Assembly: GCA_029209985.1 (NCBI GenBank)
Contig: JARGNZ010000001.1
Coordinates: 129,982-167,816 of the forward strand
Source: Parvibaculaceae bacterium
GTDB taxonomy: Bacteria > Pseudomonadota > Alphaproteobacteria > Parvibaculales > Parvibaculaceae
Direction of reading: 5' to 3'
DNA: 37,835 nucleotides
The notes below the pieces were generated by a model. It was given only the letters and a program-made list of their open reading frames with translations. It had not been told where the DNA came from and ran no database searches. Numbering within the stretch: position 1 is the stretch's first letter; each line of letters starts with the position of its first letter. A program made the position numbers and the translations under genes. Positions 1 to 37,835 of this stretch are shown in pieces.

Positions 1-62
1 TGTGGATGAATTGGTGTCCATGCCCTTTCTTTAGGTCTGATATTTTGACGTGATGCAAACAT
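1..62 (-). CDS. Partial gene of unknown function, N-terminus only, leaving the left edge
   Basis: An ATG at 62-60 on the minus strand opens a frame that stays open to the window edge and encodes MFASRQNIRPKERAWTPIHP. A GGAG Shine-Dalgarno lies at 72-69, six bases before the ATG, and a consensus sigma-54 promoter lies at 122-107, giving a leader of about 34 nt. Promoter, ribosome site and start are therefore in register, which is the main reason to call a gene from only 20 codons. The residues do not match the N-termini I know for flagellin, FlgE, FliK, FlaF or FlbT. The promoter class and the flagellar neighbours suggest a late flagellar or motility gene (inference). No function is assigned. 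Confidence 0.55.
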   Translation of the reverse strand, partial: MFASRQNIRPKERAWTPIHP

Positions 63-106
63 TATCGTCTCCTTGCCGAATATCGGCGTCCTAGTGCTTC
101 TATATT

Positions 107-122
107 AGCAAGGAGCGTGCCA
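107..122 (-). promoter_or_regulatory. Sigma-54 (RpoN) promoter, consensus match
   Basis: On the minus strand the site reads TGGCACG-CTCC-TTGCT, with no mismatch to the TGGCACG-N4-TTGCW consensus, and the GG and GC are separated by the required 10 bases. The expected transcription start is near 96, about 34 nt before the ATG of the partial gene. It is the strongest of three sigma-54 sites in the window. A candidate enhancer element lies upstream at 177-190. Confidence 0.85.
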
Positions 123-176
123 TTATTTTTATCTAGTAAAAACAATGGGTTAGATTATTTTTATTTGGGCGAGGCA

Positions 177-190
177 GGCAAAAAGTGCAG
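177..190. promoter_or_regulatory. Candidate FlbD-type enhancer element (degenerate)
   Basis: The plus strand reads GGCAA-AAAG-TGC, matching the core GGCAA-N4-TGC shared with the elements at 6962-6979 and 11984-12001. It lies about 80-95 bp upstream of the start predicted from the sigma-54 promoter at 107-122, a normal distance for an enhancer-binding protein. The outer bases are poorer than in the other two copies. The same bases also form part of a terminator-like hairpin, so the two readings compete. Confidence 0.4.
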
Positions 191-211
191 GGGTGGTGGA
201 AATTACCCTGC
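180..211 (-). terminator. Possible intrinsic terminator of the TPR/glycosyltransferase genes
   Basis: On the minus strand GCAGGG (211-206) can pair with CCCTGC (192-187), followed after one A and one C by five T's at 184-180. It lies about 50 bp past the stop of the second TPR protein. The stem is short and the loop is 13 bases, so this is a moderate call. Confidence 0.4.
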
Positions 212-262
212 CCAAAGGGCGCCGTTATCTGGTTGTGGATAAGCAAGCAACGGTTCTTGGCG

Positions 263-2056
263 TTAGAAATAGTCTTTAGCGGCCTGCATAATTTTATTTA
301 CAGTTTCGCTCATGGGCGTCTGTGCATCGCGTGTTTCGTAGTGCATGGACGTAAACCACGGCATTTGGCCTGTGCCCAGGCACATGGGGTCACTTGCGGG
401 ACCATAGGTGAACGTAGGTTTGCCCAGCGCGCCGGCCATCACGGCGACGGCGGTTCGGGGCGAAATCACAATATCTACAGCGGCCGTGAGCGCGGCAATG
501 GCTTCCATGTCATCTTTCAGGTCGATACCGTCGGGTTCATGTAGAGGCGTTTTCAATGCAGTGGTGAGGGTCTCTCGTTCCTGTTGTGTGACGCCGTATT
601 GTAAATTCACCAAGCTGACGGTGGGCTGCTCGAATAGAGCTTGCCAATCTAGGAGGCTTCCGTAGTGATGCTGGCGGTGGCTTGCCATGTTGCCGCTGCG
701 CCATGCAAATCCAACACGGCATGAGCCTGGGAGGGAGCTTACAAATGCTTTCATCGCGCTTAAAGGCTCTAAAGTCGGGATTAAATAAGCTGTTTTGTTC
801 TCAAAGCTTGCGAGTGTGGGGCGTAGCAGCCGTGGTAGAGAGCCAATAGGCAGTTGCAATGCGACTTGTTCTTCATCTTCTGTCGTGTGTTTTGAGCTTA
901 CGTGGGCCTGTGGGAAGGTGTGTCTAAATAGTGGTATGAGCCTTGGTTCTGTTTTGATGTAAACCGTGCTGCCTTGTTCTTGAGCGGTTGTCATCACTTC
1001 AGGAATGCAGGTGGCAAACCTTAGAGTGTCGCCAATCCCTTGTTCGGTCCAGATAAGTAGGTTGCGCCCGGCAAGAGGGTCTCCCTTCCATCTTGGAATA
1101 GAACTGGAAGCATAGGCGTCTTCCATCTCTGTGCCTAAGAACCGTGCTTCGTAATGATGCCAACCCTTTTTAAGGTCTCCGGTCGCGAGCAATGACAGAG
1201 CTAAGTTGGCTTCGATTGATTTATCCCCACGCGAAAGTGTGAGGGCTGTTTCTAGCTCTTCGATTGCCTCTGTCTGCTTGTTTTGGTCTGCGAGAAGTAA
1301 GCCAATTTGAGCATGAATGTTGGCATCTTTGGGGGCCAGCTCAAGGGCACTTTGGTAATGGGTGGTTGCTTGGGAAATTTGCGCGAGATTGCGGCAGGCA
1401 TTTCCGGCATTGAGATGGGCACTAAAAGAGGGAGAGATTTTAAGCGCGTGCTCTGCACATTCCAGCGCCTCGACAGGCCGGTCTAATTTTAGGAAGGTGG
1501 CGGCCTTATTGGTCCATGCGTCGTACATGCCGGGGGAGAGGGCTAACGCCGCCTCATATGACAGCAAAGCGTCGTCGAGGAGGCCCTCATCCTTAAAGGC
1601 ATTGGCTAGGTTGAAATGAGCCTGTGCAAAATCTGGTTTTAGGTCGATAAGCTTTTCGAGGGTCACAATGGCTTCGCTGTTTTCTCCAGCTTCACGTAAT
1701 ACGACGCTTAAAGACAGCATGGCGGAGGTGTTATCTGGTTGGAGGGCGAGCACATTATTGTAGCCTTCGATTGCCGCTTGCTTTTGTCCCATGCGAGCCA
1801 GTGCATTGGCGCGTAGTAAACAGGTGGACGGCATGTCAGGTTTTTGCTTTAAGGCTCGCTCTGCTAATTGAAGGGCTTGGCTTGTTTTGCCCAACATTAA
1901 ACTTGCTTCAGCCATCAGGTTGAGGGCGAGCAGGTTTTGTGGGTCTTGTTTGAGCACCTTTTGATAAATCTTGGCGGCTTTTAAGTAATCACCTTGGCGG
2001 TGTAGCGCCATTGCAGTGTCAATAGAGCTTTTTAAGAGGGCGGCTTTATTGCTCAT
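263..2056 (-). CDS. TPR protein with C-terminal glycosyltransferase-like domain (FlmG-like candidate)
   Basis: About 597 residues. The N-terminal half is a run of tetratricopeptide repeats, with recurring patterns such as A..LL..Y..AL.L.P in 34-residue steps. The C-terminal 250 or so residues carry a GT-B/GT9-like region with the motif WTEQGIGDTLRFA, then VGFAWRSG, VNLQY and DLKDDMEAIAALTAAVDIVIS. The same motifs, in the same order, occur in the upstream neighbour, so the two are paralogues. In Caulobacter, FlmG pairs a flagellin-binding TPR domain with a glycosyltransferase domain; transfer of sugar to flagellin is my inference from that architecture and the flagellar context. The start is set at MSNKAALL: AGGA lies nine bases upstream, whereas the longer frame to 2098 begins at a codon without a ribosome site. 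An ATG at 2062 is also possible. Confidence 0.8.
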   Translation of the reverse strand: MSNKAALLKSSIDTAMALHRQGDYLKAAKIYQKVLKQDPQNLLALNLMAEASLMLGKTSQALQLAERALKQKPDMPSTCLLRANALARMGQKQAAIEGYNNVLALQPDNTSAMLSLSVVLREAGENSEAIVTLEKLIDLKPDFAQAHFNLANAFKDEGLLDDALLSYEAALALSPGMYDAWTNKAATFLKLDRPVEALECAEHALKISPSFSAHLNAGNACRNLAQISQATTHYQSALELAPKDANIHAQIGLLLADQNKQTEAIEELETALTLSRGDKSIEANLALSLLATGDLKKGWHHYEARFLGTEMEDAYASSSIPRWKGDPLAGRNLLIWTEQGIGDTLRFATCIPEVMTTAQEQGSTVYIKTEPRLIPLFRHTFPQAHVSSKHTTEDEEQVALQLPIGSLPRLLRPTLASFENKTAYLIPTLEPLSAMKAFVSSLPGSCRVGFAWRSGNMASHRQHHYGSLLDWQALFEQPTVSLVNLQYGVTQQERETLTTALKTPLHEPDGIDLKDDMEAIAALTAAVDIVISPRTAVAVMAGALGKPTFTYGPASDPMCLGTGQMPWFTSMHYETRDAQTPMSETVNKIMQAAKDYF

Positions 2057-2103
2057 GGTCATTATTCCTACAGCAGGGGCGCGGTGGCGGATCGCCAAAT
2101 GGA

Positions 2104-4164
2104 TTATGCCGTGAAGGCTTTGAACTCGACTTGAAAATCTGCCGTCATCGTTTTTACCATTTGCTCGCGTTGGGTTACGCCGGGCTGAATTGGATAGAAC
2201 TTAGAATTTGGCGCCCATGGTACATGGGGCTGTCCCAATTGAACTGGATGCCTGCCTTGTCCATAAAAGAATGTTCGTATGCCTTGAGAGTTTGCAATTT
2301 CAGCGACGGACGAGCCGGAGCTGACAACAAATTTCATGAGAGAGGTGAGGGCAAACACACCCTCCATGTCGTCCTTCATATCCATCCCCGGCATTTGGTG
2401 CACGGTGAGGCCATACTTGTCTTGTATCGCAGCCAGTTCCTCATCAACATCAGTGTATTGAAGATTGATCCAAATGGAATTTTTGGTGCGCATCAGATCG
2501 ATCCAATCTGTCGGATCGGTGAAATAATTAGACCTTCCATCGTCCACTTTTCCTGACCGCCAAGAAAGGCCACACGGGATGCCGGGGCCTAAACTTTCTA
2601 ACCACTGCCGGCACTCTTCGATGCGTTTTGGGTCTGGTATCAGGTACGCATTTTGCGCAGGGAACATATTAAGAGAGCGACGGAAATAACTGGCGGCTAA
2701 ACCAGCTGGTGCCGTTACGTCGAAATCGACTTCTTTCATGTTGCCACGGCCTGTTGAGGTTCTGGTTTCTGGGCGGACCAATGCCTTTGGAAAGGAGCGT
2801 TGATAGAGCGAGACTAGGCGTGGATCTGTTTCAATGATGAGCTTCTTCACCCGGTCGCTCAATTCGTTGTAGATCGAGGCGAACCGCATATCGTCGCCAA
2901 TCCCTTGCTCGCGCCAGACCATAAAGGTTTTGTCGGAAACATCTTCGCCTTCCCAGATCAGACCAGGAAAAGGGCGGTAGGGCAGGCGCTGACCGCTTGC
3001 AAAGCCAAACCCAAAGAGGTCCCAGCCTTGTTCAACATATCCAGCCGCAAGGCAATTGAGCGCTAAATTCCATAAGGCACCGTCGGCGTTTGGTTTGATT
3101 TCCAACGCACGTTGACAGGCCTTCATGCCTTGTTCCGGCATACAGAGCGAGTGATAGGTAGAGGCCAAGTTGACCAATGCCTTTGTATCTGTCGGGTCTA
3201 ATTGAAGCGCCTTTTGGAGAACAAGCAGCGCTTCTTTATGCTGACCCACTTTGTTCAGGGCAAACCCGATTGAAATGTAAGGTGCCGCATAGTTTGGGTC
3301 CATCTCAATGGCCGTTTGTGCATAATCAACAGCTTCTTGATAGGCCCCGCGCTTGCCAGCGTTTGAACTCATGGAGACGTAAAGCATGGTCATGTCGGGA
3401 AATAATTTGAGCGCCTTCGTCAGGACTTCTTTGCCTTCTTCCAATCTATTTTGATTATTTAGCAGGGTCGCTAAGTTATTGAAGGAGGCTGCTAGTGTAT
3501 TATCGAGTGCTATCGCGCGCTGGTAATAGATGATCGCTTCATCGAACAGTTCCACTTTGCGGCAAATCTCAGCGAGAAGTTGCAAGGTTTTGCCTTCTAA
3601 GGTCACTGCATTTTCTAATTCGGCGAGAGCAGATTTGACGTCTTCAACGCGCTCCATATCTGCCAAACAGGAAATCTTTAATTGGTGGGCTAATACGTTG
3701 TCTGGCTCCAAGGACAATATGCGCCCGGTGATTTCTAAGGTTTCGTCATAGAGCGCGTCGGACAATCTATTTGAGGCTCGTTGGACCAAAGCTCTCACAA
3801 AATTTGGATCTATATCGAGGGCACGATCTGTGTATTCCATGCCTTTAGTCGTATTGCCCATCCGATTGTGATTGATGGCTAGATTAAATTGGCTGGCCGC
3901 ATCATCTGGTGCCAACGCGGCTGCTTTTTCAAAGTAGGGGAGGGCTTCAAGCGACTTACCGGCTTGCAGTAAAATACTGCCGATACGGGTGATAGCGGGA
4001 ATGTCATTGGGATGATGATCTAAAAACCGTTTGTAGCGCGCAAGGGCTTGTTCCTTGTGGCCTGCAAAGAATAGTTTTTCAGCTTGCTGCCAAATACGCT
4101 CACCTGTGGTGGATTTGCTGGCTAATTCTGAATTCGCTGCCCCTTTGGGCGCCTGATTGGACAT
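2104..4164 (-). CDS. TPR protein with C-terminal glycosyltransferase-like domain (FlmG-like candidate)
   Basis: About 686 residues. There are roughly ten TPR units over residues 20-400, for example AYQEAVDYAQTAIEMDPN. A C-terminal glycosyltransferase-like region follows, marked by VWREQGIGDDMRFAS, CGLSWRSG, INLQYTDVDEEL and DMKDDMEGVFALTSLMKFVVSS. It is the longer paralogue of the gene directly downstream, which starts about 50 bp later, so the pair is likely one transcript. No signal peptide or membrane helix is visible, so it should be cytoplasmic, where flagellin would be modified before export (inference). The chosen start is MSNQAPKG, with GGAG seven bases upstream. An ATG at 4200 (MLIELDKK) with a weaker GGGA site is the alternative. 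Confidence 0.8.
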   Translation of the reverse strand: MSNQAPKGAANSELASKSTTGERIWQQAEKLFFAGHKEQALARYKRFLDHHPNDIPAITRIGSILLQAGKSLEALPYFEKAAALAPDDAASQFNLAINHNRMGNTTKGMEYTDRALDIDPNFVRALVQRASNRLSDALYDETLEITGRILSLEPDNVLAHQLKISCLADMERVEDVKSALAELENAVTLEGKTLQLLAEICRKVELFDEAIIYYQRAIALDNTLAASFNNLATLLNNQNRLEEGKEVLTKALKLFPDMTMLYVSMSSNAGKRGAYQEAVDYAQTAIEMDPNYAAPYISIGFALNKVGQHKEALLVLQKALQLDPTDTKALVNLASTYHSLCMPEQGMKACQRALEIKPNADGALWNLALNCLAAGYVEQGWDLFGFGFASGQRLPYRPFPGLIWEGEDVSDKTFMVWREQGIGDDMRFASIYNELSDRVKKLIIETDPRLVSLYQRSFPKALVRPETRTSTGRGNMKEVDFDVTAPAGLAASYFRRSLNMFPAQNAYLIPDPKRIEECRQWLESLGPGIPCGLSWRSGKVDDGRSNYFTDPTDWIDLMRTKNSIWINLQYTDVDEELAAIQDKYGLTVHQMPGMDMKDDMEGVFALTSLMKFVVSSGSSVAEIANSQGIRTFFYGQGRHPVQLGQPHVPWAPNSKFYPIQPGVTQREQMVKTMTADFQVEFKAFTA

Positions 4165-4233
4165 AGACCCGCTCCACTTCTTATCCAGCTCTATGAGCAT
4201 GGATTTCCCAACCTTAGGAATCCCAGATTAAGG

Positions 4234-4248
4234 TTAGTGAGTGGTTAA
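4234..4248. promoter_or_regulatory. Imperfect CtrA-like box upstream of the TPR/glycosyltransferase genes
   Basis: The plus strand reads TTAG-TGAGTGG-TTAA, one mismatch from TTAA-N7-TTAA with the correct 7-base spacing. It sits 35-70 bp before the two candidate starts of the downstream TPR gene and beyond the stop of flaG, where a promoter could lie. With one mismatch, chance occurrence is plausible. Confidence 0.3.
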
Positions 4249-4280
4249 TTTATACTATCTCCTGCACGGAAGAGTGGCCC

Positions 4281-4631
4281 TTACACTTCTTGATCTGTGA
4301 AAACACCGACGGTTTGGCGAAAGTGGGCCACTAAAGTCAGCATCTCCTCAGATGGGAACTGATTGACGACCTCGCCACTGGTGCGATCGACGGATTGAAA
4401 GACAACCCGTTTGGTGTCGTCGTCAAATTCCACATTCATATATTCATTGTCTTTTAGAAGATCTTGAACAAAGTCGCTTTTGCTTTGTTGTGCCTGAAAG
4501 GATTGCTCTTTTTCAGGTGCCCCCTGCGCTGGCTGTGTGGCTGCAGACGGTGTCGTCTGCGTTTGGGCCTGTGGAGGTGCGGCGTTATTTTGCTTTGGGA
4601 TATCTACGGATGCTACGGATTTCGTTTCCAT
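4281..4631 (-). CDS. flaG: FlaG-like flagellar protein
   Basis: 116 residues. The first half is low-complexity and rich in Gln, Ala and Pro. The second half (about 60-114) matches the FlaG fold signature: NEYMNVEFDDDTKRVVFQSVDRTSGEVVNQFPSEEMLTL, the usual beta-strand pair followed by P-S-E-E. FlaG proteins influence filament length or flagellin behaviour in several bacteria, but the mechanism is not settled. It lies 116 bp or more upstream of the two TPR/glycosyltransferase genes on the same strand, in keeping with a filament-related set. No strong ribosome site is visible before the ATG. The family call is fairly safe; the exact role is not. Confidence 0.78.
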   Translation of the reverse strand: METKSVASVDIPKQNNAAPPQAQTQTTPSAATQPAQGAPEKEQSFQAQQSKSDFVQDLLKDNEYMNVEFDDDTKRVVFQSVDRTSGEVVNQFPSEEMLTLVAHFRQTVGVFTDQEV

Positions 4632-4743
4632 TTCGTACCGGCCTTACTTTTCCCCCCATGGGTTGCTGTAATTCCCCGATTCGATTTTAGTCTTTCGTGT
4701 AGAGGCTACTAAAGCCTTAAAAGAAACATAACAGTTGATAGCA

Positions 4744-4783
4744 AAACGCCGTTTAAGAAGGTAAGCCCTCTCAAACAGCGTTT
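4744..4783 (-). terminator. Terminator of the flgI-flgJ-flgN-like operon
   Basis: An 18-base stem closes a 4-base loop. Read as minus-strand RNA, 15 pairs are Watson-Crick and the other three are G-U wobbles; read as plus-strand RNA those three become A-C mismatches. The hairpin therefore fits minus-strand transcription, ending the operon whose last stop is at 4811. It is followed by a short T-rich stretch (GTTTTGC) rather than a long T run, so the terminator may be only partly efficient and could let transcription continue into flaG. Confidence 0.6.
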
Positions 4784-4810
4784 AGCGTTAAGAATGAATT
4801 AAACCGATTG

Positions 4811-5290
4811 TTAAATTTTTGAATCAAGCGCAATCGCATTTGAACCGACCTGACGTGAGGGGGTCATTGCGGCGTTGCGTCCATATCCCGTTACAGGGGC
4901 TGAGCGTTTGCCGGAAATTTTTGCGACTGACTTGATAAGTCCTTCTGATACGGACCGTGCGGCGGCGAGCAATCTGCGGTTCTCTTCTAGCCGAGTGCTG
5001 AGAGCGCCAATGGTTGACTTCAGCTTTTTGACTTCTTCCGCCGGAACCCGGTCGACGAGGAGTGGGTTCATTTTGATGACGTTTAGATCAGCCGCATACT
5101 CATTTGAGAGTTTTATTTTGTTGTCGTGGAGCTTTGCAGCGTCCCGAATTTTACGCTCTTTGAGGGCTGTGCTCTCTTCATCGATGAGGGCGGTGAGGCT
5201 TTGTGTCACTTCGATTAAGCGAGCAACACGGGCGCCGGGTGTGATAGTTTCTTCTTTAGAAGCTGAAGGGCGAGCTTGATGTAGTGACAT
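4811..5290 (-). CDS. FlgN-like (FlbY-type) flagellar secretion chaperone, putative
   Basis: 159 residues, mostly alpha-helical. Residues 22-120 have the FlgN pattern of an initial helix with L..LI..E..AL (LTALIDEESTALKERKI), then a K..L...Y helix, then a long amphipathic helix ending RLEENRRLLAAARSVSEGLIKSV. FlgN-family proteins escort the hook-junction proteins FlgK and FlgL to the export gate. The gene is third in the flgI-flgJ operon, starting 11 bp after flgJ with AGGA nine bases before the ATG. The tail after residue 130 is basic and probably disordered. FlgN proteins diverge strongly, so the call rests on size, helical pattern and position; a FlbY-type protein, as named in Caulobacter, is an equivalent description. 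Confidence 0.6.
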   Translation of the reverse strand: MSLHQARPSASKEETITPGARVARLIEVTQSLTALIDEESTALKERKIRDAAKLHDNKIKLSNEYAADLNVIKMNPLLVDRVPAEEVKKLKSTIGALSTRLEENRRLLAAARSVSEGLIKSVAKISGKRSAPVTGYGRNAAMTPSRQVGSNAIALDSKI

Positions 5291-5301
5291 TGAACAGGTT
5301 C

Positions 5302-5631
5302 CTATGAGTTAGCTTCTTGCATTTCTAGTATTTGGCGGTAGATCGTGTCTGTGAGACCAAGGCCCCCGGACTTCACCATCTCGCCGCTATATTCTTCAAC
5401 CAGCATGGAGCGGAACATTTCTTCGCCGTGTCCGCCGCCAAAGTAGCCATCAGTTTCAACACCCGCGAACATGCTTTGATTAAGAATTGACAGCACTTGG
5501 GCTTCAAAGTCGGTTGCCGCTTGAAAGGCTGCATCTTTATCCATGTTAGCTGTGTTGGTGAGGGGGCTTTTCACCGATTGAGCTGTTTGTTGCGCCAAGT
5601 TTACATTGGCCATAAGAGCGTCAATTTGCAT
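5302..5631 (-). CDS. flgJ: FlgJ-type rod-binding protein (no muramidase domain)
   Basis: 109 residues, covering only the rod-binding domain of FlgJ: AATDFEAQVLSILNQSMFAG at about 40-59, then HGEEMFRSMLVEEYSGEMVKSGGLGL and IYRQIL. The C-terminal glucosaminidase domain of the enterobacterial protein is missing, as is usual in alphaproteobacteria, where a separate lytic enzyme opens the peptidoglycan. The protein acts in the periplasm as the cap or scaffold for rod assembly. Its ATG overlaps the flgI stop as TAATG (one shared base), so the two are translationally coupled. Confidence 0.88.
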   Translation of the reverse strand: MQIDALMANVNLAQQTAQSVKSPLTNTANMDKDAAFQAATDFEAQVLSILNQSMFAGVETDGYFGGGHGEEMFRSMLVEEYSGEMVKSGGLGLTDTIYRQILEMQEANS

Positions 5632-6776
5632 TACATCACCTCGATTTCAGCTTGCAATGCGCCTGCTGCTTTGATGGTTTGAAGGATGGTAATCATGTCG
5701 CGTGGCCCGACACCTAGAGCGTTTAGACCGTTCACAAGGTCGCGTAGGCTGACGCTCTTATTGAGCAGTGCGAGCTTATTCTCAGCCTCATCATCCACTT
5801 CCACATTGGTGCGAGGCACAATTGCGGTTTGCCCGTTTTCTGCAAAGGGTGCGGGCTGGCTGACTTGCGGTGTTTCGGTGACGCGGACGGTGAGGTTGCC
5901 TTGTGCGATGGCAATTGTGCTGACGCGGACATCTTGCCCGATGACAATGACACCGGAGTTTTCATCAATAATAACACGCGCTGGCATATCTGGTTCAACA
6001 CGTAGCTGCTCAATCTCGGTGAGAAGGCCGACGATGTTGCCGGTATAAGTGCGCGGAACGGACAAGGCGATGGTTGTGGTGTTTTCAGCAAGGGCTGCAT
6101 CGGAGCCTAAGAAGGCATTGATTGCTGAGGCGACACGTGTTGCGGTGGTTAGGTCTGGGTTGCGTAGTGATAAGCGAAGACTAGAACGATCTGCCAAGTC
6201 GAATTCAATTTCGCGCTCTACGATGGCGCCATTTGCGATGCGGGCGGCCGTTGGCACGCCGCGCGTAATAGAAGCCGCATCCCCGCCAGCGGTAAACCCG
6301 CCAACCGCCAAAGAGCCTTGGGCAACGGAATAAACTTCCCCGTCAGCACCCATCAACGGTGTGACGAGCAAGGTGCCGCCTTGCAGGCTACTTGAATCGC
6401 CAAGGGCGCTGATGTTGACATCCATCCGGCTGCCTTGCGCTGCAAAGGGGGGTAAGTTTGCTGTGACCATGACGGCTGCGACATTGGCTGTTTTCAAATT
6501 TGAGTCACGGGTGTTGACGCCAAGGCGTTCTAACATTGCGGTCAAACTTTGAAGTGTGAAGGGGGCATTGTTCAGTGTGTCGCCGGTGCCATTCAGGCCC
6601 ACAACGAGGCCATAGCCAACCAGTAAGTTTTCTCGGATGCCTTCAACGTCGGCAATGTCTTTAATGCGTGACGTTGCCTGTGCGGGTGCGGCTAGCATGA
6701 GCATTGCTGCGGCGATGCAAAGTGTGCGCGCCATCGAAGCTGTTATGTTCAAAAAATGTAAAATCGTTTTTCTCAC
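5631..6776 (-). CDS. flgI: Flagellar P-ring protein FlgI
   Basis: 381 residues, full length for FlgI. A signal peptide ending APAQA precedes the mature start TSRIKDIADVEGIRENLLVGYGLVVGLNGTGD, the family hallmark. Other conserved blocks are NVAAVMVTANLPPFA, GSRMDVNISALGD, GGTLLVTPLMGADG, VIVIGQDVRVS and LVNGLNALGVGPRDMITILQTIKAAGALQAE at the C-terminus. It forms the ring around the rod in the peptidoglycan layer after export by Sec. The start is GTG at 6776, with GGAG six bases upstream. It heads the flgI-flgJ-flgN-like operon, is divergent from fliX, and lies about 32 nt downstream of the predicted start of the sigma-54 promoter at 6819-6835. Confidence 0.96.
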   Translation of the reverse strand: MRKTILHFLNITASMARTLCIAAAMLMLAAPAQATSRIKDIADVEGIRENLLVGYGLVVGLNGTGDTLNNAPFTLQSLTAMLERLGVNTRDSNLKTANVAAVMVTANLPPFAAQGSRMDVNISALGDSSSLQGGTLLVTPLMGADGEVYSVAQGSLAVGGFTAGGDAASITRGVPTAARIANGAIVEREIEFDLADRSSLRLSLRNPDLTTATRVASAINAFLGSDAALAENTTTIALSVPRTYTGNIVGLLTEIEQLRVEPDMPARVIIDENSGVIVIGQDVRVSTIAIAQGNLTVRVTETPQVSQPAPFAENGQTAIVPRTNVEVDDEAENKLALLNKSVSLRDLVNGLNALGVGPRDMITILQTIKAAGALQAEIEVM

Positions 6777-6818
6777 TTTACTCTCCGGGGTAAACCCTTA
6801 CTGGGTTGGCTCTAACAA

Positions 6819-6835
6819 AGCGAAACTTGTGCCAA
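6819..6835 (-). promoter_or_regulatory. Sigma-54 promoter of the flgI operon
   Basis: On the minus strand the site reads TTGGCACA-AGTT-TCGCT, two mismatches from consensus, with GG-N10-GC spacing. The predicted start is near 6808, about 32 nt before the flgI GTG. In Caulobacter flgI belongs to the sigma-54/FlbD class, which agrees with this site. Confidence 0.7.
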
Positions 6836-6961
6836 GTGGGCTTTCTGAAAGTGGGGTGCGGTAAGTTGCTGAAAATAAAGGAAAAGTTTCTTGTCTGTCT
6901 GGTGCTGTTCACGATGTTTGGCTGTCGGCTAGGCAAGCAAAGGGCGGCGAAAAATGTCGAA

Positions 6962-6979
6962 GAGGCAAAACTTGCCGGG
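6962..6979 (-). promoter_or_regulatory. Candidate FlbD-type enhancer element of flgI
   Basis: On the minus strand the site reads CCCGGCAA-GTTT-TGCC-TC, an imperfect palindrome. It has the same CCCGGCAA-N4-TGCC layout as the element upstream of flgF (11984-12001). It lies about 155-170 bp upstream of the predicted flgI start, within normal range for an enhancer-binding activator. The link to FlbD is inference, supported by fliX next door. Confidence 0.55.
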
Positions 6980-7018
6980 CATGTTGCAAAAGTTTGGGGC
7001 TGGCAAATAGGTTTTCAT

Positions 7019-7033
7019 TTAACCGCTTATTAA
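7019..7033 (+). promoter_or_regulatory. CtrA box upstream of fliX
   Basis: TTAA-CCGCTTA-TTAA, a perfect TTAA-N7-TTAA. It lies 65-80 bp before the fliX ATG. In Caulobacter fliX is an early class II gene under CtrA, so the element is where the family model predicts. Confidence 0.7.
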
Positions 7034-7097
7034 GCCTGACGGTTCATGGTTAACCCGTAGCCAAGAACATGTCTTGGCAGCATTTGAGGCGAAGACT

Positions 7098-7520
7098 ATG
7101 AGAGTGAATTCAACGCACCAATCAACATCTGTTGCACGCAAAGGGCCAGTCCCTGGCGGTGCGAACGGTGGTGCTGTGTTTTCTCTTTCTGCACCTATGA
7201 GTGCGCCAGCCCCAGCTCAAACAAGACCGAGCGTGTCGATTACATCGCTTACCTCCTTGTTAGCAGTTCAAGGGGTAGATGTTGTTGAGGATGCAACCAC
7301 GGCACCCAAACGGGCTGTCGCACGGGCCGAAGAGATGTTAGATGCTCTGGATGGCCTCAAAGTGGCTTTGTTAGCGGGTGATTTACCCAAGGACCAGCTG
7401 CAAAAACTGGTTACTCTTGTTGAGTCGGAACGCGGTAATTTTGCTGATTCTGAGTTAAATGGGGTTCTCGACGAAATTGACCTGCGTGCGCAAGTAGAGC
7501 TGGCTAAGCTCGGTCAATAG
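7098..7520 (+). CDS. fliX: Flagellar assembly regulator FliX
   Basis: 140 residues from the ATG at 7098. The longer frame begins at TTG 7074, but GAGG sits eight bases before the ATG and FliX proteins start near this M-R-V. A disordered Gly/Ala/Pro-rich N-terminal third precedes the conserved helical part: RAVARAEEMLDALDGLKVALLAGDLPKDQLQKLVTLVESERGNFADSELNGVLDEIDLRAQVELAKL. FliX is specific to alphaproteobacteria. In Caulobacter it links completion of the early basal body to the activator FlbD and so to sigma-54 transcription of rod, ring and hook genes. Being divergent from flgI, one of the predicted sigma-54 targets, fits that role. Confidence 0.9.
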   Translation: MRVNSTHQSTSVARKGPVPGGANGGAVFSLSAPMSAPAPAQTRPSVSITSLTSLLAVQGVDVVEDATTAPKRAVARAEEMLDALDGLKVALLAGDLPKDQLQKLVTLVESERGNFADSELNGVLDEIDLRAQVELAKLGQ

Positions 7521-7593
7521 CTAATTCATTGAAAATTATAGACTTTTCCGTTGGTCATCAAAATTTATTGGACTAATGGTTGTACGGAAACTG

Positions 7594-7621
7594 TTGAGAA
7601 TTTATCTACAGACCCTATACT
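7594..7621 (+). promoter_or_regulatory. Sigma-70-type promoter of dksA
   Basis: TTGAGA, 16 bases, TATACT: five of six bases match in each hexamer. The predicted start is near 7628, about 40 nt before the chosen dksA ATG. It gives dksA a promoter separate from fliX, which ends at 7520. Confidence 0.6.
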
Positions 7622-7666
7622 CCTGCGCAAATTCGGGGGGGTTCAGTGGAGGAGATCTGTAGTCCT

Positions 7667-8083
7667 ATGGGTGATACACTACCAGTTGGTTTTAAGCTGT
7701 CAGATGATGAGCCTTTCATGAATGAACGGCAGCGAGAATATTTCCGCCAAAAGCTCATTGGATGGAAAGAAGATATTTTGCGTGAGTCGCGTGAAACCCT
7801 TCAGCATTTACAAGATGATTCAGGGCAACATCCTGATGTTGCAGATAGAGCTTCTTCTGAAACAGAACGGACGTTGGAGTTGCGTACGCGTGACCGGCAA
7901 CGGAAGTTGATTTCCAAAATTGATTCAGCGTTAGAGCGAATTGAAAATGGAACATACGGTTATTGTGAAGAGACAGGCGATCCGATTAGTCTCAAGCGTC
8001 TTGATGCGCGTCCGATCGCAACGCTGTCGCTTGAAGCGCAAGAGCGGCATGAGCGTCGAGAAAAAGTTTATCGCGACGATTGA
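7667..8083 (+). CDS. dksA: RNA polymerase-binding transcription factor DksA (one-cysteine type)
   Basis: 138 residues. The N-terminal part NERQREYFRQKLIGWKEDILRESRETLQHLQ and DRASSETERTLELRTRDRQRKLISKIDSALERIENGTYGYC form the coiled coil that enters the RNA polymerase secondary channel, with the acidic tip near D-V-A-D. DksA works with ppGpp to tune rRNA and amino-acid promoters. Of the four zinc positions in the E. coli protein (C-C-C-C) only the first is cysteine here; the series reads C, T, S, A. That is the pattern I know from alphaproteobacterial DksA. The start MGDTLPVGFK is chosen because relatives begin about there and a GGAGGAG lies 12 bases upstream; GTG at 7646 is the longer alternative. 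Confidence 0.92.
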   Translation: MGDTLPVGFKLSDDEPFMNERQREYFRQKLIGWKEDILRESRETLQHLQDDSGQHPDVADRASSETERTLELRTRDRQRKLISKIDSALERIENGTYGYCEETGDPISLKRLDARPIATLSLEAQERHERREKVYRDD

Positions 8084-8110
8084 TGTTGTGGATTGCAGTG
8101 GTACAAATTG

Positions 8111-8144
8111 AAAAGGCAGTTTCTGGGGAAACTGCCTTTTTTTT
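8111..8144 (+). terminator. Intrinsic terminator of dksA
   Basis: A perfect 11-bp stem, AAAGGCAGTTT pairing with AAACTGCCTTT, closes a short CTGGGG loop and is followed by a run of T's. It lies about 30 bases after the dksA stop. A-rich bases on the left arm could let it work weakly on the other strand, but the T run fits the plus strand. Confidence 0.9.
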
Positions 8145-8262
8145 GGCGACGCTCAAGTCTGGGGACTTAAAGCGCAGCCGTACTGGGTCTTATTGGGTCT
8201 GGAGTTATTATTAGTTTTGTGGCTCCTCTAAATTTCTAAGTATTTCAGTTGTGTGTTGGGGC

Positions 8263-9036
8263 TTAGAACGGCATCAAGATGTCGTAAACTTGTTGGCCGT
8301 AGCGCGGTTGTTGTACGTCTGTGATCTGCCCGCGACCGCCGTACGAAATACGGGCTTCAGCAATTTGTGTGTGTTCAATGGTATTGATGGCGGTAATGTC
8401 TTCTGGACGCACCACCCCCGCAATCAGCAGTTCGCGTACTTCAAAGTTTACACGGACTTCTTGGCGCCCCTCGATGACCATATTGCCATTGGGTAGAACT
8501 TGCACAACGACTGCGGCAACAACCAGCTCGATTTCTTCTTTACGATCGACGGAACCTGTTCCTTGTGAGGAGCTGTTGCTTGTCGCGCCGACGAGACTTG
8601 AGTTGTCTACAGTGTCGGGAAGAATTTTTGCGAGTGATGCTTCGAAGCCCAACAAGCTATCCAAGCCCGCGTCTTCAGAATTTGCTCGGGACCGGGCGGA
8701 TGTGTTTTCAACTTCTGCTTTGTCGGCAATGTTGATGTTGACCGTTAAGATATCTCCGATGCGGGACGCGCGTTGATCTTTGAAAAATGCCCGTGAGCCG
8801 GATCTCCAAAGAGAATTTGATTTGAACACAACAGGCTGCGGCGCAGGCATTGGCATTGATACAGGTCTGTAGCCTGGAGTTGTTTGTGGGTTCTCAATGG
8901 GGGAAAGGGGAGGGGCATTTCCGACTTGAGATAATTTGTCTAAAGATGAGCAGCCGGCCAGCGCGAAAGTTAAAGCAGTGAGTGCTAAAGCGCGTGAGCG
9001 TATCTTAGATTTTGATGACATCATTTTCTTGGACAT
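8263..9036 (-). CDS. flgH: Flagellar L-ring lipoprotein FlgH
   Basis: 257 residues. A lipoprotein signal ends LALAGC, with the acylated Cys in about the 30th position. Then come SLWRSGSRAFFKDQRASRIGDILTVNINIADKAEVENTSARSR and, at the C-terminus, GNMVIEGRQEVRVNFEVRELLIAGVVRPEDITAINTIEHTQIAEARISYGGRGQITDVQQPRYGQQVYDILMPF, all FlgH hallmarks. It forms the outer-membrane ring round the rod. The start is the ATG at 9036 with GAGG five bases upstream; the longer frame starts at TTG 9051. It is last in flgF-flgG-flgA-flgH, 59 bp after flgA. Confidence 0.96.
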   Translation of the reverse strand: MSKKMMSSKSKIRSRALALTALTFALAGCSSLDKLSQVGNAPPLSPIENPQTTPGYRPVSMPMPAPQPVVFKSNSLWRSGSRAFFKDQRASRIGDILTVNINIADKAEVENTSARSRANSEDAGLDSLLGFEASLAKILPDTVDNSSLVGATSNSSSQGTGSVDRKEEIELVVAAVVVQVLPNGNMVIEGRQEVRVNFEVRELLIAGVVRPEDITAINTIEHTQIAEARISYGGRGQITDVQQPRYGQQVYDILMPF

Positions 9037-9095
9037 AACGGCCTCATACAATCAATAAACAATCTTGAATTTGGAAATTTGTGTAACGTTTCCGC

Positions 9096-10121
9096 TTAGG
9101 ATTGGTTCACATCGCTTATTTGGAGCGGTGCAATCGGTTCAATGCGGGCAGAATTTGGCCCCATAACGATGGCTTGAACTTTTTGGCCGGAACGATCATT
9201 GACCAAGGTGACAAGCTCACCAATGCCTGCATCGTTCAAGGCGCGCCCGCGTGTGGCAAGGGACATTGCGCCGACGTTGTAATGAATGGTCACCAAATCA
9301 TTCTTGGTAATAACCATTGGCATTTCAACTTCATTGATACGTACCGGGGCGTTTGTTCGTATTGACCGGCGGGGGGTCATGCCAATCAATCGCGCTTGGT
9401 CGGTAATCATATTGGGTGCAATGCGTTTGACGGGTAAGCGGACAAAATCTATGTCGGTTGCTCTGATCGCATCTCCTGCGGAAACGCGCCGAGATAGAAC
9501 AGGCACTTCGATGGCTCGGTATGCCTTGCCTTCGATGCGGACACGCGGCGCATTTAAGTCGTCAGCTGGTGCTTTCACAATCGCGGCGAAGCGTCCCGTG
9601 CGGGGGCTGAAAGAAAGGCGTTCCACCTTTGCTGTTGGCAGTGCATCTTGCGCTGTGAATAGGCGGTTAAAGCCTGCGCTTAAATCTATCTGCAAGGTCG
9701 CTCCGGCTGGCATGTCGAGATAGTGATCTTCGAGAGACAAGGTCAAGGCCTCGGTCAGCACTTCATGGGGAACCAATTTGCCTGTGCGGTGAATGGCAAT
9801 GCGGGTCGCCGGTGTGCGGTTTGTCCATTTTACACCATTTGAGCGGGCCATATAGGCGACTTTGGAGACAGAGATTTCCTCAATCCGACCAGGGGCGGGC
9901 GCGTCATCGACAATGACGGATGCTGCGTCACCTGCTCCTTCAAAAAGATCGCCAAGGGTTACGCTGGGGCCTTCGACAGTGATGCGGTCTCGTAGTTGGG
10001 CCGCACTTGCGGAGCCCGCTGAGATTAGAACACTGAGAGCGACGGCCACCACGGCAACACATTTTGAGTGCTGCGGTTTTGCAGTGGGATGGATCATCTG
10101 TGTTTTTGTCTGAGTATTCAT
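9096..10121 (-). CDS. flgA: Flagellar P-ring assembly chaperone FlgA
   Basis: About 341 residues. A signal peptide (VAVVAVALSVLISAGSASA) is followed by an N-terminal domain (ITVEGPSVTLGDLFEGAGDA) and a C-terminal SAF domain: VPVLSRRVSAGDAIRATDIDFVRLPVKRIAPNMITDQARLIGMTPRRSIRTNAPVRINEVEMP, ending with NDLVTIHYNVGAMSLATRGRALNDAGIGELV. FlgA is the periplasmic chaperone for FlgI. The start is the least certain point: ATG at 10121 has only a weak GAGTGG site, and the longer frame would start at TTG 10169, which has none. The gene lies between flgG and flgH in the operon. Confidence 0.93.
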   Translation of the reverse strand: MNTQTKTQMIHPTAKPQHSKCVAVVAVALSVLISAGSASAAQLRDRITVEGPSVTLGDLFEGAGDAASVIVDDAPAPGRIEEISVSKVAYMARSNGVKWTNRTPATRIAIHRTGKLVPHEVLTEALTLSLEDHYLDMPAGATLQIDLSAGFNRLFTAQDALPTAKVERLSFSPRTGRFAAIVKAPADDLNAPRVRIEGKAYRAIEVPVLSRRVSAGDAIRATDIDFVRLPVKRIAPNMITDQARLIGMTPRRSIRTNAPVRINEVEMPMVITKNDLVTIHYNVGAMSLATRGRALNDAGIGELVTLVNDRSGQKVQAIVMGPNSARIEPIAPLQISDVNQS

Positions 10122-10187
10122 GAGGCCACTCACTTTTGAAGTTTGAAGTGATTTTGAAAACGCATTCAATGCGAACGGTGAAAGCTG

Positions 10188-10973
10188 TTAGCGAAGGTTC
10201 GAGGTCACTGACATCATTTCATCGCTGGTTGTGATGACTTTTGAATTCATTTCGTATGCTCGCTGGGCAGTGATCAAGCTGGTGATCTCTGCAACAGAGT
10301 CGACGTTTGATGTTTCCAAATACCCTTGCAACAAGCTGCCGTAACCGGTGCCACCGGGATTGCCGGTTGTGCCTGATCCGCTGGCGACTGTTTCCATATA
10401 CAAATTGTCACCGATCGGGTTGAGGCCCGCGTCATTTTGGAAAATGGTTAGATCAATGGTGCCGACGGTGGTTGGGGTTGTCTGGCCGTCTAGGGTGACT
10501 TCCACATCGCCGGTGGCATTGATAGAGATGCTGGTTGCGCCTTCTGGCACCGTGATGCCCGGTTGCAGCACATAGCCGTCACTTGTGACCAATTGGCCGT
10601 CAGGACTGCGGTTGAAGTTACCCGCGCGCGTATAGGCATCATCGCCATTTGGCATTTGAATGTGGAAAAAGCCATTGCCTTGAATCGCCAGATCAAGCGG
10701 GTTTTCTGTGTTGTCAAAATTACCTTGCGACATAACCCGGTAAACTGACCCAGTTTGCACACCCATGCCGATTTGAATGCCTGTGGGGACCACTGTTCCC
10801 GCGTCGGAAGAGGAGGATCCCACACGACGTAGATCTTGATAGATCAGATCTTGGAATTCCGCACGCTGGCGCTTAAAGCCGGATGTGCTCATGTTGGCGA
10901 TATTGTTTGAGATAACTTCAACATTGAGTTGTTGGGCTAACATTCCGGTAGATGCGATGCTTAGCGACTGCAT
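10188..10973 (-). CDS. flgG: Flagellar distal rod protein FlgG
   Basis: 261 residues, the usual FlgG length. The N-terminus MQSLSIASTGMLAQQLNVEVISNNIANMSTSGFKRQRAEFQDLIYQDLR has the rod/hook signature with the ANM..TGFK-type motif. GNGFFHI and YTRAGNF follow, and the C-terminal helix SNVDSVAEITSLITAQRAYEMNSKVI packs in the inner core. It is exported by the flagellar type III system and forms the distal rod. GGAAGGAAT lies just before the ATG. Second in the operon behind flgF. Confidence 0.96.
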   Translation of the reverse strand: MQSLSIASTGMLAQQLNVEVISNNIANMSTSGFKRQRAEFQDLIYQDLRRVGSSSSDAGTVVPTGIQIGMGVQTGSVYRVMSQGNFDNTENPLDLAIQGNGFFHIQMPNGDDAYTRAGNFNRSPDGQLVTSDGYVLQPGITVPEGATSISINATGDVEVTLDGQTTPTTVGTIDLTIFQNDAGLNPIGDNLYMETVASGSGTTGNPGGTGYGSLLQGYLETSNVDSVAEITSLITAQRAYEMNSKVITTSDEMMSVTSNLR

Positions 10974-11056
10974 GGGCTATTCCTTCCGAGTAACTTGTGA
11001 AGCGTTGGCTTCGAATTTGAAAAATCAAGGTGATCGATTGCGTTGACCTGTGCGTC

Positions 11057-11791
11057 TTAGCTTTGCTGTCCAGCAATTGTGGAGATGGCTTTTCGCTTCA
11101 TGTCTTCGGCTGTTTCAATCATTTTATTGGCGGATGTATAGGAGCGCAGGACTTCGATCATGCTCGTCATTTGCTCAATGGCGTTGACGTTTGAGGCCTC
11201 AAGCGCGCCCTGCACAACTGCAGTGGCTTTTGCGGGCTGGCCCTCTTCTCCCGTTTGAAGAAGGTTGCTGCCAATCTTGCGCATTTCGCGGGGGTTTTCG
11301 AAGGTCACAATTGCTAGTTTGCCGCGCTGGCCATTATCGGTTGAAATGGTGCCATCTGATGCGACAACAATTGCGCCGTCATCTGCGGTAAATGAAATGG
11401 GTGCGCCGCCATCGCTCAATACAAGGTCGCCGTTGGGGGTAGATAATTGCCCTTGCGCATTGAGTTGGAAGTGGCCGTTGCGGGTGTAGAAGGTGCCGTC
11501 TTCATTCTCAACTTGGAAATAACCAGCTCCAGAAAGCGCAAAATCCAGTGCGTTGTCTGTTGTGGTGAGACCACCGTCGGCCATGTTGCGATACATGCCG
11601 ATGTCGTTGACGAATGAAAGAGTGCTATCTGCAGAATCCTGTTTTGCCGTTGGCATGATGAATTCTTCAAAGACAGGTGTCTCTTCTTTGTAGCCGATGG
11701 TGTTCATGTTCGCGAGGTTGTTCGCGATCACATCCATCTCACGTCTTAACGTCATTTGACGGCTCAAGCCGATCAGTAACGAGTTTTCCAT
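11057..11791 (-). CDS. flgF: Flagellar proximal rod protein FlgF
   Basis: 244 residues. It has the rod-protein N-terminus LIGLSRQMTLRREMDVIANNLANMNTIGYKEE, a middle FALSGAGYFQVENEDGTFYTRNGHF block and the C-terminal helix SNVNAIEQMTSMIEVLRSYTSANKMI. Length and sequence set it apart from FlgG next door. It forms part of the proximal rod. It heads the flgF-flgG-flgA-flgH operon and has a roughly 92-nt leader from the sigma-54 promoter at 11894-11910; that leader contains two hairpins, the nearer of which overlaps the GGGG ribosome site. Confidence 0.94.
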   Translation of the reverse strand: MENSLLIGLSRQMTLRREMDVIANNLANMNTIGYKEETPVFEEFIMPTAKQDSADSTLSFVNDIGMYRNMADGGLTTTDNALDFALSGAGYFQVENEDGTFYTRNGHFQLNAQGQLSTPNGDLVLSDGGAPISFTADDGAIVVASDGTISTDNGQRGKLAIVTFENPREMRKIGSNLLQTGEEGQPAKATAVVQGALEASNVNAIEQMTSMIEVLRSYTSANKMIETAEDMKRKAISTIAGQQS

Positions 11792-11794
11792 CTT

Positions 11795-11837
11795 AGAACC
11801 CCAGTTCTGTTGTCGTCACCGTCCCCAGATGACGGTG
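11795..11837 (-). promoter_or_regulatory. Paired hairpins in the flgF leader
   Basis: AGAAC (11795-11799) and GTTCT (11804-11808) form a perfect 5-bp stem whose minus-strand loop and right arm contain the GGGG Shine-Dalgarno. CACCGTC (11817-11823) and GACGGTG (11831-11837) form a perfect 7-bp stem with a 7-base loop. Both lie inside the leader predicted from the sigma-54 promoter. A role in translation or mRNA stability is inference. Confidence 0.4.
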
Positions 11838-11893
11838 GCGAAAGCGTCACTTCATTGCCCCCCAGGGCAGGTGTGCTTTCACAGGGAAGGGTA

Positions 11894-11910
11894 TTGCATG
11901 GGCCATGCCA
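11894..11910 (-). promoter_or_regulatory. Sigma-54 promoter of the flgF-flgG-flgA-flgH operon
   Basis: On the minus strand the site reads TGGCATG-GCCC-ATGCA, two mismatches from consensus with exact GG-N10-GC spacing. The predicted start is near 11884, about 93 nt before the flgF ATG. The equivalent Caulobacter operon is sigma-54 dependent. Confidence 0.72.
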
Positions 11911-11983
11911 GAAAATTTACCTAATAAAATCAATGCCTTATGTCTTTTGGGCGGCGGCAGTAAAGCGCACAGGGCAGGGTTGA

Positions 11984-12001
11984 CCCGGCAAAAACTGCCG
12001 C
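11984..12001. promoter_or_regulatory. Candidate FlbD-type enhancer element of flgF
   Basis: The plus strand reads CCCGGCAA-AAAC-TGCC-GC; its core CGGCA-AAAAC-TGCCG is a perfect inverted repeat. It lies 100-117 bp upstream of the predicted flgF start, ideal for an activator acting through DNA looping. A T5 run follows on the plus strand, and the right arm can alternatively pair with GCGGCAGT at 11954-11961, so a terminator or attenuator in a fliL leader is the competing reading. Confidence 0.55.
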
Positions 12002-12189
12002 TTTTTGCTCAGGCATTAACAAATTTGCCTTATCTGTGTGGAAAAAAAGGTTTCGTTAACCACACTAGGTCAATATTTACAGCAACTTATGGCGTTGTCC
12101 GCCCGTAGAGATGGGGGGACTGGATACGCAATGACTGATTTGGGTGCGCTGGGAAGCGATGTTGAGCAGTAAATGCTTAAGGGGTTGAT

Positions 12190-12684
12190 ATGAGCGATAC
12201 TGATGTAGATGGACAGGGCGAGGGTGCTCCTAAGAAGTTTTCCGGTAAAGTGATCATTCTCTTTATTATCCTGCCGTTGTTGCTGATTGCCGGCATTGGC
12301 GGGGCTGTTTTGATGTTTGCTGGTGGCGATGAAACTGTGGCCGAGGGCAGCGAAGCCAGTGGCGCAGGTCCAAAGGTTGAACCGGTCTTTTATGAGCTTC
12401 CTGAGTTTTTGGTGAACCTCACAACATCGGGCAATGCGACACGTTATTTAAAGATGCGTGTGTCTCTTGAACTCCATAACCCGGAAAATGTAGCCAAACT
12501 GGAAGCAGTTTTGCCGCGTGTGTTGGACGGGTTTCAAACTTATTTGCGCGAGCTACGGCCAGAAGATTTTGAAGGTTCGACGGGTATGTTCCGGTTAAAG
12601 GAAGAATTACTGCGTCGGATTAATATTGCTGTTGCTCCTATTGAAGTGCACGACGTGCTTTTTAATGAGGTCATTGTTCAGTAA
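12190..12684 (+). CDS. fliL: Flagellar basal body-associated protein FliL
   Basis: 164 residues. A short cytoplasmic tail is followed by one membrane helix (about 21-46, VIILFIILPLLLIAGIGGAVLMF) and a periplasmic domain with VEPVFYELPEFLVNLTTSGNATRYLKMRVSLEL, DGFQTYLRELRPEDFEGSTGMFRLKEELLRRINIAVAP and DVLFNEVIVQ, all typical of FliL. FliL surrounds or supports the stator units and stabilises their active form. AAGGGG lies five bases before the ATG. It opens the plus-strand operon and is followed by fliM after about 33 bp. Confidence 0.94.
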   Translation: MSDTDVDGQGEGAPKKFSGKVIILFIILPLLLIAGIGGAVLMFAGGDETVAEGSEASGAGPKVEPVFYELPEFLVNLTTSGNATRYLKMRVSLELHNPENVAKLEAVLPRVLDGFQTYLRELRPEDFEGSTGMFRLKEELLRRINIAVAPIEVHDVLFNEVIVQ

Positions 12685-12717
12685 AGCCAATAGCTTTCTG
12701 GGTGGCGGGATGATCCT

Positions 12718-13947
12718 ATGATTGATGATGAAGAAGTAGACCAAGAAGCAATGGCCGCCGCGTGGGGCGAGGGGGCTGATGATGAGCTGTCGGAAGATGG
12801 TTCTGCCGATGCAGCTTCTGGCGAAGATGATGTTGATCAAGATGCGCTTGCTGCTGAATGGGGTATTGGGGCAGATGACGATGTGGATGATGCGGACGAT
12901 GGTTCTGCCGGGTTAGATAATTCAGGTACTGCTGAACGAGTTCTGAACCAAGATGAAATTGATAGTCTTCTGGGTTTTGAAGCTGAGGAGAGTGAAGGCG
13001 CGGATCGCAATGGTATCCGAGCGATTATCAATTCTGCGCTGGTTTCCTATGAACGCTTGCCGATGTTGGAAATTGTTTTCGACCGATTGGTTCGGTTGAT
13101 GACGACGTCGCTGCGTAATTTTACGTCTGATAATGTTGAGGTGAGTTTAGACAACATCTCCTCCATTCGATTTGGCGACTATCTAAATTCTATTCCATTG
13201 CCTGCTATTCTGTCTGTCTTTCGAGCTGAAGAGTGGGACAACTACGGCCTATTTACGGTCGACTCCAATTTGATTTATTCCATTGTGGATGTGCTTTTGG
13301 GCGGTCGCCGGGGTACGGCGGCGATGCGTATTGAAGGGCGGCCTTATACGACGATTGAGCTGAACCTTGTGCAGCGTATGATTGAAGTTGTGCTTGCGGA
13401 TGCGCGGGCCGCTTTTGAACCTTTGTCGCCTGTGAACTTCCAACTTGATCGGATGGAGACCAATCCACGGTTTGCTGCGATTGCCCGTCCCGCAAATGCG
13501 GCTATTTTGGTGAAGTTGCGGATTGATATGGAAGATCGCGGGGGGCGCATTGAAATGCTCCTGCCTTATGCGACGCTTGAGCCTATTCGTGAGCTGTTAC
13601 TGCAAATGTTCATGGGGGAAAAGTTTGGGCGTGACTCAATCTGGGAAAGCCACCTTGCAACAGAGCTTTGGTCTACGAAGGTGCAGCTTGATGCGGTACT
13701 TGATGAACAGAAAATGAGCCTCCGTGATGTGATGAACTTGGAGGTTGGGCAGACAGTTCTCTTTAATAGTAGCCCTAATGACCCTGTTCAAATGCGCTGC
13801 GGTGGTATTCCGTTGGTGTCGGGGCGTCTGGGGCGCATGGGTGCGCATGTTGCGGTGCGGATGAACGAAAGCATTTACGATTTACGAGGCCGGGGGCAAT
13901 CTGCCCGTGACGATGATGACAGTGACACGAAAGGGGCGGACGCATGA
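12718..13947 (+). CDS. fliM: Flagellar motor switch protein FliM with duplicated acidic N-terminal extension
   Basis: 409 residues. The CheY-binding motif of FliM, normally at the extreme N-terminus, appears at 76-87 as LNQDEIDSLLGF. Ahead of it lies an Asp/Glu/Ala-rich extension with two copies of VDQ(E/D)A(M/L)AA(A/E)WG.GADD, at 7-22 and 39-54. The middle CheC-like domain (about 100-290, with ISSIRFGDYLNSIPLP and YSIVDVLLGG) and the C-terminal SpoA domain (about 325-395, ATELWSTKVQLDAVLDEQKMSLRDVMNLEVGQTVLF) are complete. FliM joins FliG to FliN in the C-ring. fliN does not follow. Its last codons overlap the next gene as ATGA. Confidence 0.95.
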   Translation: MIDDEEVDQEAMAAAWGEGADDELSEDGSADAASGEDDVDQDALAAEWGIGADDDVDDADDGSAGLDNSGTAERVLNQDEIDSLLGFEAEESEGADRNGIRAIINSALVSYERLPMLEIVFDRLVRLMTTSLRNFTSDNVEVSLDNISSIRFGDYLNSIPLPAILSVFRAEEWDNYGLFTVDSNLIYSIVDVLLGGRRGTAAMRIEGRPYTTIELNLVQRMIEVVLADARAAFEPLSPVNFQLDRMETNPRFAAIARPANAAILVKLRIDMEDRGGRIEMLLPYATLEPIRELLLQMFMGEKFGRDSIWESHLATELWSTKVQLDAVLDEQKMSLRDVMNLEVGQTVLFNSSPNDPVQMRCGGIPLVSGRLGRMGAHVAVRMNESIYDLRGRGQSARDDDDSDTKGADA

Positions 13948-14510
13948 GCGGTTTTCCTTGGAATATGCTGGTTGATTTGGTGGCGATCGCATTGTTGGGT
14001 GCCACGGTGTTTTATTGTGTCCTGCTTGACCGCCGTTTACGGGCCATGCGCGATGGGCAAGACGGCTTAAAAGATACAATCCATACGCTGAATGAAGCCT
14101 GTGACCGCGCGGCGATGAGTGTGCGCAATCTATCGGGCGCAACAGAACAAGTGGATGAGGAATTGGAGCGCCGGCTTGAACGGGCACGTGCGCTTGCGGA
14201 TGAATTAGGGATGATTTTGGAATCCGGCAACAATTTGGCTGATCGCCTAACTGGTGCGTCAACGGATGCAGCACGTCGGGCAAGTGCGCCGGTTGAGTTG
14301 CGTTCTAATCCTACCGCCGACACGCACCGCACGGTGGCATTGGATGATGTGATGCCTAAAGGCATGACCTTTTCAGGCTCGGACCCGATGGAATCCAAAG
14401 AAAGTGCGAGTGAAGCTTTGCGCCGCTCCCTTGATGATGGGGTAGAGCGGGGCGGTATGCCGCCAGAGCTAGAGAAGCAATTGTTAGATACATTACGCAG
14501 AGCGCGTTGA
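13944..14510 (+). CDS. DUF6468-type membrane-anchored coiled-coil protein in the flagellar operon
   Basis: 188 residues. One N-terminal membrane helix (about 7-28, MLVDLVAIALLGATVFYCVLL) is followed by LDRRLRAMRDGQDGLKDTIHTLNEACDRAAMSVRNLSGATEQVDEELERRLERARALADELGMILESGNNLADRL. That is a long amphipathic coiled coil resembling the DUF6468 family of alphaproteobacterial flagellar operons; the family name is from memory. The rest is polar and poorly conserved apart from a C-terminal helix (PPELEKQLLDTLRRAR). No function is established. The start overlaps fliM by four bases (ATGA), and four bases separate its stop from the MotE-like gene. A structural link between C-ring and membrane is only a guess. 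Confidence 0.78.
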   Translation: MSGFPWNMLVDLVAIALLGATVFYCVLLDRRLRAMRDGQDGLKDTIHTLNEACDRAAMSVRNLSGATEQVDEELERRLERARALADELGMILESGNNLADRLTGASTDAARRASAPVELRSNPTADTHRTVALDDVMPKGMTFSGSDPMESKESASEALRRSLDDGVERGGMPPELEKQLLDTLRRAR

Positions 14511-14514
14511 GGGT

Positions 14515-15270
14515 ATGATTGTGAAATTTCTACAGAGTGCACGAGTGCGAAATAAAGTGAGACTGCTGCCAGCGGTCATTTTGTTTGCGCTTGTTCTGAT
14601 GATTTCAAAGATTTTTACGGTCGGACAAGACGTGACGGATATTTTCACCACGCAAGGGGCATCGGCTGCTTTGGAAGAAACAGCTTCTGCTGATACCGCT
14701 GATGAGACGACGTCGTCGGCTAGTGATACGACCGCCGATACCGCTAATGATAGTGCTCAAGCTGGTGTGGCGGGGCAGATGGACAAGGGGGCCATGGTGC
14801 CCAAAGGCTCTATGGTTGGATTTACTCCTGAGCCTGAGATGTCAAGTGCGGAGCGGAAGCTTTTACAAAACCTATCAGCCCGCCGGACGGAGTTGGACAA
14901 GCGCGAGCGTGAAATTAGAATGCAGGCCAGTTTGTTGAAAGCGACTGAAGCCCGTATTGAGAAACGCATTGGTGAGCTGAAAACACTGCAAACGCGGATT
15001 GAAAGCTTCTTTGGTGAAGAAGACACCCAGAAAAAAGATCAAATCGCGTCATTGGTGCTTATGTATTCTTCCATGAAACCCAAGAGCGCTGCACGTATTT
15101 TGGAACGCTTGGATTTGGATATTCTGGTGAAAGTGATCCGGGGCATGAGTGAGCGTAAAGTTGCACCGATACTCGCCGCAATGGACCCTGTGGCAGCGCA
15201 AGAGTTGACTGTTGAGTTGGCTGCAAGTGCAGAATTGCCAAGTGATCTGAGAGATTTACCTACCTTGTAA
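14515..15270 (+). CDS. MotE-family protein (MgtE-N-like, coiled coil)
   Basis: 251 residues. A membrane helix or uncleaved signal (about 16-32) leads to a low-complexity Asp/Thr/Ala linker. A strong coiled coil follows at about 110-165 (SAERKLLQNLSARRTELDKREREIRMQASLLKATEARIEKRIGELKTLQ), then an MgtE-N-like helical domain: IASLVLMYSSMKPKSAARILERLDLDILVKVIRGMSERKVAPILAAMDPVAAQELTVEL. This is the MotE architecture. In Sinorhizobium MotE is a periplasmic chaperone for MotC, which acts on MotB. No MotC is recognisable here, but two MotB-like proteins and a large exported protein follow, so one of them may be its client (inference). Confidence 0.8.
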   Translation: MIVKFLQSARVRNKVRLLPAVILFALVLMISKIFTVGQDVTDIFTTQGASAALEETASADTADETTSSASDTTADTANDSAQAGVAGQMDKGAMVPKGSMVGFTPEPEMSSAERKLLQNLSARRTELDKREREIRMQASLLKATEARIEKRIGELKTLQTRIESFFGEEDTQKKDQIASLVLMYSSMKPKSAARILERLDLDILVKVIRGMSERKVAPILAAMDPVAAQELTVELAASAELPSDLRDLPTL

Positions 15271-15324
15271 AATATTCAACGTCTAGGCCGCCAACTCATT
15301 GTTTTCTCTGAGATCGTGGGGAGG

Positions 15325-15414
15325 TCTGGCGTGATAGTTAATCTCGAATTAACTCCGTTTCTGTTAGGCTTTTCAAGGTGTCGCGTTTCAGATGGGTAGC
15401 CTTCTGGCGTGATA
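15325..15414. repeat. 12-bp direct repeat flanking the CtrA box of the MotB-like operon
   Basis: TCTGGCGTGATA occurs at 15325-15336 and again at 15403-15414, 78 bases apart, within the 173-base gap before the MotB-like gene. The first copy runs straight into the CtrA box. A second regulator's binding sites or a chance duplication are both possible. Confidence 0.45.
15338..15352 (+). promoter_or_regulatory. CtrA box upstream of the MotB-like operon
   Basis: TTAA-TCTCGAA-TTAA, a perfect TTAA-N7-TTAA nested in the larger inverted repeat AGTTAAT-CTCGA-ATTAACT. It lies about 92 bp before the GTG start of the first MotB-like gene, implying that the last three genes of the block have their own cell-cycle-linked promoter besides read-through from fliL. 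Confidence 0.65.
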
Positions 15415-15443
15415 CGATGGGATGGGTGAGAGAGGCGTAATCT

Positions 15444-16166
15444 GTGGAACAGGTGCCGCCCCTAGGTGTGGGGCAACAAAACGGACAGGGTGGACCTATT
15501 CGCAACGCTTTACGGAGTGCGCGGATGGGTGAGGCTGTGTCTGGCCTGCAGGGCGCGCGCGGTTTTACACACTCCATTCACATGCAGCAATTATCGCTGT
15601 TTTTGCTTCTTTTTACCTTCTTTGTGGTTTTGACCGCTAAGGCTGACTTCGATGTTGGGCGCACGGGGGCTGTTTTGGGCAGTGTCCAGCTCGCTTTTGG
15701 GGGAGAGGTCGGTTCGGTTGTGTCGCAAGAGGGGGCCGCGTATCAGGATCCGGCTTTTGCACCGGAAGATATTTTGCCACTTGATCCACTCTTTGAAAAA
15801 GAGCTGGAAGTTGTTTTTGCCGAAGCCAAAAACTTAGGGGGCACCGCACAAAATAGTCGGCGTCCTGAAATTGAGTTGTCGTCTCAAATGCTCTATCTGT
15901 CTGGTTCAGCGGCTCTGTTGCCTCAGAGTGATGGCTTTGTGAACGAGATTGCCAAGGTGTTGGCAGAACGCCAGACAGTGCAGCGGCAAATTTCTATTCT
16001 GGTCAAAGCATCTAGCCCAACTTTGGCATTGTCACGGGTACGCTCATTGTCCCGTGCGCTTGTGCAAGCAGGAGCCCCGGTTGACGGGGTGGTGAGTGAA
16101 GTGTCTCCAGAGAATGGAGATGTAATCTCTTTGCGCTTGTTTCGGATAAAGGGGACGCGTGCATGA
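15444..16166 (+). CDS. MotB-like membrane protein lacking the proton-binding aspartate
   Basis: 240 residues from a GTG start, with AGAGG eight bases upstream. A single membrane helix lies at about 47-65 (MQQLSLFLLLFTFFVVLTA), preceded by an N-terminal cytoplasmic stretch. The periplasmic part ends in a weak OmpA/MotB-like domain (about 130-235: LYLSGSAALLPQSDGFVNEIAKVLAERQTVQRQISILVKAS, then a region of LSRVRSLSRALVQAG type). MotB needs an Asp in its helix to carry protons or sodium ions; here there is no acidic residue between 30 and 68. It is therefore unlikely to conduct ions by itself. It overlaps the second MotB-like gene as ATGA. The relation to MotB rests on topology and the tandem partner more than on strong identity. 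Confidence 0.65.
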   Translation: MEQVPPLGVGQQNGQGGPIRNALRSARMGEAVSGLQGARGFTHSIHMQQLSLFLLLFTFFVVLTAKADFDVGRTGAVLGSVQLAFGGEVGSVVSQEGAAYQDPAFAPEDILPLDPLFEKELEVVFAEAKNLGGTAQNSRRPEIELSSQMLYLSGSAALLPQSDGFVNEIAKVLAERQTVQRQISILVKASSPTLALSRVRSLSRALVQAGAPVDGVVSEVSPENGDVISLRLFRIKGTRA

Positions 16167-16873
16167 CCTTGTCTCCTCTCTTGACCAAACGACCTTTGGC
16201 GCTTCCGACTGATGGCGGCGAGGAGGTGGAAGCTGCCACACCGTTGTGGCTGGTTACTTTCGCTGATTTGATGGGCATCTTAGTGGTCTTTTTCGTTTTG
16301 ATTTTTTCTATGTCAAAACCAGAAGGCAGTTCTTGGTCATCGATCTTTCCAAACTCTTTGATGGGGACATCTGTTCAAGCGCAAAAACTGCTGCTGGCAG
16401 AGGGAAAGTCCGATACAAAAAGTTTACAGCCACAGTCCAAAGCTAGTTTGGACTTGGGGTATTTAGCTCATGTCTTGGCCCAAGGGGGCATCACGACCGG
16501 TGATGACCAAGGACCGATTGGATCCATTGGGTTTAGACCAAGCTACAGAGGTCGCTCTTTACTTCTTTCGAGGTCTGCGACAGGCATGTTTGTTACATTT
16601 ACCGACGAATTGACTTTGCCTGCGTTGACGGCTCTGTCAAACTTCGCGGGTGTGATGGATAATGTGGGTAATCGCTTGTCCGTCGTTATTTCGGTGTCTG
16701 CGGCTGAAAGTGATGAGCCTTGGCGGCTTGGACTTCAGCGCGCGCAGGGTGTGCGTACCTATTTGGAACAAGTTGGGTATGAAGGCGGTGTGACGCTTGT
16801 GACAAAAACAGTTTCAAATGGACAGGGATTGATTGAATTGGTCATTGCGCCACGGCAGGGGACGGATACATGA
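16163..16873 (+). CDS. MotB-like membrane protein with conserved helix aspartate
   Basis: 236 residues. PLWLVTFADLMGILVVFFVLIFSMS at about 27-51 closely follows the MotB helix pattern (W.V.FADLM...FF.L..S), with Asp35 where MotB has its essential ion-binding Asp. The periplasmic part (about 130-236) is a divergent OmpA-like domain: the segment WRLGLQRAQGVRTYLEQVGYEGGVTLVTKTVSNGQG matches the L...RA..V..YL...G region that binds peptidoglycan in MotB and Pal. No MotA is in this window. It may be an alternative stator half or a partner of the preceding protein. Both ends overlap their neighbours as ATGA, so translation of the three genes is coupled. Confidence 0.68.
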   Translation: MTLSPLLTKRPLALPTDGGEEVEAATPLWLVTFADLMGILVVFFVLIFSMSKPEGSSWSSIFPNSLMGTSVQAQKLLLAEGKSDTKSLQPQSKASLDLGYLAHVLAQGGITTGDDQGPIGSIGFRPSYRGRSLLLSRSATGMFVTFTDELTLPALTALSNFAGVMDNVGNRLSVVISVSAAESDEPWRLGLQRAQGVRTYLEQVGYEGGVTLVTKTVSNGQGLIELVIAPRQGTDT

Positions 16874-19800
16874 GACATCTACGTTCTGCTTTTGTGTGGG
16901 TCTCCTTGGTGTTCAGCTTTTCGCTGGTCGCTCCTCTTTCTGTTTGGGCCTCGACGGCTGTGGATACTGTGGCTAGCCAAGAAGAGGGCTATGGACGTAT
17001 TGTTTTTCAATGGCCAACGGTGCCCACAGTTGAGTTGTTGGAAAACCCCGACATGCCTGAACTGCCTGCCCATAATGCTGTGGTTGCTGCCAATGTATTG
17101 GTGTTGACGTTTGATGAGCCTTTCGATGTGGATATGAAAGGTCTGTTGCGTCAAATGCCAAGCTATTTGGCTTTGGTTCGACGGGACCTTGACGGCAAGA
17201 CGTTGCGATTGGCCATGAAGGCTAACTACCAAATCAACACACAAGAAGCGGGTAGTGCTCTCTATCTCGACTTGCTGCCAGCTGATTGGAAGGGGCCTTT
17301 ACCGGGCTTGCCGGAAAAGGTTGTGACAGCACTTGCTGAGCGTGAGGCTGCGTTGCAATTGGCAGCAGAAGAAAAAATTGATTCATTAGAAATTGCCGAA
17401 CCAAACCAGCAACTCGATATGCGGATTGGGGAGCATGAGAACTTTACGCGATTGGTTTTTGATTGGGGACAGCCGGTTCTCTACACAATGGCGCAACGCG
17501 GCACGCGTGCGACGATTACTTTTGACCGGGCCGCAGCCTTGTCTCTGTCTCGACTTCGTGTTGATCCCCCTCGGTTTATCAATACGGCGACCTCTTTTGA
17601 AAAAGATGGGCGGCTTACTGTTTCTATCGGTATGCCCAATGGCGTTGTTGTAAGTGATTTTCGAGAAGACCTTTCCGTTGTGATGGACTTCTCAAATGGC
17701 GGACAAGTTGTGGAAGCTGACCGCCGCGCAAAGTCTGGCAAACCATCGGGCGAAGCGATTGTTAAGCCTGAGAAGGTTGCCTCGAAACCGGCGCAAGCGG
17801 GTCAGGAAGTGAGCGCCTCTCAGGACGCTTCTACGTCTGCCACTGGACCAGATCAAAGTGGCCCCAAAAACATCAAGTCTGCGTCGGTTCTCCCGGATGC
17901 GCCACGACCTGAGGATGTGGCTTCAACAGATGCCGGGGAAATTATTCCAGAGGGGCCGTCTCAAGTTCAAGTTGATGTGCTTGGAACGAGCGTACGTCTG
18001 ACCTTCCCTTGGGCGGAGCGTGTGGGGGCGGCTGTTTTCCAACGGGCAGGCAAGGTTTGGATGGTCTTTGACACAACAGATGGGGTGGACCTTTCTGGTT
18101 TTGATCAAGAGGCGCGCCTTCTTATCGGTGAGCCAGAAGTCATTCCTGTTGATGATGCGACCATTGTTCAGTTCAGCCCTAAAGATAGAGTGTTGCTGAC
18201 GGCGAGTGAGAAGGGCCGCAGTTGGATTGTGACCCTGGGGGATGTGATTGTTGAGCCCATGCGGGCGGTGACATTGAACCGTGGTTGGGCTGAAAATGGC
18301 GAAGCTAAAGTGTCGCTCGACTTACGTGGCCGGGGGCGTGTGCACTGGGTGCGGGACCCGGAAGTGCGCGACGTGCTTGCGATTGTAACGGCCAATGGGC
18401 CGGGGCAAGGGTTGGTGGCCCCGCGTAATTTTGTTGAATTTTCTGCGATGGCCACAACACAAGGTTTGGTCTTTGTGCAATTGGCGGATGACCTTTATGT
18501 CCGTGCTTTGGAAGATGAAGTCATTGTCTCTCGTGGGTCAGGTTTGACGCTATCTGCGGCGAATGCTGCTGAGTACGGCAAGCAGGGGCAACGGGACTTC
18601 AACACGGGTGATCCGGGCAAGATGGATTTTGCCCGGTGGCGTGAAGTGCCGGGGGATGATTTTTTTGAACGTCGCCAATATTACCAAAAAATGCTTGTGG
18701 ACCGGGATGGGGACCCGATCGAAACCACTATTCGGTATGCGCAATTTTTGATGAGCTACGGCCTTGCAAGTGAAACTCTTGCTTTGCTGAGAAGCCTGTC
18801 GCGGAAATATCCAGATGTTTTGATTGAGCCTGCTTTTAAGGCGCTGCGGGGGGTGGCGAGCTTCCAGCGTGGCAACTTAGAAGAGGCGATGACAGATTTA
18901 TCTGAACACGCTTTGTTGCGCGACCCGCATGCTGCTTTGTGGCGGGGGGCATTACATGCTGAATTGGGACAATGGCGCGAAGCGCGTGAGGATTTCGCGC
19001 GGGCAAAAAATACGTTTGAAGAATATGAGCCTAACGAACAAGCGCTGTTCCGCATCCGTGCAGCAGAGGCTGAGCTATCTGCGGGCGACTTGCCTTCTGT
19101 GGCCTATAACCTGAACCAAATTCCAAGCGGCGTTACAAGTGAGCGCTATCAGTTGGAAAAAGAGATGGTGCAGGGGCGTATGTTTGAGGCAGCTAATCGC
19201 ACGGATGAGGCTTTGGAGAAATTTGAACGTGTGATCCAGGCCCATTACAGACCTGTTTCCACGCGTGCACGGTTTGCGAAGGCAAAATTGCAGCACCGAA
19301 ATGGACTGATTGATGACCAAGGACTTGAAGAAGAACTGGAACGATTGAAATTTGCGTGGCGTGGTGATGATTTAGAGCTGGCCATTCTTGAGAATTTGGC
19401 AGAGATGAAGCTGGCGCGCGGGAAAGTTAAAATGGCGCTTAACATGATGCGCAAGGCGGTTAGCCATTATCCTAATACGGACCGGGGGCGCCGCATGGCG
19501 TCTCGGATGACGGAAATTTTTACAGATCTCTTTTTGTCCGGCGGGGCGGACCAAATGGATTCAGTTGAAGCGTTGGCGCTCTATTATGATTTCCGGGAGC
19601 TTACGCCGATTGGGCGGCGCGGGGATGCGATGATCCGTCGATTGGCGGACCGTTTGGTTGATGTTGATTTGTTGGACCAAGCAGGAGAGCTGCTTCAGCA
19701 TCAGGTTGATCATCGGTTGCGCGGTATTGCGCGGGCACAGGTTGCCACAAAGCTTGCGTTGATCCGCTTGATGGACCGACAGCCAGAACAAGCCTTGGCA

Positions 19801-20325
19801 GCTATTCGGAGCAGCCGACAATCTCTTTTGCCGGATGATTTGGCTTTGCAGCGGCGCTTGATGGAAGCGCGGGCTTTGGCGGAGCTGGGTTTGGAAGACC
19901 ATGCTTTGGAGTTGCTTGAAAATCAAGAAGGCAGAGAAGCCCAATTGTTACGGGCGGATGTGTTGTGGAGCTCCCAACAATGGGAACAATCCGGCACCCA
20001 AGTTGAGAGTTTATTAGGACGGGTTTGGGCATCGAATGAGGCCTTATCGGATACAGACCGGGCCTTGGTGATGCGTGCGGCGATTGCATATTCTTTAGCG
20101 GATAATCCGGTGGCACTTGAACGGCTGCGGAAGAAGTATGGCGAGAAGATGCGGGCCAGTGAAGACGGGAATAGCTTTGCTACGGTTACCGAGCCCATCG
20201 AGCGCCAAGGGGTCGAATTTCGTGCTTTAGCGCGTGAGATCGCTGGCGTTGATACGCTCGATCGGTTCATTAACAGCTTCCGTGAGCGGTATGACCTTAA
20301 AGAGGGGGCGACAGCGATTAACTAA
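16870..20325 (+). CDS. Large periplasmic beta-domain/TPR protein of the flagellar operon
   Basis: 1151 residues. A signal peptide ends near SVWA (27). The N-terminal half has repeated AMIN-like beta segments: GRIVFQWPTVPTVELL and VLVLTFDEPFDV (about 42-85), FTRLVFDWGQPVLYTMAQRGTRATITFD (about 190-220) and VRLTFPWAERVGAAVFQRAGKVWMVFDT (about 375-402), with a polar linker around 285-365. From about 617 on it is helical with TPR units, such as YAQFLMSYGLASETLALLRSLSRKYPD and ALWRGALHAELGQWREAREDFARAK. No catalytic motif is visible. The beta-sandwich-plus-TPR layout resembles in form the PflA stator scaffold of epsilonproteobacteria, but I see no evidence of homology. It is the last gene of the block, overlapping the second MotB-like gene by ATGA. 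Confidence 0.75.
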   Translation: MRHLRSAFVWVSLVFSFSLVAPLSVWASTAVDTVASQEEGYGRIVFQWPTVPTVELLENPDMPELPAHNAVVAANVLVLTFDEPFDVDMKGLLRQMPSYLALVRRDLDGKTLRLAMKANYQINTQEAGSALYLDLLPADWKGPLPGLPEKVVTALAEREAALQLAAEEKIDSLEIAEPNQQLDMRIGEHENFTRLVFDWGQPVLYTMAQRGTRATITFDRAAALSLSRLRVDPPRFINTATSFEKDGRLTVSIGMPNGVVVSDFREDLSVVMDFSNGGQVVEADRRAKSGKPSGEAIVKPEKVASKPAQAGQEVSASQDASTSATGPDQSGPKNIKSASVLPDAPRPEDVASTDAGEIIPEGPSQVQVDVLGTSVRLTFPWAERVGAAVFQRAGKVWMVFDTTDGVDLSGFDQEARLLIGEPEVIPVDDATIVQFSPKDRVLLTASEKGRSWIVTLGDVIVEPMRAVTLNRGWAENGEAKVSLDLRGRGRVHWVRDPEVRDVLAIVTANGPGQGLVAPRNFVEFSAMATTQGLVFVQLADDLYVRALEDEVIVSRGSGLTLSAANAAEYGKQGQRDFNTGDPGKMDFARWREVPGDDFFERRQYYQKMLVDRDGDPIETTIRYAQFLMSYGLASETLALLRSLSRKYPDVLIEPAFKALRGVASFQRGNLEEAMTDLSEHALLRDPHAALWRGALHAELGQWREAREDFARAKNTFEEYEPNEQALFRIRAAEAELSAGDLPSVAYNLNQIPSGVTSERYQLEKEMVQGRMFEAANRTDEALEKFERVIQAHYRPVSTRARFAKAKLQHRNGLIDDQGLEEELERLKFAWRGDDLELAILENLAEMKLARGKVKMALNMMRKAVSHYPNTDRGRRMASRMTEIFTDLFLSGGADQMDSVEALALYYDFRELTPIGRRGDAMIRRLADRLVDVDLLDQAGELLQHQVDHRLRGIARAQVATKLALIRLMDRQPEQALAAIRSSRQSLLPDDLALQRRLMEARALAELGLEDHALELLENQEGREAQLLRADVLWSSQQWEQSGTQVESLLGRVWASNEALSDTDRALVMRAAIAYSLADNPVALERLRKKYGEKMRASEDGNSFATVTEPIERQGVEFRALAREIAGVDTLDRFINSFRERYDLKEGATAIN

Positions 20326-20412
20326 ATCGTTTTGTGACAGTGTTCGCGCTTGCAGCCCTCTTAGTTAAAACATAGTCTTTAGCTTGGCTAAATTTCTTTC
20401 AGGGGAAAGACT

Positions 20413-20820
20413 GTGAATTATTTTTTAACTTGCCTTACATCAAAGTATGTAGCGTTTTCGGGTCGTGCTCGGCGGGCTGAATATTGGTACTATACGTTAT
20501 TCCTAATCATAGCTTGGATTCTTGCGTCTGTTGCGGACATGCTCTTGGGGGTCACGATTGACGGACCCAATGGCGTCTCGTCTGGTCTGGGTGCTTTTAC
20601 AATTATTTTGAGCCTCGGCACACTCTTGCCTAGCTTAGGGGTTTTGGTTCGTCGTCTTCATGACACTGACCGGTCTGCATGGTGGTTGCTGCTTTATTTA
20701 ATTCCACTTATCGGGCCTCTTGTCATGTTGGTGTTCTTGGTACTGAAAGGTACAGACGGTGAAAACCAGTATGGTGCCGATCCGATTACCGGTGGTGTCG
20801 ATCAAGAAGTTTTCAAATAG
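20413..20820 (+). CDS. DUF805 family inner membrane protein
   Basis: 135 residues. It starts YFLTCLTSKYVAFSGRARRAEYWYYTLF, the DUF805 signature (F.GRA.R.EYW), followed by membrane helices near 28-46, 60-85 and 95-118, with GVLVRRLHDTDRSAWWLLLYLIPLIGPLVMLVFLVLKGTDGENQYG, also diagnostic. The family is widespread and of unknown function. The start is GTG with AGGGG seven bases upstream. It lies alone between the large TPR protein and the convergent fliP, with an intrinsic terminator after it. Nothing links it to the flagellum except position. Confidence 0.88.
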   Translation: MNYFLTCLTSKYVAFSGRARRAEYWYYTLFLIIAWILASVADMLLGVTIDGPNGVSSGLGAFTIILSLGTLLPSLGVLVRRLHDTDRSAWWLLLYLIPLIGPLVMLVFLVLKGTDGENQYGADPITGGVDQEVFK

Positions 20821-20838
20821 AGATTTAGTTTCTGACAC

Positions 20839-20871
20839 AAAAGCCCGCTAGAGATTTCTAGCGGGCTTTTT
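20839..20871. terminator. Bidirectional terminator between the DUF805 gene and fliP
   Basis: AAAAGCCCGCTAGA pairs with TCTAGCGGGCTTTT around a short ATT-type loop, flanked by A's on the left and T's on the right, so it works on both strands. It lies between the convergent stops at 20820 and 20896. Confidence 0.9.
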
Positions 20872-20895
20872 GCTGCGTCATTGTGTGATGTTTCG

Positions 20896-21636
20896 CTAAA
20901 GGCCGAAGCTTTGGACTAAGCTGCCAGTGATTAAATGCCATCCATCAACAAGCACGAAGAAGATCAGCTTGAAGGGGAGGGAGATCATAATCGGTGGCAG
21001 CATCATCATCCCCATGGACATGAGGATTGAGGCGACAACCATGTCGATGATGATAAAGGGGAGGAAGACGAGGAAACCGATTTCGAATGCGCGTCGTAAC
21101 TCGCTAATCATGAAGGCGGGCACGAGAACGTGTAAGGGCGTCTCTTCAACGGTTTCCGGCATTTCAGCGCGGGCGAGATTGACGAATAACTCCAGATCTT
21201 TGTCGCGCACCTGTGAAAGCATAAAGACCCGGAAGGGAGCGGCAGCGCCATCAAAGGCTTCTGCCATTTCCATTTCTTGGTTCATCATTGGTTTGACGCC
21301 AGCTTCATACGCTTTTTCAAACACAGGCATCATGACAAATGCGGTTAAGAAAAGCGCGAGTGAAATGATGACAGAGTTTGGTGGTGACTGCTGAACGCCC
21401 ATTGCTGTGCGCAAGAGGGACAGCACAATGACGATGCGTACAAATGATGTCACCATGACCAAGATGGACGGTGCCAAGCTCATGACGGTGACGAGCAAAA
21501 TGATTTGCACGACGCGGTCTGTAAGGCCAAAGCCTTCCGCGAAGTTGACTGTAACGCTTTCGGCTAAAGCTGGTGTCGCCACAAGGGACGCCATCATAAA
21601 TAAGGCGGGGGCAATAAGTTTTTTGTAAGAGTTCAT
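20896..21636 (-). CDS. fliP: Flagellar export gate protein FliP
   Basis: 246 residues. A signal-like N-terminus (ALFMMASLVATPALA) precedes the conserved core: LAPSILVMVTSFVRIVIVLSLLRTAMGVQQSPPNSVIISLALFLTAFVMMPVF, then VLVPAFMISELRRAFEIGFLVFLPFIIIDMVVASILMSMGMMMLPPIMISLPFKLIFFVLVDGW. These are the FliP signatures. Five FliP subunits form the core of the export gate with FliQ and FliR. It overlaps fliO by four bases. Confidence 0.97.
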   Translation of the reverse strand: MNSYKKLIAPALFMMASLVATPALAESVTVNFAEGFGLTDRVVQIILLVTVMSLAPSILVMVTSFVRIVIVLSLLRTAMGVQQSPPNSVIISLALFLTAFVMMPVFEKAYEAGVKPMMNQEMEMAEAFDGAAAPFRVFMLSQVRDKDLELFVNLARAEMPETVEETPLHVLVPAFMISELRRAFEIGFLVFLPFIIIDMVVASILMSMGMMMLPPIMISLPFKLIFFVLVDGWHLITGSLVQSFGL

Positions 21637-22043
21637 GATGCCGTCCGTTCGCGAATGAGGCTTACAACACGGTTCATTTGAGCCAGAACTGGCCCCCCAA
21701 TCTCATGGGTGGCTTCTTTCTCACTCGCCCCATTCCCAGCTATTTGTTGGGTAATAGATGTGGTGGGTTGTGCGACAGGTTGCACGGCATCAAACCCACC
21801 TTCAATGGTGATGTCATTATCACCGAGAAGGAGGAGGTGTTCTTTGCCATCACGGCGGATGAGCATGAGCTTGCGCTTTGTGTCGAGATTGAGTGTTTCG
21901 ATCACTGCAAGGCGTTTGTTGTTTTCGGTGGCACCAATCTGTGGTGTCAGACCCATGCGGCGCGCGCCCCATGCGCAGACCAGGATCAATCCAATGATGA
22001 ATCCGAAGGCCGCTACAAAACGAAGATAGTCTGAATACTCCAT
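21633..22043 (-). CDS. fliO: Flagellar biosynthetic protein FliO
   Basis: About 136 residues. One membrane helix (about 8-27, FVAAFGFIIGLILVCAWGARR) leads into RLAVIETLNLDTKRKLMLIRRDGKEHLLLLGDNDITIEGGF, the FliO core. The C-terminal stretch is polar with a final helix (QMNRVVSLIRER). FliO assists assembly of the FliP ring. The ATG at 22043 (MEYSDYLRF) is preferred because relatives start this way; GTG 22079 would add 12 residues and has no ribosome site. The start faces flgB across a shared control region that holds a CtrA box. Confidence 0.88.
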   Translation of the reverse strand: MEYSDYLRFVAAFGFIIGLILVCAWGARRMGLTPQIGATENNKRLAVIETLNLDTKRKLMLIRRDGKEHLLLLGDNDITIEGGFDAVQPVAQPTTSITQQIAGNGASEKEATHEIGGPVLAQMNRVVSLIRERTAS

Positions 22044-22139
22044 CACCCGATGCTCACTTTTTGCCGGGGCAGGGTTCACTTGTTAATGAATCTGCGTCCC
22101 GATTTAGGATTCCCTAGGCACATTTTTCCCCCTACATGT

Positions 22140-22154
22140 TTAAGAAGAAGTTAA
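22140..22154. promoter_or_regulatory. CtrA box between fliO and flgB
   Basis: TTAA-GAAGAAG-TTAA, a perfect TTAA-N7-TTAA in the divergent gap. It is about 100 bp from the fliO start and about 170 bp from flgB, so it could serve either side. A second pair of TTAA half sites with only 4-base spacing lies near 22193-22206, nearer flgB. Confidence 0.65.
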
Positions 22155-22326
22155 ACCTGAGGCATTCCCTCAAAAAACTTGGTGAGTCATTTATTAACTC
22201 GTTAATACAATCTTAGGGCTGAGGGGTCATATTTGCCTACACAGCTACACAAGGATTGCGTGGCCCCTTTACGTTCTTTTGCTCCTGGATGGAAATAGGA
22301 CGATATTTGGTTGAGAGGTTGAGCCC

Positions 22327-22734
22327 ATGGTTGTGAGCGATATCCCCCTTTTTGGGATGATTAAGGACCGGATGCATTGGCTGTCTGAACGCCAAGGGGT
22401 GCTGGCGCAGAACGTCGCGAACGCAGATACACCAGGCTATATTGCGCGCGATCTGAAAGAACTTGATTTTAATACGATGGTTGAGAGCGCCAATATCGGC
22501 AAGATGGGTATGGCGCAAACCCGTGAGGGACATCTTTCTGGTACAGCGGCCGGGACGTCTAGCATGAAGACCGTGCGCAGCCCAGACTCTGAAACATCAC
22601 CAACCGGGAATGCGGTGGTTTTGGAAGAGCAAATGGTCAAAGTCGCAGACACGCAGTTGCAATTTGATACTGCCACCGGGCTTTATTCTAAAAGTATGAA
22701 TATTCTCAAGACGGCATTGGGCACTAATCGTTAA
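22327..22734 (+). CDS. flgB: Flagellar proximal rod protein FlgB
   Basis: 135 residues. DRMHWLSERQGVLAQNVANADTPGYIARDLKELDF is the rod-protein N-terminal signature, and the C-terminal helix EEQMVKVADTQLQFDTATGLYSKSMNILKTALG is typical of FlgB. It forms the innermost rod with FliE. It opens the plus-strand run flgB-flgC-fliE-fliQ-fliR-flhB. A GAGG lies upstream of the ATG. Confidence 0.95.
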   Translation: MVVSDIPLFGMIKDRMHWLSERQGVLAQNVANADTPGYIARDLKELDFNTMVESANIGKMGMAQTREGHLSGTAAGTSSMKTVRSPDSETSPTGNAVVLEEQMVKVADTQLQFDTATGLYSKSMNILKTALGTNR

Positions 22735-22774
22735 GTGCGCGATGGATGAAGCGTGATTTGAAAGGATTGATCTA

Positions 22775-23185
22775 ATGGATTTGATGACATCAATGAACAT
22801 TGCGGTGTCTGGTTTGAAAGCTCAGGGCGGACGCATGCGCGTGATCGCCGAGAATATCGCAAACGTAAACTCCACGGCACAAACACCGGACGGTGATCCG
22901 TATCAGCGTAAGATTGTGACGTTTGAACAGCAGTTAGACAAAGAGCTGGGCGCGACCACGGTTAAGGTTGGGAAGCCAGCTCTCGACAAGTCTGATTTTG
23001 GTAAAAAGTTTATGCCGGAACATCCAGCGGCTGATGAAAATGGCTATGTCAAAACACCTAACGTCAATGGACTGATTGAATCCATGGATATGCGTGAAGC
23101 TCAACGGTCTTATGAGGCCAATCTGAGTGTCATTCAAACATCGCGTAGCATGGTCACACGGACCATCGATTTACTGCGTCGTTAA
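22775..23185 (+). CDS. flgC: Flagellar proximal rod protein FlgC
   Basis: 136 residues. MDLMTSMNIAVSGLKAQGGRMRVIAENIANVNSTAQTPDGDPYQRKIVTFEQ is the standard FlgC start. GYVKTPNVNGLIESMDMREAQRSYEANLSVIQTSRSMVTRTIDLLR is the diagnostic C-terminus. It forms the proximal rod with FlgB and FlgF. AAAGGA lies eight bases before the ATG, and fliE follows after 14 bp. Confidence 0.96.
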   Translation: MDLMTSMNIAVSGLKAQGGRMRVIAENIANVNSTAQTPDGDPYQRKIVTFEQQLDKELGATTVKVGKPALDKSDFGKKFMPEHPAADENGYVKTPNVNGLIESMDMREAQRSYEANLSVIQTSRSMVTRTIDLLRR

Positions 23186-23199
23186 GGGAGCACTAAACA

Positions 23200-23532
23200 A
23201 TGGCTATTCCAGCTTCAGTTGCACTCAATGCCTATGCGAGCGCCGCCCAAGCGGGGTCTGTTAGCTCAGGTGCGGGCACCGGGGCCGCTAAATCAGCGCT
23301 TGGTGGCGGGGATGAAGGTAGTTTTGGGAATGCCCTTCAGAATGTCATGGAAGGCATGATGGATGCGGGTAAAAAGGGCGAGGCCGAAATGGTTGGCGCC
23401 GTCAGTAACCAAGGCAATCTCGTGGATGTGGTGACAGCGGTGTCTGAGGCCGAGGCGACAGTGCAAACTGTTGTGGCTATTCGAGACAAAGTTGTGACGG
23501 CGTATCAAGAAATTATGCGGATGCCTATTTAA
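23200..23532 (+). CDS. fliE: Flagellar hook-basal body protein FliE
   Basis: 110 residues. A variable Ala/Gly-rich N-terminus is followed by the FliE core: SFGNALQNVMEGMMDAGKKGEAEMVGAVSNQGNLVDVVTAVSEAEATVQTVVAIRDKVVTAYQEIMRMPI, ending in the classic Y.EIM.M.I motif. FliE joins the MS-ring to the rod. GGGAG lies upstream of the ATG. Confidence 0.95.
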   Translation: MAIPASVALNAYASAAQAGSVSSGAGTGAAKSALGGGDEGSFGNALQNVMEGMMDAGKKGEAEMVGAVSNQGNLVDVVTAVSEAEATVQTVVAIRDKVVTAYQEIMRMPI

Positions 23533-23578
23533 GGCACGTGTTTGGCGATGGCTTGCTTGCGCAAGCTAGGGGGTGAGT

Positions 23579-23842
23579 ATGAATGGTGCTGAAGTTTTAG
23601 ATCTCTCACGAGAGGGTATTTGGGTTCTTCTTCAGGTCTCCGGGCCGATGATGTTGGTGGCGTTGGGCCTTGGCCTTATTATCGCGCTGTTTCAAGCTTT
23701 GACGCAGATTCAAGAGATGACTTTGGTGTTTGTGCCGAAGATCTTTGCGATTTTCATCACCTTGTTGATTACCCTCCCTTTCATGGGATCAACTTTATCG
23801 TCTTACATGACGTTGGTTACTGATAAAATTGCGGCAGGGTAG
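23579..23842 (+). CDS. fliQ: Flagellar export gate protein FliQ
   Basis: 87 residues with two membrane helices (about 16-41 and 50-74). GIWVLLQVSGPMMLVALGLGLIIALFQALTQIQEMTLVFVPKIFAIFITLLITLPFMGSTL contains the FliQ hallmark A.TQIQE.TL.F.PK. The ATG at 23579, five bases after AGGGGG, is preferred to the GTG at 23573. Four FliQ subunits wrap the FliP/FliR core. Confidence 0.95.
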   Translation: MNGAEVLDLSREGIWVLLQVSGPMMLVALGLGLIIALFQALTQIQEMTLVFVPKIFAIFITLLITLPFMGSTLSSYMTLVTDKIAAG

Positions 23843-23851
23843 GGCTGCTTT

Positions 23852-24616
23852 ATGGACTTCGAACTTTCCATTTTGCCGCAACTCTCTCTTGCTTTTATCC
23901 TCGTGTTTGCACGCATTGGGACAATGATCATGCTTATGCCGGCATTCGGGGAGCGCACAATTCCTGCGCAATTCAAATTGACCTTTGCATTGATGTTGTC
24001 GGCGGTGATGCTGCCTTTGGTGGCGTCGAGTTTTGGGGACGTGCCGAGCAGTCTGTTCGGCTTAGGCTTTCTTGTTATTGGTGAGATATTGACCGGCGGT
24101 TTGGTGGGCATGGTTGCCCGCCTTGTCATGGGTGCTTTGCAGGTTGCGGGCACAGTGATTGCCTTTCAAACAGGCCTTGCATTTGCCCAAAACATGGACC
24201 CGACACAAGGCGTACAAAGTGCGTTGGTGGGATCTTTCATGTCGATGTTGGCTGTTACCCTGTTGTTTGTGATGGATTTTCACTATCTGCTGATCGCTGC
24301 AATGAAAGACTCCTACACGCTCTTTACGCCGGGGCAGATGTTGCCAGCGGGTGACTTTGTTAAAATGGCAGTGGATGTTGTGGCAGGGAGCTTTCAGGTT
24401 GCCCTCCAGCTTTCTGCTCCTTTCATTGTGTTTGGATTGATTTTTAATTTGGCCCTTGGCCTGTTGTCTCGTTTGATGCCGCAGTTGCAGGTGTATTTCA
24501 TTGCGATGCCTGCAAACATTCTGATCGGCTTTGCTCTGTTCATGGTCCTGATGGGATCGATGATGATGTGGTTCCTCAATTATTTCGAGGAAACCATGAG
24601 TCATTTTTTAGTGTGA
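23852..24616 (+). CDS. fliR: Flagellar export gate protein FliR
   Basis: 254 residues with six or so membrane helices. Markers are FARIGTMIMLMPAFGERTIPAQFKLTFALMLSAVMLP, GEILTGGLVGMVARLVMGALQVAGTVIAFQTGLAFAQNMDPTQG and FNLALGLLSRLMPQLQVYFIAMPANILIGFAL. FliR caps the FliP ring and, with FlhB, finishes the export gate. It begins 9 bp after fliQ and ends 13 bp before flhB. Confidence 0.96.
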   Translation: MDFELSILPQLSLAFILVFARIGTMIMLMPAFGERTIPAQFKLTFALMLSAVMLPLVASSFGDVPSSLFGLGFLVIGEILTGGLVGMVARLVMGALQVAGTVIAFQTGLAFAQNMDPTQGVQSALVGSFMSMLAVTLLFVMDFHYLLIAAMKDSYTLFTPGQMLPAGDFVKMAVDVVAGSFQVALQLSAPFIVFGLIFNLALGLLSRLMPQLQVYFIAMPANILIGFALFMVLMGSMMMWFLNYFEETMSHFLV

Positions 24617-24629
24617 GTAGAGCGTAGTC

Positions 24630-25703
24630 ATGGCAGACCAAGACGACAGTGAAAAGACCGAGGACCCCTCCAGTAAAAAGCTCGAAGAAGCTCACAAAAA
24701 AGGGGATATGGCCAAGAGCCAAGAGGTCAATACTTGGTTCATTCTATTGGCGGCAGCCATTATCATTGGGTTTAGTGCTCCCAGTATGGCGGACGGCTTG
24801 ATGAAAAACTTACGTCTGTTTCTCGAAAGCCCTCACGCCATTGCCACCGACCCGGAGCATTTGCGTCTTGTATGGTGGCAAGCAGGCCAGATTTTGCTTT
24901 TCTGTCTGGCGGTTCCCTTTGGCGCTATTATGATTGCCGGGGTTGCAGGCAATTTGGTGCAAAATGCCCCGACCTTCACAACAGAAACAATTCAACCAAA
25001 GCTCAGCAAAATTTCTCTCCTTGGTGGGGCCAAGCGCATGTTCTCGGGCAAAAGCTTGATGAACTTTGTGAAGGGGATTCTAAAAATCACCTTGGTTGGC
25101 ATGGCGACCTTTGCCATTGTTTACCCGCAACGAGATCAACTGGGAACGATGGTCAGTATCGACCTGCACCACTTGCTTCCGCTTATTCATGCGCTATCGA
25201 TTAAAATTTTGGTGGCCGTGATTGTTATCATGGGGGTGATCGCGGCGGCTGACTATATGTATGAGCGTTATGTGTGGATGCAGAAGCAGCGCATGACCAT
25301 GCAAGAGGTTAAGGACGAGCATAAGCAAGCTGAAGGTGACCCGATGGTGAAGGCCAAATTGCGGGCCTTGAGACGTCAGCGTGGTCAAAAACGGATGATG
25401 GCGGCGGTGCCAGATGCGACGGTTGTGATTACCAACCCGACCCACTTTGCTGTGGCGTTGAAATATGAGCAGGGCATGTTGGCTCCTATTTGTGTCGCCA
25501 AAGGGATGGATGCGGTTGCGCTGACTATTCGGGGCATTGCGACCGAGAATGACATTCCGATTGTTGAGAACAAGCCATTGGCCCGTGCGCTTTATGCGCA
25601 GATTGAAATTGATGAGCCTATTCCTGCCGAACACTTCCAAGCTGTTGCTGAAGTTGTTGGCTATGTGATGCGGTTGCGTTCCAAAATGGCGTGGCGCTCT
25701 TAG
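24630..25703 (+). CDS. flhB: Flagellar export switch protein FlhB
   Basis: 357 residues. The N-terminus EKTEDPSSKKLEEAHKKGDMAKSQEV is diagnostic, followed by four membrane helices (about 31-55, 80-105, 145-165, 185-210). The cytoplasmic autocleavage domain carries NPTH at 269-272, in VVITNPTHFAVALKYEQGM, intact. FlhB changes export specificity from rod/hook to filament proteins after cleavage between Asn and Pro. It ends the flgB-flhB run, about 200 bp before cckA, with no terminator between, so read-through is possible. Confidence 0.97.
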   Translation: MADQDDSEKTEDPSSKKLEEAHKKGDMAKSQEVNTWFILLAAAIIIGFSAPSMADGLMKNLRLFLESPHAIATDPEHLRLVWWQAGQILLFCLAVPFGAIMIAGVAGNLVQNAPTFTTETIQPKLSKISLLGGAKRMFSGKSLMNFVKGILKITLVGMATFAIVYPQRDQLGTMVSIDLHHLLPLIHALSIKILVAVIVIMGVIAAADYMYERYVWMQKQRMTMQEVKDEHKQAEGDPMVKAKLRALRRQRGQKRMMAAVPDATVVITNPTHFAVALKYEQGMLAPICVAKGMDAVALTIRGIATENDIPIVENKPLARALYAQIEIDEPIPAEHFQAVAEVVGYVMRLRSKMAWRS

Positions 25704-25888
25704 TCGCTCCAACTCCCCCTAAATAGTCCCATTTGGCATGAAATGAGCTGGATTTGAGGGTTTTCAGCTTTCAATGTCGAATAGGAGTTGCGCTGGCGGG
25801 CTGGTCACATAAGAGTGCTTAGATTGATATTTCGAGACGATTCTTCTGGCTGGAAGCGTTTCAGGGGACTTAAGGCACAGCGGCTTTT

Positions 25889-25922
25889 TGATGAGTGACA
25901 CAGATTGATGAGTGACACAGAG
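25889..25922 (+). repeat. 17-bp tandem duplication at the cckA start, creating a 5-codon leader frame
   Basis: Two adjacent 17-base units (25889-25905 and 25906-25922) differ only in the last base. Each contains ATG-AGT-GAC-ACA-GA. The first ATG (25891) opens MSDTD and stops at TGA 25906-25908, which overlaps the ATG of cckA (25908) as TGATG. No good Shine-Dalgarno lies close to either ATG, so coupling through this mini-frame is a possible way to start cckA. Confidence 0.6.
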
Positions 25923-28478
25923 ACGAAAATTCTAGACGCAGATATGGCGGACACACAGACGCGCGCGGGGATAGGCTCTCTATCCTTGGGTAAATGGGCC
26001 TTGCGCGGCGCGGGGCTTGGGGCGGTTTCGCTTGCGGGTGTTGCAGGTGGTTTGGCGCTTATTGATTTGGAAACGGCGGGTCCTGCTGGCTATCTCTTGG
26101 TGAGCGGTTTGGCTCTTGCCGGGGCGGCGGCGTTGGCGGCTGTTGCTGCCGGACGTGGACGCGCGGCTGGCCTGTCCGCCAATAAAGCCTCTGTTCTTGC
26201 CCTGTCTGCTTTGGAAGTCATCCCGGACCCCTGCGCGGTGACAGATTGGCGCGGCGGTGTTCTTTTTGCCAACCAAGCGTACCGCCAATTGGGTTTGGAT
26301 GAAAATGACCGTCCTATTTCCCTTGAACGTTTAATGGCCGGAGATGACCGGGTGTCGGAGGCGCTTTATCAATTGGCGCAGGCCGCACGCCTAGGCTTGT
26401 CAGATGAAGCTGAATTGAGGTTTCAGCCGCCTGCTGGGCGCGGTGTGCGGGTGTATCAAGTTACGGTGCAGCCAGTGCATGAGCAGGCCAACGGTGGCAG
26501 CGGCAAAGGGGCGCTGTGGCATTTGCGCGATGTGACGGGCGAACGTGAAGCGACAGACGCCGCGCACCGGGAGCAGGGCCGTTTCATTGGGTATTTGGAT
26601 ACAGCCCCATTTGGGTTCTTTTCTGCACAACCTTCCGGTGTCATTACATATGTCAATGAAACGCTGGGCACGTGGCTTGCGCTGGACCCGGACCGGATTA
26701 CGGAACGCGGGTTGGCGCTGAGTGATTTGGTGCAGGGAGATGTTGGGGCGCTTGCGCCGCCTGTGGTTAATGAAGGTGAGGTTGGCCAACCGGTGCCAGA
26801 GGTGCTGGATGTGGACCTACAGGGGCCAGAAGGCATTGTTCCGGTTCGGATTGTGCAATCTTATTCCTATGACGGGCAGGGAACGCCGATAGCGTCGCGC
26901 TCGTTGGTGTTGGATCGCTCGCCGGGCGACAAGGTGGAAGCGCACCTGCGGGATGCAGAGATGCGGTTTGCGCGGTTCTTTAACACCTCTCCCATTGGCA
27001 TTGTCGTGCTGGACCGGGACTTGCGCATTGAAAGCGTCAATGCGGCCTTTACTGGATTGGTGGGGGAGCAAGTGGCCCGTGGGGCTGATTTTACAGCGCT
27101 TGCTGTCTCCGATGATATTGCAGACCTGAAAGCGGCGATTGATGATGCGGGTGGGAGCACGGGCACGGTTGCCTCGACCGATATTCGCCTTGCAGGGCAG
27201 GCGGACCGTGTAGCGCATGTCTTTGTGAGCTCTCTTGCCGGGAACGAAGAAGAGCAGGGTGGGATTGTTTTGTATCTCATTGATGCGACCGAGCAGAAAA
27301 ACCTCGAAATTCAATTTGCGCAATCGCAAAAAATGCAAGCTGTTGGCCAATTGGCTGGGGGCGTGGCACATGACTTTAACAATCTTCTCACGGCCATTAT
27401 TGGGTTTTGTGATTTGCTGTTGGCACGGCACAAAGCCGGGGATCCGTCCTTTGCGGACGTGATGCAAATCAAGCAAAATGCCAACCGGGCGGCAAACCTG
27501 ACAAGGCAATTGCTGGCCTTTTCGCGCCGTCAAACGCTGCGACCAAAAGTGTTGGCGCTAACCGATGAGCTGGCTGAACTGTCCAACTTGTTAGCGCGGT
27601 TGCTGGGTGAAAAAGTAGAACTTAAAATTGTGCACGGGCGCGATCTCTGGCCGGTGAAGGTTGATCAAAATCAACTTGAGCAGGTCATTATCAATCTAGC
27701 GGTGAATGCGCGGGATGCGATGCCGGATGGCGGCAAGTTGACGATCCGCACTGCGAATGTGACGGAAGAAGATTCCCGCGCGCTGGATCATTCGATGATG
27801 CCGGATGCGGAATATGTACTGATTGAAGTGGGCGATACCGGTGTTGGTATTCCTCAAGAGAATTTGGCAAAAATCTTTGAGCCGTTTTTCACGACAAAGG
27901 ATGTGAACAAGGGAACCGGTTTGGGGCTGTCGACGGTTTACGGGATTGTGAAACAAACGGGCGGATTTATTTTCCCCTTCTCGGCATTGAACAAAGGAAC
28001 CTCGTTTCGGATCTATTTACCGCGCCATGTGATGGAGGCGGGAGCTGTTATTGAGGCGGATTTGGAAGCCGAGCAAGAAGTCGCGGAATCCAAGAAAGAT
28101 TTAAGTGGGCACGGCACCATTCTACTGGTTGAAGACGAAGACGCAGTGCGGACCTTTGCGGCGCGCGCGTTGCAATCGCGTGGGTATGACGTGTTGGAAG
28201 CTGAGGCGGGTGACATCGCTTTGGAAGTTGTGGAAGACTTTGATGGCGAAATTGATTTGGTCGTCTCAGATGTTGTGATGCCCAATATGGACGGGCCAAC
28301 GATGATCAAGCATTTGCGCGAAATACGTCCGGACATTAAAGTCATTTTTGTTTCAGGTTATGCAGAAGATGCCTTTGAAAAGAGCTTGGACCCTGACCAA
28401 GAATTTCGTTTTCTGCCCAAGCCTTTCAGTCTCAAGCAGCTTGCGGGCGCTGTAAAAGAAGCGATTGAAGAAGGTTAG
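25908..28478 (+). CDS. cckA: Hybrid histidine kinase CckA
   Basis: 856 residues. Two N-terminal membrane helices (about 34-52 and 59-82) are followed by PAS-type regions (about 98-210, 215-340 and 345-465). The HisKA domain has the H-box AGGVAHDFNNLLTAIIGF with phospho-acceptor His488. An ATPase domain (about 585-700) shows NLAVNARDAMPDGGKL, DTGVGIP and GTGLGLSTVYGIVKQTGG, and a C-terminal receiver (about 735-850) has phospho-acceptor Asp788 in VSDVVMPNMDG. This order, with AHDFNN, is that of CckA, which sends phosphate through ChpT to CtrA and CpdR. The perfect CtrA boxes in this window fit. The frame is open one codon further to a TTG at 25905. Confidence 0.93.
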   Translation: MSDTETKILDADMADTQTRAGIGSLSLGKWALRGAGLGAVSLAGVAGGLALIDLETAGPAGYLLVSGLALAGAAALAAVAAGRGRAAGLSANKASVLALSALEVIPDPCAVTDWRGGVLFANQAYRQLGLDENDRPISLERLMAGDDRVSEALYQLAQAARLGLSDEAELRFQPPAGRGVRVYQVTVQPVHEQANGGSGKGALWHLRDVTGEREATDAAHREQGRFIGYLDTAPFGFFSAQPSGVITYVNETLGTWLALDPDRITERGLALSDLVQGDVGALAPPVVNEGEVGQPVPEVLDVDLQGPEGIVPVRIVQSYSYDGQGTPIASRSLVLDRSPGDKVEAHLRDAEMRFARFFNTSPIGIVVLDRDLRIESVNAAFTGLVGEQVARGADFTALAVSDDIADLKAAIDDAGGSTGTVASTDIRLAGQADRVAHVFVSSLAGNEEEQGGIVLYLIDATEQKNLEIQFAQSQKMQAVGQLAGGVAHDFNNLLTAIIGFCDLLLARHKAGDPSFADVMQIKQNANRAANLTRQLLAFSRRQTLRPKVLALTDELAELSNLLARLLGEKVELKIVHGRDLWPVKVDQNQLEQVIINLAVNARDAMPDGGKLTIRTANVTEEDSRALDHSMMPDAEYVLIEVGDTGVGIPQENLAKIFEPFFTTKDVNKGTGLGLSTVYGIVKQTGGFIFPFSALNKGTSFRIYLPRHVMEAGAVIEADLEAEQEVAESKKDLSGHGTILLVEDEDAVRTFAARALQSRGYDVLEAEAGDIALEVVEDFDGEIDLVVSDVVMPNMDGPTMIKHLREIRPDIKVIFVSGYAEDAFEKSLDPDQEFRFLPKPFSLKQLAGAVKEAIEEG

Positions 28479-28556
28479 GGTTGCAGTCATAGCCCGGCTT
28501 TATGTGCCCTGAATAGTTGATTTCTGACACTGATTTATTCTCCCGACCGAGGTTCT

Positions 28557-29591
28557 ATGCGCGTTCTATATGTTGGTAATTTTAACGAAAAAAGTGACGG
28601 TGGACGCTTCTACGATTCAAACCGTAAATTGGCGAACGGCTTCACGCGCAATGGGCATCAGGTCTATCAATTCAGTGATCGCGATATTGCGCGCTCCTCA
28701 AGTTGGTTTGAGTCACGCAAGTTTGGTATTATTCCGGCGAACATGCGGCTGTTGGCCACGGCCAAGCAGTTCAGCCCTGATTTGGTGATTGTCGGGCATT
28801 CTCAGCAGATTTTTAACAGCACACTCAAGAAGATCAAAAAGGCACTGCCTTATGTGAAAATTGCTTTGCGCAACATTGATGCGATTTGGCAGCCGGAGAA
28901 TGTTGAGAAAATTATGGAGCGGGCGGATATTGCCGACGCGATTTTTCTGACAACGGCCGGGCCGGGACTTCAGCAATTTGCCCGTAAAAATAATGTGGTG
29001 AGTTTCTTTCCAAATTTGGTTGATAAATCAATCGATAGCTTCCGAGCCTTTGAGAATGATGCGCCGACGTGTCGTGTTTTTTATGGCATGGGTCATGCCG
29101 CAGCAGATAGTGAGCGGTGGCAGGTTTCCAATCGGTTGCTTGAGGCGTTCCCTAAGGGGGAGATTGATATTCGCGGCATGAAGGGTAAACCGGGAATTGG
29201 AGGCATTGCCTATCTTGAACGACTGGGCAGTGCGCGGATGGGGCTTAATCTCAGCCGGGAGGAGGGAGCAAGCGAGCCGCTTTATAGCTCTGACCGGATG
29301 GCGCAATACATGGGTAATGGGTTGCTGACGTTGATCCATCGCCGTGTTGGCTTTGATCAAATTTTCAAAGAAGACGAAATGGCGTTCTATGAGGACTTTG
29401 ATGATTTGATTCAGAAGATCAAATATTTCAACGCGCATGATGATGAGGCCCGCGAAATTGCGGAGAATGGTTGGCGCCGCAGTTTTGAGATTTTCAATGA
29501 GCAGCTCGTTGCAAAATACGTTGAAGAGGTCACGTTCCGTAAGCCGTTGAGCGAAGACTACCAATGGCCCACGACGTTATATACGGGCTAA
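28557..29591 (+). CDS. CgeB-like family 1 glycosyltransferase
   Basis: 344 residues. MRVLYVGNFNEKSDGGRFYDSNRKLANGFTRNGHQVYQFSDRD is a GT-B N-terminal Rossmann strand and loop. The second half has GIAYLERLGSARMGLNLSREEGASEPLYSSDRMAQYMGNGLLTLIHRRVGFDQIF and YFNAHDDEAREIAENGWRRSFEIFN, the pattern of CgeB/DUF3880-type and family 1 glycosyltransferases. Sugar donor and acceptor cannot be read from sequence. It sits between cckA and recA with its own GAGG ribosome site. Given the two TPR/glycosyltransferase proteins at the left end, a part in flagellin or surface-polysaccharide glycosylation is possible but unsupported by direct linkage. Confidence 0.72.
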   Translation: MRVLYVGNFNEKSDGGRFYDSNRKLANGFTRNGHQVYQFSDRDIARSSSWFESRKFGIIPANMRLLATAKQFSPDLVIVGHSQQIFNSTLKKIKKALPYVKIALRNIDAIWQPENVEKIMERADIADAIFLTTAGPGLQQFARKNNVVSFFPNLVDKSIDSFRAFENDAPTCRVFYGMGHAAADSERWQVSNRLLEAFPKGEIDIRGMKGKPGIGGIAYLERLGSARMGLNLSREEGASEPLYSSDRMAQYMGNGLLTLIHRRVGFDQIFKEDEMAFYEDFDDLIQKIKYFNAHDDEAREIAENGWRRSFEIFNEQLVAKYVEEVTFRKPLSEDYQWPTTLYTG

Positions 29592-29692
29592 GAGAGGCGC
29601 TTGATTTGTGCGGTGATGGCTGTGTGAAGGTGGGTGTGTAAGCTTAGTAAGACTTTAAGAAAAATGGTTGGTTTTTGTGAGTCGCATAAAGA

Positions 29693-29720
29693 TTTACATT
29701 CATCAATGAGAACCTATTAA
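29693..29720 (+). promoter_or_regulatory. Candidate recA promoter
   Basis: TTTACA, 16 bases, TATTAA. The -10 hexamer lies inside the LexA box at 29710-29724, the usual layout for a repressed SOS promoter. The start would be near 29727, giving a leader of about 118 nt. A weaker alternative, TTGCCA-N16-TACATT, lies at 29767-29794 outside the LexA box. Confidence 0.55.
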
Positions 29721-29724
29721 GAAC
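29710..29724 (+). promoter_or_regulatory. LexA box (SOS operator) of recA
   Basis: GAAC-CTATTAA-GAAC, a perfect match to the GAAC-N7-GAAC direct-repeat LexA site of alphaproteobacteria (unlike the CTGT-N8-ACAG palindrome of enterobacteria). It covers the -10 of the candidate recA promoter, so bound LexA would block RNA polymerase. Confidence 0.85.
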
Positions 29725-29844
29725 ATATTTTATTTTATCTTTTTATTTCAATGCCTTACATGGGGCTTGCCAAATAGAACAAAACCGGTACATTAACCCT
29801 CGTTGCGCATTAACCTACGGTGTGAAATAAGGGGATGAAAGATT

Positions 29845-30927
29845 ATGGCGGAGAATGTTGTGAGCCTGCGTGGAAAAAATAACGGTGACAAGCAAAAGGC
29901 GCTTGAAGCTGCCCTAAGTCAAATTGATCGTTCCTTTGGTAAGGGCTCGGTCATGAAGCTCGGTAAGGACCAGCAGATTGTAGAGATCGAAAGCATTTCT
30001 ACAGGGTCGCTGGGCCTGGACATCGCGCTGGGTATCGGCGGATTGCCGAAAGGCCGTGTGGTAGAAATTTATGGACCTGAGAGTTCTGGTAAAACAACGC
30101 TGACCCTCCACGCTATTGCGGAAGCTCAGAAAGAGGGTGGCATTTGCGCCTTTGTTGATGCTGAGCATGCTCTGGACCCTGTATATGCCCGCAAACTGGG
30201 TGTTAATTTGGACGAGCTGTTGATCTCGCAACCGGATACGGGCGAGCAAGCTTTGGAAATTACAGACACTTTGGTGCGCTCTGGTGCTGTGGATGTCATC
30301 GTGATTGATTCCGTGGCGGCGTTGACCCCGCGTGCGGAGCTTGAAGGGGACATGGGCGACAGTCTACCGGGTTTGCAGGCGCGTTTGATGAGTCAAGCGC
30401 TGCGGAAACTGACAGCCTCTATTTCGAAATCTAATTGTATGGTGATTTTCATCAACCAAATTCGGATGAAAATTGGTGTGATGTTCGGAAGCCCAGAAAC
30501 CACTACCGGTGGTAATGCGTTGAAGTTCTATTCTTCTGTTCGCTTGGACATTCGCCGTATCGGGGCGATTAAAGACCGGGATGAGGTCGTGGGCAATCAG
30601 ACGCGGGTGAAGGTTGTCAAAAACAAGGTCGCGCCTCCGTTCAAACAGGTGGAATTTGACATCATGTACGGTGAGGGCATTTCCAAAATGGGTGAGGTGC
30701 TCGATCTTGGGGTAAAAGCCGGGATCGTTGATAAGTCTGGTTCTTGGTATTCCTACGATAGTACGCGAATCGGTCAAGGGCGTGAGAATGCGAAAATCTT
30801 CTTACGGGAAAACCCTGACATGGCTGAAACCATCGAAAAAGCTGTACGGGCAGACGCAGGTTTAGTCGTTGATGATTTCCCTGCGAGTGAAGCCGAAGAC
30901 GATGGCACAAGCGAAGCGACAGCGTAG
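29845..30927 (+). CDS. recA: Recombinase RecA
   Basis: 360 residues. [49 protein letters not shown] includes Walker A at about 77-85. [37 protein letters not shown], the Walker [25 protein letters not shown], and the L2 loop [30 protein letters not shown] are all intact, as is the acidic C-terminus. RecA forms filaments on single-stranded DNA, drives strand exchange and triggers LexA self-cleavage. LexA box upstream, intrinsic terminator downstream. Confidence 0.98.
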
Positions 30928-31254
30928 CGGATTGCCCTAAACGTCGTTGAAATGACTTTGAAAACGCTCTTTCCTCGGGGAAGGGCGTTTTTTTGTCGAA
31001 ATAGCGACATTTTTGGCAAGTTTCTTCGCCCTTTCGTGCGTGCTTGCGCTCTTTCATATGTTGCAATCTTGCCGACTCTCCTTTTGTTCGCAGGCTTAAA
31101 GAGCTGTTTTTGCGGGTTAAGCTTATCGCCTTAAACAGGTTGGTTTTTGGGAGCTGGACGGGGGGCAGTGGTTTCAGTAAAAGCAAGGTAGTTTATTGTC
31201 TTCTCGGTTATGGTGAGCCTGACAATAGTACCGCTAATAATATCGGATGACGCA
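30928..31254. other. recA-alaS intergenic region
   Basis: About 325 bases. Apart from the recA terminator at 30961-30994 I see no gene, RNA family or strong promoter. A weak TATTGT with a poor upstream hexamer near 31180-31200 might start alaS transcription. Short frames here lack codon bias. Confidence 0.5.
30961..30994 (+). terminator. Intrinsic terminator of recA
   Basis: AAAACGCTCTTTCC pairs with GGAAGGGCGTTTT (one bulged base) around a TCGG loop and is followed by a T7 run. It lies about 35 bases past the recA stop. Confidence 0.88.
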
Positions 31255-33942
31255 ATGACCGGCCTAAACGACATACGTAGTAAATTCCTCGATTTCTTTG
31301 GGGAGAATGGACATGAGCAAGTTGCATCATCTTCTTTGGTGCCTGCGAATGATCCATCATTGTTGTTTACAAACGCGGGCATGGTGCAATTCAAAAATGT
31401 TTTCACTGGCACGGAGCACCGTCCGTATAATCGGGCTGTTTCGTCTCAGAAGTGCGTGCGCGCGGGGGGCAAACATAATGACCTTGATAATGTTGGCTAT
31501 ACGGCTCGTCATCACACTTTCTTTGAAATGCTGGGAAACTTCTCTTTTGGCGATTATTTCAAAGAAGAAGCGATTTATTATGCGTGGCAATTGATCAATA
31601 AGGAATTTGATATTCCCAAAGACCGTCTCTTGGCGACTGTTTACGCCGATGATGATGAGGCTTACGCGCTATGGAAAAAAATTGCTGGGTTCTCCGATGA
31701 TAAAATCATCCGCATTGGCACCTCGGACAATTTTTGGTCGATGGGGGACACGGGGCCGTGTGGGCCGTGTTCTGAAATCTTCTTTGATCACGGCGACCAT
31801 ATTCCTGGGGGGCCTCCGGGCAGCCCAGATGAAGATGGCGACCGGTTTATTGAGATTTGGAACTTGGTCTTCATGCAATACGACCAAGGGGCGGACGGCG
31901 TTCGCAGGGACTTGCCGAACCCGTCGATTGATACCGGCATGGGGCTGGAGCGCATTGCGGCCTTGATGCAAGGCAGCCACGACAATTATGAAACTGATTT
32001 GATGCAAGCCTTAATCCGTGCATCGGCAGAGGCCACCTCTACGGATATGAGCGGCCCACATGCGGTTAGTCACCGGGTGATTGCAGACCATTTGCGCTCG
32101 GCGTGTTTCCTCCTGGCAGATGGTGTGATGCCGGCGAGTGATGGCCGTGGATATGTTTTGCGCCGGATTATGCGCCGGGCGATGCGCCATGCTCAATTGG
32201 CTGGGGCAAAGGATCCGTTGATGTGGCGTTTGGTGCCTGCATTGGTGCGTGAGATGGGGACAGCGTATCCAGAGCTTCGCCGTGCTGAACCTTTGATTAC
32301 CGAAACTTTGAAGCTAGAAGAAAGCCGGTTCCGTGAAACATTGGTGCGCGGGCTTAAATTGTTGGACGAGGAAGTTGTGCAGCAAGGAGGCGCTGGAACT
32401 CTTAATGGGGAAGTGGCCTTTAAGCTTTATGATACCTATGGCTTCCCATTGGACCTCACACAGGATGCGCTGCGTACCAAAGGTATGGACGTTGATCTGG
32501 ATGGCTTTAATACAGCTATGGAACGCCAGCGGGCGGAAGCACGCAAGAATTGGTCTGGTTCGGGCGAGCAAGCCACTGATACGATTTGGTTTGATATCAA
32601 TGAGCGCGTCGGGGCGACTGAATTCCTCGGATATGAGACGGAAGCTGCTGAGGGCAAGGTGGTTGCTCTCGTGGCTGATGGTGCTGAGGTTGAGGCTGTT
32701 GAAGCTGGGCAATCCTTTGCGTTGCTGGTCAATCAAACACCTTTCTACGGTGAGTCCGGTGGGCAGGCTGGTGATGCTGGCATGATGTTTACGACTGAGG
32801 GCGCTGAGATCACCATTACAGATACTCAGAAAAAGCTTGGTGCACTGCATGTGCATATTGGGACTCTCACACGCGGGCGCCTTGCGGTCGGCGATGTGGT
32901 TGACCTGCGGGTGGATCATGGACGCCGTCTTGCGACACGCTCCAATCACTCTGCGACCCACCTTGTGCACGAAGCGCTGCGCCGGGTGCTTGGGCCACAT
33001 GTGGCTCAGAAGGGGTCTTTGGTCAATGATGAGCGGTTGCGGTTTGATTTCGCCCATCAAAAAGGTATGAGCGTTGAAGAAATTGCTCAGGTTGAGGCTA
33101 TTGTAAATGCGCAAATTCGTGGGAACAGCCCGGTTGATACGCGCTTGATGACCCCCGATGAAGCCATCGAGGCGGGAGCTTTGGCATTGTTCGGCGAGAA
33201 ATATGGCGATGAAGTGCGTGTGCTCTCTATGGGCGCTGAGGAGGCGGCTGCGCCAACTGATAAGGCTTACTCCGTTGAACTATGCGGGGGGACACATGTT
33301 GCGCGATTGGGTGACATTGGTGTGTTCAAAATCATTTCTGAAGGGGCTGTTGCCTCTGGTATTCGCCGGGTAGAAGCGTTGACTGGTGAAAGTGCGCGGC
33401 TTTATCTGACCCAGCAGGAGACGCTTGTGCGGGATGCGGCGGCTGTCCTTAAAACCACAGTTGAAGATTTGCCAAGCCGTATTGGTGTGCTGATGGATGA
33501 GCGCCGCAAGCTTGACCGGGAGCTGACGGAAGCCCGTAAGAAACTGGCTATGATTGGTGACGGTGCCAGCAACGAGGGCGGTGCGGATCAAGTTGACGAT
33601 ATCAATGGCATTAAAGTATTGGCGCGCAAATTGGATGGTGTCAGCCCGAAAGATTTGCGGGGCTTGATCGATGACGCCAAGCAACAGGTGGGTTCGGGGG
33701 TGATTGCATTCATCACGGTTACCGAAGACGGTAAAGCTGGCCTCGCGGTTGGCGTCACAAAAGACCTTTCAGACACATTGAGCGCGGTGGACTTGGTCCG
33801 AGCGGGGTCTGAAGCTGTCGGTGGTAAAGGTGGCGGTGGTCGCCCGGATATGGCGCAAGCAGGGGGACCAGATGGGGCGAAGGCCCTTGAGGCGCTCACT
33901 GCAATCAAAGAGAGTGTAGGAGCCCTTGCCGGAGCATCTTAG
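31255..33942 (+). CDS. alaS: Alanine-tRNA ligase AlaS
   Basis: 895 residues from the ATG at 31255. The catalytic domain begins [47 protein letters not shown], where the family starts; the frame extends 15 residues further up but they match nothing. The editing domain has HSATH (His565, His569) and CGGTH (Cys677), all metal ligands present. The C-Ala domain closes with [16 protein letters not shown]. It charges tRNA-Ala and removes misactivated serine and glycine. GGA lies eight bases before the chosen ATG. The recA-alaS order is common in alphaproteobacteria. Confidence 0.96.
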
Positions 33943-35233
33943 GAAAATTCGTTCGATCTCAGCGGATCCTCTTGAGGGAAAAGGGCGCGAGCCTTGGTTG
34001 CTACGTGTGCGCCATCGGCTCTACATAATTTTGGAAGCTGGCAAGACCAGCGACCTCCCCAGTTTGATTTTCGATATCTTTATGATGTCGTTGATCTGCG
34101 CGAATATCGTGATCTTTGCGATGGAAACGGTTGAGGAATTCAGTGCGGAGAACCGCAACTGGATTGGCTACTTCAACACGATTTCCATTTTAATTTTCAC
34201 CATTGAATATGTTGTGCGGCTTTGGGTGTGCATTGAATTTCCTTTGTTGCGGCCAGCCTCGCCGCTTCAGGCGCGATTCATATGGGCAAAGACCCCCTAT
34301 ATGTTGCTCGACCTTCTTGTCATTTTACCCTTTTATCTCGGCTTTTTCTTTACCATCGATTTGCGGGTTTTGCGCATTTTTCGCTTGCTGAGATTTTTGA
34401 AGCTCATTCGATTTTCACCTGCCCTGACGACATTAGGGCGCGTCATTGTTAATGAAGCGCGCGCGTTGTTGGGGGCAATGGTTATTATGCTGGGCCTGCT
34501 GTTGTGTGCAGCTACGCTAATTCATTGGGTTGAAGGGGATGTGCAAGCAGAAGCCTTTGGCAGTATTCCCCTGTCGATGTGGTGGGCGCTTTCCACGCTG
34601 ACGACTGTTGGCTACGGGGATGTGGTGCCTATTACAGTGGCGGGGCGCATTGTCGGGGGCGTTGTTATGGTGTTGGGGCTTGGCATGTTTGCGTTGCCCG
34701 TTGCAATTTTATCATCCAGTTTTGCGCAGGAAATTCATCGACGCGAGTTTGTGGTGTCTTGGGGAATGCTTGCGCGTGTGCCGTTGTTTCAAGGGCTCAC
34801 CCCGCTGGCTTTGGGGGAGTTGCTGGACCTGTTGCAATCGCAAATCGCTCAGCGGGGGACTGTCATTGGCCATGAAGGAGAGCGGGCGGACGGGATGTAT
34901 TTTATTGTGCTGGGGCGGGCTGATGTGATGTTCCCAGACTTCACCATGGAATTGCATGAAGGAGAGTTCTTTGGGGAGGGGGCGCTGCTCAACCATGAAG
35001 TCCGCACAGCCTCGATCGTGGCGAAAACGCGTTGTCATCTTTTACGCTTACCGGTTCGGGACTTTGAGCATTTCATCGCACGAAACCCTGCCGTGCATGA
35101 AACGATTTTACGGGTTGCGGAAGAACGCCGCCTTTTGCGTGAGGAACAAAGTTCCGGGCGTCCAACAGATGCTCTCGCCCAAGAGCTTGTTGACGAAAAG
35201 AGCCGAGAAACGAAAGAAGAGCAGGGCGAGTAG
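33926..35233 (+). CDS. Voltage-gated K+ channel with C-terminal cyclic-nucleotide-binding-type domain
   Basis: 435 residues. Six helices make an S1-S6 channel: S1 near 46-66 ([21 protein letters not shown]), an S4 rich in arginines ([18 protein letters not shown]), and the selectivity filter TTVGYGD at 226-232, the K+ signature. The C-terminus (about 285-400) is a cNMP-binding-type fold, with [12 protein letters not shown] and a phosphate-cassette-like [21 protein letters not shown]. The layout is that of MloK1 from Mesorhizobium. Whether it binds cAMP is not certain. The longest frame starts at TTG 33926, inside the alaS end, with AGGAG only three bases upstream; the conserved part starts by about residue 26, so the true start may be slightly later. 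Confidence 0.88.
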
Positions 35234-35247
35234 CCGCTGCTCTTCTT
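35214..35247. terminator. Bidirectional terminator between the K+ channel gene and icd, overlapping the channel stop codon
   Basis: AAGAAGAGCAG (35214-35224) is perfectly repeated in inverse as CTGCTCTTCTT (35237-35247), around a 12-base loop that holds the TAG stop of the channel gene. It sits between convergent stops at 35233 and 35276. The T tract is broken (TTCTTC), so efficiency is uncertain. Confidence 0.65.
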
Positions 35248-35275
35248 CAATAATCAAGACTGTTTGTAGGAGCGG

Positions 35276-36493
35276 TTAAGCGCCCATCGCTTTTTGCAGG
35301 TTCTCGTCAACTTTGTCGAGGAAGCCGGTTGTTGAAAGCCATTTTTGTTCCGCGCCCACAAGTAAGGCCAAATCTTTGGTCATGTGGCCGCTTTGTACGG
35401 TGCTCACACATACTTTTTCAATGGTGTTTGCGAAGTCTGTCAGGGCTTGGTTATCGTCCAATTTACCCCGGTGTGCGAGGCCACGTGTCCATGCGAAGAT
35501 GGAGGCGATGGAATTGGTTGAGGTTTCCTCACCGCGCTGGTGCGCTCTGTAGTGGCGGGTCACGGTGCCGTGCGCTGCTTCGGCTTCCATTGTTTTGCCA
35601 TCGGGGGTCATCAAAACGGATGTCATCAGGCCCAGTGAGCCAAAGCCTTGGGCAACAGTGTCTGACTGTACGTCGCCATCGTAGTTTTTACATGCCCATA
35701 CATAGCCACCGTTCCATTTCATTGCGGAGGCGACCATGTCGTCAATCAGGCGGTGCTCATAGGTGAGGCCAGCTGCTTTGAATTTCTCTTCGAATTCGGT
35801 TTCAAACACTTCCATGAACAGGTCCTTGAAGCGGCCATCGTAGGCTTTCATGATTGTGTTCTTGGTGGAGAGATATACAGGGTAGTTGCGTTGCAAACCG
35901 AAGCCCATGCAAGAGCGGGCAAAGTCGCGAATGCTTTCATCCAGATTATACATGCCCATTGCGACACCGGAATCTGGGAAGTCATAAATTTCACGTTCGA
36001 TGGTTTCAGAACCATCTTCGGCTTCCCACGTCATGGTGAGCTTGCCTTTGCCGGGTACGAGGAAATCTGTTGCACGGTATTGGTCGCCAAATGCGTGACG
36101 GCCAATAACGATTGGGGATGTCCAGCCGGGTACAAGGCGGGGAATGTTAGTGCAAATGATGGGCTCACGAAAAACAGTGCCGCCGAGAATGTTCCGGATG
36201 GTCCCGTTTGGGGAGCGCCACATTTTTTTGAGACCAAATTCTTCAACCCGCGCCTCATCAGGTGTGATGGTCGCGCATTTTACGCCAACGCCATGTTTCT
36301 TGATGGCTTCAGCCGCATCGATTGTTACTTGGTCATCGGTCTGGTCACGGTATTCCATGCCAAGATCGTAATACTCTAGGTCGACGTCTAGATAAGGGTG
36401 GATCAGTTTCTTTTTGATCAGATCCCAAATGATGCGTGTCATCTCATCGCCATCGAGTTCGACGATTGGATTTGCTACCTTAATTTTAGACAT
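35276..36493 (-). CDS. icd: Isocitrate dehydrogenase (NADP+), dimeric type
   Basis: 405 residues, the length of the dimeric eukaryote-like subfamily (the E. coli enzyme differs in length and sequence). [62 protein letters not shown], the [10 protein letters not shown] segment, and [26 protein letters not shown] with [12 protein letters not shown] are all diagnostic. It makes 2-oxoglutarate and NADPH in the TCA cycle. GAGG lies eight bases before the ATG. It is transcribed towards the K+ channel gene and away from trmJ. Confidence 0.97.
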
Positions 36494-36778
36494 ATAATTG
36501 ACCTCTTCGGGTACTTGATCTCTTCGGAATGGCGTTTGCTCGGGTTGTATTCATATACAGCAATAGTTTAAGCGAAACGCTAACATGGCCACTCATAGAG
36601 CGGGTAGGGGGCAATCCTCTTATCTGCGACTCAAAAGCAGGGAAGACGGTGAAGCCAATGGCAGCTATAACACTCTGCGCGGATTGATTAAAGGGAGCAT
36701 ATCCCTTATTCCACGTCGGATTTTTAACAGTGGCCCGGCTTTTCTTGACCCCTATAGACGAATGATGATTCACATAAA

Positions 36779-37615
36779 ATGCCTCAGATAGATAAACGTA
36801 AGAGCGACGCAGCGCAAAATTTGGATATAGCCCCAGCTGTGGTGCTGGTTGGCCCTCAATTGGGGGAAAATATCGGCACAGCGGCGCGTGCAATGTTAAA
36901 TTTTGGGCTCACCGAAATGCACATTGTGGCACCGCGAGATGGCTGGCCGAACCCTAAAGCGGTCTCTTCTTCAGCCGGGGCCGATTCGGTTATTGAGAAT
37001 GCGCGTATCCATACGACAACCGAAGAGGCGATTGAGGGCAAGACGTTGGTTTTGGCCACAACTGCGCGGCCCCGCGACATGACAAAAACCGTGATTACCC
37101 CACATGAGGCGGCTCGCCAGTTGCGGGAGCATATCGCCCAAGGGGGCAAACCGGCTGTTTTGTTTGGGCGCGAACGCACAGGGCTGAAGAATGATGAGGT
37201 GGCTTTAGCGGATGCGGTTGTCAGTGTTCCGCTTAATCCGGGGTTCTCTTCGCTCAATTTGGCGCAAGCTGTCTTGTTGATGGGGTATGAATGGTATCAA
37301 GCCGCAGACCAGACACCAGCTGTTGATTTGCCGCTTAATGGCACTTTATTGGCTGAAAAACAGGAAATATTAGGCTTTTTCGAGCATTTGGAAGGTCAAC
37401 TTGATGAGGCAGGTTTCTTGCGCCCGCTTGAAAAACGTCCGGTGATGGTGCGGAACCTGCGTAATATCTTCCATCGCTCAACCTTGACGGAGCAGGAAAT
37501 TCGGACCTTGCGGGGCATGGTGACCTCGCTGACCAAGCACGCGTATTGGCGGGCAAAAGCTGAACTTGAGGGCCGGGACTTTGAGTCAGACGGGCCGGGC
37601 AAGTCGAAGTCGTAA
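36779..37615 (+). CDS. trmJ: tRNA 2'-O-methyltransferase TrmJ (SPOUT family)
   Basis: 278 residues. The SPOUT motifs are clear: VVLVGPQLGENIGTAARAMLNFGLTEMHIVAPRDGWPN (1), ALADAVVSVPLNPGFSSLNLAQAVLLMGYEW (3) and AVLFGRERTGLKNDE (2), forming the trefoil knot that holds S-adenosylmethionine. The C-terminal 60 residues with RNLRNIFHRSTLTEQEIRTLRGMVTSL are typical of TrmJ. It methylates position 32 in the anticodon loop of certain tRNAs. No clear Shine-Dalgarno lies before the ATG, so the mRNA may have a very short leader. Divergent from icd. Confidence 0.92.
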   Translation: MPQIDKRKSDAAQNLDIAPAVVLVGPQLGENIGTAARAMLNFGLTEMHIVAPRDGWPNPKAVSSSAGADSVIENARIHTTTEEAIEGKTLVLATTARPRDMTKTVITPHEAARQLREHIAQGGKPAVLFGRERTGLKNDEVALADAVVSVPLNPGFSSLNLAQAVLLMGYEWYQAADQTPAVDLPLNGTLLAEKQEILGFFEHLEGQLDEAGFLRPLEKRPVMVRNLRNIFHRSTLTEQEIRTLRGMVTSLTKHAYWRAKAELEGRDFESDGPGKSKS

Positions 37616-37726
37616 GGGGATGTCCGTTCACGGTGGTTCCCGAAGCAAACTCTAGGCCCTGCCTGATGTCCGGCATGTATTTGAGTGCTTTACATGGGAT
37701 GTATTGCGGTGTAAATCATGGCCACG

Positions 37727-37746
37727 ACGGGTCGCTTGCGGCCCGT
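37727..37746 (+). terminator. Weak terminator-like hairpin after trmJ
   Basis: ACGGGTCG pairs with CGGCCCGT (one G-U pair) around a CTTG loop about 110 bases past the trmJ stop. Only TTT follows, so this is a weak call. The remaining bases to the right edge hold no gene I can support. Confidence 0.3.
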
Positions 37747-37835
37747 TTGGTCATTTGGCCATCTTAATTATTTAACTTGATTACGCTCCCGTGGGGGTCT
37801 GGGCCTCGTGTCCCATTCTCTCTGTCGGCCTAAGT

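Follow-up and report, generated by a model that had tools for sequence, protein, structure and literature searches.

A MotB-like gene pair inside an alphaproteobacterial stator-scaffold locus travels with a distant orphan MotA and probably forms a second stator with it

Known PomAB and MotAB stators are 5:2 complexes with two identical B chains, the A gene is as a rule adjacent to the B gene, and models of flagellar stators have two equivalent MotB helices, with an Asp on each, which are worked alternately by the MotA ring. In the Fla2 system of Cereibacter sphaeroides, the gene order fliL-pflI-motE-...-motK includes MotE and the exported AMIN+TPR protein MotK, both needed for rotation and linked to the stator; an interaction of MotE, MotK and MotB2 has been described, and deletion of MotE or MotK gives flagella that do not turn (PMC10954123). 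In Caulobacter crescentus, deletion of FssB (CC_2058), an exported TPR protein whose gene adjoins that of MotE (CC_2059), gives flagellated but paralysed cells in which stator activity fails (PMC7885107). Moreover, the Campylobacter FlgY-PflA and Borrelia FlbB-collar modules place an MgtE_N-headed ring protein and a TPR/beta spoke protein near the stators (PMC13023049). For a heteromeric B pair, the nearest precedents in the open-licence literature searched are Aquifex aeolicus MotB1/MotB2 and Myxococcus AglQ/AglS. Aquifex has a single MotA with tandem MotB genes, but motA adjoins them, each MotB was tested with MotA separately, and the MotB1 and MotB2 TM regions are 97% identical, so that no Asp-less subunit is present (PMC4525482). 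Myxococcus combines one MotA homologue (AglR) with two MotB homologues, for which the review leaves hetero- or homodimers open; the aspartate is, however, kept in both, and the system drives gliding, not flagella (PMC9389320).

In the window, the whole 37,835-nt stretch of Parvibaculaceae DNA analysed here, five genes follow fliL (12190..12684; PF03748, 2.7e-20) and fliM (12718..13947; PF02154, 1.2e-69; TIGR01397 above cut-off) on the + strand. A DUF6468 membrane protein of 188 aa (13944..14510; PF20072, 1.4e-18) is encoded between fliM and motE, in the position of Cereibacter and Caulobacter pflI, and may be a PflI, an identity suggested by gene order in PMC10954123. It is followed by genes for a MotE-like protein (14515..15270, 251 aa), for two MotB-like proteins, mb1 (15444..16166, 240 aa) and mb2 (16163..16873, 236 aa), and for an exported spoke-like TPR protein of the MotK/FssB/PflA kind (16870..20325, 1151 aa). 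All five ORFs are real and lie at the coordinates given in the earlier note on this DNA, and the ATGA overlaps that it reported at fliM/DUF6468 and at both MotB-like junctions (mb1/mb2 and mb2/TPR gene) are exact, with 4 bases each. The gap between motE and mb1 is 173 bases, and the GTG at 15444 is merely the longest reading of the mb1 start. A hydrophobic segment is found near the N-terminus of 5/5 proteins, from DUF6468 through the TPR protein, which the earlier note described as apparently membrane-anchored or exported.

The MotE-like protein is composed of an N-terminal hydrophobic segment (a 19-mer at residue 18), a long middle stretch and a C-terminal MgtE_N-like head. Its matches to MgtE_N (PF03448; 25.0 bits, 2.8e-5, cut-off 25.9) and to the FlbB collar model NF047368 (36.9 bits, 3e-9, cut-off 110) are both below cut-off, and its assignment draws also on the family alignment and on the place of its gene between fliM-DUF6468 and the TPR gene, a flagellar neighbourhood; it probably belongs with the E-ring proteins FlgY and FlbB. 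The 1151-aa protein has a hydrophobic N-terminal signal segment, a TPR_2 match above cut-off (34.4 bits, cut-off 27) and a weak AMIN-like match (PF24837, E 0.021), and its model (mean pLDDT 83.5) contains repeated beta domains at ∼32-137, 181-276 and 367-457 and a TPR superhelix at 587-1142. The top Foldseek match among 350,542 chains was 9hmf_K, from the motor scaffold of Campylobacter (3.3e-11), yet with TM of only 0.13/0.17; 9hmf was not among the 50 VIA-align matches listed for this model, all other TPR folds, which is uninformative, and the TPR alignment profile gave just two weak TPR matches against PDB sequences. By place and architecture, the protein matches Cereibacter MotK and Caulobacter FssB as their putative counterpart, although MotK has 652 aa. 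Normal motility on deletion, the outcome that the earlier note had set against its own proposal, did not occur for the counterparts MotE and MotK (PMC10954123) or FssB (PMC7885107) in the mutants described in those texts, where flagella were present without turning.

The scaffold genes and the MotB-like pair differ in their conservation. Among 20 loci taken from the order (Parvibaculales), fliM-DUF6468-motE-TPR is kept in all 20, with fliL also there in 19 and a contig edge ending the remaining one, and the same order occurs in Bradyrhizobium, Afipia, Nitrobacter, Roseibium and others; hence the organisation of the locus is beyond chance. The mb1-mb2 pair, however, is missing from 12 of these 20 loci despite the presence of DUF6468, motE and the TPR gene, and in the Parvibaculum genus motE immediately precedes the TPR gene in 12/12 loci, which indicates that mb1 and mb2 are not fixed scaffold. 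In a set of 80 named loci the pair was found in 8, and the scaffold is kept without it in most of them. An isolate, Tepidicaulis marinus MA2 (NZ_BBIO01000005.1), carries a locus with mb1 and mb2. Thus the co-occurrence of five genes with fliL-fliM holds for DUF6468, motE and the TPR gene but fails for mb1/mb2, and the periplasmic collar of the earlier note, in which five proteins recruit or anchor stators, stands as a flagellar stator-linked module with a MotE-like protein and a putative PflA-like AMIN/TPR protein and was rejected as a single fixed five-part collar. The periplasmic stator scaffold reading is right but not new; the mb1/mb2 pair is the new part of the module, the remainder being mostly known in kind. 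In Cereibacter, motA2 lies between motE and motK instead of a MotB pair, and no MotB heteropair is reported in the consulted part of PMC10954123; the pair is likewise not described for Caulobacter in the excerpted text of PMC7885107, and the Campylobacter and Borrelia modules appear without MotB-like genes in that of PMC13023049. The earlier note's view that no complex of this composition has been described therefore holds in part: we found no description of a stator with a MotB heteropair in the open-licence literature searched, but the interaction of MotE, MotK and MotB2 is already on record.

The two MotB-like proteins are unequal. mb2 is MotB/PomB-like, with a MotB_plug match (PF13677) of 37.0 bits, above the cut-off of 24, and with its ion-binding Asp35 in 71/71 rows, near-duplicates included. 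mb1 has no family match above any cut-off; it is placed by alignments, by its profile match to mb2 (99.3%), by its model, which has a TM helix, a plug-like helix and an OmpA-like periplasmic core (core pLDDT ∼72-92), and by Foldseek matches of that model to OmpA-like and MotB periplasmic domains, up to 1.1e-7. At the transmembrane Asp column, 66 of the 69 mb1 rows with a residue there have Ser, Gly or Ala and three have Asp; on this column mb1 is apparently unable to carry ions, and because Asp is still present in three loci, mb1 is probably a former stator subunit. The exact peptidoglycan-binding motif is absent from mb1, the window's own copy included, and of the mb2 OmpA motif GHxD...R, which is missing in the window's own mb2, the GHxD Asp is found in 31/71 rows and the Arg in 59/71. 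The two genes overlap by exactly 4 bases in 33/61 cases and lie within 30 bases in 54/61. In the MotB tree, from which rows of <150 aa were excluded (mb1 from 70 to 69, mb2 from 71 to 70), support for the mb1 clade is weak (62 to 89), and mb1 evolves faster than mb2. At one locus (L285) the first MotB-like protein scored better as mb2 and was counted as mb1 by position, and the mb1 of genome G175 was read by eye, without the model.

Distant from mb1/mb2 and downstream of fliN, the genome encodes MotA2, an orphan PomA-type MotA (PF01618, MotA_ExbB, 1.2e-24). MotA2 forms one clade (53 rows, support 99/95) nested within PomA-type MotAs, with both key prolines kept in 53/53 and the Arg of the FliG-facing charged loop in 51/53. 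MotA2 and the PomB-like mb2 resemble the subunits of PomAB/MotAB stators, but A and B genes as a rule adjoin there, whereas none of the 61 MotA2 matches lies beside a MotB-model match, and fliN is upstream in 36 of the 38 loci read (context was fetched for 38/61, plus G069 and family loci). The B subunit of MotA2 must thus sit elsewhere. A TolQR/ExbBD-type partner was rejected, as the other MotA_ExbB matches of the genome are by eye TolQ/ExbB-like or canonical MotA and MotA2 is PomA-type. When 20 second-tier MotA matches were checked as possible missed MotA2, 18 had an adjoining MotB-type ORF and two (G270, G175) were in fliN context.

In the order sample, strong MotA2 matches (E <= 1.5e-83) were found in 11/40 genomes, all within three pair-bearing genera, and in 0/27 genomes of the Parvibaculum genus, whose 12 loci are pair-less, and 0/2 of a further genus. 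In a class sample of 240 genomes (MotA2 threshold E<1e-60), the adjacent pair was present in 60 (42 families), MotA2 in 61 and both in 54, with Fisher p values, kinship ignored, of 7.6e-39 for all 240 and 3.5e-24 among the 133 FliM-bearing genomes. After hand checks, made mainly on discordant genomes and hence favouring agreement, 61 of 68 genomes have both, 5 the pair only and 2 MotA2 only. MotA2 was not detected in five pair genomes that are 78-95% complete (G070, G097, G107, G160, G162); the two MotA2 genomes without the pair are G069 (63% complete) and G082 (97%), and in G082 FliM is likewise undetected and the TPR match begins near a contig end. Moreover, mb2 distances track MotA2 (partial r 0.45 given FliM) more closely than they track FlbD, the neighbour of MotA2 (0.07), over 25 genomes. 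Gain and loss of mb1/mb2 independent of the other three genes, together with this tracking of a distant MotA, argue that they are stator subunits, not scaffold. The reading of the earlier note, static peptidoglycan-binding collar parts with MotE and the TPR protein and no channel function, agrees with the common operon and with the GHxD Asp in some mb2 rows, but is very improbable given the invariant mb2 transmembrane Asp, the tight co-occurrence with MotA2, the many named loci that keep the scaffold alone, and the lack of the motif in both proteins of the window. Most genomes with the pair, that of the window among them, encode canonical MotAB as well, and mb1/mb2 might join canonical MotA, beside canonical MotB, in mixed stators; however, canonical MotA was not detected in five pair+MotA2 genomes of 81-99% completeness (G121, G115, G243, G086, G210), where the pair cannot depend on it, and MotA2 has no neighbouring MotB of its own; mixed stators are the most remote of the readings considered.

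Because the pair travels with a lone distant MotA in many alphaproteobacteria, it probably belongs to a torque-generating unit whose two MotB subunits differ from each other. Considering the genes, their coupling and genomic linkage, the co-occurrence, the residues and the single-chain folds described above, we suggest that MotA2, mb1 and mb2 probably form a second stator with a B heterodimer axle, which would dock on the MotE/TPR scaffold. MotE would make up the E-ring that encircles the MS ring, with the AMIN/TPR protein as the spoke that keeps stators near the E-ring and attached to the cell wall; the translationally coupled mb1 and mb2 would pair mutually and with the MotA2 ring, one copy of each forming the axle. 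Ions would bind via the mb2 Asp only, with rotation driven through one Asp, and mb1, having lost the Asp and the exact peptidoglycan motif, may serve docking and gating as the half in contact with the TPR spoke. Alternatively, MotA2 and an mb2 homodimer could be an ordinary stator, with mb1 standing outside the axle as an accessory protein with one TM, be it an assembly factor, a brake or a spoke adaptor. Asp and plug-model matches in mb2 alone fit this, as do the faster evolution of mb1 and its weak mirror-tree tie to mb2 (partial r 0.22 given FliM, equalled in 21/500 permutations, weaker than tight partners would predict), but mb1 is a complete MotB homologue in its own right, with TM, plug-like helix and OmpA-like fold, adjoins mb2, is gained and lost with it and retains the Asp in three loci, so we regard the homodimer as rather unlikely. 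Points against the heterodimer are the weak tie between mb1 and mb2, the low support of the mb1 clade, the three Asp-bearing mb1 rows, the genomes with the pair or MotA2 only, and the four Azospirillum replicons in which MotA2 occurs and no mb2 pair was detected. The heterodimer could extend to a widespread, obligately asymmetric alphaproteobacterial stator with a MotA2 ring, one mb2, one mb1 clamped by the AMIN/TPR spoke and a single ion-binding Asp, perhaps the only stator in some lineages; this stronger form seems to us evenly balanced. If true, torque would come from one active helix, each turn taking roughly half as many ion steps as in a stator with two Asp, and the ion-dead mb1 would be a fixed half held by the spoke. 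A naturally occurring stator in which one MotB lacks the Asp would directly test the need for both sites and the anchoring of the axle, and the module offers a parts list for unassigned periplasmic structures of alphaproteobacterial motors.

The proposed stator would also explain the fliN-adjoining MotA gene that public records label only 'MotA/TolQ/ExbB proton channel family protein'. In plasmids, the TPR protein gave no match, and four Azospirillum replicons with MotA2 had no mb2 pair, the mb2 model giving two partial OmpA-side matches there. The plasmid matches of mb2 were ordinary MotB and OmpA-like proteins, and the match in Azospirillum oryzae is a motA-motB pair.

The five genes after fliL and fliM all lie on one strand at the coordinates proposed in the earlier note, and the three 4-base overlaps it reported are present and exact. 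They are DUF6468, motE, two linked MotB-like genes, mb1 (15444-16166) and mb2 (16163-16873), and the gene for an exported 1151-residue AMIN-like/TPR protein (16870-20325). In a scan with the TPR alignment, the nearest records were named Parvibaculum and Tepidicaulis entries and 'Rhodobiaceae' genomes, so that the source genome is related to Parvibaculum/Tepidicaulis. The claim that the five genes form one module held for the scaffold part only: fliM-DUF6468-motE-TPR recurred in all 20 loci pulled from the order (Parvibaculales), but mb2, together with mb1, stood between motE and TPR in only 8, and the other 12, all from one genus, contained neither. Likewise, the pair was present in 8 of the 80 named loci kept out of 361 relatives. 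The mb1-mb2 pair is separate from the scaffold.

The E-ring and spoke half of the locus is of a kind already known. MotE-like proteins are now regarded as an E-ring protein, in a single family with FlgY and FlbB (excerpt of PMC13023049). The window MotE has a hydrophobic segment at its N-terminus, and its matches to MgtE_N and to the FlbB collar model (3e-9) fell below the respective cut-offs, the former slightly. The N-terminus of the 1151-residue protein is of exported type, and its model (mean pLDDT 83.5) shows AMIN-like beta domain repeats and an extended TPR superhelix. Its top Foldseek match was a Campylobacter motor scaffold chain (3.3e-11) with low TM scores of 0.13 and 0.17, and the VIA-align rows listed were other TPR proteins. 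In Cereibacter, the gene order is fliL-pflI-motE-motA-motK, MotK comprises AMIN-like and TPR parts, and rotation requires both MotE and MotK (excerpt of PMC10954123); in Caulobacter, deletion of fssB (CC_2058), a TPR gene adjoining motE, left cells flagellated but paralysed (excerpt of PMC7885107). From place and architecture rather than sequence, we infer that the 1151-residue protein is homologous to MotK and FssB.

Across loci, mb1 and mb2 are coupled: they overlap by exactly 4 bases in 33 of 61 cases, and in 54 of the 61 they lie no more than 30 bases apart. Within fetched stretches, several of which end at contig ends, the TPR gene followed the pair in 54 of 62 loci and motE also preceded it in 43 of 62. 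In genome G171 (L330, L364), mb1 lies ~5 kb from mb2 and on the other strand, the TPR gene adjoins mb2, and MotA2, an orphan PomA-type MotA, is retained. In the window, the motE-mb1 interval is 173 bases and has no CheZ-like or CheY-like ORF. Of 15 distant loci read (including L232, L234, L236, L245, L252, L253, L264, L266, L276 and L282), 13 carried a CheZ-like ORF in this interval and 11 carried a CheY-like receiver there; Pfam confirmed CheZ in 3/3 ORFs and the receiver in 1/1.

Besides its canonical motA-motB pair (L053), the source genome encodes MotA2, another MotA, 255 residues long, whose gene immediately follows fliN. Strong MotA2 matches were obtained in 11 of 40 genomes of the order, from the three genera where the pair was seen, and the remaining 29 gave weak cross-matches or none. 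G001 and G002 (genus g2 of the family), perhaps without flagella, had neither TPR nor MotA2 matches. Among 240 genomes of the class, 133 with FliM, the mb2, mb1, MotA2 and TPR models matched 93, 67, 111 and 132, respectively. Adjacent mb1-mb2 occurred in 60, spanning 42 families by family code, and MotA2 at E<1e-60 in 61, with both in 54 (Fisher 7.6e-39, or 3.5e-24 within FliM genomes, tests that ignore kinship); after reading of the discordant genomes, a one-sided check, 61 had both, 5 the pair only and 2 MotA2 only. MotA2 matches were cleanly distinct from ordinary PomA-type genes, which adjoin a MotB in 31/47 cases by position and 18/20 on direct reading. MotA2 forms one clade (support 99/95, bootstrap not settled) with both key prolines in 53/53 rows, and has fliN upstream and an FlbD-like regulator downstream, each in 36 of 38 loci. 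It is also found on twelve Azospirillum plasmid records, and in three of these that are annotated, fliN and a sigma-54 regulator flank it.

The transmembrane aspartate is present in all 71 mb2 rows, whereas 66 of 69 mb1 rows carry Ser, Gly or Ala at this position. The remaining three (L238, L260, L285) have Asp and may be intermediates of loss or later duplications. The GHxD aspartate is kept in 31 and a later arginine in 59 of 71 mb2 rows, and the window's own mb2 has no GHxD motif; past residue 90, no mb1 row carries exact GHxD and 19/70 carry a loose form. The mb1 and mb2 profiles match at 99.3%, the mb1 model comprises a TM helix, a plug-like helix and an OmpA-like core, its Foldseek matches include MotB periplasmic domains, and 68 of 69 mb1 rows group together in the MotB tree with weak support.

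These data would be most simply explained by a second stator in which MotA2 would form the ring, an mb1/mb2 heterodimer its axle, and the MotE/TPR scaffold would hold the complex. In the open-licence literature searched, no description of a heteromeric one-Asp flagellar stator was found. The nearest precedents are Aquifex motA-motB1-motB2, whose two MotB TM regions are 97% identical (excerpt of PMC4525482), and AglR/AglQ/AglS, where both B proteins carry the aspartate (excerpt of PMC9389320), unlike mb1 in those 66 rows. A search for canonical MotA in eight genomes returned none in seven and a fragment in the eighth; five of the seven have MotA2, and in G162 and G070 neither was detected, where genome incompleteness weighs. 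Given FliM, distances of mb2 and mb1 in 25 genomes tracked those of MotA2 (0.45 and 0.41), and mb2 hardly tracked FlbD (0.07); the mb1-FlbD value of 0.27 and an mb1-mb2 value of no more than 0.22 weaken the case for a tight mb1-mb2 pair.

Elsewhere in the window, the minus strand at 263-4200, on the margin of the flagellar cluster, carries two large ORFs with TPR repeats (611 and 698 residues), a DUF805 membrane protein (20413-20820) is immediately 3' of the TPR gene, and two long ORFs (25905-28478 and 31210-33942; 857 and 910 residues) lie inside the cluster.
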